Of a DNA stretch of 64,000 nucleotides, positions 1 through 64,000 are shown in pieces (the first letter of the stretch is position 1; the number at the start of each line of letters is the position of its first letter). Position numbers and translations under genes: made by a program. This stretch comes from Pseudomonas grandcourensis (lineage in GTDB: Bacteria > Pseudomonadota > Gammaproteobacteria > Pseudomonadales > Pseudomonadaceae): the NCBI RefSeq assembly GCF_039909015.1, contig NZ_CP150919.1, positions 2,580,501-2,644,500 of the forward strand, read 5' to 3'. Below the pieces are notes generated by a model, which saw nothing but the letters and a program-made list of their open reading frames with translations, was not told the DNA's origin and did no database searches.

Positions 1-356
1 CTGACGCCCAGCATCTCAGCCCGTTGCAGCAATTCCGCGTCCAGTCGCGCCCTGGCAATTTGAAAGCCAAGCCAGGGACCGGCAAGGTCCTCGCCAAAAC
101 CACTGAAGCGAGGCGGGCCGTCCCACTGCACCCATTGCCCGGGAAAACGAATCGTCCCCTGGCTACACACTTGATCGGCCACCCCCAATTGTTGCAGCAA
201 GGGCTCGATACCCGGGTGCAGGCTTTCGCCCGGACGAAACCGTGGAAAGCCCTGGCCCTCGAGCTGTGCCACCCGCAGTCCACGCTGCGCGCAACTGATT
301 GCCGCGGCACTTCCCGCTGGGCCACCCCCGACCACCAGCACATCAAAGTGATTCAC
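1..356 (-). CDS. FAD-dependent oxidoreductase, LodB / flavin-halogenase-like (cut by window edge)
   Basis: The visible 118 codons begin with a GTG that overlaps the TGA of the upstream 725-aa gene (GTGA), so the two are translationally coupled. Residues 5-17 form an N-terminal Rossmann dinucleotide-binding motif (VVGGGPAGSAAA), followed by RPGESLHPG, which resembles the conserved GES segment of flavin-dependent halogenase/geranylgeranyl-reductase-type monooxygenases. LodB-type proteins of this superfamily mature the quinone cofactor of LodA-type oxidases; the neighbour looks LodA-like, so the same maturation role is inferred here. The C-terminal part lies outside the window. The FAD-binding call is secure; the LodB role is inference from context. 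Confidence 0.75.
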   Translation of the reverse strand, partial: MNHFDVLVVGGGPAGSAAAISCAQRGLRVAQLEGQGFPRFRPGESLHPGIEPLLQQLGVADQVCSQGTIRFPGQWVQWDGPPRFSGFGEDLAGPWLGFQIARARLDAELLQRAEMLGV

Positions 357-2530
357 TTGGCGATTTGCCAAGACGATTCGTCGTGTTTGACCAGGATCGC
401 TTCAGCACTGACCAACAGGGTCGCCAGGTGCAGGATCTCTACATTGCGCAGTTTGAAGTCGCTATCCGGGGTCGAGTCGAGTCCTCGCTTGTACATCTGA
501 TAGCGATGCACCCATCCGTTCAGTTGCAGACCGGCTTCCTGCTCGGCAGTGTCGAGTTCCGGATTCGGCCGCTGCACGAGGGTGAATGACAATAACGGCC
601 ACGTATTGCGCAGCGGTTTGTCATTCCCGACTCCCAGCACGTTGTACACCCGATGCATTGACAGCACCCGGTCTTCGTAATCCTGCAGGGTGGTGTTGCC
701 CGTCATTTGCAGGGAGAAGCGTCCATCCAGTGCCACCTGGGTGTAGTCGGTGTATTCGTAGGCGTGGTATTGGACTATCCAGTCCCCCGCTTGCTGTACC
801 AGGCGTGGCCCTCGCTGGTTATCCCAAGCCGGGGCGCCGGTCTGGCCGATTTCCTGGTCAGTCAGCGGGATGATGGTGTGCAGCCTGCCCCGTGGTTCAA
901 AGGTGCGCACCGAATCCGGCGCCACACCCGGCCAGTAGGAACCAAGGGCTGCGCAAATACGCACATCTTCGGTAAAGGGGCTGGCCATCTGGTATCCGCT
1001 GAGGCAATCCAGCGGGGTCCCGCCTCCGGATTGTTTTCGAATCCATCCGACTTCCCAGCCGGGGCCGAAGATGCCGGCTGCGGCATCCGGCAACGAGGAC
1101 GGGCGCATGACCGCTGGCCGTTGCTGGCTGGGAGACAACGTCGAGCCCGTTTCACGTGGCAAGGCCACGATGGCGGTGACCCCGCGATCATCCTCCGAAA
1201 AGGGTTGATCCTTCAGGCTCAGGTTGGCGCGGTACCGAACATTGGACAGCGCCTCCAGTCGCGCATGCCAGATGTCCGGGGAGGGCCGGGTGGGCTCTGT
1301 ATTTGCCCAGCGTATGAGTTGACGCTGGCTGCACAGCGGAAAGAAATCCGGGGCGCCGATCACCGAATACGCCGCCACTGTTGGCAGAACACTCTCCAAT
1401 GCAGGGCAACGAGCCCGAACCCAGCCATCGGCTGTGCCGTCATGGTAGTGCAGAGCCTGATAGCCTCCTTGCTTGACCCGTTCCGCCACGCCCTTTTGGT
1501 CATTCAGGTTCTTGAAGCTGCCGTCCTCCAGCACCTTATGTCGACCATGCACCATGCCCGCGGTGTTGGGTGGCAGCTGAAATGCCAGGGGTTTTTCCTG
1601 GTAGATGGCCTGTTCAACCAACCGGGGCCTGGGCTGCGGGAGCAGTAGCCCCGGCCCCAGATCTGCTTGCGTAGCCCAATCAGCCAGTCCATCAGTGATG
1701 ACGAACGGCGGCTGGCTGATTTCGGGCTCCTGCCAGCCTGTGCCGGTATGGCGCAGATGAATGTGCCGTAACTTCTCGTTGATCTGGTGGTTTTCCAGCT
1801 CAAGTGTCAGGTCCATCCCGGCCAGGCACTGCGTCCCCTCGAAGAGTTTGTGCAGCGGCACCCAGAAATCCAGATCGGCATCAACATCGACTTGAAAATC
1901 CATCGGCCCGAAACGTGCGGCGTCACCCTTGTGTTGCATGGCGATGTAAGCGCTGTAACGCACGGGCATGACCCTGATGCCGTGCACGTCATCATCCACG
2001 AACGGCAGGAAACACCGCCGTTGGGCGTCGTAGCGGGCGGAGGCGGTGCCGACGCGGGTGATGCCGGTACGGGAGAAGCACAGGTCGGCGTGTTCACCGT
2101 GCACGGTGTCGCCGGCGCAACGGTACTCGCTGGCAAACACCACCAGCGCCAGCGGTGCGCCCTTGGCTTTTTGCTGGAGGTCTTCGAGTGTGGGTGGGCT
2201 CACGCCATAGACATAATCAAGAATCGCTTCAATTTCGGCAGGTGTCGGATACAGCAGCAGAGGTAGACCGGCTCCGTCGGCAGTGACCTCGGGAGAGGCC
2301 AGCGCGTGATACAGCAGGCTGCGCGATGGCTGGCTGGACTCAATCGCCCGGTTGCCGGCGCTGGAAAAGTCCTCAAAGCCTGGAAGGTTGCGGTCGATGG
2401 TCAGCGGTTTGATCAGCTCGGTGTCGAGCGGTACGGCGAGGATGTCCAGCCCATGGCGCAGCAACAGTGAATGCCAGCCGCCAGGCGCCAGTCGCGTGCA
2501 CGCCCGGGTCACTGAGTCGAGCAAGTCCAT
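353..2530 (-). CDS. 725-aa protein, candidate LodA-like CTQ-dependent oxidase
   Basis: Large cytosolic-looking protein without a signal peptide. Its length (725 aa) matches LodA-type amino-acid oxidases (about 700 aa), which carry a cysteine tryptophylquinone made from a Cys and a Trp roughly 65 residues apart. Here Cys509 lies in DCLSGYQ, followed 24 residues later by SYWPGVAPDSV, which resembles the LodA-family WPARVPN region, and Trp569 (PAWDNQRGP) is 60 residues after Cys509. The start ATG has GGGA upstream. It overlaps the downstream FAD oxidoreductase gene by 4 bases, as in lodAB pairs. The N-terminal third is not recognisable to me. The family assignment is an inference from motif resemblance and gene order; the alternative is an unrelated uncharacterised enzyme. 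Confidence 0.55.
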   Translation of the reverse strand: MDLLDSVTRACTRLAPGGWHSLLLRHGLDILAVPLDTELIKPLTIDRNLPGFEDFSSAGNRAIESSQPSRSLLYHALASPEVTADGAGLPLLLYPTPAEIEAILDYVYGVSPPTLEDLQQKAKGAPLALVVFASEYRCAGDTVHGEHADLCFSRTGITRVGTASARYDAQRRCFLPFVDDDVHGIRVMPVRYSAYIAMQHKGDAARFGPMDFQVDVDADLDFWVPLHKLFEGTQCLAGMDLTLELENHQINEKLRHIHLRHTGTGWQEPEISQPPFVITDGLADWATQADLGPGLLLPQPRPRLVEQAIYQEKPLAFQLPPNTAGMVHGRHKVLEDGSFKNLNDQKGVAERVKQGGYQALHYHDGTADGWVRARCPALESVLPTVAAYSVIGAPDFFPLCSQRQLIRWANTEPTRPSPDIWHARLEALSNVRYRANLSLKDQPFSEDDRGVTAIVALPRETGSTLSPSQQRPAVMRPSSLPDAAAGIFGPGWEVGWIRKQSGGGTPLDCLSGYQMASPFTEDVRICAALGSYWPGVAPDSVRTFEPRGRLHTIIPLTDQEIGQTGAPAWDNQRGPRLVQQAGDWIVQYHAYEYTDYTQVALDGRFSLQMTGNTTLQDYEDRVLSMHRVYNVLGVGNDKPLRNTWPLLSFTLVQRPNPELDTAEQEAGLQLNGWVHRYQMYKRGLDSTPDSDFKLRNVEILHLATLLVSAEAILVKHDESSWQIAK

Positions 2531-2589
2531 TGTGGTTTCCCGTTGATCCTGTGGACGGACATTGCACAGGAGCCCAGGGATAGCTGGCT

Positions 2590-2607
2590 ACTGTCAGTTC
2601 TGACAGT
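2590..2607. promoter_or_regulatory. Perfect 18-bp palindrome upstream of the LodA-like gene
   Basis: ACTGTCAG-TT-CTGACAGT: two 8-bp arms with a 2-bp centre, lying 60 bp upstream of the ATG at 2530 in the 135-bp gap after the histidine kinase gene. The position fits an operator; the regulator is unknown. Confidence 0.4.
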
Positions 2608-2665
2608 GCTGACCAATGGTCGGCCGCCCTCGGTGTAAATAGATTCCACAGAGGGGGCGAGACAT

Positions 2666-3982
2666 TCAGTGAAGCAGCGGCAACTTCAGCTCCGCACACA
2701 ACCCGCCACCTTCACGATTGCTCAAGGTCAACGACCCTCCAATCGCGACCGCCAGCTGCTGGGCGATCGCCAGCCCCAGCCCGGTGCCGCCGGTGCTGCG
2801 GTTGCGGGAGTTTTCCACGCGGTAGAACGGTTCCATCACTTGCTTGAGTTCTTCCTCGGCGATCCCCGGGCCACGGTCAAGGATCCTGATCGACAGGTTG
2901 CCATCGGCCCGTTTTTCCACCTGCAATTCAGCTGCACCGGCAAACTTCAATGCGTTGTCCGTCAGGTTGACCAGCACCCGGCGCAAGGCGTGTGGGCGGG
3001 TGTCGATGACGGCTGCGCTCTTGCCGGTGAGCTGAACGTCCTTGCCCATGTCCTGATAGTCGAACACCAGGCTGTCGAGGAACGAGTCGAGGTCGGTGCG
3101 GCGGCTTTCTTCGGTGGCGCCGTGGATGCTGCGGGCGTAGGCCACGCCTTCGCGTACCAGGTGTTCCATCTCGCCCAGGTCGTTCCACAGTTTGTCTTTT
3201 TCGCTGGAGTCATCCATGAACTCGGCGCGCAGTTTCATGCGGGTGATGGGGGTTTGCAGGTCGTGGGAAATTGCCGCGAGCAATTGCATGCGCTCCTTCA
3301 GGTACGCCGCGATGCGCGCCTGCATCGAGTTGAAGGCCTTGGCGGCGTGGGCAACTTCGCTCGGGCCTTTTTCGTCCAGGAGTACCGGGTGGGCGTTGGG
3401 GTCCAGGGTTTCGACGGCACCGGCGAGGCGGGTGAGGGGGCGGATGGCGATTCTCACCGCCAGCCAGGAACAGGCCAGCATCAGCGCCAGTTGCCCGAGC
3501 AACACGATGGGCAGCCAGGGCGACAACGGCACCATCGCCGGGCGGACGTCGATGGTCAGCGGGCTGCCATCCGCCAGGTTCAAGTGCACTTGAAAATGTT
3601 TTTTCGGCCCGGGGATGTCGGTAAAGGTCATCGGGTAATCGTGGCCGATGGCGTCCTTGATCGAGGCAATGGCAATGGGCGCATCGGGCATGTCGGTGCG
3701 GATGGGCGTGCCCGGCGAACCCTCATTGAGCATGTAGCTGTAATTGCGCCGTTCCAGTTGTTGCAGCCAAGCCGCTCGCTCATCGGCGGGCAAGCGGTCG
3801 AGGATGGCAACGGAGGTGGAAACGTCGGTTTCCAGGTTGCCGAGCATGGTGTTTTTCGAGGACTCATAGCGTTCGTAGTACTGCGCGCCGAAGGACAGCG
3901 CCTGGGCGAGGATCAGGCCGATCAGGAAAATCAGCGACAGCCGCGAGGCCAGGGTGCGCGGCCAATGCAGCGCCAGGGTCAT
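2666..3982 (-). CDS. Two-component sensor histidine kinase
   Basis: Inner-membrane sensor of the EnvZ/OmpR-associated type, 438 aa. An N-terminal membrane helix (about residues 14-35) and a second at about 155-178 flank a periplasmic sensor region of about 120 residues. A HAMP linker follows, then the HisKA box with the phospho-acceptor His240 (ISHDLQTP), the N box (NLTDNALKFA), the G1 box (DRGPGIA) and the G2 box (GGTGLGLAIA). It overlaps the response regulator gene by 4 bases (ATGA), so it is the second gene of that operon. The signal cannot be read from the sequence. The genes transcribed away from the regulator (DUF2790, small secreted protein, DipZ) are plausible targets. Confidence 0.93.
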   Translation of the reverse strand: MTLALHWPRTLASRLSLIFLIGLILAQALSFGAQYYERYESSKNTMLGNLETDVSTSVAILDRLPADERAAWLQQLERRNYSYMLNEGSPGTPIRTDMPDAPIAIASIKDAIGHDYPMTFTDIPGPKKHFQVHLNLADGSPLTIDVRPAMVPLSPWLPIVLLGQLALMLACSWLAVRIAIRPLTRLAGAVETLDPNAHPVLLDEKGPSEVAHAAKAFNSMQARIAAYLKERMQLLAAISHDLQTPITRMKLRAEFMDDSSEKDKLWNDLGEMEHLVREGVAYARSIHGATEESRRTDLDSFLDSLVFDYQDMGKDVQLTGKSAAVIDTRPHALRRVLVNLTDNALKFAGAAELQVEKRADGNLSIRILDRGPGIAEEELKQVMEPFYRVENSRNRSTGGTGLGLAIAQQLAVAIGGSLTLSNREGGGLCAELKLPLLH

Positions 3983-4719
3983 GATTGATCGCCCAGGATT
4001 TCCACCGGCAGGGAAAACACATAGCCTTCGCTGCGCACGGTCTTGATGTAGGCCGGTTCGCGGGCGTCGTCGAGCAAGCGCTGGCGCAGGCGACTGACCA
4101 GCAGATCGATGGAACGGTCGAACAGGTCGGCGTCGCGGCCCTGGGTCAGGTTGAGCAATTGATCGCGGTTGAGCACCCGTTGCGGATGGTCGAGAAACAC
4201 CCGCAACAATCGATACTCGGCACCGCTCAGGGCCACCATGGTGCCGTCTTCATCGAGCAGGTGACGGGCCGAGGTGTCCAGGCGCCAGCGGCCGAAGGCC
4301 AACAGGCGGCTGGCTTCGGTCACCACCAGGTTCGGCGGCAGCATGCGCGTGCGTCGCAGCACCGCGTTGATCCGCGCCAGCAGTTCACGGGCAGCGAATG
4401 GCTTGACCAAGTAGTCGTCGGCGCCCATTTCCAGGCCGAGGATGCGATCGGTTTCATCGTTGCGGGCGGTGAGCATCAGCACCGGCGTGGCCTTGTGTTT
4501 GCCGGCGCGCAATTCGCGGCAGAGCACCAGGCCATCGTCCCCCGGCATCATGATGTCCAGCACGATCAGGTCCACCGGGGTGGTTTCCAGAAACGCGCGC
4601 ATCTGCCGACCATCCGCCACGACGGTGGTGCGCAGGCCGTTCTTCTTCAGGTAGTTGCCAACCAGTTCGCGGATTTCGCGGTCGTCGTCAACGATGAGGA
4701 TGTGATCAACGTGATCCAT
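3979..4719 (-). CDS. OmpR-family response regulator
   Basis: 246 aa. The receiver domain occupies residues 5-120 with acidic pocket DDD (11-13), phospho-acceptor Asp55 (VLDIMMPG) and the conserved Lys in DYLVKPF. A C-terminal winged-helix Trans_reg_C domain follows (ending in YIKTVRSEGYVF). I start at the ATG giving MDHVDHILIV because AGAGG lies 9 bases upstream; the frame stays open further upstream but that segment is not domain-like. The intergenic region ahead contains two GTAT-N6-GTAT direct repeats, typical in layout for OmpR-type binding sites, which suggests autoregulation. Confidence 0.93.
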   Translation of the reverse strand: MDHVDHILIVDDDREIRELVGNYLKKNGLRTTVVADGRQMRAFLETTPVDLIVLDIMMPGDDGLVLCRELRAGKHKATPVLMLTARNDETDRILGLEMGADDYLVKPFAARELLARINAVLRRTRMLPPNLVVTEASRLLAFGRWRLDTSARHLLDEDGTMVALSGAEYRLLRVFLDHPQRVLNRDQLLNLTQGRDADLFDRSIDLLVSRLRQRLLDDAREPAYIKTVRSEGYVFSLPVEILGDQS

Positions 4720-4792
4720 TGGGCCAAACCTCTGATAAATGGGGAATGCCACACAGTCTATCGAGCCTCGGCGGGCTCGCCTGCCGCCCTTT

Positions 4793-4878
4793 GTATTGCA
4801 GTGTATCTGGCTTGCCTGCGGATACACACGAAGGCAAAAAAGCCGATTTCCTGCGGTTTTGTATGCCTGTGTATCCAG
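4793..4878. promoter_or_regulatory. Candidate response-regulator sites (GTAT-N6-GTAT repeats)
   Basis: The 306-bp gap between the response regulator and the DUF2790 gene holds two direct repeats with exact 10-bp period: GTATTGCAGTGTATC at 4793 and GTATGCCTGTGTATCC at 4861. Single GATAC half-sites in the opposite sense lie near 4820 and 4889. The 10-bp period suits tandem OmpR-type winged helices on one DNA face. I see no gene in the gap. Confidence 0.4.
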
Positions 4879-5025
4879 ACGCCGTTCTGATACGCAGCGA
4901 TTGATTCACGCCGATTCCCGACACAGACGAGATACCTCGCAGGCTTTTAATAGGTTCCATCGAGGCAAGCCAGATCGCCTCGGATCAATCAACGATCAAC
5001 CTGTTGAAACCTTGAGGAACTCGCC

Positions 5026-5289
5026 ATGAACACCAAAGCCATCTATGCCGCCTGCCTGTTTGCCGCCCTGAACATCTGCACCCTGTCGGCCCGTGCCGAA
5101 GCCGATGTTGCGCCTAAAACCTACACCTACGGCACCCAACTTGACATCAAGAAAGTGGTGTCGCTGACCGAAGACGCAACGCCTTCCTGCGGCGTGGTGA
5201 ATGCGCGGCTGACGTACCTCGACGCCCAGTCGAAAACCCAGGTGCTGGATTACCGCAAATTCGCCGACAACTGCAACTCGGAAAACTGA
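5026..5289 (+). CDS. Small secreted DUF2790 protein
   Basis: 87 aa with a Sec signal peptide (cleavage after about residue 24, ARA-EA). The mature part YTYGTQLDIKKVVS...PSCGVVNARLTYLDAQSKT...LDYRKFADNC matches the Pseudomonas DUF2790 family, short periplasmic proteins of unknown function. Two cysteines in the mature protein could form one disulfide. GAGG lies about 9 bases ahead of the ATG. It is followed 48 bp later by another small secreted protein and then by a DipZ-like thiol-disulfide protein, so a link to periplasmic redox or metal stress is plausible but unproven. Confidence 0.85.
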   Translation: MNTKAIYAACLFAALNICTLSARAEADVAPKTYTYGTQLDIKKVVSLTEDATPSCGVVNARLTYLDAQSKTQVLDYRKFADNCNSEN

Positions 5290-5337
5290 GTGTTGCGATC
5301 AACCACCGCTAAATCCATTTGAAACAGGAAGGACATC

Positions 5338-5592
5338 ATGAACAACGTTTCCCGCTTTTTGACCGCCATTGCCTTTTCCGTCGCCGGTGCGGCGGCCCAT
5401 GCCAACGCCGCTGTCGAGCAAAGCGCCTGCGCCAGCAACACCTGCTTCCAGCTCACGCCCGTGGCGGAGAAGGGCACCCAAGGCTTCCTGGCGCAGGACG
5501 GTTCCAGCCGCACGCCGCAGGGGCAGATGCTCGCCGAAAATGGTGCCAGCCGCACGCCTCAGGGGCAGTTGCTGGATGAGCAGACCGCTTGA
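5338..5592 (+). CDS. Small secreted protein with a duplicated SRTPQGQ segment
   Basis: 84 aa. The signal peptide ends around residue 24 (AHANA). The mature part has two closely spaced cysteines (SACASNTCF) and a tandem duplication of about 14 residues: GSSRTPQGQMLAEN then GASRTPQGQLLDEQ. AAGGA precedes the start codon. I do not recognise a function. The position between DUF2790 and the DipZ-like gene, and the Cys pair, make it a candidate client of the thiol-disulfide system encoded next. Confidence 0.7.
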   Translation: MNNVSRFLTAIAFSVAGAAAHANAAVEQSACASNTCFQLTPVAEKGTQGFLAQDGSSRTPQGQMLAENGASRTPQGQLLDEQTA

Positions 5593-5649
5593 GAACACCC
5601 CGATCCACAGTGGTGATGTGTTGCCCTCTAATTTGTATTAGGTGATCCC

Positions 5650-6867
5650 ATGTTACTCATCGCTTTCCTGGGCGGCATATTGACCGTCCTCAGCCCGTGC
5701 ATCCTGCCGGTCGTGCCGTTTCTGTTTGCCGGGGCCGACCGTACACGCTCCTCGATCCTGCTGACCCTCGGCGGCATGGTCCTGACCTTTGCCCTGGTCT
5801 CCAGCCTGGCCGTGGTCAGCAGCGAGTGGGTGATCCAGGCCAGCAACACAGGCCGCCACGTCGCGCTGCTGGTGATGGTGTTGTTCGCCCTGTCGCTGAT
5901 ATCTGCACGGGTCGGTGACTGGCTGGCGCGGCCCTTCGTGCTGCTGGGCAATCGCATCGACCCGAACTCGCGCAAGATGTCCGGGCCGTTGGCGTCGATC
6001 ATGATCGGTGTCGCCACCGGGCTGCTGTGGGCACCCTGCGCCGGGCCGATCCTCGGGGTGATTCTCACCAGCGCCATGCTGCAAGGCGCGAACGCCGGCA
6101 CCAGTCTGTTGCTGGTAGCCTATGGCGCCGGCAGTGCGCTGTCCCTGGGTACCTTGATCTTTGCCGGGCGCGGCCTGGTCAATCGCTTGAAACCGTCGAT
6201 TCCGGTCACCGGCTGGTTGCGCCGTGGCGCCGGGGTTGCGGTGCTGTCCGGTGCGGCGGTGATTGCAACGGGGGCCAATGACCTGTTGCTGGCCAACACT
6301 TCATCGGAAGGTGTCAGCAGCGTGGAGAAAGGCGTGCTGGAAGCCGTGCCGAAAGTCGTCGATTACCTGGTCAGCAAGGTCAAGGCCGACAGCACCATGG
6401 GCGATGCCCAGGGCGCCATGCCCTCGCTGTCCGGCGCGGTGGGCTGGCTCAATTCGCCAGCACTGACCAATGAAACCCTGAAAGGCAAAGTGGTGCTGGT
6501 GGACTTCTGGACCTTCGACTGCATCAACTGCAAGCACACCCTGCCGTACGTGAAGGACTGGGCGAAGAAGTATGAAAAGGACGGGCTGGTGGTGATCGGT
6601 GTGCACACGCCTGAATACGGCTTTGAACGCATCATCGACAACGTCAGGGCCAAGGTGAAGGAGTACGGCATCACCTACCCGGTGGCGATCGACAACAACT
6701 ACGCGATCTGGCGCAACTTCGACAACCAGTACTGGCCGGCGCACTACCTGATCGATGCCAAGGGGCAGGTGCGTTACACCCACTTCGGTGAAGGCAGCTA
6801 CGACACTCAGGAGAAGATGATTCAGCAGTTGCTGGAGGAGGCCAAGGCTGGCGCGCCAGCCGCGTAA
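5650..6867 (+). CDS. DipZ-like cytochrome c biogenesis / thiol-disulfide interchange protein
   Basis: 405-aa inner-membrane protein. Residues 1-215 form a CcdA/DsbD-type membrane domain of about six helices with the two redox cysteines expected for electron transfer across the membrane: Cys17 (LSPCILPVVPF) and Cys130 (WAPCAGPI). Residues 270-400 are a TlpA-like thioredoxin domain facing the periplasm with active site Cys291-Ile-Asn-Cys294. It should carry reducing equivalents from cytoplasmic thioredoxin to periplasmic partners. It is shorter than mycobacterial DipZ, lacking a C-terminal carbohydrate-binding-like domain. Same strand as the two small Cys-containing secreted proteins. A strong hairpin terminator follows. 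Confidence 0.88.
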   Translation: MLLIAFLGGILTVLSPCILPVVPFLFAGADRTRSSILLTLGGMVLTFALVSSLAVVSSEWVIQASNTGRHVALLVMVLFALSLISARVGDWLARPFVLLGNRIDPNSRKMSGPLASIMIGVATGLLWAPCAGPILGVILTSAMLQGANAGTSLLLVAYGAGSALSLGTLIFAGRGLVNRLKPSIPVTGWLRRGAGVAVLSGAAVIATGANDLLLANTSSEGVSSVEKGVLEAVPKVVDYLVSKVKADSTMGDAQGAMPSLSGAVGWLNSPALTNETLKGKVVLVDFWTFDCINCKHTLPYVKDWAKKYEKDGLVVIGVHTPEYGFERIIDNVRAKVKEYGITYPVAIDNNYAIWRNFDNQYWPAHYLIDAKGQVRYTHFGEGSYDTQEKMIQQLLEEAKAGAPAA

Positions 6868-6874
6868 TCCGCTC

Positions 6875-6919
6875 GATCAATGGCTCACAGGTCTCGCGCC
6901 ATGAGCCATTGATCTTTTT
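6875..6919 (+). terminator. Terminator of the dipZ-like gene, overlapping the end of the GNAT gene
   Basis: A 13-bp perfect stem (GATCAATGGCTCA at 6875-6887 and its complement at 6902-6914) followed by TTTTT. It sits across the 3' end of the convergent acetyltransferase gene (stop at 6885). Confidence 0.75.
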
Positions 6920-7346
6920 CCCATGCCTGAAACCGCTCTTGCACCACCCAACCACGCTTGGCGTAATAAGCGCTCTGGTCCTGGGTGTGCAGGTAGATTC
7001 TCTTCTCGCCGCTGGCCTTGGCTTGCGCGCAAATCCCTTCTATCAATTGCTCCGCCAGACCCTTGCCGCGCGCTTCGGGGGCGACGAACACACAAGCGAG
7101 CCAGGGTCCCAGATCCGTGCGATGGGCCAGGTCAGCCCTGGCCAGTGCCGCGCCGCCCAGCAACTCGTCATGGTCGAGGGCGATCAGACATTTCCAGTCG
7201 CCGTTGTTCTGGCCTTCGGCGAACTCTCGTTGCCAGTCGGGCAGGGGCTGTCCGGCGTATTCGTAGTGGAACTGCCGGTGGATCCACGAAGCGAATGTGT
7301 TGCTGTGCTGCATATGTCGAGCAAGCCAGTCCAGGCGGGGTGCCAT
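6885..7346 (-). CDS. GNAT-family N-acetyltransferase
   Basis: 153 aa, a single GNAT fold. The acetyl-CoA pyrophosphate-binding signature is VAPEARGKGLAEQLI (about residues 92-106), after the beta strand WLACVFV, with the late motif YYAKRGW typical of the family. The substrate is not predictable. The N-terminal LARHMQHSNTFASWIHRQFHYEY is characteristic of a Pseudomonas subgroup. It converges with the dipZ-like gene and stands alone ahead of the AraC regulator, which reads the same way. Confidence 0.85.
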   Translation of the reverse strand: MAPRLDWLARHMQHSNTFASWIHRQFHYEYAGQPLPDWQREFAEGQNNGDWKCLIALDHDELLGGAALARADLAHRTDLGPWLACVFVAPEARGKGLAEQLIEGICAQAKASGEKRIYLHTQDQSAYYAKRGWVVQERFQAWEKDQWLMARDL

Positions 7347-7422
7347 GTTGTGAGTCCTTTCAGATGTCGGTCGCTGGGTGGCGAGAGTAACGGGCCTGGG
7401 CGATGCTGTCGCCCCCGCCGGT

Positions 7423-8400
7423 TCAGCGACTGCTCAAGTGATTCGAGGCGGCCTGACCGCGCCGCCACGCCGCCGGTGGCGCACCGTACTCGCGACGGAA
7501 GGCGCGGCTGAAAGCGGTATCGGTCTGGTATCCCACTTCTTCGGCGATGCGCGTCAATGAGCTGTTGCTGCTGCGTAACAGGTTGGCGGCGAGCAACATG
7601 CGCCATTGCGTCAGGTACTGCATCGGCGACACCCCCACCAGTTGCTGGAAGCGTTCGGCCAACACCGATCTTGAGGTGCTGGCGGTGCGCGCCAGTTCGT
7701 CCAGTGTCCAGGCGTGGCAGGGTTTTTTGTGCAAGGCGTTGAGGGCGGCGCCTACGATGCGGTCGCGCACTCCGGCCAGCCAGCCGGTGCGGCCTTCGCC
7801 CTGTTCGTTCATGTACAGGCGCAACACTTCGATGAACAGCACTTCGGCAAGTTTGGCCAATACCCCTTCACCGCCAGGGCGGGGCGAGCGGGCTTCGGCG
7901 AGGGCATAGCGCACCGAGGATTCCAGCCAGATACCGGCATCCGAACCGCGCACATTGACCCGCACCACGGCCGGCAAGCCCTTGAGCAACATGCCCGCCA
8001 GGCGCGTATCGCACGCCAGGTAGCCGCACACCAGGCGGGTGAGCGCGCCACCCCCGCCATAGCTCAATTGCCGGGGCCGGCGCGCCAGCACCGCATCCAG
8101 CCGCGCACCCGTGGCCGGGGGCAATCCGGGATGTGAGCACATGCGATGGGCATCGCCCTGGGGGAAAATCACCACGTCGCCCGCACTCAGCAGCAGCGGC
8201 GGGTCATCGCCCAATTCCACGTAGCACTCGCCCTCGGTGATCAGATGAAAGATCACCACCCGTTCCGCATCGGGCTCCAGAAACGGCGCGGCGGTGTCGG
8301 CGCTGGGCGACTGGTAGCACCAGGGCGCGGTGAACCGGGCGTTGATAAAGATCGCGCCGACCAGGTGCACGACGCGCAGGGTCTGTGACAGAGCGTCCAT
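7423..8400 (-). CDS. AraC-family transcriptional regulator with cupin sensor
   Basis: 325 aa. Residues 1-190 are an AraC-type cupin (Cupin_6-like) ligand domain (HLITEGECYVEL, SAGDVVIFPQGDAHRM). Residues 210-315 hold two helix-turn-helix motifs (WTLDELARTASTSRSVLAERF; SLTRIAEEVGYQTDTAFSRAF) with the usual PxxW end. Regulators of this layout usually control an adjacent divergent oxidoreductase or efflux gene; here the divergent genes encode a DUF4242 protein and a methyltransferase. The intergenic region holds GACGATCGG direct repeats that could be its binding sites. Confidence 0.9.
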   Translation of the reverse strand: MDALSQTLRVVHLVGAIFINARFTAPWCYQSPSADTAAPFLEPDAERVVIFHLITEGECYVELGDDPPLLLSAGDVVIFPQGDAHRMCSHPGLPPATGARLDAVLARRPRQLSYGGGGALTRLVCGYLACDTRLAGMLLKGLPAVVRVNVRGSDAGIWLESSVRYALAEARSPRPGGEGVLAKLAEVLFIEVLRLYMNEQGEGRTGWLAGVRDRIVGAALNALHKKPCHAWTLDELARTASTSRSVLAERFQQLVGVSPMQYLTQWRMLLAANLLRSSNSSLTRIAEEVGYQTDTAFSRAFRREYGAPPAAWRRGQAASNHLSSR

Positions 8401-8462
8401 TGGGGTTTCCCCGTGGGAGGTTCCTGATTGTGAGCGCGCCTGCGCGCTACGTGGAATCTCCG

Positions 8463-8520
8463 GACGATCGGGCAGGGTTGGGCGACGATCGGACAGGACG
8501 CCGGCGCCTGTCAGGACGAT
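8463..8520. promoter_or_regulatory. Candidate AraC-type direct-repeat operator
   Basis: GACGATCGGGCAGG at 8463 and GACGATCGGACAGG at 8484 are 21 bp apart, two helical turns; a third partial copy GACGAT lies at 8515, 31 bp further. Spacing on one DNA face and the place between araC-like gene and DUF4242 gene fit an AraC-family site. Confidence 0.4.
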
Positions 8521-8579
8521 AGTTTGTCTACGGGGTCAATACCGGCCCTGCCACCCAGAACAAGAAAAGAGAGGTTGCC

Positions 8580-8849
8580 ATGCCGAAGTTCGTGATTGAG
8601 CGCGAGATCCAGGGCGCCGGAGCATTGTCGGAAAGGGATTTGAAAGCCGCTTCGCTAAAGTCCTGCCAGGCGTTGCGTGAGTTGCCAGAGGTGCAGTGGC
8701 TGCAGAGCTATGTCACCGGTGACAAACTTTACTGCGTGTACATCTCGCCGAACGAGGCGCAGATCCAGGAGCACGCCAGGATCAGTGGTTTTCCCGCCAA
8801 CCGCATTTCCCAGGTCATGAACATCATTGATCCGACGACGGCGGAGTAA
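8580..8849 (+). CDS. DUF4242 domain protein
   Basis: 89 aa, a small ferredoxin-like alpha-beta protein. MPKFVIEREIQGAG, then WLQSYVTGDKLYCVYISPNEAQIQEHARISGFPANRISQV matches the DUF4242 family (a Streptomyces member was described as nickel-binding). Potential ligands are His, Cys and Glu in the second half. GAGAGG precedes the ATG. It is the first gene after the putative AraC operator, followed 45 bp later by a methyltransferase, so the pair is probably one transcription unit under the AraC regulator. The biological role is unknown. Confidence 0.82.
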   Translation: MPKFVIEREIQGAGALSERDLKAASLKSCQALRELPEVQWLQSYVTGDKLYCVYISPNEAQIQEHARISGFPANRISQVMNIIDPTTAE

Positions 8850-8893
8850 CCGCGACCGGCCCCGACTCGTGTTTCAACCCAGAGACCGTCTCC

Positions 8894-9706
8894 ATGAGTA
8901 CACCCATTGATCTGACTGCCTTGAAAAACCGCCAGATGGCCTCCTGGGCCAGCGGTGACTACGCCGTGATCGGCACCACCCTGCAGATCGTCGGCGAGCA
9001 ACTGGCCGAAGCCTGCGACCTGTTGTGCGATGAACGCGTGCTCGATGTTGCCGCCGGCAACGGCAACGCAACCCTCGCCGCTGCCCGCCGTGGCTGCAAG
9101 GTGACGTCCACCGACTATGTCGCCGCCTTGCTCGAACGCGGTGAAGAAAGGGCGCGGGCCGAACGCTTCAACGTCTCCTTCCAGGTCGCCGATGCCGAAG
9201 CCTTGCCCTTTGCCGACGGCAGTTTTGATGCCGTGCTGTCGACCTTCGGCGTGATGTTCACGCCGGACCAGCCCAAAGCCGCCGCGGAACTGGCGCGGGT
9301 TTGTCGCCCGGGCGGGCGGATCGGCCTGGCCAACTGGACCCCGGAAGGATTCGTCGGCCAGATGTTCAAGACCCTGGGCCAGCACCTGCCGCCCCCTCCG
9401 GGTGCCAATCCACCCTCACGCTGGGGCACCGAAGCCTGGTTGCACGAGCATTTCGACGAGCGTGAATTCCTGCTCCAGGTGACGCGCCGCACGTTCAATT
9501 TCCGCTATCGCTCAGCGGCGCATTTCATCGACACCTTCCGCCAGTGGTACGGACCGGTGCACAAGGCCTTCGCCGCGCTGCCCGCGGATGGCGCCAAGGC
9601 ATTGGAGACTGACTTGACCGAGCTGATCAACCGAATAAACCGTGCGGGTGACAAATCGCTGGTGGTGCCGAGTGAATACCTGGAGGTGGTGATTACGCGG
9701 CGTTGA
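8894..9706 (+). CDS. Class I SAM-dependent methyltransferase
   Basis: 270 aa. The SAM-binding motif I is VLDVAAGNGNATLAAA (about residues 48-63), with the acidic end of strand 2 at TSTDYVAALL and motif IV at FDAVLSTFGVMF, followed by RVCRPGGRIGLANW. This is the UbiE/Coq5-like Methyltransf_11 layout used on small molecules; the substrate is not deducible. It sits 44 bp behind the DUF4242 gene. A REP element and a hairpin terminator follow. Confidence 0.88.
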   Translation: MSTPIDLTALKNRQMASWASGDYAVIGTTLQIVGEQLAEACDLLCDERVLDVAAGNGNATLAAARRGCKVTSTDYVAALLERGEERARAERFNVSFQVADAEALPFADGSFDAVLSTFGVMFTPDQPKAAAELARVCRPGGRIGLANWTPEGFVGQMFKTLGQHLPPPPGANPPSRWGTEAWLHEHFDEREFLLQVTRRTFNFRYRSAAHFIDTFRQWYGPVHKAFAALPADGAKALETDLTELINRINRAGDKSLVVPSEYLEVVITRR

Positions 9707-9722
9707 ACGGCCACGCACAACC

Positions 9723-9811
9723 CCTGTGGGAGCGAGCTTGCTCGCGATGGCTGCGGTCCAGTCGCAGCTACTGTGACTGATCGCTTTCGCGAGCAAGCCT
9801 GCTCCTACAAG
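9723..9811. repeat. Paired REP element (REPIN-like)
   Basis: Two convergent REP cores, CTGTGGGAGCGAGCTTGCTCGCGA on the left and its diverged inverse ending GCTCCTACAAGC on the right, enclose about 40 bp of variable sequence. The right arm is degenerate. Confidence 0.85.
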
Positions 9812-9816
9812 CAAAT

Positions 9817-9842
9817 ACGGCGCCCGAAGGTGCCGTTTTTGT
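9817..9842 (+). terminator. Rho-independent terminator
   Basis: ACGGCGCC-CGAA-GGTGCCGT followed by TTTTT; one G-U wobble in an 8-bp stem. It would end transcription from the methyltransferase gene. Confidence 0.55.
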
Positions 9843-9909
9843 TCGTGCCTGTTCCTGAAAACGGGGATCAGAAAATCAGTTCAAGCGACTCGGTCAAAGG
9901 CAGAGGCAG

Positions 9910-10272
9910 TTACTCAGGTGGGCCAAGTTGGTCCAGCGCGCGGTTCACCGCCAGCTCGCCCAGCATGATGACTTGCGCAATGCCGAGCAGGGAATTGCGC
10001 CTGGGGCCTTCCATATGATCCGCCAAATCCATGGTCATGACATTGGCCGAAGCCAGCGATTCGCATGCATGGGTCAGCAGGGTTTCTGCATCGAGCTCTG
10101 GGTTGACAAAGAACATCGTGCCGACTGAGCGCGGAATGTCCATGATGGGGACGTCTGGCTTCAGGTCATAGTCGAGGGGCTGCTCGGCGTCTACGTGAGG
10201 TTTTTTTGAATCGGCGTTTTCGTACGGGGATGGCGGATCGGTCTCCGACGGATTGGGTGTGACCTTGAACAT
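9910..10272 (-). CDS. DUF6124 family protein
   Basis: 120 aa. The N-terminus MFKVTPNPSETDPPSPYE and the core ETLLTHACESLASANVMTMDLADHMEGPRRNSLLGIAQVIMLGELAVNRALD match a Pseudomonas-restricted family (DUF6124, formerly related to DUF3077) usually present in several copies per genome. The first 60 residues are acidic and probably disordered; the last 60 form helices. No signal peptide or catalytic motif. GGAG lies 8 bases ahead of the ATG. It is preceded by a long hairpin-rich leader, described separately. Confidence 0.8.
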   Translation of the reverse strand: MFKVTPNPSETDPPSPYENADSKKPHVDAEQPLDYDLKPDVPIMDIPRSVGTMFFVNPELDAETLLTHACESLASANVMTMDLADHMEGPRRNSLLGIAQVIMLGELAVNRALDQLGPPE

Positions 10273-10319
10273 AGATGGAACTCCGACGCTATTTAAAAGG
10301 AGCCATCACCGCCTCGCTA

Positions 10320-10500
10320 CCAAACGAAGGGTGGCGACCATACGAAGGTTGGTAGACCGGGCATCGGAACCGGCGCCCCCGAAGGAGCCCTGCGCATGGT
10401 CACCATAAAAACACCGCCCAGACATTGGGCAATAAAGGTGACGCTATGCGTCGATGCTACGGGCCTACCAAGCCCGATCACTGATTTTTCAATGACCGGC
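10320..10500 (-). other. Hairpin-rich leader upstream of the DUF6124 gene (possible structured RNA)
   Basis: In 180 bases upstream of the DUF6124 start at least four short perfect or near-perfect stem-loops follow each other: stems at 10375/10388 (UUCG-type tetraloop on the minus strand), 10416-10420/10426-10430 (GCCCA/TGGGC), 10440-10444/10448-10452 (GACGC/GCGTC) and 10460-10464/10472-10476 (CGGGC/GCCCG), plus a CCGG/CCGG pairing at 10357/10370. A 70-codon frame (10317-10529) crosses it, but its product (WSPPFVW end, no domain) looks incidental. This may be a cis-acting leader or separate small RNA. Confidence 0.45.
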
Positions 10501-10529
10501 AAACGATAGAATCCAAGCCCACGACGCAC

Positions 10530-10854
10530 AAGCCGGCGGATTCTGTCGCACCGGTAGGCAACGGCGCAAGTTGGTGTAGCTTTCAGGAAGTAATTTCCTA
10601 AGTTATTTAACAGGCGCGTTTAAATTTCTTTGAGTGGGCTTCCACTGCGCTAAAAATTAACTTTTGGAACTACCGCTGTAGGAAATGGGTTGTTTGTTAT
10701 TGCGAAAATTCCTATTCGTTCATTTGGCTATGCCATTGGATTGCTTTCAGCACGCGCTCCACCGTCTTATTCGTCGTCGCCCAATATTCTCTTTGCTCAG
10801 CACTTCTGCCGAGAGGGAAGGCAACTCAAACCGATGACGATCAGGAAGTGGCAA
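10530..10854. other. Gene-free AT-richer stretch before the T6SS module
   Basis: Clearly lower in GC than the surroundings (for example around 10590-10690). The frame of the next gene extends back to 10690 but lacks a ribosome binding site until 10855. No RNA gene or repeat seen. The base composition agrees with horizontal acquisition of the module that follows. Confidence 0.4.
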
Positions 10855-11352
10855 ATGAATGCACCTGTGCACCCCTTGTATACCAACGAAGTTTCTCCTG
10901 AATTTCTCCGCAGTCTTGACACCCCCCATTTCACTGAAGAACGACTTGCGCAATTTTGCGACGAAGCTCTGGCAGTTGTTCGCCAGGGGCAGGCATACAT
11001 GGAAGCTCATCCCGCTCACGCCATTTACCGAATCGCAACCGAGGGCAGTCAAACCCGCGATGGCGGGGTGATCAAGCAGGGAGTTGCTCCCTTGGAGTTC
11101 ACATTAGAGAGCGGCCAGAAAGTACGTGCGGCACAGAAAGGCGATTACGTCGTGTACGCCGATGGGAGTACGGCACAGATCGTGACGGGCGCGGGACAAG
11201 GAAATAGCGATGTGGCGCTGGTCGGTAGCTGTCTTTGCAATGGCGACGAGATCATCAACACTTTGCAAGGCGGTTTTTTGTTAGTGGGGCGTGAAGGTGT
11301 CGCGATGGCCGAGGATTTTCTGCCCTCCATCCAGCAGGTAGAACATCAATGA
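10855..11352 (+). CDS. T6SS PAAR-effector-associated protein
   Basis: 165 aa, starting at the ATG preceded by AGGAAG. It resembles proteins encoded directly upstream of PAAR-type effectors in Pseudomonas (HAIYRIATEGSQTRDGG, PLEFTLESGQKVRAAQKGDYVVYADGSTAQIVTGAG). The second half looks like a PAAR-like glycine-rich repeat (ALVGSCLCNGDEIINT). No signal peptide or membrane segment. The last 4 bases overlap the PAAR effector gene (ATGA), so production is coupled. A role in loading or protecting the effector is likely but not shown. Confidence 0.65.
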   Translation: MNAPVHPLYTNEVSPEFLRSLDTPHFTEERLAQFCDEALAVVRQGQAYMEAHPAHAIYRIATEGSQTRDGGVIKQGVAPLEFTLESGQKVRAAQKGDYVVYADGSTAQIVTGAGQGNSDVALVGSCLCNGDEIINTLQGGFLLVGREGVAMAEDFLPSIQQVEHQ

Positions 11353-12767
11353 ACGAAGGACATTTCATTGGTCTGCATGATAAGACCACCTGTGGCGGCA
11401 AAGTCCTGGATGGTCATACCAGCGTCATGATGTACGGAATCGCCCATGCCCGCGAAGGTGATCGGGTTACCTGTGGCGAGGACGGCAAGACTTATAAGAT
11501 CGTCGGTGGGATTTCCTACATGGTCAGTCATGGCAAAGCCATAGCGGGCACGCTGGATAGCCACAGCGATTGCCCCTGCAAAGCCCGGCTGATCCCTTCT
11601 GTGGTCACGGCCACCTATCGCAGCGCTAACTCCGCACCCCGAACTGGCAGGAGCGTTGTGCAACCAACTGCTAGTGCTGCAACCGGTCAACCGGCTGCGC
11701 CACGTCAATCTGGTTTCGCCCCTTCGAACCCTCCAGCGCCAGCGATATTCAATCGCGCGGAACCTCAAGAGCCGGGATTCTATGTGGTGCCCAAAAGCAT
11801 GACCCGCGAAGCCTTGGAGGCCACGCTGTTCGCCACGCCCGATGCCGCCGTGATGCGCAAATTTCGGGCACTCAACCCAGCATCAGACAACATTAAAGCC
11901 GGCTCGCTGATCGTGCTGGGCGATCCGAACAACACCTCCTGCACCTATCAGGAAGCACAACTGATGCAGGCCGCGCAGCAGGTCAAGTTGGCACTCGATC
12001 CCCTGACGCCGGAAGAAGCCGAATTCATGTTCCGCCACGCGGCTGAAATCGCCAGTTTTACCGGCGAGACTTCGACCTGGCTCGGCGTCAGCGCGGTGGT
12101 GATGGAAAAACACCTGGCCCGACTGCGCGACACCCTGCAAGCCATGGAACGCCTGCATCAGGACAGCTATCGTCAGCACGGCCATCTCAAATCGCCGCAG
12201 TTTTTCGCCGAACGCCAGCGGCTGCTCGCCCAACTGGATGCCCACCTGCTGAACTCCACTCGCCTGCGTGGCCAGACTACCTTGGGCGATCACCCCAAGT
12301 TGAAGACGGCCCTCGGCATTTCCAGTCGTAGCCTGGTGCACCATTGGGACAAGGCCGGGGCGCCGGGCCAGATACCGGGTTATGCGACTCATGTGAGTGC
12401 GACCAGTCGGGCTGCCAAATACATGCAGAACGGCGGTTATATCGGTATCGGTATTGGTATTGGTGGGGTTTCTTCGCTGTTGGCTATTCAGGAGGTTTGT
12501 GTTGGTGACTCTGGTGCGGCTTGTGAGAGGGTTAAGTTCACTGAGGGTGGCAAGTTCGTGGGCTCGACAGGCTTGGGGTATTTGGGAGGCGAATTGGCAC
12601 ATGTGGCCAGTCCCACTATCTGTGCTGCGCTTGGCGTGACTACAGCTATAGGGGGTGTTGTCTGTGTCGCGGCTGTAGTTGGAATTGGCGCATTGGTGGG
12701 AACGAAAGTTGGTGGTATGGGAGGAGAATTCACCGCTGAAAAAATTTACGAAGCAACGCAGCCATGA
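11349..12767 (+). CDS. PAAR-domain T6SS effector with glycine-zipper C-terminal domain
   Basis: 472 aa, modular. Residues 1-85 are a PAAR domain that caps the VgrG spike; conserved metal-ligand Cys/His residues are visible (TTCGGKVLDGHT, VTCGEDGK, SHGKAIAG). Residues 95-140 are a Pro/Ala linker. Residues 143-195 resemble a LysM-like fold (VVPKSMTREALEATLF...LNPASDNIKAGSLIVLG). Residues 200-310 are helical. From about 358 onward there are two glycine-zipper hydrophobic stretches (GYIGIGIGIGGVSSLL; ALGVTTAIGGVVCVAAVVGIGALVG), which suggest membrane insertion or pore formation. The next gene encodes a membrane protein overlapping by 4 bases, as expected for immunity. No vgrG or hcp lies nearby, so this is an orphan cargo locus. 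Confidence 0.85.
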   Translation: MNEGHFIGLHDKTTCGGKVLDGHTSVMMYGIAHAREGDRVTCGEDGKTYKIVGGISYMVSHGKAIAGTLDSHSDCPCKARLIPSVVTATYRSANSAPRTGRSVVQPTASAATGQPAAPRQSGFAPSNPPAPAIFNRAEPQEPGFYVVPKSMTREALEATLFATPDAAVMRKFRALNPASDNIKAGSLIVLGDPNNTSCTYQEAQLMQAAQQVKLALDPLTPEEAEFMFRHAAEIASFTGETSTWLGVSAVVMEKHLARLRDTLQAMERLHQDSYRQHGHLKSPQFFAERQRLLAQLDAHLLNSTRLRGQTTLGDHPKLKTALGISSRSLVHHWDKAGAPGQIPGYATHVSATSRAAKYMQNGGYIGIGIGIGGVSSLLAIQEVCVGDSGAACERVKFTEGGKFVGSTGLGYLGGELAHVASPTICAALGVTTAIGGVVCVAAVVGIGALVGTKVGGMGGEFTAEKIYEATQP

Positions 12768-13153
12768 TCAGTATCGACACTTGGTCTCCCTTGGCTGCGA
12801 TCATTGTCGTTGGTGGCCCAATTCTGCTGTGTTACGTGAGTTTCTTTTACAGTCTGTACCTGAGCCGTCGTCACCTGGATCGCTTTCTGCAAGCCTTGAG
12901 CGGTAGTCGCCAAATCGTGATTAGCGCCGCAGGACTGGCGCAGAGCGGATGGTTAAATCGGCTTTTGTTAGTCGCAAAGATCACGTTCATGGTGATGTGG
13001 CCCGGTCCCGGACTTCGTTCGGGAGATCTTGATCCCGATGATGTCCGCAACTTTCCTGTAGGCCTGAAACGCTTGCTAAAGGTCAAGGCTATCCTGACGT
13101 GTGTCATTTTGATTTGGGGAGCGTTTGCGTTCGCGCTGGTGAAATTCAAGTAA
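12764..13153 (+). CDS. Probable inner-membrane immunity protein
   Basis: 129 aa with a membrane helix at residues 10-32 (LAAIIVVGGPILLCYVSFFYSLYL), a possible second near 62-77 and a third at 107-126 (ILTCVILIWGAFAFALV). It starts inside the effector gene (ATGA). Membrane immunity proteins neutralise pore-forming T6SS toxins from the inner membrane; the effector's glycine-zipper tail agrees with that. The N-terminal segment is repeated in a broken copy about 650 bp downstream. No homology beyond this is recognised. Confidence 0.7.
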   Translation: MISIDTWSPLAAIIVVGGPILLCYVSFFYSLYLSRRHLDRFLQALSGSRQIVISAAGLAQSGWLNRLLLVAKITFMVMWPGPGLRSGDLDPDDVRNFPVGLKRLLKVKAILTCVILIWGAFAFALVKFK

Positions 13154-13155
13154 TT

Positions 13156-13424
13156 ATGCGCATCGATTCCAGATTGAAGACGGCCCTCGGCATTTCCAGT
13201 CGAAGCCTGGTGCACCGCTGGGACAAAGCTGGTGCGCCGGGGCAGATTCCGGGTTATGCCATTCCTGTAAATGCGACTAGTCGGTCCTTTGATTAGTGGC
13301 ACTATTTGCCTTGCACTTGGGGTTACCACGGGAAAAGGTAGTGTTATCTGCGGTGGGGACAGAAGCAGGTAGCATGGGGGGCGAATTAATAGGTGAGAAA
13401 ATATTTGAAGTAAAACAGCCATGA
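13156..13424 (+). pseudogene. Decayed copy of the effector C-terminal region
   Basis: Codons 13156-13293 repeat the effector segment around its residues 318-357 almost exactly (LKTALGISSRSLVHRWDKAGAPGQIPGY), then hit a TAG. After a large internal deletion, 13298-13350 matches the PTICAALGVTTAIGGVVC region in another frame, and 13353-13424 encodes VGTEAGSMGGELIGEKIFEV KQP and a TGA, a diverged version of the effector's last 23 residues. The two copies differ enough in the tail (LIGEKIFEVKQ versus FTAEKIYEATQ) to come from a distinct effector allele, not a recent tandem duplication. Confidence 0.8.
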
Positions 13425-13560
13425 CCAGCATCGACATTTGGAATCCGTGGATTGCAATTATTGTTGCTGGCGGTCCAATTATGCTGGGCGCTGTGAGCAT
13501 CGCTACTGCTTATACCTGAGTCGCCGCCATCTGGACGCCATGATGGAAGCCATTGAAACA
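13421..13560 (+). pseudogene. Decayed copy of the immunity gene
   Basis: Starts with the same ATGA overlap. MTSIDIWNPWIAIIVAGGP aligns with MISIDTWSPLAAIIVVGGP of the intact gene. A single-base deletion near 13500-13510 shifts the frame to a TGA at 13517; the other frame then reads YLSRRHLDAMMEAIE, matching YLSRRHLDRFLQAL. The remaining two thirds of the gene are missing and a terminator follows at once. Confidence 0.8.
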
Positions 13561-13568
13561 CCAAACGC

Positions 13569-13598
13569 AAAAACGGCACCGAAAGGTGCCGTTTTTGT
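13569..13598 (+). terminator. Rho-independent terminator after the effector/immunity region
   Basis: AAAAACGGCACC-GAAA-GGTGCCGTTTTT, a perfect 12-bp stem with GAAA loop and U-run. Confidence 0.85.
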
Positions 13599-13606
13599 TT
13601 GGGCCC

Positions 13607-13682
13607 GTTCGCGATGGCGGTCATCCAGTCGCAAGTGCTGTGTCTGATACACCGCTATCGCGAGCAAGCTCGCTCCCACAGG
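13607..13682. repeat. REP element pair
   Basis: TTCGCGATGGCGG on the left (left core truncated) and a full right core CTATCGCGAGCAAGCTCGCTCCCACAGG. It lies between the T6SS remnant and the convergent DUF488 gene. Confidence 0.8.
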
Positions 13683-13704
13683 GGTTGTGTGGTGGTCATG
13701 GCAT

Positions 13705-14091
13705 CTAAATCACTACGGCACCACGGGCCTGCAGCAACTCGCGCAACACCGACCGATGACAATGCGCTTCATCCTCGCAATAACAGCCCACGGCCAGGGA
13801 CGTCTGATGGGACAACGCGGCCAGCAGGTCGAGCATCTGACTGGCAGCGGGCTGGCTCATCTCGGCCTTGAACTTGCGCCGGAACACCTCCCAGGCCTTG
13901 GCATCTAGCGCAGCCTTGGCTTCGGCCACCAGCTCCGCGCTGGGCGACAGCAACGGTTGCCAGACATCATAAAAGTCCCGACGGGCAAATTCGGCTTTCG
14001 GTACGCCACGGGGAGGGCGGCGTACCGTGCCCAGGCGCAATCCTTCGTCGGGTCGGCGGGTTGAACCGAGTTGAACGATATGGACCGCCAT
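13705..14091 (-). CDS. DUF488 family protein (YeaO-like)
   Basis: 128 aa. MAVHIVQLGSTRRPDEGLRLGTVRRPPRGVPKAEFARRDFYDVWQPLLSPS with the C-terminal VGCYCEDEAHCHRSVLRELL gives the DUF488/YeaO signature; the CxC...CHR segment is the conserved part and may bind metal or a nucleic acid. The start ATG lies 2 bp behind the stop of the phosphatidylcholine synthase gene, so the two are co-transcribed. The biochemical role is unknown. The frame is open far upstream but that part is antisense-like sequence within pcs. Confidence 0.85.
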   Translation of the reverse strand: MAVHIVQLGSTRRPDEGLRLGTVRRPPRGVPKAEFARRDFYDVWQPLLSPSAELVAEAKAALDAKAWEVFRRKFKAEMSQPAASQMLDLLAALSHQTSLAVGCYCEDEAHCHRSVLRELLQARGAVVI

Positions 14092-14093
14092 GG

Positions 14094-14816
14094 CTACTTG
14101 AGCCCCGATCCGTCGAACCACTCCAGCGCCGTGCGCCACAGGCAGATGCCCAGGAAGTACGCCGACATCAGCAGCCACAGCCCCATCACCAACGGGTTGA
14201 TCACCGGGTGGTTGAGCACCAGCGACAAACTGCACAGCAACCAGATGGCCGTCACCGCAATATTGATCGGCATGAACCGGCGCACGCGAAACGGGTGCAG
14301 GAATTTCATCCGGGTCACCGTCAGCAGCGCCAGGCCGATGACCGTGACGAAGGTGATCCACGGCGACGGGGCGATGATGTACAGGCACAGGGCGACCACG
14401 TTCCAGGCGGCGGGGAAACCCTGGAAGTAGTTGTCGGTGCTCTTCATGTTGACGTTGCAGAAGCAGAACAGCGACGACACCAGAATCAGCGACACGCTCA
14501 GCAGCAAGGTGTAGTCCGGCAGCGGGATGTAGCGATAGATGAACAGTGCCGGGATAAACACGTACGTCAGGTAGTCGATCACCAGGTCGAGGATCGAGCC
14601 ATCGAAGCTCGGCAACACCGACTGCACGTTGACCTTGCGTGCCAGCGCACCGTCCAGTCCGTCGACGATCAGGGCGACACCCAGCCACAGCAGGCAATGG
14701 GTCGGCTGGTTGTCCAGCAGGGACAGGGTGGCGAGGAAAGCGGTGACCACACCAGTGGCGGTAAAGCCATGGGCGCCCCATGCTTTGAGCCTGGCGATGT
14801 ACAGGGTTGAAATCAC
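14094..14816 (-). CDS. pcs: Phosphatidylcholine synthase
   Basis: 240-aa integral membrane CDP-alcohol phosphotransferase. It joins choline to CDP-diacylglycerol, giving phosphatidylcholine and CMP. The CDP-OH-P signature is readable: DGLDGALARKVN...PSFDGSILDLVIDYLTY (D..DG..AR....G...D...D). About seven to eight hydrophobic helices follow. I choose the GTG start (GTGATTTCAACC) because CTGGAG lies 9 bases upstream and it gives the usual length of about 240 aa; the frame is open upstream to 15014. Followed 2 bp later by the DUF488 gene. Confidence 0.88.
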   Translation of the reverse strand: MISTLYIARLKAWGAHGFTATGVVTAFLATLSLLDNQPTHCLLWLGVALIVDGLDGALARKVNVQSVLPSFDGSILDLVIDYLTYVFIPALFIYRYIPLPDYTLLLSVSLILVSSLFCFCNVNMKSTDNYFQGFPAAWNVVALCLYIIAPSPWITFVTVIGLALLTVTRMKFLHPFRVRRFMPINIAVTAIWLLCSLSLVLNHPVINPLVMGLWLLMSAYFLGICLWRTALEWFDGSGLK

Positions 14817-15073
14817 GGGGGCGTTCTCCAGTGAATGAAGCAAGCCAGTTGTCACTCCGCGTACGGGGCGGTGGCAAACCAGTTCGGGTTGCAGGTATCG
14901 ACCGGGTATCCGGGAATAAGGTTCACCACTCATGAATCTTAGCTGCGCCGCAAGAAAATACCCCGTACGAATCCGGGATAGCGCGGGTGGGTCAGCCCAA
15001 CGGTGCTGGCACATTCGCCTGCGGGGGCTATCGTTGCCTGACTGGATAAACGCCCTTCAAGAGGATAAACGTC

Positions 15074-15805
15074 ATGAACACCAGCGATCTGCTCGAACAA
15101 TTACTGCGCGCCGGCCAGGGCTCGATGGCGCAACAGGGTGGCGGTGGCGCGTCGGCCCAGGGCGGGCTCGGCGATCTGGGTGGATTGCTTGGCGGCTTGT
15201 TGGGCGGTAGCGGCGGTGCGGGTGCCGGTGGCGGTGGTGCAGGGTTGGGCGGTTTGCTCGGTGGTTTGCTCGGCGGCGGTTCGCCGATGGGCGGTGCACC
15301 GCAAAGTCGTTCCGCCGGCGGTACCAATTATGCAGCGCTGGCGTCCCTGGGCATGATGGCGTTCCAGGCGTACCAGGCCTGGCAACGCAGTCAGGCGTCG
15401 GCGCCGCAAGAAGCGCCACGGACCGTGGACTTGCTGGCCGGCCCGGAGGCCGAGGAGCACAGCCATGCGATCCTGCGGGCATTGATTGCCGCGGCCAAGG
15501 CCGATGGCCGCATCGATGACGCCGAGAAGCAGATGATCAGCACTGAAATCGGCCGTCACACCGACGATCCGCAATTGCAGCAATGGCTGGACGATGAAGT
15601 CGCCAAGCTACTTGACGCCAATGAAGTGGCGCAGTCGGCCACCGACCCCGGCATGGCCTCGGAGATGTACCTGGCCAGTGTGATGCTGGTGGACGACCAG
15701 CAGGATGCCGAGCGCAACTATCTGGATGAACTGGCCGCGGCGTTGCAGATCGACCCGCAATTGCAATTGCATCTGGAGCAGCAGGCCAAGAGCGTTGCGG
15801 TCTAA
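15074..15805 (+). CDS. TerB-like / DUF533 protein (YebE family)
   Basis: 243 aa. Residues 1-85 are a low-complexity Gly/Ala/Leu segment with repeated GLGGLLGGLLGG units, then a short hydrophobic stretch (YAALASLGMMAFQAYQAW). Residues 125-240 form the helical TerB-like DUF533 domain (ILRALIAAAKADGRIDDAEKQMI, YLASVMLVDDQQDAERNYLDELAAAL). E. coli YebE is the named relative and is envelope-stress associated; the function is not known. It lies divergent from pcs. Confidence 0.85.
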   Translation: MNTSDLLEQLLRAGQGSMAQQGGGGASAQGGLGDLGGLLGGLLGGSGGAGAGGGGAGLGGLLGGLLGGGSPMGGAPQSRSAGGTNYAALASLGMMAFQAYQAWQRSQASAPQEAPRTVDLLAGPEAEEHSHAILRALIAAAKADGRIDDAEKQMISTEIGRHTDDPQLQQWLDDEVAKLLDANEVAQSATDPGMASEMYLASVMLVDDQQDAERNYLDELAAALQIDPQLQLHLEQQAKSVAV

Positions 15806-15870
15806 ATCGCCTTCGGCAGCAGAAACCTGGGGATGAAGGAGTGACCGCAAGAGTCAGGAAGGAACTCCAG

Positions 15871-15898
15871 GTGGCGAGGGAGCAAGCTCCCTCGCCAC
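15871..15898. terminator. Short REP-type hairpin acting as bidirectional terminator
   Basis: GTGGCGAGGGAG-CAAG-CTCCCTCGCCAC, a 12-bp perfect stem placed between two convergent genes (DUF533 and lipoprotein). Confidence 0.6.
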
Positions 15899-15907
15899 AA
15901 GAGTGTG

Positions 15908-16582
15908 TTACTTGAGGAATGCCTGGAAGTCGGTACCCATTTTGTCGATCGCCGCCTTGAAGTCCTTGGCGGTAATCTTCTGGCTTTCGTTTTCCAGGGC
16001 GGTGCCAAACACCTTGCGCACCACTTTGGCCACGGTCTGGTTGCTCTTCGCGTCGACGAACTCGGCTTCGATGAACAGGGTGGTGTCCTGGTCACGGTGA
16101 CCGGTGGCTGCCTGAGTCGCCCCGACTATGGCCGCGACGGGGACCACTTCATACCACTTCATGCCTTCGTTCTCGGCGTTCACCCCGGTAATCGCCGCAC
16201 GCATGATCAGGGGCCTGGAACCGGCCGGTGCGGACGAGGAGTTGGACACTACGCGGTACTTCTGACCCAGGGAGGCCTTGGCCTTGCTGGTCATGTAGTT
16301 CTGAATGTCGGTCAGGGTCTGCTGGTTCACACGCTCATCGGGTTTTGGCGCAGGGTAAAGTTCCAGTTTGTTGAACACCACGGTGTCATAGGCATTCGGG
16401 TTCCACGAAGGGCTGACCCAACGCATCGCGGTACCGCCGCTCGGTGTTTGGACTTCCTGCAGGTTGTTGTAGTTGGACAGGAAACCTGAGTATTGCTCCT
16501 TCTCAGTCACTTTCGAAGTGCAACCGCCTAGCAACAGACTGGCCAGCGCGGCGCCGACGAGCAGTTTTCGGGATAGATTCAT
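15908..16582 (-). CDS. DUF3313 lipoprotein
   Basis: 224 aa. MNLSRKLLVGAALASLLLGGC is a lipoprotein signal with lipobox LGGC (Cys21). The mature domain (MRWVSPSWNPNAYDTVVFNKLELYPAPKPDERVNQQT..., DTTLFIEAEFVDAKSNQTVAKVVRKVFG) matches the DUF3313 family of outer-membrane-associated lipoproteins of unknown function. AAGGAG lies 9 bases before the chosen ATG; the upstream in-frame extension has none. The FadL-type porin gene reads toward it on the same strand, 50 bp away. Confidence 0.85.
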   Translation of the reverse strand: MNLSRKLLVGAALASLLLGGCTSKVTEKEQYSGFLSNYNNLQEVQTPSGGTAMRWVSPSWNPNAYDTVVFNKLELYPAPKPDERVNQQTLTDIQNYMTSKAKASLGQKYRVVSNSSSAPAGSRPLIMRAAITGVNAENEGMKWYEVVPVAAIVGATQAATGHRDQDTTLFIEAEFVDAKSNQTVAKVVRKVFGTALENESQKITAKDFKAAIDKMGTDFQAFLK

Positions 16583-16632
16583 AGTGGTGTTTACTCCTTG
16601 GATGAAATCGTCGTTCTTTCGTTTACAAGACA

Positions 16633-17901
16633 TCAGAATCGCCAGGTCATGTTCCCGGTCAAGGCTTGAATCCAGGCATTGTCGAATTGACCGGATACTC
16701 GATCGCCCGATACGGATTTGGTCTGCTCAACCGGCATGTCGCCGAGCCAGACCATGGCCCAACTGACGTTGACATCGGTGTCCTTGTTCAGAGCATAGGT
16801 GGCTCCCGTGGCAATGCGCCAGGATTCGTTCATCGGCACGACCACGCTGCGGTTGCTGTCCGAGACGGCGCTGCTGTCGTAGGCCACGCCGAAGTTCCAC
16901 AACCACTGCTCGGTGGCCTGGTATTGCGCGCCAAGGGAGAGGTGCCAGGTGTCCTTGAAGCCGGCGTCGACCGTTTTCGATTGCGCTCCAAACGCGGTGG
17001 TGTCGACCTCTACGGCGATGTCGCCGAACTCCGACCAGTCCTGCCAGTTGGCCGAGGCCAGCAGCGCCCATTGCCGGTCCAGTTGCTGGAACAGGCTCAG
17101 GGTGACGGTTTGCGGCACCTTCATGTCCAGTTCGGTATTGGTGTTGTTCACGCGGTCCAGCAGCCGGCCATCGCCCTTCACGTCGAGCCGGTCCTCGAAG
17201 TCCAGGTCGACCTGGCTGGTGTAGGTCAGGCCGATGCGCGTGCCGGGTTGCGGGGCGTAGATCACGCCCACGTTGGCGCCATAGCCCCAGGTGTTGTCCC
17301 GGTACTTGTATTGGCCGTCAGCGCGATCAGTGAAGCCGAAAGGGGAGCGGTCGATGGCGGTGTCCGCCTTCAACATGCCGTACATGGCCTTGATGCCCAG
17401 GCCCACCGACCATTGCTCGTTGAAGCGATACGCCACACTCGGCACCAGCGACAAGCCGAGCAGGCTGGAGTTTTGTGCGAAGTAGCGGCCGGACCAGTCG
17501 TTGTCGTAATTGACTGCCAGGCCGAAGTCACCGTACTGGCCGAAACCGACGCTCCAGTGCTCGTCCAGTTCATGGCTGATGAAAAAGCTGCCACCGGGAA
17601 TAGGGTCGAGGGCATTGCCACTGCCGGTGCCCGGGGTGTTGGTGCCGGCGTCGCGGTCGAAGCTCAGGTCGCCGTACAGAACCTGCAGGCCGGCGGTGAT
17701 TTGCGTACCGGGCAGAAAGCTCATGCCTGCGGGGTTGCTGGCGATGGTCGAGGGGCCTTGGGCACGGGCGGCGGCACCGGCGTTGGCCAGGCCGGCGTTA
17801 TCGGTGCCGATTTCATAGAGCATGATGCCGCCGGCCCAAGCTTGCTGACAGCACAGGGCAAGCAGCGCAGAGGCGGGCAGGATGGCTGTTTTTGTCGGCA
17901 T
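16633..17901 (-). CDS. FadL/OmpP1-family outer-membrane channel
   Basis: 422 aa. The signal peptide ends at QQAWA-GG. The mature start GGIMLYEIGTDNAGLANAGAAARAQGPSTIASNPAGMSFLPGTQ carries the FadL signature (N-terminal plug and NPAGM). The rest alternates as beta strands and ends in TWRF with a C-terminal aromatic, as outer-membrane barrels do. FadL proteins move hydrophobic substrates inward. Gene order puts it directly after the arylsulfatase, so uptake of a sulfate ester or its hydrophobic product is plausible. GAGGGA lies 7 bases before the ATG. Confidence 0.88.
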   Translation of the reverse strand: MPTKTAILPASALLALCCQQAWAGGIMLYEIGTDNAGLANAGAAARAQGPSTIASNPAGMSFLPGTQITAGLQVLYGDLSFDRDAGTNTPGTGSGNALDPIPGGSFFISHELDEHWSVGFGQYGDFGLAVNYDNDWSGRYFAQNSSLLGLSLVPSVAYRFNEQWSVGLGIKAMYGMLKADTAIDRSPFGFTDRADGQYKYRDNTWGYGANVGVIYAPQPGTRIGLTYTSQVDLDFEDRLDVKGDGRLLDRVNNTNTELDMKVPQTVTLSLFQQLDRQWALLASANWQDWSEFGDIAVEVDTTAFGAQSKTVDAGFKDTWHLSLGAQYQATEQWLWNFGVAYDSSAVSDSNRSVVVPMNESWRIATGATYALNKDTDVNVSWAMVWLGDMPVEQTKSVSGDRVSGQFDNAWIQALTGNMTWRF

Positions 17902-17969
17902 TGAAATCCCTCGGCAATTGTCCATTTCGAATACGGGTGGACTGCACCAGCCACCCGTGGATTCGGCTG

Positions 17970-19583
17970 TTACTTGGCCATCTCTGCCCGAGCTGCGGCG
18001 ATCTTGGCTTTAACCGAGTCGAGGTTGAAACTCGCGCCTTTTTGCATCGGCGGGTACTCGATCGCTGTTTCCGCCAGTTTGGCCACCTGTTGCTGGACGA
18101 ACACGAAACGCCAGAACTGGAACTTGAACCAGTCAAAGTACTGTTGCGAACCCTGCGCGGCCTGATTTTCCGGCCAGCCCATGCGCTCGAACGGGTCGAG
18201 TCGAAGATTGGTCAGGATCGGCACGTCCACAGCAACTTTAGCCCCCATCCAGCCACCCGGTTGGTCAATGAAGCGATATTTGTAGTCGTCTATGCGCACG
18301 GCACCCAAGGAGCTCTCTCCAAAGTAGAAGATTTCATGCCGGTTCGACGGACCTTTTCCGGTGATCATTGGAGTTTGATCATAGCCGTCCAGATGAACTT
18401 TGTAGGTGGTGTCGCCCAATTGTTTGCCTTTGAGCAGTTCGGCGGTGATGTTCGGGTTGCCCGCGGCCGCGACCAGAGTCGGGAACCAGTCCATGCCGGA
18501 CATGATGCCGTTACCGATCTGGTTGGCCGGCACCTTGCCCGGCCAGCGAATGATCGCCGGCACCCGGAAGCCACCTTCCATGACCGTGCCTTTGCCCATG
18601 GCGAACGGGGTGGTGCCGCCATCGGGCCAGGTGAAGTTTTCCGCACCGTTGTCGGTGGTGAAAATCACGATGGTGTTGTCGTCCATGCCGTCTTTCTTCA
18701 GCTTCGCCAGGACATCGCCGACGATGTCATCGAGCTGCGCCATGCCGGCTTCCTGTTCCGACCAGCCATTCTGCGAGTTGCGCATGGTTTCGTACTTGTC
18801 GGACAGGTGCGTGACGATGTGCATGCGGGTCGGGTTGAGCCAGACGAAGAACGGTTTGCTGTCCTGCTTGGCCTTGTCGATGAACGAGAAGGCCTTGTCG
18901 CGAATTTCCTCGTCGACGGTTTTCATCCTTTCCGGATAGAGCGTGCCGGCGTCTTCGATTTTCTGCTTGCCCACCTTGCCCCAGCGCGGCATCACGGTCG
19001 TGTCATCGGTGGTTGAGGCCCAGCTGTGGACCATGTTGCGCGGGCCGACACTGTCCAGCAGCTCCTTCGGATAATTGGGGTGCGCCGGGTCTTCCATGGC
19101 GTCGAGGTGATAGAGGTAGCCGAAGAATTCGTCGAAACCGTGGACGGTGGGCAGGAACTGGTTCAGGTCGCCCAGGTGGTTCTTGCCGAACTGGCCGGTG
19201 GCATAACCCATGGCCTTGAGTGCGGTCGCGATGGTGACGGCTTCGGCGGGAATCCCCACGGGCGAGCCGGCCTGGCCCACGGTGGTCATGCCCGTACGAA
19301 TCGGCAGTTCGCCGGTGATGAAATTGGCGCGTCCAGCGGTGCAACTGGCTTCGGCGTAGTAATCGGTGAAACGCATGCCTTCATTCGCCAGTTGGTCGAG
19401 GTTGGGGGTTCTGCCGGCCATCATGCCCTGGTTGTAGACGCCGATATTCGACCAGCCGATATCGTCGCCCATGATCACCAGGATGTTGGGGGCTTTGTCG
19501 GCGGCCAGGGTCTGACCGGGAAACGCCATTGCAGACAGCAACAGGGGGACTGCAAACATCGAGGATAAAGTTGTCCGGTTCAT
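17970..19583 (-). CDS. Periplasmic arylsulfatase
   Basis: 537 aa. The signal peptide ends near residue 28 (TLAA-DK). The sulfatase active-site cysteine is Cys81 in CTAGR, the C-x-(P/A)-x-R motif oxidised to formylglycine in type I sulfatases. Metal-binding Asp40/Asp41 (MGDDIGW) and the late TTDNGAE motif are present. It hydrolyses sulfate esters, releasing sulfate or an alcohol. Same strand and 68 bp from the FadL-type channel, suggesting a functional pair. No formylglycine-generating enzyme gene is visible in the window. Confidence 0.92.
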   Translation of the reverse strand: MNRTTLSSMFAVPLLLSAMAFPGQTLAADKAPNILVIMGDDIGWSNIGVYNQGMMAGRTPNLDQLANEGMRFTDYYAEASCTAGRANFITGELPIRTGMTTVGQAGSPVGIPAEAVTIATALKAMGYATGQFGKNHLGDLNQFLPTVHGFDEFFGYLYHLDAMEDPAHPNYPKELLDSVGPRNMVHSWASTTDDTTVMPRWGKVGKQKIEDAGTLYPERMKTVDEEIRDKAFSFIDKAKQDSKPFFVWLNPTRMHIVTHLSDKYETMRNSQNGWSEQEAGMAQLDDIVGDVLAKLKKDGMDDNTIVIFTTDNGAENFTWPDGGTTPFAMGKGTVMEGGFRVPAIIRWPGKVPANQIGNGIMSGMDWFPTLVAAAGNPNITAELLKGKQLGDTTYKVHLDGYDQTPMITGKGPSNRHEIFYFGESSLGAVRIDDYKYRFIDQPGGWMGAKVAVDVPILTNLRLDPFERMGWPENQAAQGSQQYFDWFKFQFWRFVFVQQQVAKLAETAIEYPPMQKGASFNLDSVKAKIAAARAEMAK

Positions 19584-19800
19584 ATCGAGCTCCTGCGTAC
19601 TAGCGTGAGTACATCCAGACGAGCCCCCAACCGTCGTTGAAATGCGTTACCCCCCCGCGAAGAGCGTAGGTTTTAATTGCGAAATATCCAGTAATGAATA
19701 GTCGGAAAGTTAGTGTTTCAGGCACTTTTCTGCGAAATGGCTTTCCGGCAAAGCAGCCGCTCAAGTCGGGCGACGAGCGATACCCGCCGCCCTCCCTTTG
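19584..19800. other. Intergenic region upstream of the arylsulfatase gene
   Basis: 217 bp with the sulfatase ribosome site next to its start (CAGGAGCTCGATATG read on the minus strand). No gene or repeat is evident. Confidence 0.4.
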
Positions 19801-20082
19801 TCATTTCCGGTCGGCAGTGGCGGCCAGCAATGGCGCGATTTGCTCATCGGTCAATGCGGCGTGCACGTCCATGCTCATCAGGTCGTTCCACTCCAGCACC
19901 CATTTCTGAATCGGCACAAAATCACTCGCCTCGGCAATGCCGAAACCGGCCGAGCTCCCTACCGCGTGCCAGCGCCCGTGCATGGTGACGCCTGCGGGCG
20001 GTGCGCCACCGGTCTTGAGAAAACGCGCGATTGCGGCATCACGGTTGTCCGGGCTGATTGTCCAGCTGACGATGAATAACAT
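19801..20082 (-). CDS. DUF3303 family protein
   Basis: 93 aa. MLFIVSWTISPDNRDAAIARFLKTGGAPPAGVTMHGRWHAVGSSAGFGIAEASDFVPIQKWVLEWNDLMSMDVHAALTDEQ is a single ferredoxin-like dimeric alpha-beta barrel domain (DUF3303). The start was chosen because AGGAGG sits 6 bases upstream. No catalytic residues recognised. It is a single gene on the minus strand with nothing functionally linked beside it. Confidence 0.85.
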   Translation of the reverse strand: MLFIVSWTISPDNRDAAIARFLKTGGAPPAGVTMHGRWHAVGSSAGFGIAEASDFVPIQKWVLEWNDLMSMDVHAALTDEQIAPLLAATADRK

Positions 20083-20285
20083 CGGCCACCTCCTGTTGCA
20101 CATCGGCACCTGTTGTCTGCGCGTACCTGGCTGGCGCCGGGGCCGTGGCCACGCTTGGGTTTCCAGTTTCGTCCTGGCTGGCTTGCGGAATAATCTCCCA
20201 AGGAAGGCATAGCAGTGCCCCGCGATTCATGTATGACCGCCGATCCTGTTCCGGTGCATTTTCGAGGGGGTAACAGACGCCTGTT

Positions 20286-20825
20286 TCACCAGCGCAACAT
20301 AGGCAGCGGGCGCAACGGCGAGCGGATGAGCTGCCGGGCTGAAAGCTTCATCAGCATCGAGTGAAAACCGTGATCGGGAAAGGTCGCCTGCACGGTTTTG
20401 ATGAGGGTTCGCGGCAAGCCGAAACGCACCAGGCCCAGGGACACATCCAGCAGATCGGCCTGGCGAAAGGGTTCGACGCTGTCGGCGTAGGCGCCGCGAT
20501 ACCGGCGCAACTTGTGATGCTCAAGTATCAACGCGCTGACTTCATCCATCAGTTCCGGCCGTTGCTGGTTGTCGAGGTACTCGGTGGCCAGGGCAATGGA
20601 CGGGGGCAGGTAGTCGAGGGTGTCATCGGTCCAGATGCCCAGGTCATGAAACGCCGCCGCGATCTGTACGGCGTCCGTGGGCAGGCCTTCGGCACCGCGC
20701 AGGGCACCATGAAAATTCAGCACCCGGTAAATGTGGTTGCGGTAGCCCTGCAGGTCGGCCCCGATGGCCAGGGCGAACGAGGTGAGAATCTCGTCGGTGA
20801 GAGGGAATTCGAGAAGAGGTTTCAT
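20286..20825 (-). CDS. HD-domain protein
   Basis: 179 aa. HD phosphohydrolase-type helices with H..HD spacing: NHIYRVLNF, then AAFHDLGIWTDDT, then LILEHHKLRRY. These His/Asp residues would coordinate a metal and cleave phosphoesters. The substrate is unknown; it is shorter than nucleotide-hydrolysing HD enzymes with extra domains. The ATG overlaps the stop of the upstream 133-aa gene by one base, so they form an operon. Confidence 0.82.
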   Translation of the reverse strand: MKPLLEFPLTDEILTSFALAIGADLQGYRNHIYRVLNFHGALRGAEGLPTDAVQIAAAFHDLGIWTDDTLDYLPPSIALATEYLDNQQRPELMDEVSALILEHHKLRRYRGAYADSVEPFRQADLLDVSLGLVRFGLPRTLIKTVQATFPDHGFHSMLMKLSARQLIRSPLRPLPMLRW

Positions 20826-21226
20826 CAGGCGTCACGCAACAGGTCGTTGGCATTGAGCAGGTCGTAGGCGATCTCCGGGCGCTTTTCCATGGCTCGGCGG
20901 ATGGCGGCGGGGATGCTGGCGCGGGTCTTGCGGCACAGCCCCGGCAGTTCGCCAACCTGGATGCCGATGCCGCGCATGGTGCGCACTTCGTTGAAACCGG
21001 GGGCGATGTCCACGCGGATGCCCAACTGTTCGAGCATGCGCCGTTGCAGGTGCTCCAGATCGCTCAGGCTCTGCAGGTTCTCCAGACGTTCGATCAGGCG
21101 TTTTTCTTCGTTGCGGGTCAGGAACAGAATGCGCAGGTCCGCCCCTGGTGTTTCCAGCAACGGGTCACGCCCGCAGTCGCAGGCGCCGGGCGGGCAGGGT
21201 GAGCGGATCGCAGCGGTGGTGGTCAT
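20825..21226 (-). CDS. Hypothetical protein co-transcribed with HD protein
   Basis: 133 aa from the ATG at 21226 (a TTG 9 bases upstream is an alternative; neither has a strong ribosome site). The N-terminus is cysteine-rich (CPPGACDCGRDPLLE), followed by predicted helices with many Arg/Glu (TRNEEKRLIERLENLQSLSDLEHLQRRMLEQLG), perhaps a short coiled coil. No recognised domain. The three closely spaced cysteines could bind metal. Tight coupling with the HD gene suggests a joint function. Confidence 0.7.
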   Translation of the reverse strand: MTTTAAIRSPCPPGACDCGRDPLLETPGADLRILFLTRNEEKRLIERLENLQSLSDLEHLQRRMLEQLGIRVDIAPGFNEVRTMRGIGIQVGELPGLCRKTRASIPAAIRRAMEKRPEIAYDLLNANDLLRDA

Positions 21227-21293
21227 GGGGATCAATCATAGAGCGCTGTGATTGAGTTTGCCCATAGGGATTTTTGGGGGGATGCAAAGCAAT

Positions 21294-21382
21294 GTGGGAG
21301 CGAGCTTGCTCGCGATGGCGTCGTGTCAGGCAACAGTGATGTTGACTGCAAAAACGCTATCGCGAGCAAGCTCGCTCCCACA
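21294..21382. repeat. REP element pair
   Basis: Full left core GTGGGAGCGAGCTTGCTCGCGATGG and full right core CTATCGCGAGCAAGCTCGCTCCCACAGG around 40 bp of spacer. Confidence 0.9.
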
Positions 21383-21406
21383 GGTGTTGCGGTGAATCGG
21401 TTGGAC

Positions 21407-23692
21407 CTATTTCAGTACCAGCATCCGATAAACGCCGTCTTCGACTTCGATCCCGTGGGTGTCATGGGTGAAGCCGGGGAAGGATTTGTCGAAGGCTTCC
21501 AGTGCCTTGAGATACGCCAGCAACGGACCGTCCGCTGGGCCCGCGTTCTCACCTGGCATGAGCAACGGGATGCCTGGCGGATACGGCACGATACCGGTCG
21601 CGGCAAGACGCCCGGCGGCTTCGTTGAGCGTCACCAGCTCGATGTCGTTGCGCACCAGTTTTTCGTAGGCCTCCACCGGGCTGAACTCGGCTTTTGGCAG
21701 GGTGCCGAAGGCCTGGGACATGTTGGCGGTGGTCTTGTGTTTCTTCATGGCGGCGAAGATTTCGTCGGCCAGATCCTTCAGGCCCATGCCGGCATAGCGA
21801 TGCTGGTTGGCGTTGTACAGGTCGGGCAGGCACAGCTCGAGCTCGGCGTTGTCGTCGTAGTCACGCTTGAAGTCGAGCAGGGCGTTGAGCAGCGTGCCCC
21901 ACTTGCCTTTGGTGATGCCGATGGAGAACAGGAACAGGATGGTGAAGTCGGTGGTTTTCTCGACCACGATACCCTGGCGGCCCAGGTACGCTGTGACCAC
22001 GCAAGCGGGGATACCGGAGGCGAGCAGGCTGCCGTCGTCGCCCATGCCCGGGCTGAGCACCGAGACCTTGATCGGGTCGAGCATGCAGTAACCGTCTTCG
22101 ATGTCGCCGAAGCCGTGCCACACCGCGTTCGGGTGCAGGACCCAGCAGTTCGGGTCGGTTTTCAGTGTGGCCGGGTCGACTTCATGGAACGGCACGGTCG
22201 CTGCGCCAACCTGTACGGTCGGCGGCTGCCAGCAGGTGAAGAACCAGTCGTTCTTGCCCAGCATCTCGTTGTGCATGCGCGAGAGAACCTGGCGGAAGCT
22301 GATGGCTTCTTCGATCGACTCGCTGGTGAGGATCTGCCCGCTCGGTGCTTCCATCATCGCCGAGCTGACGTCGCAGGACGCCATGATCGCGTAGTTCGGC
22401 GAGGTCGAGGCGTGCATCATGTACGACTCGTTGAAGCGCGCATGTTCGATCGGGTTACGCCCGTCACGCACGTGGATCATCGAGGCCTGGGACAGGGCAG
22501 CCAGCAACTTGTGGGTCGACTGGGTGGCGAACACGGTCGGCTTGGACTTGTCGTGATCGGCCGGGTTGCCGTGCATGGCATGGCGTCCGCTGTACAGCGG
22601 GTTGAAGCGCGCATAACCGTACCAGGCTTCGTCGAAGTGCAGACGGTCCACGCTTTCGCCCAGCAGCTCTTCGACGCGGGTGACGTTGTAGGTCAGGCCG
22701 TCGTAGGTGGAGTTGGTGACAATCGCGTGCACCGGCGTCGGATCGATGCCTGCCTTGACCAGCGGGTTGTCGGCGATGGCGGCTTTCACGCCTTCGGCGC
22801 TCAGGGTCTGCGGCAGGATCGGGCCGATGATGCCGTAGCGGTTGCGGGTCGGCACCAGGTAGGTCGGAATCGCCCCGGACAGGGTCATCGCGTGCTCGGC
22901 GGACTTGTGGCAATTGCGGTCGCACAGGGCGATCTGGTTGCGCGTGACGCTGGCCATCAGGATGACGCGGTTGGACATCGACGAGCCGTTGGTCACGTAG
23001 TACGTGCGGTGGGCGCCGAAGACCTTGGCGGCATAGCGTTCGCCCTGGCCGATAGGGCCGCTGTGATCGAGCAGCGAACCGAGTTCGCCCACCGAGATCG
23101 ACAGGTCGGAACGCAGCAGGTTCTCGCCGAAGAACTCGTAGAAGGCCCGGCCTGCGGTGCTCTTCAGGAACGCGGTGCCGCCGGCATGGCCTGGGGTGTG
23201 CCAGGAGTATTCATAATTGCGGGCGAACTTAACCAGGGCGCCGAACATCGGCGGCAGGGCGGCCTGGCGATAGCGCTCGATGGCCGCCAGGATGCGCCCG
23301 CTGAGGAAACGGGAGGTGTCCTCGGGCAGCCAGATGAAGTCGTCGGCGTGTTGCATGACCAGTAATGGAATGGTCGACGCGGTGGTACGGTCGCTGATCA
23401 GGAACACCGGCACCCGGGTGTTGCGCTCGCGCAGCTTGACCAGCAGTTTGGTGCAGTCGGCGTGGCCTTCGCTGGTGTCCATTTCCCAGCGGATGAGCAC
23501 GCATTGAATGGCAGGGTCCGAGCGCAGGATCGAGGCGGCATCGGTGAGGCTTTCCGAGGCCAGTACGCTGACGCCACGTCCCTCTACGTCGTGGACCAGT
23601 TGATCCAGGGCGCGGCCAAACACCGTTCGCTTGTCCGGCGGGCTGCTGACCAGTAGCGCCAACATGCCCAGCGAGTGTTTATATTCCGTCAT
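21407..23692 (-). CDS. ldcA: Lysine (Orn/Lys/Arg-family) decarboxylase
   Basis: 761 aa, fold-type I PLP decarboxylase with the three parts of the family: an N-terminal CheY-like wing domain (1-150), a large PLP domain, and a C-terminal domain. The PLP lysine is Lys395 in TQSTHKLLAAL; HTPGHAGGTAF and SDLSISVGELGSLLDHSGP are also typical. The length agrees with Pseudomonas LdcA (about 750 aa), which makes cadaverine from lysine; arginine or ornithine cannot be excluded from sequence alone. It overlaps the antiporter gene by 4 bases, the ldcAB order known in P. aeruginosa, where arginine induces it through ArgR. Confidence 0.85.
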   Translation of the reverse strand: MTEYKHSLGMLALLVSSPPDKRTVFGRALDQLVHDVEGRGVSVLASESLTDAASILRSDPAIQCVLIRWEMDTSEGHADCTKLLVKLRERNTRVPVFLISDRTTASTIPLLVMQHADDFIWLPEDTSRFLSGRILAAIERYRQAALPPMFGALVKFARNYEYSWHTPGHAGGTAFLKSTAGRAFYEFFGENLLRSDLSISVGELGSLLDHSGPIGQGERYAAKVFGAHRTYYVTNGSSMSNRVILMASVTRNQIALCDRNCHKSAEHAMTLSGAIPTYLVPTRNRYGIIGPILPQTLSAEGVKAAIADNPLVKAGIDPTPVHAIVTNSTYDGLTYNVTRVEELLGESVDRLHFDEAWYGYARFNPLYSGRHAMHGNPADHDKSKPTVFATQSTHKLLAALSQASMIHVRDGRNPIEHARFNESYMMHASTSPNYAIMASCDVSSAMMEAPSGQILTSESIEEAISFRQVLSRMHNEMLGKNDWFFTCWQPPTVQVGAATVPFHEVDPATLKTDPNCWVLHPNAVWHGFGDIEDGYCMLDPIKVSVLSPGMGDDGSLLASGIPACVVTAYLGRQGIVVEKTTDFTILFLFSIGITKGKWGTLLNALLDFKRDYDDNAELELCLPDLYNANQHRYAGMGLKDLADEIFAAMKKHKTTANMSQAFGTLPKAEFSPVEAYEKLVRNDIELVTLNEAAGRLAATGIVPYPPGIPLLMPGENAGPADGPLLAYLKALEAFDKSFPGFTHDTHGIEVEDGVYRMLVLK

Positions 23693-25098
23693 GCTTGAAC
23701 CTCCAGAGTGGCTTTATTCAGATTGTTCACCGGCACTGGATCTGCAGTGAGGTGCTGCGCGCTGACGGTTTGCGTCGGTACGCTGTTGTTGAGTGCTTCG
23801 AGGCGGATCAGGCGGTTGTTGACGAAGCCGAACAGGGTGTAACCAACGATTGTGGCCACGCCGCCCAGCATCAGGGCCTGCTCACCGGAGCTGTAGAGCG
23901 CCAGGTAACTGTAGGCCGCTGCGATCAACGCAATGACGTTGGTCGCCAGTGCCTTGCCTTCCGGCACGTTGGAGACTTTCTGCATGGTCATCAGCGCGGC
24001 CATGGACAGGATGTACGGCACCAGGTTGGTCACCACCGCGAGGTTGACCAGGGTGTCGAACTGCTTGCTCAAGTCGGGACTGATGGTGAGCAGGGCCAGC
24101 GCGGTCTGTGCCGCCAGCAGCACCAGCATGCCGACAATCGGCGTTCCCGCTTTGTTGCCCTTGGCGAAGATCGACAGGAAGTAGCCGGTGTCGGCCGAGC
24201 TTTTGTACACCTGGGCGATGGTGAACTGCCAACCCAGCAGCGAACCGATGCAGGCGAGCACCATGGCCGCCATCACGATGTCGCCGACCATCGGGGTGAA
24301 CATCTTGGCGAACACCAGGCCGAACGGCGCGGTGGACGCGACCAGTTCTTCGTTGCCGACGATGCCGAAGATGACGTTGGTGGAGACAATGTAGATCACC
24401 GCCGCACCCAGGGTGCCGCCCAGCACGGCAATCGGTACGTTGCGCTCAGGGTTTTCCACTGCGTCGGTGTTGGCGCACGCCGATTCCAGACCAAGGAAGG
24501 CCCACAGGGTGATCGCCACCGAGGCGCCTGCCGCTTCGAACCAGCCCTTGTCGTGGGGGTTCCAGCCAGCGGCGTAAACGCTGCTGTCGAACCAGAACCA
24601 GCCCACCGTGGACACCAGCACCACCGGTGCAATTACACCCCAGACGGTGATCGCGCCGATCCGGCCGGTAATGCTGGCACCGCCAAAGTTGGCGAAGGTG
24701 GTGATCCACAGCAGCGCAATAGTCGCCAGGCCTACTTGCAGTGAATCGAGTTTTATCCCGAACAACACCTGAATATAGCCGACCGCGGTAATACTGATTG
24801 CCACGTTGGCAATCAACAGTGAGAGGCCGTAGGTGTAGTTGGTGATGTAGTTACCTGCTTTACCGAAGGTGTACTCGGCATAACCGCCCATGCCGCCGGT
24901 CTTGCGGCTGAGCATCCCGCATCGCGCAAAGGCGTAGGCCAGAGCGAGGGAACCGGTGGCCGTTATCAGCCAGGAGAGAATCGAAATTGCACCGACTTCC
25001 GCTAATTTCGTCGGTAGTAGCACAATGCCTGAGCCCAACATGTTGACGGCGGTCAACATTGTCAGTTGCCCCACACTCATTTTTTTTGCGACTGACAT
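23689..25098 (-). CDS. ldcB: Amino acid/polyamine antiporter (lysine/cadaverine type)
   Basis: 469 aa, APC superfamily with about 12 membrane helices. The start KKMSVGQLTMLTAVNMLGSGIVLLPTKLAEVG contains the GSGI substrate-site motif of helix 1, and AITLWAFLGLESACANTDAVENPERNVP is the helix 6 region. This is the CadB/PotE branch, exchanging an amino acid for its decarboxylated product. It is the first gene of the two-gene operon with the decarboxylase. Together they would consume protons and supply cadaverine. The 184-bp upstream gap shows no clear ArgR box to my eye. Confidence 0.82.
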   Translation of the reverse strand: MSVAKKMSVGQLTMLTAVNMLGSGIVLLPTKLAEVGAISILSWLITATGSLALAYAFARCGMLSRKTGGMGGYAEYTFGKAGNYITNYTYGLSLLIANVAISITAVGYIQVLFGIKLDSLQVGLATIALLWITTFANFGGASITGRIGAITVWGVIAPVVLVSTVGWFWFDSSVYAAGWNPHDKGWFEAAGASVAITLWAFLGLESACANTDAVENPERNVPIAVLGGTLGAAVIYIVSTNVIFGIVGNEELVASTAPFGLVFAKMFTPMVGDIVMAAMVLACIGSLLGWQFTIAQVYKSSADTGYFLSIFAKGNKAGTPIVGMLVLLAAQTALALLTISPDLSKQFDTLVNLAVVTNLVPYILSMAALMTMQKVSNVPEGKALATNVIALIAAAYSYLALYSSGEQALMLGGVATIVGYTLFGFVNNRLIRLEALNNSVPTQTVSAQHLTADPVPVNNLNKATLEVQA

Positions 25099-25282
25099 TC
25101 CGTTGCCTCACTTAGTTGGCGATTGAGAACCTTAGCTATAGCAAAGGTTTGAAATCTCGCAAGAAATCGACGACCGCCCATCCCGCTTTTTCATTTATTT
25201 GAAGAAAAGGCAGGATGCTGGCCCCCAAGTTTCAAAGTTCTCTGCAAAATTACTTCGTTTTCAAATGGTTAGATAGGTCGAA

Positions 25283-25612
25283 ATGCGCAAGATATGGATC
25301 GCATTAGTCCCGCTAATAGTTGCGGGTATAGCCAACTCGGCTCAAGCAAAAGAACTGGCCGCCAATGATCAGTACATGTGCAGTTGGGGCGCTGGCACCG
25401 CTGCAAGGGCACAGGAACTGAAGCTTTCAGGCGTTTCCTTGTATGCCGCCCGCCAGAAAATCCAGGCCTACAAGTTCGCCAAAAGCTGGATGCGCATGAT
25501 GGCAATGGGCATTACAGAGCAAACTTATGACAGTCCGTCGCGATTGAAACCGACTGCTGTACGCCAGAGCTTTTATGAAGACTGCGTCAGGTACAAGTTG
25601 GCGCGTAAATAA
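25283..25612 (+). CDS. Small secreted hypothetical protein
   Basis: 109 aa with a Sec signal peptide (MRKIWIALVPLIVAGIANSAQA-KE). The mature part is helical and basic (GAGTAARAQELKLSGVSLYAARQKIQAYKFAKSWMRMMAMG) with two cysteines (YMCSWG, EDCVRY) that could form a disulfide. No recognised family. It lies divergent from ldcB with its own leader; the start codon has AGATAGG nearby. Confidence 0.65.
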   Translation: MRKIWIALVPLIVAGIANSAQAKELAANDQYMCSWGAGTAARAQELKLSGVSLYAARQKIQAYKFAKSWMRMMAMGITEQTYDSPSRLKPTAVRQSFYEDCVRYKLARK

Positions 25613-25735
25613 AGAAGAAGCGGACGCCGGTCGGATTAACCGCGGTGTGGGGCAGCGACGTCTATATTGATTGACCATCCCAGCGACCCAACGGGGTGTA
25701 GAACCGGTTTCTTACAACTCAATCAGGAGGTCACC

Positions 25736-26152
25736 ATGAGCCAGATCGATAAAGTGTTGTACACCGCCAAAACCCACACCATCGGCGGGCGTGACGGCGC
25801 GTCCCGCAGCTCCGACGGGATTCTCGATGTGAAGCTGTCGTCGCCAGGTGCGGGCGGTGGCGGTACTAACCCTGAGCAACTGTTCGCTGCCGGTTGGTCA
25901 GCCTGCTTTATCGGCGCCATGCAGGTGGCGGCCAGGGAAATGAAAGTCGCGCTGCCCAAGGATATGGCCGTCGATGCCGAGGTTGATTTGGGTACCAATG
26001 AAGGCGGCTACCTGCTGCAGGCGCGGCTCAATGTCAGCCTGCCGGGGCTGGAACGTGAAACCGCGCAGAAAATCGTCGACACTGGGCACCAGTACTGCCC
26101 GTACTCGAAAGCCACGCGCAACAACATCAATGTCGTGCTCAAGCTGGTTTGA
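25736..26152 (+). CDS. ohr: Organic hydroperoxide resistance protein (Ohr/OsmC family)
   Basis: 138 aa. Ohr reduces organic peroxides with two cysteines: the peroxidatic Cys in GWSACFIGAM (about residue 60) and the resolving Cys in YCPYSKATR (about 123); the catalytic Arg is in the R-S-S-D-G region. Reducing power normally comes through lipoylated proteins. A strong AGGAGG sits 6 bases before the ATG. A second paralogue of similar length lies near 54.8 kb. No OhrR repressor gene is adjacent. A strong terminator follows. Confidence 0.9.
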   Translation: MSQIDKVLYTAKTHTIGGRDGASRSSDGILDVKLSSPGAGGGGTNPEQLFAAGWSACFIGAMQVAAREMKVALPKDMAVDAEVDLGTNEGGYLLQARLNVSLPGLERETAQKIVDTGHQYCPYSKATRNNINVVLKLV

Positions 26153-26172
26153 GTTGACGTGAAAAAGTCTTG

Positions 26173-26218
26173 ATCAAAAAAAGATCGCAGCCTGCCGCAG
26201 GCTGCGATCTTTTTTTTG
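26173..26218. terminator. Strong bidirectional terminator
   Basis: AAAAAAAGATCGCAGCCTG-CCG-CAGGCTGCGATCTTTTTTTT, a 12-bp GC stem with A- and U-runs, between ohr and the convergent copper chaperone genes. The core GATCGCAGCCTG is a common Pseudomonas terminator. Confidence 0.9.
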
Positions 26219-26239
26219 TGTTGCGATACTGCGGGAAAA

Positions 26240-26749
26240 TCAATTCATCTTGCTATGATCATGCGTCATCGTGCCGTGATCCATGGTGCCAATCGCCTTG
26301 GCAACGGCTTCAACCTGAATCGACTCTTTCTCGCCCTTGGCGTTTTCGACGGTCAAGGTCAGTGGCACCTTGTCGCCTTCCTTGATCTGACCTGTGAGGT
26401 TCATCAGCATGATGTGATAGCCGTTGGGATCGAAGCTCACCGCTTTGCCAGCCGGCAGCTCAACGGATTGCACCTGCCGCATCTTCATCACGTCGTCTTT
26501 CATGCTCATTTCATGAATCTGCACCAGCTTGGCAACCGGCGTTTGCACGCTCAGCAACTTGCTGTCGCTGCTGGCGGTGACGGTCATGAAGGCGCCGCTC
26601 GACGGCTGGCCGGCCACGGTGGCGCGGACCCAGGCGTCGTCGACCTCGGTTTGTGCCAACACCTGAAAAGTCAGGCCGATCAGGGACAAGCCCAACGCCA
26701 GTTGCTTGCAGCGTTGTGCGAAACGGTTGTTAGCCTGCGGGGCATTCAT
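26240..26749 (-). CDS. Periplasmic copper chaperone PCu(A)C
   Basis: 169 aa with an N-terminal signal/anchor (about residues 16-32). The Cu(I) site motif H(M)-x10-M-x21-H-x-M is complete: HEMSMKDDVMKM ... YHIMLM. The C-terminus is rich in His and Met (MDHGTMTHDHSKMN), a second copper-binding tail. PCu(A)C passes copper to the CuA or CuB centre of cytochrome oxidase, usually with Sco. The sco gene ends 1 bp upstream, so both form an operon. Confidence 0.9.
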   Translation of the reverse strand: MNAPQANNRFAQRCKQLALGLSLIGLTFQVLAQTEVDDAWVRATVAGQPSSGAFMTVTASSDSKLLSVQTPVAKLVQIHEMSMKDDVMKMRQVQSVELPAGKAVSFDPNGYHIMLMNLTGQIKEGDKVPLTLTVENAKGEKESIQVEAVAKAIGTMDHGTMTHDHSKMN

Positions 26750-26750
26750 T

Positions 26751-27356
26751 TCAGCAAACCTCCATCACGGTGAGCAGGTCTTCTGCGCACTCTTGGGCCG
26801 TCAGGGACGTGGACAGTCCCAGGCGCAGAGTGCCCCGGGAGTCGAAGACATAGCTGGTCGCGGTATGGGAGAGGGTATAGGTATCGCCGCTCGGCACTTT
26901 TTCAAAGAACACGCCAAATTCCTTGGCGGTGGCGGCGGTTTCTTCCAGGGTGCCGTACAGCGCTTCGAAACTCGGGTCGAAGGCTTTCACGTATTTGTCG
27001 ATCATCTCTGGCGTGTCGCGCTCAGGGTCCAGGGTGATGAAGACCACCTGCAGCCTTTCGCCATCGCGGCCCATCAGTTTCTTGGCCTGGGCCGCGCGGG
27101 CCAGTGTGGTGGGGCACACGGCCGGGCACTGGGTGAAACCGAAGAACACCATCGGCATCAGGCCGCGATAGCTGCCCAGCATCCGGGTTTCGCCCTGAGC
27201 GTTCTTGAGCTTGAAGTTACGCCCCATGATCTTGTCGCTGAGGTCTTTGCCGTACTTGAACGACAGCTTGCTGCTGTCGTCGCAACCGGCGAGCAGGCCC
27301 AGGCTCAACAGGCCCATGCCTTGCAGGACGGTTCGGCGGGTATACAAAGTACTCAT
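26751..27356 (-). CDS. SCO1/SenC copper metallochaperone
   Basis: 201 aa. N-terminal hydrophobic anchor with a lipobox-like LLAGC (residue 24). The thioredoxin fold carries the CPAVC copper site (GFTQCPAVCPTTLARA) and a distal His (TYTLSHTATSYVF). It delivers copper to cytochrome c oxidase CuA with the PCu(A)C protein encoded immediately downstream. No oxidase genes are in the window. The gene start is followed upstream by 170 bp without genes and then a REP pair. Confidence 0.9.
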   Translation of the reverse strand: MSTLYTRRTVLQGMGLLSLGLLAGCDDSSKLSFKYGKDLSDKIMGRNFKLKNAQGETRMLGSYRGLMPMVFFGFTQCPAVCPTTLARAAQAKKLMGRDGERLQVVFITLDPERDTPEMIDKYVKAFDPSFEALYGTLEETAATAKEFGVFFEKVPSGDTYTLSHTATSYVFDSRGTLRLGLSTSLTAQECAEDLLTVMEVC

Positions 27357-27526
27357 GAAAAAAGCATCCTGTTGAACAGGCTGAAATGACAGCGTGATGA
27401 CTGTACAGACGAAAAAATCGGGGAGATGTTAACAAACTGTGCCGGTGGTCGAGGGGCGGATACGACCATTGGACCGGCGCACAGGCGTGACATAGTGTCG
27501 CGCCGGAGGTTGAAGCCAAGCCGGCC

Positions 27527-27662
27527 CCTGTGGCGAGGGGGCTTGCCCCCGTTCGGCTGCGAAGCAGTCGCAAAGCCGGTAAATGCGGTTTACATGACAT
27601 ACCGCATTGCCTGGGTTTGGGACTACTTCGTAGTCCAACGGGGGCAAGCCCCCTCGCCACAA
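27527..27662. repeat. Long REP-type pair (GGCGAGGGGGCTTGCCCCC variant)
   Basis: CTGTGGCGAGGGGGCTTGCC at the left and GGCAAGCCCCCTCGCCACA at the right, enclosing about 100 bp that holds an inner AACGGGGGC/GCCCCCGTT pair and GCGAAGCAG-type hairpin. A different REP class from the GAGCGAGC elements. Confidence 0.85.
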
Positions 27663-27676
27663 TGTTTCGGTCGGCT

Positions 27677-28561
27677 TTAACGACGCAGCTTCGCGCAATG
27701 ATCCTGTTCCGGTTGCGCGGCGGTGTACCACACATAATCTGCACTCTCGGCGGTCACGGTCTTGCCCGCTTCGGCCAGGATCAGCACCGCATTCCCTTCA
27801 CCGGCACCCAGGTCTTTCAGGTGCAGCGGTACCCCCAGATCCTTGCGCACGTGGAAGGCACCGGCCAGCAGCAACGCAGGCGTCGGCGCGGCCATCAGGC
27901 GCTCGGCCATGCGCCGGTCACGTTGCTGCTGCACGGCGAGCATGGCGGGCATCTGCGCTTCGGGCAGCAGGCCGCAATGGGATTCGCGGATGTCGTCCAG
28001 CAAGGTCGCCTGCACCTGTTGGGTGGTGGACGCTTGCCCCGTGAGTACCGGGCGCTGTTTGTAGATCTGCATGATCTGCGCGCGGTCCAGGTTCGCCGCC
28101 AACAGCGGATACGGTTGCCGCAGCGCGTAGGTGACGAGGGCGCCATAAACACTCCAGTCCCAATTGGCCTGCCAGGCCAGTGCCTTGAACGCATCGGCCG
28201 GCGGCTGGCCCGCGCGGGTCGCGGCTTGCGCGGCATCGACCCTGGCCTGTTGATCGGGGTTGAGCATCTCCATCAGCAGGCTGCCCTGGGCCCGTTGTGT
28301 CGCCAGTTCGCGCAGCAGCCACAATTGCAGGGCGTGGTGGTCCGGGTTGTCGTGCTGTTCACCGACCAGAACACGTGGGGCAGCGGCCAGGCGTTCGACC
28401 AGTTCTTGTGGCGTCAGCGTGCGGCCCGTAGCGAGTTCACGGATGACCCCGAGGTCGGTGTGATCACGGCCTTGGGGGGCGATGGGCGCCGGGGGCGGTG
28501 TGACCTGATGGGATTGGCAGGCAGCCAACAGGCTGAATGCACAGAGCAACAGAAAGCGCAT
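27677..28561 (-). CDS. phuW: ChaN-family haem-regulated lipoprotein (PhuW-like)
   Basis: 294 aa lipoprotein: MRFLLLCAFSLLAAC is the signal with lipobox LAAC. The ChaN fold is recognised by RVLVGEQHDNPDHHALQLWLLREL near residue 65 and LLLAGAFHVRKDLGVPLHL near 235, where ChaN of Campylobacter binds haem. In Pseudomonas this gene closes the phu haem uptake operon. Here it follows phuU and phuV in the right order. With the upstream phu genes lost, its use is uncertain. Confidence 0.82.
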   Translation of the reverse strand: MRFLLLCAFSLLAACQSHQVTPPPAPIAPQGRDHTDLGVIRELATGRTLTPQELVERLAAAPRVLVGEQHDNPDHHALQLWLLRELATQRAQGSLLMEMLNPDQQARVDAAQAATRAGQPPADAFKALAWQANWDWSVYGALVTYALRQPYPLLAANLDRAQIMQIYKQRPVLTGQASTTQQVQATLLDDIRESHCGLLPEAQMPAMLAVQQQRDRRMAERLMAAPTPALLLAGAFHVRKDLGVPLHLKDLGAGEGNAVLILAEAGKTVTAESADYVWYTAAQPEQDHCAKLRR

Positions 28562-28613
28562 CGGTTTTCCTTATTGGATAGTTGCCCCCTCGATGACAGA
28601 GGAGGGGGCAGTA

Positions 28614-29381
28614 TCAGCGCGCGATGATCAACGGGTGGCCGCGTTCCGGGTGTTGGTGAATCAGCACTTCCAACCCATACACCGCCGCCAGCGCTTCGGC
28701 GGTCAGCACCTCTGCCGGTGGACCGTAGGCGTGGGGCAGGCCCTGTTGCAACAACAGTAGTTGATCGCAGTAACGTGCGGCCAGGTTGAGGTCGTGCAGG
28801 ATCACCAGCACCGCGGCGCCGCGCTCGGCGAAATCACGCACCGCTTGCAAAATGGTGTGCTGGTGCAGCGGATCGAGCATTGACGTCGGTTCATCGAGCA
28901 GCAGGGTTTGCCCTTCGGCACCCGGCCAGAGCTGAGCGAGCACCCGCGCCAGATGCACGCGCTGGCGTTCACCGCCGGACAGGGCCAGATAGCTGCGTGC
29001 GGCCAGATGAAGGGCGTCGGCGGCTTTGAGCGCCTCGGTGACGATTTCGGCATCGCGCACCCGACCGCTGGCGTGGGGCAAGCGACCCATGCCGACGACT
29101 TCATTGACCGAAAACGCAAAGTTCAGGCTCGAACTCTGCGGCAGCACGGCCAGGCGTTTGGCCCGCTCCTGACCCGGCCAGTCGGCGAGTGGACGCTCGT
29201 CGAGGCTGACCCGGCCTTCGCTGGTTGCCAGTTCGCCGCATAAAGCGGAGAGCAGGGTGCTTTTGCCGGCGCCATTGGGCCCCAGCACACCCAGCACTTC
29301 ACCGGGGCGCAACGCGATATCGATATTCGCCAGTACCGTGCGGTTGCCACGACGTACCAGCAAGTTGTTTGCCCGCAGCAT
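28614..29381 (-). CDS. phuV: Haem ABC transporter ATP-binding protein
   Basis: 255 aa. Walker [10 protein letters not shown] (about 35-43), signature [18 protein letters not shown], Walker [17 protein letters not shown], switch His in [13 protein letters not shown]. The FecE/HmuV branch serves haem and siderophore import. It shares one base with the end of the permease gene (TGATG). It should energise the PhuU permease, but no periplasmic binding-protein gene remains beside it, so the transporter is probably non-functional unless a binding protein is supplied elsewhere. Confidence 0.9.
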
Positions 29382-30418
29382 CAGGAACGCCCTCGCACCA
29401 ACAGAAATAGAAAGAACGGAGCGCCGATCAGTGCAGTCACGATGCCGATTGGCAATTCAGCCGGCGCCAACAGCAGGCGCGCCGCCAGGTCCGCCAGCAA
29501 CAGCAGGCTGGCACCGGCCAGCAACGACGCGGGCAGCAACACCCGGTGATCCGGGCCGATCAGCAGGCGCATCAGATGCGGCACCACCAGACCGATAAAA
29601 CCGATCAGCCCGGCCGCTGCAACCGCCGCGCCGACGCCAAGCGCCGTACACAACACCAGCTCAAGCTTGATCCGCTCGATATCAAAGCCCAGGTGACGGG
29701 CCTCTGACTCACCCAGCAGCATCGCATTGAGCGCCGCCGCCCTGCGGGGCAACCACAACGCCACGCCCAGGGTGACGATCAGCAACGGCCACAAGCGCGG
29801 GTAACTGGCGCCGTTGAGGCTGCCCAGGTTCCAGAACGTCAAGGTGCGCAAGGTCGCATCATCGGCCAGATAGGTGAACAGCCCGACCCCGGCACCGGCC
29901 ATGGCCGTCATCGCCACACCCGCCAAGAGCAGGGTGGCGACATCGGTTTGCCCGTTGCGGCGACCGAAGCGATACACCACCGCCGTGACGATCAAGCCAC
30001 CGGCGAAGGCGCTCACCGACAGCAGATAAGGTTCGATCGCCGGCGGCAAGCCACCGAGCAGGCTGCCGCCGACAATGGCAAGGGCGGCACCGAGCGCCGC
30101 ACCGCCGGACACACCGACCAGACCCGGATCGGCCAAGGGATTGCGGAACAACCCCTGCATCGCCACACCGGACAACGCCAGTACCGAGCCCACGGCGATG
30201 CCGAGCAAGCTGCGCGGCAGGCGAATCTGCCCGAGGATCAGTTCCGCCTGCTGCGTATCGCCACCGTCAAGCGGCAACCCCAACAGACGCATCCCGGCCA
30301 GCAAGGTATCGCCCAGGGGCAGGCTGACCGGCCCAAGGGCCAGGGACAACCAGAACACGAGCACCAGCAACAACAGCAAAAAGATCAACGTCGGACGCGG
30401 CCGAAAAATGGCCGTCAT
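29381..30418 (-). CDS. phuU: Haem ABC transporter permease (FecCD family)
   Basis: 345 aa with about ten membrane helices. FecCD markers are [49 protein letters not shown] and [27 protein letters not shown]. The start ATG overlaps a TGA that ends the scar frame upstream (ATGA), the same junction as between phuT and phuU in intact operons. The genes run U-V-W. Sequence looks intact; loss of partners is the oddity. Confidence 0.9.
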
Positions 30419-30630
30419 GGGTTGATCCCGGCGGTCTGCGCTGTGGCATCCGGGGAGAACGCCGTGGCACAGGCCAGCAGTGTTTTGATACGCATCGGGA
30501 CTATTCCTAAGCCGATCAGAGGGGGGCGGGCATCGAAACCTTCGTAGCGGGTGATGATGCCATCGACGCCCGGCTTACGCACACGCCACGGTTCGGTCGC
30601 GCCGGATCGGGTGTTCATGTACGGCGTCAT
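30415..30630 (-). pseudogene. Scar of haem uptake genes (phuS and phuT remnants fused by deletion)
   Basis: A 71-codon frame. Its first half, WRVRKPGVDGIITRYEGFDA, resembles the C-terminal VRKPT-x-DG-x-VTS-x-E-x-FDA motif of HmuS/PhuS-type haem proteins. Its second half, MRIKTLLACATAFSPDATA, looks like the start and signal peptide of a periplasmic binding protein, joined directly to its last residues (QTAGINP) before phuU. A complete phuR-S-T section would span several kb; only these pieces remain. The reading is from motif memory and gene order. Confidence 0.55.
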
Positions 30631-30634
30631 TGAT

Positions 30635-30653
30635 CATGAGAATAACTCGTGAT
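30635..30653. promoter_or_regulatory. Possible Fur box upstream of the haem operon scar
   Basis: CATGAGAATAACTCGTGAT shares its first ten bases after C with the Pseudomonas Fur-type sequence ATGAGAATAATTCTCATT and is a weak inverted repeat. It lies just ahead of the scar frame, where the iron-regulated promoter of the original operon would be expected if the deletion removed the genes behind it. metE begins 81 bp on the other side. Confidence 0.35.
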
Positions 30654-30733
30654 CATCACGATAAAAATGAGTTTGTCTCACCATGGCTCAACTACCGACA
30701 ATGGCTCCATTAACCAGATGGAGTTTTATTGTC

Positions 30734-33022
30734 ATGGCATTGGCCCATTCCCTTGGATTTCCGCGCATTGGTCGCGACCGCGAACTGAAAAAGGCTCAAG
30801 AGGCGTTCTGGAAGGGCGAGCTCGACGAAGCCGGTCTGCGCACCGTGGGCCGCGACCTGCGCAAGACCCACTGGGATTTGCAGAAAAGGGCCGGCATCGA
30901 GCTGCTGCCGGTCGGTGACTTCGCCTGGTACGACCAGGTCCTGACCCACTCGTTGATGTTCGGTGTGATCCCGGAGCGGTTCCGCCCGCACGATGGCAAA
31001 GCCAGCCTGCAAACCCTGTTCGGTATGGCTCGCGGTGTGAGCGATAGTTGCTGCGGCGGCGCACACGCTCAGGAAATGACCAAGTGGTTCGACACCAACT
31101 ATCACTACCTCGTCCCTGAATTCAGCGCCGATCAGCAATTCCAGCTCGGCTGGGACCAGTTGTTCGAAGAAGTCGAAGAAGCCCGCGCACTGGGACACAA
31201 CGTCAAGCCGGTGATCATCGGCCCGTTGACTTATCTGTGGCTGGGCAAGGCCAAGGGCGCCGAATTCGACAAGCTGGAGCTGTTGGATCGCCTGTTGCCG
31301 TTGTACGGCCAGATCTTCCAGCGCCTGGCGGCACAGGGCGTCGAGTGGGTGCAAATCGACGAGCCGATCCTGGTGCTCGACCTGCCACAGGACTGGAAAA
31401 ACGCCTTTGAACGGGCCTACAACCTGATTCAGCGTGACCCGCTGAAGAAACTGCTCGCCACGTACTTCGGTGGCCTGGAAGAGAACCTCGGCCTGGCCGC
31501 CAACCTGCCGGTGGACGGCCTGCACATCGACCTGGTGCGCGCGCCTGAGCAGTACCCGACCATTCTCGATCGCCTGCCGGCCTACAAAGTGCTGTCGCTG
31601 GGGGTGGTCAACGGCCGTAACGTCTGGCGCTGCGACCTGGAAAACGCTTTGGCCACCTTGCAGCATGCTCAAGAACGTTTGGGTGATCGCCTGTGGGTCG
31701 CGCCATCCTGCTCGCTGCTGCACAGCCCGGTCGACCTGGGGCGTGAAGACAAGCTTGATGCCGAACTGAAAAGCTGGCTGGCGTTTGCCGTGCAGAAGTG
31801 TGAAGAAGTCGCGGTGCTGGCTCAGGCGGTCAACGAGCCGGAAGCGCCAAAGGTGCTTGAAGCGCTGACTCAAAGCCGCGCCGTGCAGGCCAGCCGTGCT
31901 GCGTCGTCACGCATTCACAAGCCGGCCGTGCAGGCGCGTGTTGCCGCCATCACTGCCCAGGACAGCCAGCGTCACTCGCCGTTTGCCCAGCGCATCGAGA
32001 AACAGCACGCCGGCCTGAACCTGCCGCTGTTCCCGACCACCACCATCGGTTCGTTCCCGCAAACCGCGTCGATCCGTCTGGCTCGCCAGTCGTTCAAACA
32101 AGGCAAGCTGACCGAGGCCGAATACACCGAAGCCATGCACAGCGAGATTCGTCATGCCGTGCAAGTGCAGGAACGCCTGGGCCTGGACGTGCTGGTGCAC
32201 GGTGAAGCCGAGCGCAACGACATGGTCGAATACTTCGCCGAGCAACTCGACGGCTACGTGTTCACCCGTTTCGGCTGGGTCCAGAGCTACGGCTCGCGCT
32301 GCGTGAAACCGGCGGTGATCTACGGCGACCTGAGCCGTCCGAAAGCCATGACCGTGGAGTGGATCCGCTACGCCCAGGGCCTCACCGACAAGGTGATGAA
32401 GGGCATGCTGACCGGTCCCGTAACCATGCTGATGTGGTCGTTCCCCCGCGAAGACGTGAGCCGCGAAGTGCAGGCCCGTCAACTGGCGTTGGCCGTTCGC
32501 GACGAAGTGGTCGACCTGGAAGCCGCCGGGATCAAGATCGTGCAGATCGACGAAGCCGCGTTCCGCGAAGGCCTGCCTTTGCGCCGGGCGCAGTGGCAGC
32601 ACTACCTGGACTGGGCGACCGAAGTGTTCCGCCTGTGCGCCTGCGGCGTGCGGGACGAAACCCAGATCCACACCCACATGTGCTACAGCGAATTCAACGA
32701 TGTGATCGAGTCCATCGCCGCCATGGATGCCGACGTGATCACCATCGAAACCTCGCGCTCGGACATGGAACTGCTGGATGCGTTCGAAGCCTTCGCCTAC
32801 CCGAACGAAATCGGTCCAGGCGTGTATGACATCCACTCGCCAAGGGTGCCGGACTCCTCGGAAATGGCCAACCTGCTGCGCAAGGCCGCCAAGCGAATTC
32901 CCGCCGACCGCCTGTGGGTCAACCCGGACTGCGGCCTGAAGACCCGCGGCTGGCCGGAAACCGAAACGGCGCTGGTGCACATGGTCAACGCTGCGCGCCA
33001 CTTGCGCAAAGAATGGGCCTGA
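30734..33022 (+). CDS. metE: Cobalamin-independent methionine synthase
   Basis: 762 aa, usual MetE length. It transfers the methyl group of 5-methyltetrahydropteroyl-triglutamate to homocysteine. The N-terminal half starts [18 protein letters not shown], the catalytic half at about residue 435 ([12 protein letters not shown]). Zinc ligands are visible at His648 and Cys650 (HMCYSEF) and Cys733 ([11 protein letters not shown]). I start at the ATG with GGAG upstream; an in-frame ATG at 30683 lacks a ribosome site. No B12 riboswitch or clear MetR site is evident upstream. A large REP array follows. Confidence 0.96.
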
Positions 33023-33048
33023 CGCTGTATTGAGGGCACCACCGAAAC

Positions 33049-33674
33049 CTGTGGGAGCGAGCCTGCTCGCGAAGGCGGAGTGTCAGGCGACATTGATGTC
33101 GAATGCGCCGGCCTTATCGCGAGCAAGCTCCCTCCCACAATGATTTGGCTGGTTCACAAAGGTCGTGTTCAACCATTGAACCTGTGGGAGCGAGCTTGCT
33201 CGCGATGACGGAGTGTCAGGCGACATCGATGTCGAATGTGCCGGCCTCATCGCGAGCAAGCTCGCTCCCACAGTTGATTTGGCTGGTTCGCAGATATTGA
33301 GTTCAACCACTTAACCTGTGGGAGCGAGCTTGCTCGCGATGACGGAGTGTCAGGCGGCATCGATGTTGAATGTGCCGGCCGCATCGCGAGCAAGCTCGCT
33401 CCCACAGTTGATTTGGCTGGTTCACAAAGGTCGTGTTCAACCATTGAACCTGTGGGAGCGAGCTTGCTCGCGATGACGGAGTGTCAGGCGACATCGATGT
33501 CGAATGTGCCGGCCTCATCGCGAGCAAGCTCGCTCCCACAGTTGATTTGGCTGGTTCGCAGATATTGAGTTCAACCACTTAACCTGTGGGAGCGAGCTTG
33601 CTCGCGATGACGGAGTGTCAGGCGACATCGATGTTGAATGTGCCGGCCGCATCGCGAGCAAGCTCGCTCCCACA
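33049..33674. repeat. Tandem array of five REP pairs with alternating spacers
   Basis: Five copies of a roughly 90-bp REP pair (CTGTGGGAGCGAGC... to ...GCTCGCTCCCACA) begin at 33049, 33182, 33316, 33450 and 33584, a 133-134 bp period. Between them about 44-bp spacers alternate strictly: type A contains GGTTCACAAAGGTCGTGTTC, type B contains GGTTCGCAGATATTGAGTTC, in the order A-B-A-B. A 268-bp higher-order unit was therefore duplicated. The rest of 33023-33874 holds no gene. Confidence 0.93.
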
Positions 33675-33728
33675 TTTGATCGGGGATGGCCGCGGATCCG
33701 GTGGTCAACCCACAGGCGTTCGGCGTGC

Positions 33729-33768
33729 TCTACGTAGAACTACGTAGACACCACGTACGTAGTAACGC
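33729..33768. promoter_or_regulatory. Cluster of TACGTA palindromes upstream of cstA
   Basis: CTACGTAG at 33730 and again 10 bp later, then CGTACGTAG near 33757, giving three TACGTA centres within 35 bp about 115-145 bp upstream of the cstA start. The 10-bp phasing suggests a protein-binding cluster. Function unknown. Confidence 0.3.
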
Positions 33769-33874
33769 GGATTTATTTGTGGACGACATGCGCAGATATT
33801 GGGCCAGCTCCGCACTGCGGACACAATTATAAAAATTACCGCCGCAGTCACTGGCTGTCGGCAGGAGACACGCT

Positions 33875-35932
33875 ATGCCCCGTCTGGCTAAACACCTCGC
33901 CTGGTTTGCCGTGGCTGTCCTGGGAGCGATTGCGCTGAGTGTCGTGGCCCTGCGCCGCGGCGAAGCGATCAACGCCCTGTGGATCGTAGTCGCAGCCGTC
34001 GCCATCTACCTTGTTGCCTACCGCTACTACAGCCTGTTCATCGCCAATAAAGTGATGCAGCTCGACCCCAATCGGGCTACTCCGGCTGTGCTCAATAACG
34101 ATGGTCTGGACTACGTGCCGACCAACAAACACGTGCTCTTCGGTCACCACTTCGCGGCCATCGCCGGTGCTGGACCTCTGGTCGGTCCGGTATTGGCAGC
34201 GCAGATGGGCTACCTGCCCGGCACGCTGTGGCTGATCGCCGGCGTGGTGCTGGCCGGGGCGGTGCAGGACTTCATGGTCCTGTTCATGTCAACCCGCCGC
34301 AACGGTCGCTCCCTGGGCGACATGGTCCGTGAGGAAATGGGCCGCATCCCCGGTACCATCGCGCTGTTCGGCTGCTTCCTGATCATGATCATCATCCTCG
34401 CGGTGCTGGCGCTGATCGTGGTCAAGGCCCTGGCCGAGAGCCCTTGGGGCATTTTCACGGTGATGGCGACCATCCCGATCGCAATGTTCATGGGCATCTA
34501 CATGCGCTACATCCGCCCGGGCCGCATCGGTGAGATTTCGGTCATCGGCGTGCTGTTGCTGCTGGGCTCGATCTGGCTCGGCGGGCAGATTGCCGCTGAC
34601 CCAGTGTGGGCCAAGGCCTTTACCTTTACCGGTCTTCAGATCACATGGATGCTGATCGGCTACGGTTTTGTCGCGGCGGTATTGCCGGTGTGGCTGATCC
34701 TGGCGCCCCGTGATTACCTCTCCACCTTCCTGAAGATCGGCACCATCGTTGCCCTGGCCATCGGCATTCTGGTGACCATGCCCGAGCTGAAAATGCCGGC
34801 CCTGACCCAGTTCATCGACGGCACCGGCCCGGTATGGAAGGGCGGTCTGTTCCCGTTCCTGTTCATCACCATTGCCTGTGGCGCGGTGTCGGGCTTCCAT
34901 GCGCTGATCGCTTCCGGCACCACGCCGAAGTTGCTCGCCAGTGAAGGGCATGCCCGTTATATCGGTTACGGCGGCATGCTGATGGAGTCCTTCGTGGCGA
35001 TCATGGCCATGGTCGCGGCTTCCGTGATCGATCCGGGCGTGTATTTCGCCATGAACAGCCCGGCTGCCGTGGTTGGTGCCGATGCTGTTGCTGTTGCACA
35101 AACCGTCAGCAGCTGGGGCTTTGCGATTACCCCGGAAGCCCTGCAAGCCGTGGCCCACGACATCGGTGAAACCACCATCCTGGCCCGTGCCGGCGGTGCG
35201 CCGACCCTGGCGGTCGGTATCGCGCAGATCCTGCACCACGTGTTGCCGGGCGAGAACACCATGGCGTTCTGGTACCACTTCGCGATCCTGTTTGAAGCGC
35301 TGTTCATTCTGACCGCAGTGGACGCCGGTACCCGTGCCGGGCGCTTCATGCTGCAGGACCTGCTCGGCTCGTTCGTGCCGGCTCTGCGTCGCACCGAATC
35401 CTGGACCGCCAACCTGATCGCCACCGCCGGTTGCGTGGCCATGTGGGGGTATCTGCTGTACCAGGGCGTGATCGATCCGTTGGGCGGCATCAACACCTTG
35501 TGGCCGCTGTTCGGCATCTCCAACCAGATGCTGGCCGGTATCGCCCTGATGCTCGGCACCGTGGTGCTGATCAAGATGAAGCGCCAGCGTTATGTGTGGG
35601 TGACCTTGCTGCCGGCCGTGTGGTTGCTGATCTGTACCACCACCGCAGGCTTCATCAAGCTGTTCGACGCCAACCCGGCGATCGGCTTCCTCGCCCTGGC
35701 GAAGAAATACAGCGATGCCTTGGCCAATGGTCAGGTGCTGGCCCCGGCCAAGACCATCGACCAGATGCAGCACGTGATCTTCAACGCCTACACCAACGCG
35801 ACGTTGACCGCACTGTTCCTGTTCGTGGTGTTCAGCATCCTGTTCTTTGCACTCAAAGTGGGCATCGCTGCCTGGGGCACCAAGGAACGCACGGACAAGG
35901 AAGCTCCATTCCAAGCGCTGCCGGATGCCTGA
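33875..35932 (+). CDS. cstA: Carbon starvation protein CstA (pyruvate/peptide transporter family)
   Basis: 685 aa, about 18 membrane helices. Diagnostic CstA segments: [43 protein letters not shown] and [30 protein letters not shown]. coli CstA and its relative BtsT import peptides and pyruvate during carbon limitation. CAGGAG precedes the ATG. It is followed 2 bp later by a ybdD-type gene, the conserved partner. REP array and TACGTA motifs lie upstream; no terminator separates the pair. Confidence 0.95.
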
Positions 35933-35934
35933 TC

Positions 35935-36132
35935 ATGTTCAATGACCTGAGTCGCCTCGGTAAATACCTCGGTCAGGCCGCGCGCCTGATGGTCGGCATG
36001 CCCGACTACGACAACTACGTCGAGCATATGCAGAACAAGCATCCGGACAAACCGGTGATGGACTACGAGGCGTTCTTCCGCGAGCGTCAGGAAGCCCGTT
36101 ACGGCAGTAAAGCCGGACCGAAGTGCTGTTGA
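35935..36132 (+). CDS. YbdD/YjiX family small protein
   Basis: 65 aa. [57 protein letters not shown] is the YbdD/YjiX signature, with a CC end. The family always sits behind cstA-type transporters and is thought to be an accessory of transport. The ATG starts 2 bp after the cstA stop. A terminator follows. Confidence 0.93.
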
Positions 36133-36139
36133 GTGAAAT

Positions 36140-36171
36140 AAAAAAAACGGCTGAAAGGCCGGTTTTTTATT
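36140..36171 (+). terminator. Terminator after ybdD-like gene
   Basis: A-run, imperfect stem AACGGCT-GAA-AGGCCGGTT, then TTTTTTAT. Confidence 0.7.
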
Positions 36172-36194
36172 GAGTTCAGGAACACCTCGATGGC

Positions 36195-36401
36195 TCAGGC
36201 CCAGTGGCGATGGGAATCGTCGTCGCCACTGTTGTCCCGGGTCATGGAAACACTCTCGGGCGTTCGTCCCTGAGGCTGATGATCCCGCCTGGCGATCTTG
36301 AGTGCCCGGTCGGCGACCTTGGCGTTATGCACCAGGCGGCAGAGCACGGCAACGATGATGATCGACAGCAACGACCAGATCACAATGGCGTTTAGGAGCA
36401 T
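36195..36401 (-). CDS. Small single-pass membrane protein
   Basis: 68 aa from the ATG preceded by GAGG. The N-terminal helix LLNAIVIWSLLSIIIVAVLCRLV spans the membrane; the rest is polar and charged (AKVADRALKIARRDHQPQG...DDDSHRHW). No family recognised. It is convergent with cstA-ybdD. Coding is plausible from the ribosome site and membrane helix, but weakly supported. Confidence 0.5.
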   Translation of the reverse strand: MLLNAIVIWSLLSIIIVAVLCRLVHNAKVADRALKIARRDHQPQGRTPESVSMTRDNSGDDDSHRHWA

Positions 36402-38906
<2,505 letters not shown>

Positions 38907-38934
38907 GGGAGGTTGTCGTAACGTTGGTACTGCC

Positions 38935-39066
38935 GGCAAAAAGTACCCCGGCTCGCCCTCCGGCTCCTGCATTGGCGGAGGGCATCCAGCGATCAAAAAT
39001 CCTGGCGATCATGGTCCGGTCTTTGTGGCCGAGTTGCTTGGCTATCGACTGTGGACTCAACCGGTC
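38935..39066 (-). pseudogene. Remnant of a tyrosine recombinase (phage-type integrase)
   Basis: In one frame the minus strand reads DRLSPQSIAKQLGHKDRTMIARIFDRWMPSANAGAG, matching the C-terminal end of phage integrases (pattern ...IAxQLGHxDxxMxxxxYxRWxPSA). A TGA closes the frame a few codons upstream of this and the rest of the gene, including the catalytic Arg and His, is gone. The final Tyr is replaced by Phe (RIFDRW). It lies in the 196-bp gap between katG and the patatin gene. Confidence 0.6.
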
Positions 39067-39102
39067 AATGCACCCGATTGCCTCAATCTTTCAGCGGTTG
39101 TT

Positions 39103-40332
39103 TCAGCGTCTGGTGCTTTCCAGGTGTGGCGATTTATGCCACGGATAGCCCTTCGCGCTGAGTTGAAAGGCGTAATCGAATAGACGCTTCATGTACTCGC
39201 CATCGAATTTCCGATCGTGCGCAAAATCAAAGTCAGAGCCGATGTACGCAAGATTGAAATCCGCTCCATCCTGTTGCGCCATGCGGTAAATACGCTCCAG
39301 GTCGCTGATCCCCTGAGTTTGAATCAAGGCACTGATGGCTCGACCGCCGATGCTCAATGTTCGGCGCTTGGTCCCGGACCACTGTGGCTCCAGTGTGCCG
39401 TTACGAATGACATAGAAATGACGGTCGAGTCGCACAGGTACTCCGGTGGCTTTGCTCAGCACCAGCACAGTACTGGGTGGGTAAAGAAACACTTGAGTGA
39501 TGACCCCTCCGTCCACGTGCATTTCCTGGAACTGTTTGCCGTCAACCTCCACATCGATCATGACCGGTGAGACTGCACCGGGAATACTCATTGACGCGAG
39601 CATGATGTTGCGAAAGAGGTCGAGCGCTCCCGGTGCCTGGCTGGAGGCAATCGCGCCCATGTTCCAGGTGACTGGCCGCCCCGAATCAAGGTCAGTTGTA
39701 CCGATCAGCAGAATTCGTCCTTTGGCGTACTCCGTCGCGATCGCCGCAAGAATCTGTGCTGTGACGTATTTTGCGATGAGCCGCGACAGTGGTTTGCTGT
39801 CCGCTATACCGTCGCTGGCAAGACGGGTTAATACGCTTCGCGAGTGAAAAATGTCTTTTGGACCGATTGCGTTGGAGACGTACCGAATAACGCCGTCGTA
39901 CTCGGCCCCCAGGTAAGCGAACGGGGCGACCAGGGCGCCTGCGCTAATGCCTGTGACGACCTTGAACACGGGGCGAGTCCCATGCGTCGTCCATCCAGCA
40001 ATCAGTCCCGCTGCGAAGGCGCCCGCATCGCCGCCACCGGAAACCGCCAGCATATTTGCCAGCGGAAGGATATGGTTCGGCTTCCCGGCCTTGGCGAGAA
40101 CCTCGCTCTCACGTTTGTTGGACTGAACCGCATCCTCCATGAAAGGCGTCAGGTCGTGGTCCAGCCTGTAGCGAGCATCGGGAATGCCCGGGATGACAGC
40201 CTTTTCCGTCAAGGTTGGCGGAACCGCGTCTCGGCGAGGCATACACGCTTGAAGAAACAGGTCAAAAGAGGCGCCAGGTCTGAGCGGGAATGGTTTCAAA
40301 ACGCCTCTCCAGGCCCTTGCCGTCAACAGCAA
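39103..40332 (-). CDS. Patatin-like phospholipase
   Basis: Up to 409 aa. Ser-Asp dyad of patatins: nucleophile in TGISAGALVAP (GxSxG), oxyanion loop SGGGDAGAFAAGL, catalytic Asp in HVDGGV. It should hydrolyse acyl lipids. The mature start PRRDAVPPTLTEKAVIPGIPDARY is typical of a lipoprotein subgroup, and LQAC just ahead fits a lipobox, but the region before it lacks a good hydrophobic core and no ATG precedes it; the frame opens with a TTG at 40332, and the first ATG is at 40242. The N-terminus may be damaged or mis-assigned. Confidence 0.82.
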   Translation of the reverse strand: MLLTARAWRGVLKPFPLRPGASFDLFLQACMPRRDAVPPTLTEKAVIPGIPDARYRLDHDLTPFMEDAVQSNKRESEVLAKAGKPNHILPLANMLAVSGGGDAGAFAAGLIAGWTTHGTRPVFKVVTGISAGALVAPFAYLGAEYDGVIRYVSNAIGPKDIFHSRSVLTRLASDGIADSKPLSRLIAKYVTAQILAAIATEYAKGRILLIGTTDLDSGRPVTWNMGAIASSQAPGALDLFRNIMLASMSIPGAVSPVMIDVEVDGKQFQEMHVDGGVITQVFLYPPSTVLVLSKATGVPVRLDRHFYVIRNGTLEPQWSGTKRRTLSIGGRAISALIQTQGISDLERIYRMAQQDGADFNLAYIGSDFDFAHDRKFDGEYMKRLFDYAFQLSAKGYPWHKSPHLESTRR

Positions 40333-40533
40333 GTGCGCTCATCGTCCCCGAGAAAGTCTCTACCCGTGGTGCCCGAGATGACGACACGCCAGCCGCCTGC
40401 GGCATGTCATTCGAACGCCAGGCTGCTCATTCTGCGCTCCTTTACTTGATAAAAAAACTCATTGGCCGCGCGCGCCAGGTTTTATACAAAAACCTTTGGC
40501 GTGATGCATATCGGAGGCTGGTGACGTTCGATT

Positions 40534-41100
40534 CTACTGTTTTTCAGTGCTGACAGACCAGGCATCAATCACCGATTGCAGAAACTGCTCCGACAATCGA
40601 GGGTTGTCCAGGGCCCTGGCGATCAGTATCGCTCCGGTAATCGATGACAGGATACGCAAGGCCTCCTGGTGTTTTTCATCATCGGTTTCGCCATCAACCA
40701 ATGGCAACAGCGTTTCGATCAGGGTCTGCACGCCTTGGGTGAATGAGTGGCTGACGGCACCGCCGTTGCGCGCGACATCGGCCCCCAGGGCGGGGATCGG
40801 GCAGCCTTCGGTCCAGTTGCTCAAGTGGCTTTGGGTCAGGTAACCCTTGAGCAGTTCGGGGATGGATTTGGCGGCTCGCCAGTCTTCGATGTTGGTTTCG
40901 AACGTGCGGCTGACCGCCTCCGACGCCAGCTGCTCCTTGCCACCGGGGAACTGTCCGTAAAAGCCGCCATGGGTCAGGCCCACCGAGCGGGACAGTTCGC
41001 CGATACCGATGCCGTCGATGCCTTTTTCCCGGTACATCTTCGAGGCTGCGCCGAGGATCGCTTCCTTGTTGGCTGCTGCCTGGTCTTTCGTCACTTTCAT
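40534..41100 (-). CDS. TetR/AcrR-family repressor
   Basis: 188 aa. The N-terminal HTH is AILGAASKMYREKGIDGIGIGELSRSVGLTHGGFYGQFPGGKEQL; the C-terminal ligand domain resembles the TetR_C_16/YcdC-type group. The ATG is the first with domain-like sequence after it. It is divergent from a truncated LysR gene and the RND pump operon, so repression of the pump is the likely function. A 16-bp palindrome ahead of the pump genes is a candidate operator. Confidence 0.9.
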   Translation of the reverse strand: MKVTKDQAAANKEAILGAASKMYREKGIDGIGIGELSRSVGLTHGGFYGQFPGGKEQLASEAVSRTFETNIEDWRAAKSIPELLKGYLTQSHLSNWTEGCPIPALGADVARNGGAVSHSFTQGVQTLIETLLPLVDGETDDEKHQEALRILSSITGAILIARALDNPRLSEQFLQSVIDAWSVSTEKQ

Positions 41101-41249
41101 GAGTGGGGTCCTGTCATCCGATGAGCGCCCTGGCAATTTTTTGCTGGGGGGCTGGTATTGATGATGATCATAATATAAATTCGCGGCAATGGCTTTGCAG
41201 GCCGACGAGCCCATGGCTCAAGTCAGAACACCTCACAGGGTGCCGCCCC

Positions 41250-41555
41250 ATGAAACGTCATGATCTGCGCAGTATCGACCTCAATCTGCTGGTGATTTTC
41301 GAGGCGCTCATTCAGGAGCGCAATGTCTCCCGCGCCGCAGAAAAGCTTGCCCTGGGTCAGCCGGCAGTCAGCGGCGCATTGAACCGATTGCGTACGCTGT
41401 TCAACGACCCTCTGTTTAAACGCATTGGCCACAAAATGGAACCGACCACCCGGGCCTTGCAGGTGGCGCAAACCCTTGGGCCCGCACTGGACTGTATCTG
41501 CGCTGTCGTCAGTCTTACGTCCTCTAGTAAAAATCCTGTTGATTCAAAGGCTTGA
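41250..41555 (+). pseudogene. Truncated MexT-like LysR regulator
   Basis: 101 codons. LRSIDLNLLVIFEALIQERNVSRAAEKLALGQPAVSGALNRLRTLFNDPLFKRIG is a complete LysR HTH that closely resembles the start of MexT, the activator of mexEF-oprN, which lies at the same place in P. aeruginosa. After LGPALDCICAVVS the frame drifts into SLTSSSKNPVDSKA and stops, so the whole inducer-binding domain (about 200 residues) is missing. Sequence between here and mexE is AT-rich and holds no remains. The product could bind DNA but not sense. Confidence 0.8.
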
Positions 41556-41591
41556 TCTGAGCATTCATTTTTTTGCCCTTAAACATGATAG

Positions 41592-41607
41592 TCATCATTA
41601 ATGATGA
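41592..41607. promoter_or_regulatory. 16-bp palindrome ahead of the RND pump genes
   Basis: TCATCATTAATGATGA is a perfect palindrome, 88 bp before the mexE-like start; it is extended imperfectly by ATAG/ATAG. ATGATGAT recurs at 41160 in the TetR promoter region. Candidate operator for the TetR repressor. Confidence 0.5.
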
Positions 41608-41694
41608 TAGCCAAGTTCACTCGGTTCAATTCGTCGCTGCCTCCTGTGCGGCCGAGAATTCTCCAACCCCTAACCCGTCAGGCGGACACTACCC

Positions 41695-42936
41695 ATGCAA
41701 CAGTCACTCAAACCTTTGCGTTATCCCCTTGCTGCATTGGCGTTGGCGACCCTCACTGCTTGCGGCCACGCACCCGATGCCGCCAAGGCGCCGGGTGCGC
41801 CACCTGTCACGGTCGCCAAAGTGCTCGAGCAACCCATTACCGAATGGGATGAAGTCACCGCCCGCCTGGAAGCGCCGGAAACCGTCGTGGTTCGACCGCG
41901 GGTGTCGGGGCAGATCGATCGTGTCGCCTTCACCGATGGTGAGTCGGTGAAGAAAGGGGATTTACTGTTCCAGATCGATCCACGGCCGTTCGAACACGAA
42001 GTGCATCGCCTCGAAGCGCAGTTGCAACAGGCTCGCGCCACGCTGGTTCGAACTGGCAATGAAGCACAGCGGGGCCAGCGCCTGCTGAGCAGCAATGCGA
42101 TTTCGGCGGAACTGGCTGACACGCGCAACACCACCGCCCAGGAAGCCCGCGCCGCCGTCGATGCCGTGCAGGCGCAGCTCGATCTGGCACGCCTGAACCT
42201 GAGCTTCACCCGTGTCACCGCGCCGATCAGCGGCCGGGTCAGCCGTGCTGAAATCACCGCCGGCAACATCGTCACCGCCGACACCTCGGCGCTGACCAGC
42301 GTGGTCTCCACCGACAGGGTCTACGCCTATTTCGACGCCGACGAGCGCCTGTTCCTCAAGTACGGCCAGCTCTCCCGCCAGGGCCGACGCAGCCAGTCCA
42401 CGCCGGTGTACATGGGCTTGTCGAACGAGGAGGGCAATAGCCACCTGGGGCAGATGAACTTCGTCGACAACCAGGTCAATCCCAAGACCGGCACCATCCG
42501 TGGTCGCGCGGTGTTCGACAACACCGACGGCCAATACACCCCGGGGCTGTACGCCCGATTGAAACTGGTGGGCAGCGCGGCCTATGCCGGCCTGCTGATC
42601 AAGGACGAGGCGGTGGGCACTGACTTGGGCAAGAAGTTCGTGCTGGTGATCGACCAGGACAACAAGGCCGTGTACCGGAGCGTCGACCTGGGGCCGAAGC
42701 TCGAAGGCTTGCGCATCGTGCGCAGCGGTTTGCATAAAGAAGACCGGATCGTCATCAACGGTCTGCAACGGGTTCGTCCCGGCGCGGTGGTCGCGCCTCA
42801 GGACGCGCCGATGGCCGACGCGCAAACCGTCGCCACCCTGGCTCGTCAACGCCAGGCCATCGAGGCGGGTAATCAGCCTGCCGCTCCGTCCCCGGCACTG
42901 GTGAAAACGGATACATCCGTTTCGCCTCGCGGATAA
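41695..42936 (+). CDS. mexE: RND efflux periplasmic adaptor (MexE-like)
   Basis: 413 aa lipoprotein: signal with TACG-type lipobox (LTAC at residue 22). HlyD/AcrA layout: lipoyl halves (VVVRPRVSGQIDRVAFTDGESVKKGDLLFQIDPRPF and NLSFTRVTAPISGRVSRAEITAGNIV) around an alpha-hairpin (residues 110-175), then beta-barrel and membrane-proximal domains. It couples the inner-membrane pump to the outer-membrane channel. 12 bp from the pump gene. Length and sequence match MexE rather than MexA. Confidence 0.9.
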   Translation: MQQSLKPLRYPLAALALATLTACGHAPDAAKAPGAPPVTVAKVLEQPITEWDEVTARLEAPETVVVRPRVSGQIDRVAFTDGESVKKGDLLFQIDPRPFEHEVHRLEAQLQQARATLVRTGNEAQRGQRLLSSNAISAELADTRNTTAQEARAAVDAVQAQLDLARLNLSFTRVTAPISGRVSRAEITAGNIVTADTSALTSVVSTDRVYAYFDADERLFLKYGQLSRQGRRSQSTPVYMGLSNEEGNSHLGQMNFVDNQVNPKTGTIRGRAVFDNTDGQYTPGLYARLKLVGSAAYAGLLIKDEAVGTDLGKKFVLVIDQDNKAVYRSVDLGPKLEGLRIVRSGLHKEDRIVINGLQRVRPGAVVAPQDAPMADAQTVATLARQRQAIEAGNQPAAPSPALVKTDTSVSPRG

Positions 42937-42948
42937 AGGAACACTGTC

Positions 42949-45900
42949 ATGAAGTTCTCCCGGTTCTTTATCACGCGGCCGATCTTCGCCGCCGTCCTGT
43001 CGCTGCTGATCCTGATCGCCGGCCTCATCTCGCTGTTCCAGCTGCCGATCAGCGAATACCCGGAAGTGGTACCACCCACCGTGGTCGTCCACGCCAACTA
43101 CCCCGGCGCCAACCCCAAGGTGATTGGCGAAACCGTGGCCGCGCCGCTCGAACAAGCCATCACCGGCGTCGAGAACATGCTGTACATGTCCTCGCAGTCC
43201 ACGGCGGATGGCCGGCTCACGCTGACCGTGACCTTCGCCCTGGGCACCGACCTGGACAACGCCCAGGTCCAGGTGCAGAACCGTGTGACCCGCACCGAAC
43301 CCAAGCTGCCGGAGGAAGTGACGCGCATCGGCATCACCGTCGACAAGGCCTCGCCCGAGCTGACGCTGCTGGTGCACCTGGTGTCGCCGGACAAACGCTA
43401 CGACATGCTCTACCTGTCCAACTACGCGATCCTCAACGTCAAGGATGAGCTGTCGCGTCTGGAAGGCATTGGTGATGTGAAGATGTTCGGCATCGGTGAC
43501 TACTCGCTGCGCATCTGGCTCGACCCGAACAAGACCGCGTCACGCAACCTGACCGCCACCGACGTGGTCAATGCGGTGCGTGAACAAAACCGTCAGGTGG
43601 CGGCCGGCCAACTGGGTTCACCGCCTGCACCCAACGCCACCAGCTTCCAGATGTCGATCAACTCCCAGGGACGGCTGGTCACCGAAGAAGAGTTCGAGAA
43701 CGTGATAGTCCGCAGTGGTGCGGATGGCGAGATCACCCGCCTCAAGGACATTGCGCGGATTGAACTCGGCTCCAACCAGTACGCCCTGCGCGCACTGCTC
43801 AATAACCAGGAAGCGGTGGCGATGCCGATCTTCCAGCGCCCGGGTTCGAATGCGATCGACGTTTCCGACCAGGTGCGGGCGAAGATGGCCGAGCTCAAGA
43901 AGAGGTTCCCCGAAGGCATGGACTACGAGATCGTCTACGACCCGACCATCTTCGTGCGCAGTTCGATTGAAGCAGTGGTTCACACGCTGTTCGAAGCGCT
44001 GATCCTCGTGGTGCTGGTGGTGATCCTGTTCCTGCAAACCTGGCGCGCCTCGATCATTCCGCTGGTCGCCGTGCCGGTGTCGCTGATCGGCACCTTTGCC
44101 GTGATGCATTTGCTCGGGTTCTCGCTCAATGCGCTGTCGCTGTTCGGTCTGGTGTTGGCCATCGGTATCGTGGTCGATGACGCCATCGTGGTGGTGGAGA
44201 ACGTCGAGCGAAACATCGAGTCGGGACTTGAGCCGGCCGAGGCCACCCAAAAGGCCATGGGCGAGGTGACCGGGCCGATCATCGCCACGGCATTGGTGCT
44301 GTGCGCGGTCTTCGTGCCAGCAGCGTTCATTTCCGGCCTGACCGGGCAGTTCTACAAGCAGTTCGCCCTGACCATCGCCATCTCCACGGTGATCTCGGCG
44401 TTCAACTCGCTGACCTTGTCGCCGGCATTGGCGGCGGTGTTGCTCAAGGCCCACGGCGCGCCGAAAGACCGTTTCTCCAAAGTGCTGGATCGGTTGTTCG
44501 CGGGCTGGCTGTTCAAGCCCTTCAACCGGATGTTCGAAAAGGCCGGCAATGGCTACGTGGTGGCGGTGGCCAGGGTCATTCGCGGCAGCAGCGTGGCCCT
44601 GCTGGTTTACGCTGGCCTGATCGCCATGACGTACATGGGTTTCAGCACCACGCCGACCGGTTTTGTGCCGACCCAGGACAAGAAGTACCTGGTGACCTTT
44701 GCGCAATTGCCCGATGCGGCCAGCCTTGACCGCACCGAGTCGGTGATCCGGCGCATGAGCACCATCGCCATGAACGAACCGGGCTTCGACAGTGCCGTGG
44801 CGTTCCCCGGCCTGTCGATCAATGGTTTCACCAACAGCCCGAATGCCGGCATCGCGTTCATCGGCTTGCGTCCTTTCGATGAGCGCAAGGATCCAGGCCT
44901 GTCCGCCGGGGCGATTTCCGCTTCGCTGAATGCCAAGTTCGGCGGTATCCAGGATGCCTACATCGCGGTGTTCCCGCCGCCACCTGTGCAAGGCCTGGGC
45001 ACCATCGGCGGGTTCCGCCTGCAGATCGAAGACCGGGGCAACCTGGGCTACGAAGAGCTGTACAAGGAAACCATGAACATCATCGGCAAGGGGCGCAGTG
45101 TTCCGGAACTGGCCAACCTGTTCACCAGCTACACGGTCAACGTGCCGCAAGTCGAAGCCGCCATCGACCGCGAAAAAGCCAAGACCCATGGCGTGGCGAT
45201 CAACGATATCTTCGACACCTTGCAGGTGTACCTCGGTTCGCTGTACGCCAACGACTTCAACCGTTTTGGCCGTACCTATCAGGTCAACGTCCAGGCCGAG
45301 CAGCAGTTCCGCCAGGAGCCGGAGCAGATCGGCCAGTTGAAGGTCCGCAACGACCGTGGAGAGATGATTCCACTGGCCACGTTCGTCAAGGTCGGCCCGA
45401 CGTCGGGGCCTGACCGGGTCTCGCACTACAACGGCTTCGTCACCGCGGAAATCAACGGCAGTGCAGCCCCCGGCTACAGCTCCGGCCAGGCACAAAAAGC
45501 CATCGAGAAACTGCTCAAGGAAGAACTGCCCAACGGCATGACCTACGAGTGGACCGACCTGACCTACCAACAGATCCTCTCCGGCAACACCGCGTTGCTG
45601 GTGTTCCCGCTCTGCGTCCTGCTGGCGTTCCTGGTACTGGCCGCGTTGTATGAAAGCTGGAGCCTGCCGCTGGCGGTGATCCTGATCGTACCGATGACCC
45701 TGTTGTCGGCGATTGCCGGGGTGATCATCTCCAGGGGCGACAACAACATCTTCACCCAGATCGGCTTGATCGTGCTGGTGGGCCTGGCGTGCAAGAACGC
45801 GATCCTGATCGTCGAGTTCGCCAAGGACAAACAGGACCAGGGCCTGTCGCCGCTGGACGCTGTACTGGAGGCTTGCCGCATGCGTCTGCGGCCGATCCTG

Positions 45901-46140
45901 ATGACGTCGTTCGCCTTCATCATGGGGGTGATTCCACTGGTGACTTCCACCGGGGCCGGTTCGGAAATGCGCCGGGCCATGGGGGTCGCCGTGTTCTCCG
46001 GGATGCTCGGGGTGACCTTCTTCGGGTTGCTGCTGACGCCGGTGTTCTTTGTCCTGATTCGTCGCTACATCGAACGTAAAGCCGCGCGCAAGGCGGCCCG
46101 GGTTCAAGCGCTTAACGTTATTGATTCGGAGGCACATTGA
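42949..46140 (+). CDS. mexF: RND efflux pump (MexF-like)
   Basis: 1063 aa, HAE1-type proton-driven trimeric pump with twelve membrane helices and two large periplasmic loops. FFITRPIFAAVLSLLILIAGLISLFQLPISEYPEVVPPTV at the start; helix 4 carries the proton-relay Asp pair in GIVVDDAIVVVENVERN; helix 10 the Lys in GLACKNAILIVEFAKD. The length equals MexF (about 1062 aa), which exports chloramphenicol, quinolones and trimethoprim; substrates here are inferred. Its stop overlaps the ATG of the channel gene. Confidence 0.93.
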   Translation: MKFSRFFITRPIFAAVLSLLILIAGLISLFQLPISEYPEVVPPTVVVHANYPGANPKVIGETVAAPLEQAITGVENMLYMSSQSTADGRLTLTVTFALGTDLDNAQVQVQNRVTRTEPKLPEEVTRIGITVDKASPELTLLVHLVSPDKRYDMLYLSNYAILNVKDELSRLEGIGDVKMFGIGDYSLRIWLDPNKTASRNLTATDVVNAVREQNRQVAAGQLGSPPAPNATSFQMSINSQGRLVTEEEFENVIVRSGADGEITRLKDIARIELGSNQYALRALLNNQEAVAMPIFQRPGSNAIDVSDQVRAKMAELKKRFPEGMDYEIVYDPTIFVRSSIEAVVHTLFEALILVVLVVILFLQTWRASIIPLVAVPVSLIGTFAVMHLLGFSLNALSLFGLVLAIGIVVDDAIVVVENVERNIESGLEPAEATQKAMGEVTGPIIATALVLCAVFVPAAFISGLTGQFYKQFALTIAISTVISAFNSLTLSPALAAVLLKAHGAPKDRFSKVLDRLFAGWLFKPFNRMFEKAGNGYVVAVARVIRGSSVALLVYAGLIAMTYMGFSTTPTGFVPTQDKKYLVTFAQLPDAASLDRTESVIRRMSTIAMNEPGFDSAVAFPGLSINGFTNSPNAGIAFIGLRPFDERKDPGLSAGAISASLNAKFGGIQDAYIAVFPPPPVQGLGTIGGFRLQIEDRGNLGYEELYKETMNIIGKGRSVPELANLFTSYTVNVPQVEAAIDREKAKTHGVAINDIFDTLQVYLGSLYANDFNRFGRTYQVNVQAEQQFRQEPEQIGQLKVRNDRGEMIPLATFVKVGPTSGPDRVSHYNGFVTAEINGSAAPGYSSGQAQKAIEKLLKEELPNGMTYEWTDLTYQQILSGNTALLVFPLCVLLAFLVLAALYESWSLPLAVILIVPMTLLSAIAGVIISRGDNNIFTQIGLIVLVGLACKNAILIVEFAKDKQDQGLSPLDAVLEACRMRLRPILMTSFAFIMGVIPLVTSTGAGSEMRRAMGVAVFSGMLGVTFFGLLLTPVFFVLIRRYIERKAARKAARVQALNVIDSEAH

Positions 46141-47558
46141 TGAACGCTTTCAAGCTCTTCCTTCCCAGTCTCCTGGTCGCGGCATTGGCCGCCTGCACTG
46201 TAGGGCCTGATTACAAGACCCCCGATACGGCGCCGGCGAAAGTCGTCTCGGCACAAGGCGCCAACTATGATCAGTCGCGTTTCGAAACAGTGTGGTGGCA
46301 GCAATTCGACGACCCCACGCTGAATCAGCTGGTCGGCAAAGCGCTCAATGGCAACCGCGATCTGCGCGTGGCCTTCGCCCGCTGGAAAGCCGCCCGGGCC
46401 ATCCGCGATGACGTCAGCAACGACAACCTGCCGGTGGTCACCAGTCGGGTCAGCAGCCAGCAGGGCAAGTCGCAAGTGCCGGGGCAGAGCGTGAATCGGG
46501 TCAACACCGAGCGCTACGATCTGGGCCTGGACATGGCCTGGGAGATCGACCTGTTCGGGCGCATCCAGCGTGAACTGGAATCCAGCGATGCCCGGGAAGA
46601 CGCCACGGCGGCAGACCTGTATCAACTGCGGGTGACCATGATCGCCGAGTTGGTGGACGCCTATGGTCAGCTGCGCGGTGCGCAACTGCGGGAAAAGATC
46701 GCCCTGGCCAACCTCAAGAACCAAAGTGAATCGCGCGCCGTGACGGTGAGCCTGCGTGATGCTGGCGTGGGCAACGAACTCGACGTGGTGCGTGCCGATG
46801 CGCGGTTGGCGGCGGTCGAGGCGAGTGTGCCGCAGTTGCAGGCGGAGCAGGTGCACCACAAGAACCGCATCGCCACGCTGCTGGGCGAACGCCCGGACAC
46901 CCTGAGCATCGACCTGAGTCCGAAGGACCTGCCGGCCATCGCCAAGGCATTGCCGATTGGCGATCCCGGCGAACTGTTGCATCGGCGTCCGGATGTGCTC
47001 GCGGCAGAGCGCCGGTTGGCGGCGTCAACGGCGGATGTCGGCGTGGCCACCGCCGACCTCTTTCCACGGGTGAGCTTGAGTGGGTTCCTCGGGTTCACGG
47101 CGGGGCGTGGTTCACAAATCGGTTCCAGTGCCGCCCGCGCCTGGAGCCTGGGGCCGAGCATTACCTGGGCCGCGTTTGACCTGGGCAGTGTGCGGGCGCG
47201 CATTCGCGGCGCAAACGCCGACGCCGAGGGTGCATTGGCAACCTATGAGCAACAGGTTTTGCTCGCACTGGAGGAATCGGAAAACGCCTTTAGCGACTAT
47301 GGCAAACGCCAGCAACGCCTGCTGTCGTTGATCAGGCAAAGCGAGTCGAGTCGCGCAGCGGCCGATCTGGCGGCGACGCAATACAAGGAAGGGGTGGTGG
47401 ACTACCTGGTGTTGCTGGACGCGCAACGTGAGCGGCTGAACGCCGAGGATGCCCAGGCACTGGGGGAGACCGATCAGTACCGCGCCATTGTGGCGATCTA
47501 CAAATCCCTGGGCGGTGGTTGGGACAGCGGCGATACCAGGCTGGCGAAAAACAACTGA
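46140..47558 (+). CDS. oprN: RND outer-membrane channel lipoprotein (OprN-like)
   Basis: 472 aa, TolC/OprM family. Lipobox AAC (Cys19, LAACTVGPDYKTPD). Two OEP repeats (about 60-250 and 270-455) with the internal GNELDVVRADARLAAVEASVPQL and GVVDYLVLLDAQRERLNAEDAQ. It starts at an ATG sharing an A with the pump's TGA. It completes a tripartite mexEF-oprN set under one promoter. A hairpin follows at 47575. Confidence 0.92.
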   Translation: MNAFKLFLPSLLVAALAACTVGPDYKTPDTAPAKVVSAQGANYDQSRFETVWWQQFDDPTLNQLVGKALNGNRDLRVAFARWKAARAIRDDVSNDNLPVVTSRVSSQQGKSQVPGQSVNRVNTERYDLGLDMAWEIDLFGRIQRELESSDAREDATAADLYQLRVTMIAELVDAYGQLRGAQLREKIALANLKNQSESRAVTVSLRDAGVGNELDVVRADARLAAVEASVPQLQAEQVHHKNRIATLLGERPDTLSIDLSPKDLPAIAKALPIGDPGELLHRRPDVLAAERRLAASTADVGVATADLFPRVSLSGFLGFTAGRGSQIGSSAARAWSLGPSITWAAFDLGSVRARIRGANADAEGALATYEQQVLLALEESENAFSDYGKRQQRLLSLIRQSESSRAAADLAATQYKEGVVDYLVLLDAQRERLNAEDAQALGETDQYRAIVAIYKSLGGGWDSGDTRLAKNN

Positions 47559-47574
47559 TCGAGCAATAGATGAC

Positions 47575-47606
47575 CTGTGGCGAGGGAGCAAGCTCCCTCG
47601 CCACAG
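47575..47606. terminator. REP-type hairpin between convergent genes
   Basis: CTGTGGCGAGGGAG-CAAG-CTCCCTCGCCACAG, a 14-bp perfect stem between oprN and the aldehyde dehydrogenase gene; the same sequence class as at 15871. Confidence 0.65.
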
Positions 47607-47616
47607 AGATTTTCGT

Positions 47617-49182
47617 TCAATGACCATCCACAAGGCGCGGCAACCCCAACGGATTACCCTCGCGCAGAGGCTCCGGCAGCAGGGCATCGGGAAAGCCCTG
47701 GTAAGCCACCGGGCGCAGGAAACGCTCGATGGCGGTCATGCCCACCGAAGTAAAACGACTGTCCGAGGTGGCCGGAAACGGCCCGCCATGCACGGTGGCG
47801 AAACACACCTCCTGCGGATGGGCAAAGGCATTGACTACGATGCGCCCGGTGCGTCGCTCCAGGGTTGGCAGCAAGCGACGGGCCAGCGGCAAATCGTCCT
47901 GTTCAAGATGCAGGGTCGCGCTGAGTTGCCCCTTGAGTGAGCGCGCGACCCGCAACAGTTCATCTTCATCCCGGACCTTCACCAACAGCGCGGACGGGCC
48001 GAATACCTCCTGCGAAAGCAACGTCTCGGCGAGAAAGTGTTGGCCATCGACCTCGAACAGCGCCGAGCGGCCATCGACTTCTGCAGTGGATGCCGAGCCA
48101 ACGGCGACGAGGCTCGCGCCGGCGCTTTCCATTGCGCACAGACCCTTCAGGTACGCCCCATGGATGCCCGGTGTCAGCATCGTGCGTGCCGGTGCTTCGC
48201 TCACGCGCTTGCTCATGGCGTGGCGCAGTGCTTCAAACCCCGCACCTTCGACGGCAACCAGAATCGCCGGTTTGAGGCAGGCTTGCCCGACGTTGACCAG
48301 CATGCGCTCGACAAAGCCATCGCCGATCTGCGCGCCCCGTTCGGCGAGGGCCCGGGGCAGGATGAAGGTCGGGTTGACGCTGGTCATTTCGGCGAAGACC
48401 GGAATCGGATCGGGCCGCAACTGCGCACGCCGATACAACGCCATTCCGCCTTGTTCGGAACCGGTGAAGGTCACGGCCTTGATCAGTGGATGATCCACCA
48501 GTGCTTCGCCGATGGCATTGCCGGAGCCGCGCACCATGGAGAACACGCCTTCGGGCAATCCGCTGTCTTGCACCGCTTGGCGAATGGCGCGGGCCTGGAT
48601 TTCCGAGGCACCGGGATGCGCATTGTGCGCCTTGAGAATGACGGTCGAACCCGCCGCCAGCGCCGAGGCGGTATCGCCGCCGGCCACCGAGTAGGCGATG
48701 GGGAAATTGCTCGCGCCGAAAATCGCCACCGGGCCGATGGCGATTTTTTGCAGGCGATGGTCCATGCGCGGGCGTGGCTGACGCTCCGGTTGTGCAGGAT
48801 CTATGGCCAGTTGCAGGAAGCGCCCCTTGCGCACCACATCGGCGAACTGGCGGAACTGGGTGGCCGCCTTGATTGCCTCGCCTTCCAGTTGTGCCTCGGG
48901 TACGCCGGTTTCCAGGGCGGCCCGTGCAGCCAGTGCTCCACGAACGCTATCGAGATTGTCGGCGATGCGTTCGAGAAACGCCGCACGCACGGCGAGCGGG
49001 GTATGGCTGTAGACATCGAATGCTTCATCGGCCAGGGTCGCGGCCCGGTCGACGTCGGCCACACCACCCAGTGCGAACGCCGGTTCAAGCGGCTGGTTGG
49101 TCGCGGGATTGAGCGCTTTCAGGGTGCCTTCGCTGGCGGCGACATCGTGGTTGCCGATCAGCAGCTTGCCGGTCAACTGCAT
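47617..49182 (-). CDS. NADP-type aldehyde dehydrogenase (2,5-dioxovalerate dehydrogenase-like)
   Basis: 521 aa. Catalytic Cys302 in GQACLKPAI, general-base Glu in FAEMTSVNP, cofactor segment FGASNFPIAYSVAGGDTASALAAGSTVILKAHNAHPG. The sequence belongs to the alpha-ketoglutarate semialdehyde dehydrogenase branch rather than the betaine or succinate-semialdehyde branches; substrate is inferred from that. It shares one base with the upstream cysteine hydrolase gene, so they are an operon opposite an HxlR regulator. The partner suggests the aldehyde arises from an amide or carbamate. Confidence 0.85.
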   Translation of the reverse strand: MQLTGKLLIGNHDVAASEGTLKALNPATNQPLEPAFALGGVADVDRAATLADEAFDVYSHTPLAVRAAFLERIADNLDSVRGALAARAALETGVPEAQLEGEAIKAATQFRQFADVVRKGRFLQLAIDPAQPERQPRPRMDHRLQKIAIGPVAIFGASNFPIAYSVAGGDTASALAAGSTVILKAHNAHPGASEIQARAIRQAVQDSGLPEGVFSMVRGSGNAIGEALVDHPLIKAVTFTGSEQGGMALYRRAQLRPDPIPVFAEMTSVNPTFILPRALAERGAQIGDGFVERMLVNVGQACLKPAILVAVEGAGFEALRHAMSKRVSEAPARTMLTPGIHGAYLKGLCAMESAGASLVAVGSASTAEVDGRSALFEVDGQHFLAETLLSQEVFGPSALLVKVRDEDELLRVARSLKGQLSATLHLEQDDLPLARRLLPTLERRTGRIVVNAFAHPQEVCFATVHGGPFPATSDSRFTSVGMTAIERFLRPVAYQGFPDALLPEPLREGNPLGLPRLVDGH

Positions 49183-49814
49183 TACGCACCTGCCTGTGCC
49201 AGCGCGGCAACCAGTTCGTCGGTGGTCAGGATGGCGTGAGCGAAGGTCGGGCCGTTCAGCTCATGGGCCGAATGCATCATCTCCGGCTTGAAGGCGGCGG
49301 TCGCATCCCGTACCAGAGTGACGTGATAGCCAAGTTCCTGAGCGTAACGGGCGGTTGCCTCGATGCAGGTATTGGCCAGCAGGCCGACGATGATCACGTG
49401 GGTGATACCCTTTTGCTTGAGACGAAAATCGAGGTCGGTATTGGCAAAACCGCTGGAGCCCCAATGTTCCTGCACGACGATGTCGCCGTCCTTCGGCGCG
49501 AAATCGGGGTGCCATTCACCGCCCCATTCGCCCCGTGCGAAGTGGTGCATGTGCATGACCTTGCACTGGGTGGGACTCGGGTGATCCCAGTTTTCGTAGT
49601 CGCCTTTTTCCCAGCGGCGGTGCGGTACGATGACCACCGGGATGTTGAGCGCGCGAATGGTGCGATCAAGCGTGCGCAGGTTGTCGAGCAGGCCGACTTG
49701 CTTGGCAATGGGCTCGATCAAGGGGTAGATCTTGCCGCCATCCGACAGAAAGTCGTTGTAGGGGTCGACCAACAGATAGGCAGTCCGGTCAAGAGGGTAG
49801 GTGGCTTTGGACAT
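49182..49814 (-). CDS. Isochorismatase-family cysteine hydrolase
   Basis: 210 aa. The Asp-Lys-Cys triad of the family is suggested by LLVDPYNDFLS near the start, and the nucleophile in VGLLANTCIEATARYAQELGY (about residue 155). Members include nicotinamidase, N-carbamoylsarcosine amidase and ureidoacrylate amidohydrolase; the exact amide is unknown. The start was chosen because GGAG lies 7 bases ahead. First gene of the operon with the aldehyde dehydrogenase; divergent from HxlR across an inverted repeat. Confidence 0.87.
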   Translation of the reverse strand: MSKATYPLDRTAYLLVDPYNDFLSDGGKIYPLIEPIAKQVGLLDNLRTLDRTIRALNIPVVIVPHRRWEKGDYENWDHPSPTQCKVMHMHHFARGEWGGEWHPDFAPKDGDIVVQEHWGSSGFANTDLDFRLKQKGITHVIIVGLLANTCIEATARYAQELGYHVTLVRDATAAFKPEMMHSAHELNGPTFAHAILTTDELVAALAQAGA

Positions 49815-49870
49815 GACGGTTCTCCGCAAAATAATCCGTGGATGGTGAAGTGTAGTTGCTCGAAATTTAC

Positions 49871-49893
49871 GTTGATATGATAATCATAGTAAC
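49871..49893. promoter_or_regulatory. Candidate HxlR operator
   Basis: GTTGATATGAT-A-ATCATAGTAAC is a 23-bp inverted repeat with 9 of 11 arm positions matching, centred between the hydrolase and hxlR-type genes and only 20 bp ahead of the latter. The place fits autoregulation plus control of the divergent operon. Confidence 0.5.
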
Positions 49894-49913
49894 TAGGAAA
49901 GAGGCAATACCGC

Positions 49914-50429
49914 ATGTCGGTGAAAACAACCGTTTCTGAAACCCTGTGTCCGATTTCCCGGGCCGAAGCCGTCGTGGGCGACCGCTGGACGGTGCTGGTC
50001 TTGCGTGAGTTGTTCATGGGCAGCCATCGTTTTGACGACATCCAGGCGCAGACCGGCGGCACGCCGCAAATGGTCGCGGCGCGCTTGAAAAGCATGGAGG
50101 CCGACGGGCTCGTAGAGCGCCGCGCTTACAGCGAACGGCCAAAACGCTACGAATATCACCTCACGGAAAAAGGCGACGCGTTCTACTCGGTGGTCCTGGC
50201 GTTGCGCGCCTGGGGCGAAACCTGGTGCAAGTCGCCCGAGGAAGGCCTGGCGGTGGTCTATACACACCGCAGTTGCGGCGGGCCCGCCGGGCTCGGTCCG
50301 CTTTGCGCCCATTGCGGGCAGCCCTTGCGCCGCGCCGACCTGATCAGTGAGCCGAGTGCCGCCTATGTCGCCGAACGCAGCGCCCGGCGCGAAGTGTTCA
50401 AGGGCAGTCGCGGAGCGGCGGGGGAATAA
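49914..50429 (+). CDS. HxlR-family transcriptional regulator
   Basis: 171 aa. Winged helix typical of HxlR: CPISRAEAVVGDRWTVLVLRELFMGSHRFDDIQAQTGGTPQMVAARLKSMEADGLVERR...YEYHLTEKGDAFYSVVLALRAWGETW. Unlike minimal HxlR proteins (about 110 aa) it has a C-terminal extension with HRSCGG and CAHCGQPL, a probable zinc knuckle. It most likely controls the divergent cysteine hydrolase and aldehyde dehydrogenase genes. GAAAGAGG precedes the start. Confidence 0.88.
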   Translation: MSVKTTVSETLCPISRAEAVVGDRWTVLVLRELFMGSHRFDDIQAQTGGTPQMVAARLKSMEADGLVERRAYSERPKRYEYHLTEKGDAFYSVVLALRAWGETWCKSPEEGLAVVYTHRSCGGPAGLGPLCAHCGQPLRRADLISEPSAAYVAERSARREVFKGSRGAAGE

Positions 50430-50456
50430 GGCCAACGAGGTGCCCGCAGTTGCGGG

Positions 50457-50541
50457 TTTGTATCCGCAGGTATCCGCAACGCCCGCCGTTACCCAGGCAT
50501 ACAAAACCGCCGTTTCCCGACACCCGGGCGATACACGGCGG
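50457..50541. promoter_or_regulatory. GTAT-N6-GTAT repeat upstream of the cupin gene
   Basis: TTTGTATCCGCAGGTATCCGC places GTAT at 50460 and 50470, the same 10-bp period as upstream of the OmpR-type regulator near 4.8 kb; inverse motifs GCATACAAAACC (50498) and GCGATACACGG (50528) follow. Possible shared regulator sites. Confidence 0.4.
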
Positions 50542-50612
50542 CCTTCCAATGGAACCACCGGCATCGCGCCACTTTCGGCGCGGCCCGGCGTGGTTCAACT
50601 GGAGGAAAGACA

Positions 50613-51065
50613 ATGTTGCGTACCCACACCCGTCACACCCTCGGCAAGCTTGGTCTGGTCCTGGCCGCCGCAGGGCTCGCCACCGTAGCGAGCCTCTCTC
50701 AAGCCCAGGAAACACAGCCGGCCCCGGCGATGAAAAGCTGGCAGCAGGGCCTGCATCGCACCGACCTGGTACACGAAGACCTGGGCGCCGCTAATCGCGA
50801 AGTCCTTCAGGTGCTCGTGGATTTCGATCCGGGTGTGACGTCACCCAAACATGCTCACCCCGGTGTCGAGGTGGCGCACGTGATCAGCGGCACCTTCGAG
50901 TATCAACTGGAAGGGCGGGCACCGGTGACGCTCAAGGCCGGTGATTCGTTGTACATCCCCGAAGGCGTCGCCCATGTGGCGAAGAACGTGGGCCAGGGCA
51001 AGGCCTCGGAGCTGGCGACCTACATCGTGAACAAAGGCGAGCCGCTGCTGATCCTCAAGCCGTAG
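50613..51065 (+). CDS. Secreted cupin-domain protein
   Basis: 150 aa with a Sec signal peptide (ATVASLSQAQA-type cleavage near residue 32). One cupin barrel with metal-ligand motif PKHAHPGVEVAHVISGTFEYQLEG and second motif AGDSLYIPEGVAHVAKN. Periplasmic monodomain cupins of this type are common next to stress genes; no activity is established. GGAGG lies 8 bases ahead. It follows hxlR by 183 bp, with its own probable promoter region. Confidence 0.85.
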   Translation: MLRTHTRHTLGKLGLVLAAAGLATVASLSQAQETQPAPAMKSWQQGLHRTDLVHEDLGAANREVLQVLVDFDPGVTSPKHAHPGVEVAHVISGTFEYQLEGRAPVTLKAGDSLYIPEGVAHVAKNVGQGKASELATYIVNKGEPLLILKP

Positions 51066-51312
51066 GCGAGTGTTTGTAGGAGCGAACTCGCTCGCGATGG
51101 TCTTGAGAGCGTCGCGTTTAGCCATTAAACACGCGTTATCGTTAACGACCATCGCCGGTGCGTAATTACATTACTACTGACCAGGCATTTGCGTTCGTGG
51201 TGATCACCGTTTGCATTCGGTTGACCAATGCCCGCACAAGAGACGAGCGGCAGAGAGCGGCCAGCAGGAGTCATTCAAACAAAACCGCTCGGTGGGGGAG
51301 CCTACTTCTAAC
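51066..51312. other. Gene-free gap with partial REP
   Basis: TTTGTAGGAGCGAACTCGCTCGCGATGG at 51074 is a REP left core with substitutions, followed by CGTTATCGTTAACGACCATCGC, a degenerate right side. The rest to 51312 holds nothing recognisable. Confidence 0.55.
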
Positions 51313-51699
51313 TCAGAGGAAGTAAGCCCCCAAAGTACCCACAGCAACGAGCCAAACTAATACAACGATCACTGCAGAAAACCTGTTCACTGGCCGCTTA
51401 ACATGGCTTTTCTCCCACTCACTCGCTTTGAGCTGACATTCCTCGAGCACCTGCGCAGGCATCAGCCGAATAGCGAGCAGAATGCCAAGCGGCAAAATGA
51501 TCACGTCGTCCAGGTATCCAAGCACAGGAATGAAATCAGGAATGAGGTCGATTGGACTCAGCGCATACGCCACGACAAAAATCGAAATCCATTTGGGTAA
51601 CCAGGGTGTTTGTGGATGCTGATAGCAAAACCAGAGAACCATGGTTTGCCGTTTTAGCTTTCTGGCCCAGCCACGTAAACGATCAAGTATGCGTTTCAT
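51313..51699 (-). CDS. YkvA/DUF1232 membrane protein
   Basis: 128 aa. The DUF1232 core SIFVVAYALSPIDLIPDFIPVLGYLDDVIILPLGI lies at residues 38-75 and includes the first membrane segment; a second helix is at the C-terminus (AVIVVLVWLVAVGTLGAYFL). The N-terminus is basic (RILDRLRGWARKLKRQT), which orients it to the cytoplasm. Function unknown. The IS1182-type insertion lies 70 bp upstream of its start, possibly in its promoter region. Confidence 0.85.
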   Translation of the reverse strand: MKRILDRLRGWARKLKRQTMVLWFCYQHPQTPWLPKWISIFVVAYALSPIDLIPDFIPVLGYLDDVIILPLGILLAIRLMPAQVLEECQLKASEWEKSHVKRPVNRFSAVIVVLVWLVAVGTLGAYFL

Positions 51700-51770
51700 G
51701 TCGTAATTGTCAGCACCTGAAGGAGTGTGCCTGCGAGCGTAGCGCCTTAGGTGATTGACTGCTATGGGTC

Positions 51771-53447
51771 CAGGCTGTGTGAAAACGCCAGTGTTTGTCT
51801 AACCTTCTGATCGTCTAGATCGTATTGGGGGCGATCATGAAGCGATTCATTGAAGGTGAGGCTCGGACGCAAGTCACGTTGCTGCCTGAGTGCTTGGACG
51901 ATTACGTAGCCGAAGAAAATCCAGTGCGAGTGGTCGACGTTTTCGTCGATGAACTCGACCTGGGTGCACTTGGGTTTGAAGGTGTTGATCCTGCTGCAAC
52001 GGGGCGTCCGGCCTACCATCCAGCGATCTTGCTGAAGATCTATATCTACGGCTACCTGAATCGGATTCAGTCCAGCCGCCGGCTGGAACGGGAGGCCGAG
52101 CGCAATGTCGAGTTGATGTGGCTGACGGGACGTTTGGCTCCGGACTTCAAAACCATTGCCGACTTTCGCAAAAACAACGGCAAAGCCATTCGCAGCGTCT
52201 GCCGGCAATTCGTAGTGCTTTGTCGCAACCTCAATCTCTTCTCCCAATCAATCATCGCCATCGATGGCAGCAAATTCAAAGCCGTCAATAATCGCGACCG
52301 TAACTTCACCCAGGGCAAAGTGAAGGCACGCATGCAGCAGATCGAACAGAGCATTGACCGTTATCTAACGGCGATGGATTCGGCGGATCGGGCAACACCC
52401 GAAGTAGCCGAGGCCAAGGCCGAGCGGTTGAAAGAAAAGATAGAAACGCTGAAAAAGCAGATGCAGAAACTCAAGGACATCGAGGCGCAGCTCCACGACA
52501 GTCCAGACCAGCAAATCTCTCTTACCGATCCAGATGCACGCTCAATGGCCACGAGCGGCCGAGGCACCGGAACGGTTGGTTACAACGTCCAAACAGCTGT
52601 CGACGACAAACACCATCTGATCATTGCCCATGAGGTGACCAATGTTGGTAATGATCGTGGGCAACTGAGCAATATGGCGAACCAGGCGCGTGAAGAAATC
52701 GAGGCTGAATCGCTAACGGTGGTGGCCGACCGAGGCTATTACAAAGGTCTGGAAATCCTTGCTTGCGAGCAAGCCGGCATCACTACCTTCGTACCGAAAC
52801 CCCTGACATCGGGCAGCAAAGCCGAAGGCCGATTTGGCAAGCAGGACTTCATCTACGTTGCTGCATCGGACGAGTATCGATGCCCTGCGGGACAGTTACT
52901 GACCCGGCGGTATTCGTCGGTGGAAGACGGCATGTTATTGCATTGTTACTACTTCTCGGGCTGCCAGTCCTGCGCAATGCAAAAGCAATGCACCACGGGT
53001 AAAGAGCGCCGGGTAAAGCGCTGGGAACATGAAGCCGTAGTCGATGCAATGCAGGCTCGGCTGGATCATGATCCAACGATGATGAGGCGTCGCCGCCAGA
53101 CCGTTGAACATCCTTTTGGAACGCTCAAATACTGGATGGGAAGTACCCACTTCCTGACCAAAACCCTGCCGAGGGTAAGCACCGAGATGAGCCTTCATGT
53201 GCTCGCCTACAACCTCAAGCGAATGATGAGCATCTTCGGCATCGCAGGATTGCTTGAAGCGATCAGGGCGTGAGTCTAGCCGCTTGCTCGCCCGTTAGTA
53301 GCGATTTGGGCCGCTGGCGCGACCCAAACCGCATTTACGAACACCTATGTAGCTGACTAAGGTAATTCGCGCTTCCGTCTGCTGTTTCGCAGGCAACGCA
53401 CGCAACTCTCCGTTATCGACGTACTCAGTGCGTTTTCACACAGCCTG
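51771..53447 (+). mobile_element. IS1182-family insertion sequence, complete
   Basis: 1677 bp. Terminal inverted repeats are perfect over 18 bp: CAGGCTGTGTGAAAACGC at 51771 and its complement ending at 53447. Both ends are flanked by GGTC (51767-51770 and 53448-53451), a 4-bp target duplication. One intact transposase gene fills it; about 170 bp of non-coding sequence follows the gene inside the element. Intact ends and frame suggest a recent and possibly active insertion. Confidence 0.88.
51837..53273 (+). CDS. IS1182-family transposase
   Basis: 478 aa. The N-terminal domain (RFIEGEARTQVTLLPECLDDYV...NPVRVVDVFVDELDL) matches the DUF772-type head, with a coiled-coil insert at about 185-225 (ERLKEKIETLKKQMQKLKDIEAQLHD). 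Catalytic Asp143 (IIAIDGSKFKA), second Asp in VVADRGYYKG, and Glu in RRRRQTVEHPFGTLK form the DDE set. A Cys cluster (CPAG, GCQSCAMQKQC) is usual for the family. The start has GGGG at a suitable distance. Confidence 0.95.
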   Translation: MKRFIEGEARTQVTLLPECLDDYVAEENPVRVVDVFVDELDLGALGFEGVDPAATGRPAYHPAILLKIYIYGYLNRIQSSRRLEREAERNVELMWLTGRLAPDFKTIADFRKNNGKAIRSVCRQFVVLCRNLNLFSQSIIAIDGSKFKAVNNRDRNFTQGKVKARMQQIEQSIDRYLTAMDSADRATPEVAEAKAERLKEKIETLKKQMQKLKDIEAQLHDSPDQQISLTDPDARSMATSGRGTGTVGYNVQTAVDDKHHLIIAHEVTNVGNDRGQLSNMANQAREEIEAESLTVVADRGYYKGLEILACEQAGITTFVPKPLTSGSKAEGRFGKQDFIYVAASDEYRCPAGQLLTRRYSSVEDGMLLHCYYFSGCQSCAMQKQCTTGKERRVKRWEHEAVVDAMQARLDHDPTMMRRRRQTVEHPFGTLKYWMGSTHFLTKTLPRVSTEMSLHVLAYNLKRMMSIFGIAGLLEAIRA

Positions 53448-53510
53448 GGTCGACTTCTGCCCTTCGTGACAGGCAGAAATCGGCCAAAAGCGGCCCTTAC
53501 GCGTCCATGT

Positions 53511-54227
53511 TCAGGCCGTTTTGCACGTCAACCAGGCTCCCCAGAAAAGGCTACTGAAGAAACGGGTAGCGTTCCCGAATCCTGCTTCATTCAGCAGCTT
53601 TTGAACCGCTGCCTCGGAATGTGGAGGGTCGGCGCCTTGAAGGATTTTCCCAAGTTTGACCTTCACTTCGTCCGGGCTGGCTCCATGCTGCCGCCACCGT
53701 TGCCCCCAGGCAGCGAGGAGTAACGGCTGGCTGGCATACGCATATTGATTCCCTGCGACAATCAGCGGCGCCCCCGGCTTTAGATGAGCCTGAATGGATC
53801 GTAATATTCTTCGCTTGGCATCATCCCCATCGAGATGATGGAGTACACCGATCAAAGTGGCTGCGTCGTATGCCTCACCTGCTGCCAAGTCTTCAACATG
53901 CCCAAGATGCATGGCCGTTCTTCCGAGCAAATTATTTGCGTCTAACTGCTGTTTCGCTGCTTCCAGCATAGGCCCGGATGGATCAACGGCAGTGAAACGC
54001 CAGCCCGGCTCAAGCTTGGCCATTGCAACGATCTCCTGCGCGGTACCGCCAGCGCCCACCACAAGTATTTTTGCCGATCCCACATTGCCAAGGCTTGCCG
54101 CCAGCATGCACGCCGCCAAGTCTTGGCAAGCGTCGTATCCTGCTAGTGCAATGCGGCTCTGACGGCCGTACTCATTGGCCCGTGAGGTATCAAATTTTTC
54201 AGCTGAGTTGAGAGAGGATGATTTCAA
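53511..54227 (-). CDS. SAM-dependent methyltransferase
   Basis: 238 aa from a TTG start with GGAG 7 bases upstream; no in-frame ATG is close, and an ATG at 54240 is out of frame. Motif I is KILVVGAGGTAQEIVAMAKL, acidic strand-2 end AVDPSGPMLEAAKQQL, and motif IV AATLIGVLHHLDGDDAKRRIL. A small-molecule methyltransferase of Methyltransf_12/25 type. It sits alone beside the IS element, with AT-rich sequence upstream, and may have arrived with it. Substrate unknown. Confidence 0.8.
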   Translation of the reverse strand: MKSSSLNSAEKFDTSRANEYGRQSRIALAGYDACQDLAACMLAASLGNVGSAKILVVGAGGTAQEIVAMAKLEPGWRFTAVDPSGPMLEAAKQQLDANNLLGRTAMHLGHVEDLAAGEAYDAATLIGVLHHLDGDDAKRRILRSIQAHLKPGAPLIVAGNQYAYASQPLLLAAWGQRWRQHGASPDEVKVKLGKILQGADPPHSEAAVQKLLNEAGFGNATRFFSSLFWGAWLTCKTA

Positions 54228-54248
54228 GGCGGTTCTCCATGTCCTCAA

Positions 54249-54535
54249 ATCAAGCTACGCCACCTTCAGAAATAATAAAAATTCATTAATTTTATATATT
54301 GCATTCCTACAAGGAATGCAGGGTTCAAATCAACTCACCTCTCTCAGACTGGTTCCGCCTTGTAATGACAGTCAGCTAAGGGTCGTTCTCTGCCGGTCAT
54401 GGCCATGCGGCTTGCTGGTCAAATCCGATGCAAATAAGTGGTCAGGTGGAATGCAAATGGATGGGGCCGTCAGTGCCGTTACCCAGTCGAAACGCCGCCC
54501 GGAACAAGCTCGCTCCCACAGCAATTGCGGTGTTT
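54249..54535. other. AT-rich gap between methyltransferase and ohr
   Basis: About 70 bp are very AT-rich (54270-54300). A perfect hairpin GCATTCCT-ACA-AGGAATGC lies at 54301-54319, just ahead of the AT stretch when read on the minus strand. A lone right half of a REP (GCTCGCTCCCACAGC) lies at 54509. No gene seen. Compositional break suggests foreign DNA next to the IS. Confidence 0.4.
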
Positions 54536-54582
54536 AAAAAGCCTGGCCTGACCGGAATCAAGACGTCAGGCCAGGCTTTTTT
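54536..54582. terminator. Terminator of the second ohr gene
   Basis: AAAAAGCCTGGCCTGAC, 13-base loop, GTCAGGCCAGGCTTTTTT: a perfect stem of about 16 bp with both A and U runs, right behind the ohr stop at 54590. Confidence 0.9.
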
Positions 54583-54589
54583 GCATCGG

Positions 54590-55009
54590 TCAAACCAGAT
54601 TGATCTCGACGTCGATGTTGCCGCGGGTCGCCTTGGAGTACGGGCACGTCTGATGCGCCATTTCCACCACGGAGCGTGCGATGGTCGGGTCCAGGCCCGG
54701 CAGGCTGACATTGAGACGGGCTTGAAGGAAGAAAGCGTTTTCGGATTTGCCCAGATCGATTTCGGCATCCACCGCAACGTCGCTCGGCAAGGCCACTTTC
54801 AGCGCGACGCACGCTTTGCCCATCGCCCCGATGAAACAAGCCGACCAACCCGCCGCCAGCAGTTGCTCAGGGTTGGTGCCGGCACCCGAAGAGCCGGGAG
54901 GCGAAAGCTTGATGTCCAGACGTCCATCGGTGCTGCGCGCCTGACCGTCGCGGCCGCCGGTGGTGTGGGTCTTGCCGGTGTACAGCACGGTATCGATTGC
55001 ATTGATCAT
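54590..55009 (-). CDS. Organic hydroperoxide resistance protein, second copy
   Basis: 139 aa. Same Ohr layout as the gene near 25.7 kb: GGRDGQARSTDG, GWSACFIGAMGKAC with the peroxidatic Cys, and TCPYSKATRGNIDV with the resolving Cys. An extra Cys (GKACVAL) is specific to this copy. The two are clearly paralogous but diverged, so they are not a recent duplication. The gene is close to a LysR regulator transcribed toward it; a GTATCGC-type inverted repeat lies in the 231-bp gap. The product is cytoplasmic. Confidence 0.9.
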   Translation of the reverse strand: MINAIDTVLYTGKTHTTGGRDGQARSTDGRLDIKLSPPGSSGAGTNPEQLLAAGWSACFIGAMGKACVALKVALPSDVAVDAEIDLGKSENAFFLQARLNVSLPGLDPTIARSVVEMAHQTCPYSKATRGNIDVEINLV

Positions 55010-55121
55010 GGTGTTTTTCCTGTCAGTGGGTCGCTGGAATGCTCGGAAAACCTGCGCTTTCCGATGTGCCCCACTTTTTCATTTCCATGTACTGCACATA
55101 TGTCCTGAACCTGGCAGTTGT

Positions 55122-55165
55122 GTATCGCTGTGTAAGGTGGTCGGAGGGGAATACAGTGCGATACA
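55122..55165. promoter_or_regulatory. Repeat motifs upstream of the second ohr
   Basis: TTGTGTATCGCTGTGTAAGG has GTAT at 55122 and GTAA at 55132 (10-bp period); 30 bp on, GTGCGATACAAA is the inverse of TTGTATCGC. The pair could bind an OmpR-like regulator or form a LysR-type site. Confidence 0.35.
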
Positions 55166-55240
55166 AACCGTTTGAATGCCTTCGACCGGGGAGGATGTGG
55201 CGGTCAAGCCGGGCGTTCCATACTCGGTTTTCCGGTGGCG

Positions 55241-56125
55241 TTATTGACTGCAAACCTCCCACACACAACCGCGCAGCCAGCGATGGGCCGGGTCGGCGTC
55301 CATGCGCGGGTGCCACAGCATCGAAACCGTGATCGCCGGCGTGGGGAAGGGCAGGGCAAAGCAGTGCATCCCCTGGCACAGGTTGCCGACGTGCCGCTGC
55401 GGTACGCTGGCGACCAGGTCTGAAGCCCGTGCCAATGCAATCGCCGAAGAGAAACCGGCGACGATGGTGGCGATGTCCCGCTTCAGCCCCAACTCATTCA
55501 AGGCGTCGTCCATGACGCCTTTTTCGTGGCCCCGGCGCGAGACCAGGATGTGCCGGGCGTCGGCATAACGAACAGCTGTCATCTCGCCACGAGCCAGTGG
55601 ATGGCCCTTGCGCACGACGCCCACGAACCGGTCGCGAAACAGCATCCGGGTCCGCACTTCCGGGCTGGTGGATTCGCCGATCACACCGGTTTCCAGATCC
55701 ACAGAACCGTCGCGCAGCAGGGTGCTGTCCTTGTTCAGCTTCTGCACGAAATTCAGGCGGACGCCGGGTGCCTCTTCGTTGATGCGGGCGATCAGTGGCG
55801 GGCCGAAATTCTCCACGAAGCCATCGCTGGTGCGCAGGGTGAAGGTGCGCACCAGTTGACTGAGGTCCAGTGCCTCGGCGGGGCGCAGGACGGCTTCGGC
55901 GTCCTGCACCAGCGCGCCGACCCGTTCACGCAATTCCAGCGCCCGGGGCGTGGGAACCAGCCCACGCCCGGCCCGTACCAAAAGTGGATCGCCCGTGGTT
56001 TCGCGCAACCGCGCCAGCGCCCGGCTCATGGCCGACGGGCTCAGGCGCAAACGCTTTGCCGCGCGGGCCACGCTGCCTTCTTCGAGCAACACGTTCAGGG
56101 TGATCAGCAAGTTCAGGTCGGGCAT
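55241..56125 (-). CDS. LysR-family transcriptional regulator
   Basis: 294 aa. MPDLNLLITLNVLLEEGSVARAAKRLRLSPSAMSRALARLRETTGDPLLVRAGRGLVPT is the HTH; the rest is the periplasmic-binding-protein-like inducer domain (RTFTLRTSDGFVENFGPPLI...). The start was set to the ATG immediately before the HTH. It is divergent from an MFS exporter gene across a REP-like region, so that exporter is the likely target. Confidence 0.9.
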   Translation of the reverse strand: MPDLNLLITLNVLLEEGSVARAAKRLRLSPSAMSRALARLRETTGDPLLVRAGRGLVPTPRALELRERVGALVQDAEAVLRPAEALDLSQLVRTFTLRTSDGFVENFGPPLIARINEEAPGVRLNFVQKLNKDSTLLRDGSVDLETGVIGESTSPEVRTRMLFRDRFVGVVRKGHPLARGEMTAVRYADARHILVSRRGHEKGVMDDALNELGLKRDIATIVAGFSSAIALARASDLVASVPQRHVGNLCQGMHCFALPFPTPAITVSMLWHPRMDADPAHRWLRGCVWEVCSQ

Positions 56126-56149
56126 GGAATCAATTCCTGTGGGAGCGAG

Positions 56150-56282
56150 CCCTGTGGCGAGGGGGCTTGCCCCCGTTGGGTTGCGAAGCAGCCCCAAAAT
56201 CTCTGATGCACCAAAGATCTTGTGAGTGCTACGCACTCAAACGGGGCGGTGCGGCGTTCCGACAAGCCCCCTCGCCACAGGC
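56150..56282. repeat. REP-type pair (GGCGAGGGGGCTTG class)
   Basis: CTGTGGCGAGGGGGCTTGCC on the left and CAAGCCCCCTCGCCACAGG on the right, with inner inverse GCCCCCGTT/AACGGGGCGG; same class as 27527-27662. It separates the lysR and MFS promoters. Confidence 0.8.
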
Positions 56283-56403
56283 TCCCACACTGGTTTGTGG
56301 ATTAGATGGCGTTGTATGCACGTATAAAGTGCAAATGCTGCGTCTTCCGCCATGTTATGGCCAGGCTTAGTCTCGGGACAACTATTTGCGGAGTCGCGAG
56401 AAA

Positions 56404-57804
56404 ATGAAGTCCATATCGATTCGGGGCGCCTTGGCCAGCCTGTCGTTATCCATGCTGCTGTCGTCCCTGGGCACCAGCATTGCCAACGTGGGTTTACCGA
56501 CACTGGCCGAGGCGTTTTCAGCGTCGTTCCAGGCCGTGCAGTGGGTGGTGCTCGCCTATTTGCTGAGCATCACGGCGCTGATCGTCAGCGTCGGCCGGCT
56601 CGGCGACCTCATGGGGCGGCGGCGATTGCTGCTGATCGGCATTGCGCTGTTCACCGTTGCCTCGCTCCTGTGTGCCCTGGCGCCGAATCTGTGGCTGCTG
56701 GTTGCCGCCCGTGCCTTACAGGGCGTCGGCGCGGCGACCATGATGGCACTGACCATGGCGCTGGTGAGCGGGGCGGTGCCCAAGGAAAAAATGGGCAGCG
56801 CGATGGGCGTGCTCGGCACGATGTCGGCGATTGGCACTTCGCTGGGGCCGACGCTTGGCGGCGTGTTGATCGCCCAGGTGGGCTGGCAGGGGATTTTTCT
56901 GCTGAACCTACCCTTGGGTGTTTTGGCGATCGGACTGGCCTGGCGTTTTTTGCCGGTGGATCGCCACGAGATGACCTCCACTCGACCCGATTTCGACGCG
57001 CTTGGCACCCTGGTCTTGGTCCTGACCCTGTTGGCTTACGCACTGGCAATGACCCTTGGACGCGGCAGCTTCGGCCCGCTCAATACGGCGCTGCTGCTGG
57101 TCGCGATAATCGGCTTGATGGTGTTCGTATTCGTCGAGCAAACCGCCGCGTCGCCGCTGGTCAAACTGGCGATGTTGCGCAATCCGCTGCTCAGCGCGGG
57201 GTTCGCCATGAGTAGCCTGGTGACCACGGTGGTCATGGCCACCCTGGTGGTCGGGCCGTTCTATCTGTCGGCTGCGCTGGGTTTGAGCGCGGTGAGTGTC
57301 GGGCTGGTGATGTCGGCCGGACCGCTGGTCGCGGCATTTGCCGGCGTACCCGCCGGGCGGCTGGTCGACCGATGGGGTGCACAACGTTCGAGCACGGTCG
57401 GGCTGATTGCCATGTTGACCGGCACTTGCATCCTTCCCGTCGTGCCGATGAGCGTCGGCGTACTCGGCTACCTCGTTCCGCTGGTGGTCCTCACAGCCGG
57501 ATATGCGCTGTTCCAGGCGGCGAACAATACCGCCGTGATGGCAGATATTGAGTCGCAGCAGCGTGGTGTGGTTTCCGGATTGCTCGGCCTGTCTCGCAAC
57601 CTGGGGCTGATCACCGGCGCCTCGGTCATGGGCGCTGTGTTCGCCTTCGGCACGGCCAGTGACGATATTTTGCAGGCGCAACCTGAGGCCATCGCGCAGG
57701 GGATGCGATTGACGTTTGCGGTTGCTGCGGGGCTGATTCTCCTGGCTCTGGTGCTGGGAACCGTCAGCAAAATCGTTTCACGTCGCTTGATTGCGCCGTG
57801 CTGA
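56404..57804 (+). CDS. MFS drug/metabolite exporter (DHA2-type)
   Basis: 466 aa with about 14 membrane helices. MFS motif [17 protein letters not shown] after helix 2, motif C-like [12 protein letters not shown] on helix 5, typical of proton-driven exporters of the EmrB/QacA group. It starts at an ATG 12 bases behind GGAG. It probably answers to the divergent LysR. It ends 157 bp before the fusion gene, with a separate promoter in between, so it is not part of that operon. Confidence 0.9.
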
Positions 57805-57869
57805 AAAACGGCGCGACTGTCGTGAAAACGACCTGTTTGCGCTGAACGCGAAGCCTCGCGAGTTTTCTG

Positions 57870-57898
57870 TTGAACGAGTGTTCAGTCTGGACTATGTT
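57870..57898 (+). promoter_or_regulatory. Promoter with overlapping TetR-type operator for the aminotransferase-ABC operon
   Basis: TTGAAC (57870-57875) and TATGTT (57893-57898) are 17 bp apart, a good sigma-70 pair 64 bp ahead of the ATG. The -35 is the left arm of TTGAAC-GAGT-GTTCAG, almost identical to the perfect repeat TTGAAC-GTCT-GTTCAA in front of the TetR gene at 63918. A repressor bound here would block the -35. Confidence 0.6.
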
Positions 57899-57961
57899 GG
57901 GGGCCACCTTCCCCCGGCTGGTTGCGGGCTTGCGTTTCTTCAATTCGAACGAGGCACTGGC

Positions 57962-59965
57962 ATGCGGTTTTCACCCTTTGTAGAGCGGATCAGTGGCCAA
58001 GGCGTTGCCGCCTGGGATATTCACTACGCGGCCAGCGCGGCACAGCGCAAAGGCGAGGACGTGATCATCCTCAGCGTCGGCGACCCGGATTTCCCCACCC
58101 CCGATTTCATTACCGATGCCGCCATCCACGCCCTGCGCGAAGGGGACACCCACTACACCGAGATCGCCGGCCGCCAGGCTTTGCGCGAGGCCATTGCCGG
58201 TCGTTACAGTCAACTGATCGACCGTGAACTGCAGGCGTCCAACGTCATTCTCACGGCCGGTGCGCAGAACGCCTTGTTCGCCACCTCGATGTGCCTGCTC
58301 GGTGCCGGCGACGAGGTGATTTCCTTCGATCCGATGTACGTCACCTACGAAGCGACGCTCAAGGCGTCCGGCGCCACGCTGGTGCGGGTGCCCTGCGCGG
58401 CGGACTCGGGTTTCCGCCTCGATGCCGCCGTGTTGGCCAAGGCCATCACCCCGCGCACCCGGGCGATTTTCTTCTCCAACCCGAACAACCCCACCGGCGT
58501 GGTGCTGGGTCGCGAAGAGCTGCAAGCCATCGCCGACCTCGCCATCGCCCATGACCTGTGGGTGGTGGTGGACGAGGTCTACGAGAGCCTCGCCTACGAG
58601 CGTGAACACCTGAGCCTGGCGGCGTTGCCGGGCATGGCCGAGCGCTGCGTGGTGATCGGCAGCCTGTCCAAATCCCATGCCATGACCGGTTGGCGCATCG
58701 GCTGGGTCGTGGCCAATGAAGCCCTGGTCAATCATGTCGAAACCCTGGTGCTGAGCATGCTGTACGGCTTGCCCGGGTTTGTCATGGAAGCGGCGCTCAA
58801 GGCCGTGCAGTCCCATGACGAAGTCACCCACGGCATGCGCGAGATCTATCGTCGGCGCCGCGATCTGGTGGTGTCCGGCCTGGCGGATTGCCCGGGCATC
58901 AGCGTGCTCAACCCCGATGCCGGCATGTTCGTGCTGGTGGACGTGCGCGGCACCGGCCTGACCTCGCTGGAGTTCGCCTGGCGCCTGCTGCGCGAAGCCG
59001 GTGTCTCGGTGCTGGATGCGGCGGCATTCGGTGAACCGGCCCAGGGGTTTGTACGACTGTCGTTCACCCTGAGCGACGAGCGTCTGGCCCAGGCCTGCCA
59101 GCGCATTCGCGGTTTTGTCCAGGTACTCAATGGTGAAGCGCCGAGGCCGGTGATCGGCACGGTGACCAGCACCGCGGCCGTCGAACCGGTTGCGGCCAAG
59201 ACCATGATCGAGGTCGATGGCCTGCACAAACGCTTCGGCAATATCGAAGTGCTCAAGGGCGTATCCCTGACCGCCCGCGAGGGCGAAGTGATCTCCCTGA
59301 TCGGTGCCAGCGGCTCGGGCAAAAGTACCTTGCTGCGCTGCATCAACATGCTCGAAGTGCCGGACCAGGGACGCATCCTGGTCGATGGCGAAAGCATTCA
59401 CCTCAACCAGAATCGTCCCGGCGCACCGCTGGTGTCGGACGCCAAACAGCTTGTGCGCATCCGTTCCAGCCTGGGCATGGTGTTCCAGAACTTCAACCTC
59501 TGGCCCCATCGCACGGTGCTGGAAAACCTCATCGAAGCGCCGACCCAGGTCCTGCGTGAAAGCCGTGCGGAGGCCACTGAACGGGCCGAAGCCCTGCTCG
59601 AACGTGTAGGCCTTGCGGCCAAGCGCAACGAGTACCCGGCGTTTCTCTCCGGGGGACAGCAACAACGGGTGGCCATCGCCCGGGCCCTGGCCATGCGGCC
59701 CAAGGTCATGCTGTTCGATGAACCCACCTCGGCACTCGACCCGGAACTGGTCGGGGAAGTGCTGCGGGTGATCCGCTCCCTCGCCGAAGAAGGCCGGACC
59801 ATGATCCTGGTGACTCATGAAATGGCCTTCGCACGCGATGTCTCTTCCAAAGTCGCCTTCCTGCATCAAGGGCTGATCGAGGAAACCGGTTCGCCGGACG
59901 AAGTGTTCGTACACCCACGCAGCGAGCGTTGCCGACAATTCGTCAACGCTCATCAGACTCGCTAA
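57962..59965 (+). CDS. Aminotransferase-ABC ATPase fusion protein
   Basis: 667 aa in one uninterrupted frame. Residues 1-390 are a complete class I/II PLP aminotransferase: [21 protein letters not shown], and the PLP lysine Lys237 in [15 protein letters not shown], with the substrate Arg in GFVRLSF. Residues 391-414 are a Pro/Ala/Thr-rich linker ([15 protein letters not shown]). Residues 415-667 are a polar-amino-acid-type ABC ATPase: Walker A 448-456 (GASGSGKST), signature LSGGQQQR 562-569, Walker B Asp586-Glu587, switch His in [10 protein letters not shown]. An internal ATG at the join lacks a ribosome site. The genes behind supply binding protein and two permeases, so the ATPase half has its partners. 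The substrate is unknown. Confidence 0.92.
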
Positions 59966-59992
59966 CTCATCATAAAAAGACGGGAAAACAAC

Positions 59993-60775
59993 ATGGGAAA
60001 TCGACGTTTTGCAAACTGGTTGACCGGTGCGGCCTGCGTAATGCTGGCCGGCATGAGTGCCGCCCAAGCGCAACCGATCCGCTTCGCGGTGGCAGCGGAA
60101 CCCTATCCGCCGTACACCGAAAAGCAGGCCAATGGTGAGTGGAAGGGCTTCGAAGTCGACCTGATCCACAAACTGTGCAGCGAAATGAAAGCCGATTGCG
60201 AGATCAAGGAAGTGGCGTGGGACGGCATTATTCCGTCGCTGTTGGCGAAGAAGATCGACGTGATCTTTTCCTCGATGTCGGTGACCGAAGAGCGGGAAAA
60301 ACAGATCGCCTTCAGCAAGGCTTACTACGACTCGGCGATTGCCGTCGTCGGCCCGAAAGAGGCGTCGGTGAAGAAGTACCCGGATGACCTCAAGGGCAAG
60401 ATCATCGGCGTGCAGAACTCGACCGTGAGCGCCAGCTACCTGAAGACCTACTACGAAAAAATCGCCGACGTTAAGTACTACGACACCCAGGACTCGGCCA
60501 ACGCTGACCTGATTGCCGGGCGCATCGACCTGATGATGGCCGACGGCACCGCCATGGCCGCGTTCATCAAGACCCCGGACGCCAAGGACCTGGCCTACCT
60601 CGGCACCGTGCCTTATGACCCGATCTTCGGCAAAGGCGTGGGGGCCGGTATGCGCAAGGACGACACCGAACTCAAGGCCAAACTGGACAAGGCCATCCAG
60701 GAATTGCTGGCGAGCAAAGACTACGACGAACTGTCCCAGAGCTACTTCGGCACCAGCGTGAAGCCTGCGTTCTGA
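59993..60775 (+). CDS. ABC transporter substrate-binding protein (polar amino acid family)
   Basis: 260 aa, family 3 solute-binding protein. Signal peptide ending AQAQ (about residue 27). The ligand fold shows FAVAAEPYPPYTEKQANGEWKGFEVDLIHKLCSEMKADCEI, the hinge WDGIIPSLLAKKIDVIFSSMSVTEEREKQIAFSKAYYDSA with the Arg and Asp expected to hold an amino-acid carboxylate and amino group, and LKGKIIGVQNSTVSASYL. It starts 27 bp after the fusion gene. It captures the substrate in the periplasm for the two permeases downstream. Confidence 0.93.
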   Translation: MGNRRFANWLTGAACVMLAGMSAAQAQPIRFAVAAEPYPPYTEKQANGEWKGFEVDLIHKLCSEMKADCEIKEVAWDGIIPSLLAKKIDVIFSSMSVTEEREKQIAFSKAYYDSAIAVVGPKEASVKKYPDDLKGKIIGVQNSTVSASYLKTYYEKIADVKYYDTQDSANADLIAGRIDLMMADGTAMAAFIKTPDAKDLAYLGTVPYDPIFGKGVGAGMRKDDTELKAKLDKAIQELLASKDYDELSQSYFGTSVKPAF

Positions 60776-60815
60776 CTGAAAGGGCGAAGCGCAAGTCCTG
60801 AGGAAAAGCAGATCC

Positions 60816-60909
60816 CTGTGGGAGCGAGCTTGCTCGCGATAGCGGTGGTTCAGTCAGCATTGATATTGACTGGCATGGCCTCATCGCGAGCAAGCTCGCT
60901 CCCACAGGA
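60816..60909. repeat. REP pair inside the transport operon
   Basis: Full cores at both sides (CTGTGGGAGCGAGCTTGCTCGCGATAGC ... GCGAGCAAGCTCGCTCCCACAGG) between the binding-protein gene and the first permease gene. Such hairpins often stabilise the upstream mRNA, favouring the binding protein over the permeases. Confidence 0.9.
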
Positions 60910-60947
60910 TCCGGCGGTGTGTTCACGACCGCATACTGGAGACTGAA

Positions 60948-61661
60948 ATGCCGGCAATGTTCGATCTGATCAATTTCACCGAGCAGGGATGGGGCAGTGC
61001 GCTGTTGAAGGGGCTCTGGATGACCCTGCAGATTTCCGCCGGGGCCTTTGTGCTCGGGCTGGCCATCGGGTTGGTGGTGGCGTGCCTCAAGCTGGGCGCG
61101 CCGAAGCCGATTGCAGCGCTGATGCGCGGCTACACCACCTTGTTCCGGGCGGTGCCGGAATTGCTGCTGATTCTGTTGCTGTACTACGTCGGCTCCATGC
61201 TCCTCAATTCGCTGATGACCGAACTCGGCTACGGTGTAGTCAATGTCAGCGGACCGCTGGCGGCCATCGTGGTGCTGGGGCTGGTGCAGGGTGCCTACGC
61301 CTCGGAGATTTTCCGCGCGGCGATCCAGGCGATTCCCTTCGGCCAGATCGAAGCGGCCAAGGCGTTCGGCCTGAGCGGTTTCGGGCTGTTCCGCCGGGTC
61401 ACGCTGCCGATCATGGCGCCTTACGCCATGGCCGGGATGGCCAACCTTTGGATCAACCTGATCAAGGACAGTGCGCTGATCAGCGTGGTCGGCACCAACG
61501 AGTTGCTGTACACCGCCAAGCAAGGCGCGGGATCGACGCGCCACTATCTGTTGTTCTACCTCACGGCTGCCGCGTTGTATTACGCAGTGACCTTGGCGTC
61601 GAACTATCTTTCGGGACGGTTGGAGCGACGCATTCGTCGCTGGATGCCTCTTGTTGACTGA
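60948..61661 (+). CDS. Amino acid ABC transporter permease
   Basis: 237 aa, five to six membrane helices, HisM/HisQ type. The EAA loop is EAAKAFGLSGFGLFRRVTLPIMAPYA, which contacts the ATPase. N-terminal GSALLKGLWMTLQISAGAFVLGLAIGL is the family start. With the second permease it forms the heterodimeric channel; the ATPase comes as the C-terminal part of the fusion protein. Start ATG preceded by GGAG. Confidence 0.92.
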   Translation: MPAMFDLINFTEQGWGSALLKGLWMTLQISAGAFVLGLAIGLVVACLKLGAPKPIAALMRGYTTLFRAVPELLLILLLYYVGSMLLNSLMTELGYGVVNVSGPLAAIVVLGLVQGAYASEIFRAAIQAIPFGQIEAAKAFGLSGFGLFRRVTLPIMAPYAMAGMANLWINLIKDSALISVVGTNELLYTAKQGAGSTRHYLLFYLTAAALYYAVTLASNYLSGRLERRIRRWMPLVD

Positions 61662-61679
61662 ACCGGCAGAGTGAATGAA

Positions 61680-62378
61680 ATGATTCCAGCGTGGATAGTT
61701 GAATACGCGGCACTGTTGGGCCGGGGGCTGCAAACCACCCTCGTTATTCTGTTGGTATCGAGTGTGTTCGGTTATCTGCTGGCGGTACTGGTGGCGCTGG
61801 CGCGGATCTCGAAAAACAAGGTGATTGCCAAGGTCAGCCTGTTCTACACCAGCGTCACGCGCGGTACGCCGTTGCTGATCCAGATCTACATCTACTACTA
61901 CGGATTGGGCAGCCTGTTTGCCCAGTTCCCGCTGATTCGTGGCAGTTTCCTCTGGCCGTATCTGCGCGACGGCTACTGGTACATCGTGTTCGCCCTGGTG
62001 GTGTCGATGGGGGCCTATGTTGGCGAAGTGATTCGTGGTGGCCTGCTGGCGGTGCCCAAGGGTGAGATGGAAGCCGCGTCAGCGTTTGGCATGACCGCGC
62101 GCCAGTCGTTGTTGCGGGTGCGCTTGCCCCGAGCCTTGCGCCTGCTGTTGCCGACGCTTGCGGGGGAAACCGTGATGCTGCTCAAGTCCACGGCGCTGGC
62201 CTCGACCATTGCCGTGATCGATCTGCTCGGCGCCGCCAACGTGGTCCGCGCGCAGACCCTGCAGGTGTACGAACCCTTGTTGCTGGTGGCCGGGGTGTAT
62301 GTCTGCCTGACGTTCCTGATCGAGGCGTTGTTTGCCTTTGCCGAACGGCGCGGGACGCCCGTGCGCAGGTCGGCCTGA
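61680..62378 (+). CDS. Amino acid ABC transporter permease
   Basis: 232 aa from the ATG with AGAG 8 bases upstream (GTG at 61671 would add three residues). HisM-type: LGRGLQTTLVILLVSSVFGYLLAVLVALARIS, SVTRGTPLLIQIYIYYYGLG, and EAA loop EAASAFGMTARQSLLRVRLPRALRLLLPTLAGETVMLLKSTALAS. Its stop shares bases with the ATG of the EamA exporter gene (TGATG), so import and export genes are translationally coupled. Confidence 0.92.
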   Translation: MIPAWIVEYAALLGRGLQTTLVILLVSSVFGYLLAVLVALARISKNKVIAKVSLFYTSVTRGTPLLIQIYIYYYGLGSLFAQFPLIRGSFLWPYLRDGYWYIVFALVVSMGAYVGEVIRGGLLAVPKGEMEAASAFGMTARQSLLRVRLPRALRLLLPTLAGETVMLLKSTALASTIAVIDLLGAANVVRAQTLQVYEPLLLVAGVYVCLTFLIEALFAFAERRGTPVRRSA

Positions 62379-63382
62379 TGAGTTCGCCACGGGTTGACCG
62401 CTCGCTGCAGGGCATTGGCCTGTGCACGTTGGGTTACGCATTCCTGTCGTTGCAGGATGCGGTCATCAAGTGGCTGGTGGCTGACTATTCGGTGGTCACC
62501 ATTCTGTTCTGGCGCGCCGCTGTGGTGGTCGTGGCAGTGTTGCTGGCGGGGCGCCTGCGCCTGATCCAGCGGGCCTGGCGCTCGCCGAGCCGGCGCCTGC
62601 TGGTGGTGCGCGGTTTGCTGTCGATTGTCGCCTGGGTGCTGTACTACACGGCGGCCCGCGACCTGACCCTGGCCGAGATGACCACCCTGTATTTTTCTGC
62701 GCCGATCATGGTCACGGTGCTGGCGGCGGTGATTCTCAAGGAGCGCGCCAGCGGCTGGCAGTGGTTCAGCCTGATCATCGGTTTTGTCGGGGTGGTCATC
62801 GCCTGTCGCCCCGACAACATGACCGATCCGTTGCCGATCGTCCTGACCCTGTTGGCGGCGATGTGCTGGGCGTTCACCTACATCCAGCTGCGCCAGGTGG
62901 ATGAGCAGACCTCCGTGCTGGAGCAGATGCTGATCACCAACGTGGTGTTCGTGATTTGCATGGCGGTCGCCCTGCCGTGGACCCACACGCCATCACCGAC
63001 GCCCGCCTGGCTGGGCATGCTCGGCGCCGGCCTGGTGGGCGGCATCGGCCAGTTCCTGTTGTTCGCCAGTTTCCGCCGCGCCACCGCGACCTTGCTCGCG
63101 CCGTTCGAATACACCGGGCTGATCTGGGCGTTTGCGCTGTCGAGCCTGGTCTGGGGCACGCTGATGGACATGTCACTGATGGTCGGCGCCGGGCTGATCG
63201 CGGTCAGCGGCACCCTGGCGATGATCTTCGGCCGACACCCGTCACAAGACGTCGTCGGTGCTGAATGCTCCGTGACGCAGCCCCTTTATCCAGCAGCGGC
63301 AGATATGCAGTCCGTTGGCGGCGCTGAAGGTCTCGGGGTTCAGGCACCACTCGAGCCAGAGACCGTCGAGCATCGCCGATAA
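62378..63382 (+). CDS. EamA/DMT-superfamily transporter
   Basis: 334 aa, ten membrane helices in two EamA repeats (QGIGLCTLGYAFLSLQDAVIKWLV... and VLTLLAAMCWAFTYIQLRQVDEQ...), ending about residue 288 at LAMIFGRHP. These proteins usually export amino acids or metabolites. The last about 45 residues (SQDVVGAECSVTQ...ETVEHRR) are hydrophilic and lie antisense to the end of the convergent TetR gene. Translation is coupled to the permease. Export of the transamination product is a reasonable guess only. Confidence 0.88.
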   Translation: MSSPRVDRSLQGIGLCTLGYAFLSLQDAVIKWLVADYSVVTILFWRAAVVVVAVLLAGRLRLIQRAWRSPSRRLLVVRGLLSIVAWVLYYTAARDLTLAEMTTLYFSAPIMVTVLAAVILKERASGWQWFSLIIGFVGVVIACRPDNMTDPLPIVLTLLAAMCWAFTYIQLRQVDEQTSVLEQMLITNVVFVICMAVALPWTHTPSPTPAWLGMLGAGLVGGIGQFLLFASFRRATATLLAPFEYTGLIWAFALSSLVWGTLMDMSLMVGAGLIAVSGTLAMIFGRHPSQDVVGAECSVTQPLYPAAADMQSVGGAEGLGVQAPLEPETVEHRR

Positions 63383-63877
63383 GCCGATGGCGGCCAGGCG
63401 CGTGTCGTGAATCACGAAGCCTTCGCTGGCGGCCAGCCCGTCGAGCAACTGGCGGATCAGATCGAGGTAGGCGCGGTAGCTTTTTTCGTGGGACTGGCTG
63501 ACGTGTTCGGAGTGACGGATCAGGCTCCAGAACACTACCCACACGCCGAGCAGTTTCGGGTCCATGACCCTGGGCGAGAACGAGCCTTCGAGGAAGGCAT
63601 CGATCTTTTGCGCGGGTGTCTGGGCCTGTTCGATTTCCTGGAGCAGGGCGGTGGTCAGTTCGCTCGCGAGCCGCTGGTAGGTGTCGGCGATCAGTGCCTC
63701 GATGCTGCCGAAGTGATGGTTGAGCAACCCCACGGACACCCCGGCCTCGGTGGCAATGCGTCGCACGGAAATCCCGGCGTGACCGTCGCGGCCCAGGCAG
63801 CGCAGGGTGGCGGCCACCAGCATTTCGCGACGGTCCTCGGGTTCGGTGCGGCGGTTTTTCGGGGCATCGGTTGTCAC
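63242..63877 (-). CDS. TetR-family repressor (BetI-like)
   Basis: 211 aa. HTH at residues 15-62 (RREMLVAATLRCLGRDGHAGISVRRIATEAGVSVGLLNHHFGSIEALIADTY), which is BetI-like, with a C-terminal helical TetR_C_6-type domain (LLGVWVVFWSLIRHSEHVSQSHEKSYRAYLDLIRQLL). It is convergent with the EamA gene, overlapping it by 141 bases. A perfect inverted repeat 41 bp upstream is probably its operator, and the same motif occurs at the promoter of the fusion operon, so it is the best candidate for that operon's regulator. Confidence 0.9.
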   Translation of the reverse strand: MTTDAPKNRRTEPEDRREMLVAATLRCLGRDGHAGISVRRIATEAGVSVGLLNHHFGSIEALIADTYQRLASELTTALLQEIEQAQTPAQKIDAFLEGSFSPRVMDPKLLGVWVVFWSLIRHSEHVSQSHEKSYRAYLDLIRQLLDGLAASEGFVIHDTRLAAIGLSAMLDGLWLEWCLNPETFSAANGLHICRCWIKGLRHGAFSTDDVL

Positions 63878-63917
63878 AAGGCTGTCCTTGGGTGAGGTTC
63901 CACGATGCCGAGCTTAG

Positions 63918-63933
63918 TTGAACGTCTGTTCAA
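63918..63933. promoter_or_regulatory. TetR operator candidate
   Basis: TTGAAC-GTCT-GTTCAA, a perfect inverted repeat with 4-bp centre, in the 117-bp divergent gap between the TetR gene and the gene starting at 63995. It matches TTGAAC-GAGT-GTTCAG at 57870. Likely autoregulation and control of the divergent gene. Confidence 0.6.
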
Positions 63934-63994
63934 TCACCAGCCACGGCAGCAGCGATACAACGTTTCTCAGCATTCATGACGGGAGGGAAAGCCA

Positions 63995-64000
63995 ATGCCG
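63995..64000 (+). CDS. Start of a gene cut by the window edge
   Basis: ATGCCG preceded by GGGAGGG at a good distance (about 8 bases). Only two codons are visible. It is divergent from the TetR gene and downstream of the shared operator, so it is probably co-regulated. Confidence 0.55.

What the first reader, a model, noticed from the sequence alone, without database searches (positions are those of the whole stretch)
57962..63877. Natural fusion of a PLP aminotransferase to an ABC importer ATPase heading a transport operon
A complete aminotransferase (Lys237) and a complete amino-acid ABC ATPase (Walker A 448-456, signature, Walker B) are encoded in one frame with a 24-residue Pro/Ala/Thr linker and no stop or internal ribosome site. 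Binding protein, two permeases, an EamA exporter and a TetR follow. This would put a metabolic enzyme physically on the cytoplasmic face of the importer, so the incoming amino compound could be transaminated as it enters and a product exported by EamA. I do not know of a described system with this design; that it couples uptake and transamination is inference.
Basis: partly seen in the sequence, partly recalled or inferred. Interest (0 to 1): 0.78.

Follow-up and report, generated by a model that had tools for sequence, protein, structure and literature searches.

The report
Transaminase fused to importer ATPase
In many soil Pseudomonas, the ATPase that powers an uptake pump for basic amino acids is made as one protein with an enzyme that probably strips the amino group from what is taken up (most likely arginine); the fusion is real and old, but whether tying the two together speeds up the chemistry is untested.

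Summary
One 667-residue frame (57962-59965) encodes a complete PLP aminotransferase (AT) and a complete polar-amino-acid ABC ATPase. It is no artefact: the intact fusion is in 62 of 398 Pseudomonas genomes, two further Pseudomonadaceae genera and a Psychromonas. Key catalytic residues are invariant in 90 of 90 distinct intact copies. In five relatives the AT has eroded in frame, leaving its start before an intact ATPase: good evidence for one polypeptide. The sister family is unfused ATs in operons with the same importer beside AruI, 2-ketoarginine decarboxylase. All 62 fusion genomes hold AruI (one partial), against 36 of 248 others. 37 of 62 lack AruH; in 13 of these AruI lies within 2 kb upstream of the fusion. 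Best reading: an arginine(-like) importer carrying its own first catabolic enzyme, probably under the adjacent TetR. Substrate and channelling are untested. EamA is optional (25 of 35 loci). Against: 25 of 62 also keep AruH, and nine solo-AT relatives lack AruI of that type.

The parts
57870..57885 (.). operator-like palindrome TTGAAC-N4-GTTCAG about 90 bp before the fusion start; proposed TetR site
   Evidence: two of the three genome positions of the consensus lie in this locus; a form of it in 87 of 88 distinct leaders of fused loci
57962..59965 (+). fused aminotransferase-ABC ATPase gene (667 aa)
58058..59107 (+). PF00155 aminotransferase domain, residues 33-382; K237 codon at 58670-58672
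59132..59203 (+). flexible Pro/Ala/Thr linker, about residues 391-414
   Evidence: alignment; pLDDT <50 at 395-411; linker omega 0.32
59204..59962 (+). polar-amino-acid-type ABC ATPase domain, residues 415-667
59993..60775 (+). periplasmic binding protein, PF00497, lysine/arginine/ornithine type
60815..60908 (.). REP-like element (name recalled): perfect 26-nt inverted repeat between binding protein and first permease
60948..61661 (+). HisQ/ArtQ-type permease
61671..62378 (+). HisM/ArtM-type permease
62378..63382 (+). EamA-family transporter (accessory: 25 of 35 fused Pseudomonas loci with flanks)
63242..63877 (-). TetR regulator with BetI-type C-terminal domain; overlaps EamA tail to tail by 141 bp
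63918..63933 (.). second copy of the operator-like palindrome, TTGAACGTCTGTTCAA, between TetR and the AstE/AspA gene
63995..64000 (+). start of a 338-aa AstE/AspA-type hydrolase gene that continues past the window (L136:8495-9511)
   Evidence: present in 35 of 35 fused Pseudomonas loci with flanks; not found in the Psychromonas locus L024

Best explanation
It is a real bifunctional protein: an AruH-like transaminase joined by a flexible linker to the ATPase of a binding-protein-dependent importer for a basic amino acid, most likely arginine or a close analogue. Shown: one conserved reading frame, intact active-site residues, a single likely translation start, a conserved operon. Inferred: two fused subunits power one importer and their transaminase halves pair as the usual dimer beneath the membrane; the imported amino acid is transaminated there to its 2-keto acid, which the separately encoded AruI decarboxylates. 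The adjacent TetR probably controls both the fusion operon and the AstE/AspA hydrolase through the shared palindrome. In many P. fluorescens-group genomes the fusion appears to have taken over the role of AruH.
For: One protein: intact in 62 of 398 genus genomes; full-length in 52 of 398 of the family sample; in-frame erosion of the AT with its start kept before the ATPase in L128-L132; Shine-Dalgarno-like 4-mer before the AT start in 82 of 88 leaders versus 5 of 92 before codon 415. Both halves selected: omega AT 0.10, ABC 0.04, linker 0.32, medians over 396 non-independent pairs; key active-site residues 90 of 90. Substrate: in the sister split operons ABC-SBP-Q-M-AT, 11 of 11 loci show an AruI-like gene nearby, above the family cut-off in the one tested, L021; AruI lies within 2 kb upstream on the same strand of the fusion in 14 of 62 (places), above the cut-off in the three tested; AruI in 62 of 62 fusion genomes, one of them a partial match, versus 36 of 248 others; 37 of 62 lack AruH, and all 5 AT-eroded genomes have it; in 10 of 10 aru loci read (of 24 such genomes), AruI remains and AruH is gone. 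Binding protein nearest LAO-, histidine- and opine-binding structures.
Against: No activity or ligand was measured. 25 of 62 fusion genomes also keep AruH, as do both genomes checked outside the genus, so there it may have another substrate. The 9 solo-AT genomes of this clade have no AruH at 1e-150 and no AruI of the L138 type at 1e-190; the more distant AruI subfamily beside the split operons (47-49% identical) would have been missed at that threshold. The window's own genome has AruI beside AruH and an AruI-like gene beside the split copy, none beside the fusion. The AstE/AspA hydrolase has no known step in the arginine transaminase pathway (general knowledge) and may point to an N-acylated substrate. 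The binding protein misses its NCBIfam cut-off (236.6 versus 256.35) and the AT misses every cut-off among the models shown. Genome counts are not phylogenetically independent. Loss of either half in several lineages shows that the tether is not essential.
Confidence: 0.6

Rival explanations
1. Convenience fusion: stop-codon loss between neighbouring genes produced a bifunctional protein. Both halves work, but the tether only secures equal expression; there is no handover of substrate. (This can hold together with the best reading of the substrate.)
For: The linker is fast-evolving and variable in length and disordered in the model, pTM 0.60, so no fixed domain arrangement is seen. Each half was lost alone in several lineages. 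The gene order AT-ABC-SBP-Q-M is a cyclic permutation of the split ABC-SBP-Q-M-AT, as a tandem duplication would give (inference).
Against: The fusion persisted across three genera and occurs in Psychromonas; among the close copies listed, 62 are intact and 14 have lost one half, which suggests some benefit of staying joined.
Confidence: 0.4
2. The substrate is not arginine but a related compound (lysine, ornithine, an N-acylated basic amino acid, an opine or a guanidino compound); the AstE/AspA hydrolase deacylates it and the AT transaminates the product.
For: AstE/AspA gene in 35 of 35 fused Pseudomonas loci with flanks, with the operator-like palindrome also between TetR and AstE/AspA in the window and 26 of those 35 loci, and after the AT in the split Burkholderia operon L025. 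Opine-binding proteins are among the closest solved relatives of the binding protein. 25 of 62 genomes keep AruH as well. GntC, which acts on a hydroxyarginine, is the closest NCBIfam model of the AT. A paper describes AruH as acting on lysine too (PMC12930750, passages).
Against: Tight association with AruI and absence of AruH in 37 of 62 genomes.
Confidence: 0.35
3. The AT half is mainly a sensor or brake: by binding substrate or product it regulates the importer ATPase (trans-inhibition), like regulatory domains of other importers.
For: A domain on the ATPase is well placed for this; regulatory domains on importer ATPases are known (MetN, recalled).
Against: Key catalytic residues kept in 90 of 90 distinct copies; AruI linkage. 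MetN-type domains sit at the C-terminus (recalled).
Confidence: 0.1
4. Sequencing or assembly error joining two genes.
For: None found.
Against: Same frame without stops in 62 of 398 genomes; in-frame erosion series.
Confidence: 0.01

Closest known systems
Arginine:pyruvate transaminase AruH of the Pseudomonas arginine transaminase pathway (Yang and Lu 2007; seen only as citations)
   Same: Class I PLP aminotransferase; the AT half is 53% identical to the AruH encoded beside AruI in the same genome; genomic link to AruI.
   Different: AruH is a separate protein in an enzyme operon (ECH-ACAD-ACDL-AruI-AruH-ALDH, L138); the fused AT forms a separate clade attached to an ABC ATPase. That L138 is AruH proper rests on its place beside AruI and ALDH.
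Unfused AT + PAAT importer operons (ABC-SBP-Q-M-AT beside AruI), e.g. L137 in the same genome, L021, L025, L027
   Same: Same five components; sister clade of the AT.
   Different: AT is a separate gene at the operon end; no fusion.
HisP/ArtP-type polar amino acid importers (PDB 1b0u, 4yms, 2olj)
   Same: ATPase half complete and closest in sequence to HisP.
   Different: None of the 60 matches listed is named as carrying a transaminase; AT and ABC matches are to different entries.
Peptidase-containing ABC transporters (C39 peptidase fused to an exporter; recalled; PMC10318531 seen only in the listing)
   Same: An enzyme that acts on the cargo is fused to the ABC machine.
   Different: Those are exporters with the enzyme on the membrane-spanning half-transporter; here a metabolic enzyme is on the ATPase of an importer.

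Membership tests
AruH (arginine:pyruvate transaminase) | complete class I PLP aminotransferase with catalytic lysine and substrate arginine | tested here: met
   PF00155 240 bits; K237 and R365 in 90 of 90 distinct intact copies; residue roles recalled
AruH (arginine:pyruvate transaminase) | groups with the AruH encoded beside AruI | tested here: not met
   fused ATs form a separate clade, sister to split-operon ATs; AruH (L138) branches outside both
AruH (arginine:pyruvate transaminase) | genomic linkage to AruI | tested here: inconclusive
   within 2 kb in 14 of 62, co-occurring in 62 of 62, but not adjacent in the window's own genome
AruH (arginine:pyruvate transaminase) | transaminates arginine with pyruvate | not testable with these tools
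   needs an enzyme assay
PAAT-type ABC importer (HisP/ArtP class) | complete NBD motifs, two PF00528 permeases, PF00497 binding protein in one operon | tested here: met
PAAT-type ABC importer (HisP/ArtP class) | HisP equivalog NF007908 cut-off | tested here: not met
   348.3 bits against 466; so PAAT family, not HisP itself
Lysine/arginine/ornithine binding protein TIGR01096 | score above the curated cut-off | tested here: not met
   236.6 against 256.35; nearest solved structures are nevertheless LAO-binding proteins
GntC hydroxyarginine cyclodehydratase (NF041364) | score above the curated cut-off | tested here: not met
   316.3 against 415
Peptidase-containing ABC transporter | N-terminal C39 peptidase on an exporter half-transporter | tested here: not met
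   no such domain in the Pfam scan

The most novel reading that the evidence does not exclude
A transport metabolon in one polypeptide: the paired ATPases of an importer carry a transaminase dimer at the cytoplasmic mouth, so that incoming arginine is captured and converted before it mixes with the cell's own arginine pool, separating catabolism of external arginine from biosynthetic arginine; in part of the P. fluorescens group this tethered enzyme has replaced the soluble AruH.
Probability: 0.3. Interest if true: 0.82.

Novelty: new variant of a known kind. Interest (0 to 1): 0.62.

Why it matters
I found no description of a metabolic enzyme fused to an importer ATPase in the held library (searches; most subscription journals are not in it). 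This one has ready natural controls: the same importer with an intact, an eroded or a deleted enzyme, and a related enzyme and importer unfused in the same genome, so coupling of uptake to catabolism becomes directly testable.

Tried and rejected
Rejected: assembly error; an internal second start giving a separate ATPase (Shine-Dalgarno-like 4-mer in 5 of 92 against 7.5% background, and codon 415 is neither ATG nor GTG in 4 of 92); GntC as family assignment (below cut-off); EamA as a core part (25 of 35 loci; the ten others are L010, L014-L018, L224, L229, L230 without a match and L227 with a fragment). The upstream MFS gene (56386-57804) is not a stable neighbour: in relatives AruI or other genes stand there, so it was left out.

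Led nowhere: paper searches for a described fusion. PMC4921024 (passages only) treats frequent fusions; the four passages show no AT-ABC pair. PMC7268258 (passages) gave arginine transamination in rhizobia. One of the two AruH papers was looked up and is not held. Structure comparison was never run. No dimer model was possible.

Limits of the counts: AruI means the type of L138 at 1e-150 or 1e-190; the AruI subfamily beside the split operons is only 47-49% identical and is not counted there. G359's AruI match is partial (residues 70-442). That the 298 genomes contain exactly 50 fusion genomes follows, where all 62 are AruI-positive. The match lists are capped. Rows dropped: L128 and L129 from the AT tree and from the 90-row residue count; near-identical fused rows from the tree (116 to 89 rows); pairs outside AT dS 0.05-0.6 from the omega medians. 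The Psychromonas locus L024 is not among the 35 loci; it has EamA and TetR but no AstE/AspA match. Not inspected: seven solo-AT rows (G1045, G1006, G1002, G1062, G980, G1055, G1048), one eroded-type row (G1026) and two rows with partial matches in 692-residue frames (G820, G894), all seen only.
Full report
WHAT IS THERE. The frame at 57962-59965 encodes 667 residues: PF00155 aminotransferase at 33-382 and PF00005 ABC ATPase at 431-590. AlphaFold2 on a 50-row alignment gives mean pLDDT 89, with residues 395-411 below 50 and pTM 0.60: two well-folded domains on a flexible tether, relative placement undefined. The operon goes on with a PF00497 binding protein, two PF00528 permeases and an EamA transporter, with a TetR tail to tail. 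The window ends six bases into the next gene, a 338-aa AstE/AspA-type hydrolase divergent from the TetR.

IT IS ONE PROTEIN. In a sample of 398 Pseudomonas genomes the full-length fusion without stops is in 62. In the family sample 52 of 398 have it in full length, in three genera; two more rows have partial matches in 692-residue frames and were not inspected. In the class sample only the window's genome had a match at 1e-150 (1 of 369); in the phylum sample it appeared in 4 of 299, all Pseudomonadaceae. Outside the family it was met once, in Psychromonas sp. B3M02 at about 60% identity. A Shine-Dalgarno-like 4-mer precedes the AT start in 82 of 88 distinct leaders but precedes codon 415, the possible start of a separate ATPase, in only 5 of 92, no more than the 7.5% background.

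A NATURAL EXPERIMENT. Five genomes of the genus sample show the ATPase part at 89-95% identity without a full AT. In L128 and L129 the frame is 536 and 524 aa: the AT has lost 154 and 166 residues in 6 and 4 in-frame gaps, two of them shared; R365 is gone in both and K237 is changed in L128, while the ATPase stays 98% identical. AT omega between the two is 0.48 against 0.046 for the ATPase. In L130 and L132 about the first eleven residues of the AT remain in front of the ATPase, in L131 only about the first four, behind nearly the same leader. The simplest reading is that the ATPase can only be translated from the AT start; it also suggests that the importer works without the enzyme. Conversely nine genomes carry a solo AT of the same clade (68-78% identical) with no importer operon of this type in the stretches read. 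L122 and L123+L124 sit inside the fused clade (98/89 and 100/98 on enclosing nodes), so there the ATPase was lost; the other six solo rows branch near the base of the P. fluorescens-group part and their history is unresolved.

BOTH HALVES ARE KEPT. In 90 of 90 distinct intact copies G100, Q102, Y126, N173, N176, D204, Y207, S234, S236, K237, R245, R365 and the ATPase motif residues tested are invariant, except A101 (89), N175 (88) and A449 (89); that these include the PLP- and substrate-binding positions is recalled from the aspartate aminotransferase family. Median omega over 396 pairs is 0.099 (AT), 0.043 (ATPase), 0.32 (linker).

WHAT IT PROBABLY ACTS ON. The sister clade of the fused ATs (95/82; fused-plus-solo clade 94/84 with Psychromonas, 99/98 for its P. 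fluorescens-group part) is made of 11 unfused ATs in operons ABC-SBP-Q-M-AT. All 11 loci (L021, L022, L023, L025, L027, L028, L046, L133, L134, L135, L137) show an AruI-like gene nearby; the one tested, L021, scores 768 bits against a cut-off of 500 for 5-guanidino-2-oxopentanoate decarboxylase. The window's genome has such a split copy too (L137) and a canonical AruI-AruH-ALDH locus (L138).

AruI AND THE FUSION. Here AruI means the L138 type at 1e-190. Of 76 genomes searched (62 intact, 5 eroded, 9 solo AT), it is in 62 of 62 (G359 with a partial match), 5 of 5 and 0 of 9. In a genus sample it is in 86 of 298, 50 of them fusion genomes, so in 36 of 248 without the intact fusion (Fisher 1e-33, ignoring phylogeny). 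It lies within 2 kb upstream on the same strand of the fusion in 14 of 62 (G301, G107, G156, G100, G262, G307, G053, G141, G079, G070, G334, G044, G328, G159; places); three of these tested score 766-768 against 500. In L284 and L285 the order is AruI-ALDH-[AT-ABC]-SBP-Q-M-EamA.

AruH. At 1e-150, canonical AruH (86% or more identical to L138) is in 25 of 62 intact, 5 of 5 eroded and 0 of 9 solo genomes; 7 of the other 37 intact genomes have only a 72-75% paralogue and 30 have neither, though at least five of these 30 (G048, G059, G261, G283, G339) have an AT 57-60% identical to the fused one elsewhere. In G307 and G365 the fused protein is the only AruH-family match at 1e-100. Of the 37 AruH-less genomes, 13 have AruI within 2 kb of the fusion; in the other 24 AruI is elsewhere, and in 10 of 10 such loci read (L274-L283) AruI stands in the usual ECH-ACAD-ACDL-AruI order without AruH or ALDH. 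Erosion of the AT only in AruH-holding genomes gives Fisher 0.015, weak because these are few events. Against this: 25 fusion genomes keep AruH, as do G787 and G869 outside the genus, and the solo-AT genomes lack this AruI.

REGULATION AND NEIGHBOURS. The palindrome TTGAAC-N4-GTTCAR occurs at three positions in the 6.76-Mb genome; one is about 90 bp before the fusion and one lies between TetR and AstE/AspA. A form of it precedes the fusion in 87 of 88 distinct leaders; the exception, Psychromonas, has a near match. It is kept in 5 of 5 eroded loci although no neighbouring TetR was found there. In 35 fused Pseudomonas loci with flanks (L009-L020, L136, L211-L230, L284, L285) AstE/AspA is in 35, TetR in 34 (not L019), EamA in 25, and the second palindrome at TetR-AstE/AspA in 26. 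So the conserved unit is fusion + importer + TetR + AstE/AspA, with EamA optional. Binding of this TetR to the palindrome is inference.

BINDING PROTEIN. Closest solved relatives are LAO-binding proteins, then cationic-, histidine-, nopaline-, arginine- and octopine-binding ones. In the printed alignments the positions that hold the alpha-carboxylate and alpha-amino group in LAO (an arginine and an aspartate, recalled) are conserved, while the side-chain aspartate of LAO aligns with alanine close to a glutamate (roles recalled). That fits an alpha-amino acid with a basic side chain but does not fix which.

MECHANISM AND LIMITS. Importers of this class use two ATPase subunits, and fold-type I transaminases are dimers (general knowledge), so two fused chains could supply both. 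Whether the enzyme acts on molecules as they arrive, or is merely co-made, is open; the variable, fast-evolving linker and the repeated separation argue against an absolute need for the tether. The order AT-ABC-SBP-Q-M is a cyclic permutation of ABC-SBP-Q-M-AT, which a tandem duplication of the split operon followed by loss would produce (inference).

PRINT. Public annotations already name the pair (for example 'polar amino acid transport system ATP-binding protein/arginine:pyruvate transaminase'). No paper on the fusion was found in the held library. PMC12930750, PMC6222131, PMC11113362, PMC7268258 and PMC4921024 were seen as passages only.

Noticed in passing
window 62378-63382 and 63242-63877: EamA and TetR genes overlap tail to tail by 141 bp, and a similar overlap of the matches is seen in relatives (for example L009, L020, L211).
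   Followed up: partly
window 60815-60908: Perfect 26-nt inverted repeat, REP-like (name recalled), between binding protein and first permease inside the operon.
   Followed up: partly
L128-L132 and L019: No TetR match beside the operon in all five AT-eroded loci and in L019 (P. reinekei, AT intact), yet the operator-like palindrome upstream of the fusion is kept.
   Followed up: partly
L119, L121, L125, L126: Solo AT genes of the same clade lie near an OprD-type porin gene; L119 and L126 also keep the TetR.
   Followed up: partly
L275, L278 (about 7630-12815): Between AruI and the quinone oxidoreductase-like gene, where AruH and ALDH are in other strains, lie genes that look like a peptide-type ABC transporter (judged by eye from the ORF translations).
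   Followed up: no
L137 (G000:C1 about 5.80 Mb): The window's own genome also has the unfused version of the system (ABC-SBP-Q-M-AT beside an AruI-like gene).
   Followed up: partly
window 51825-53273: Transposase-like gene of IS1182 type (name recalled, not searched).
   Followed up: no
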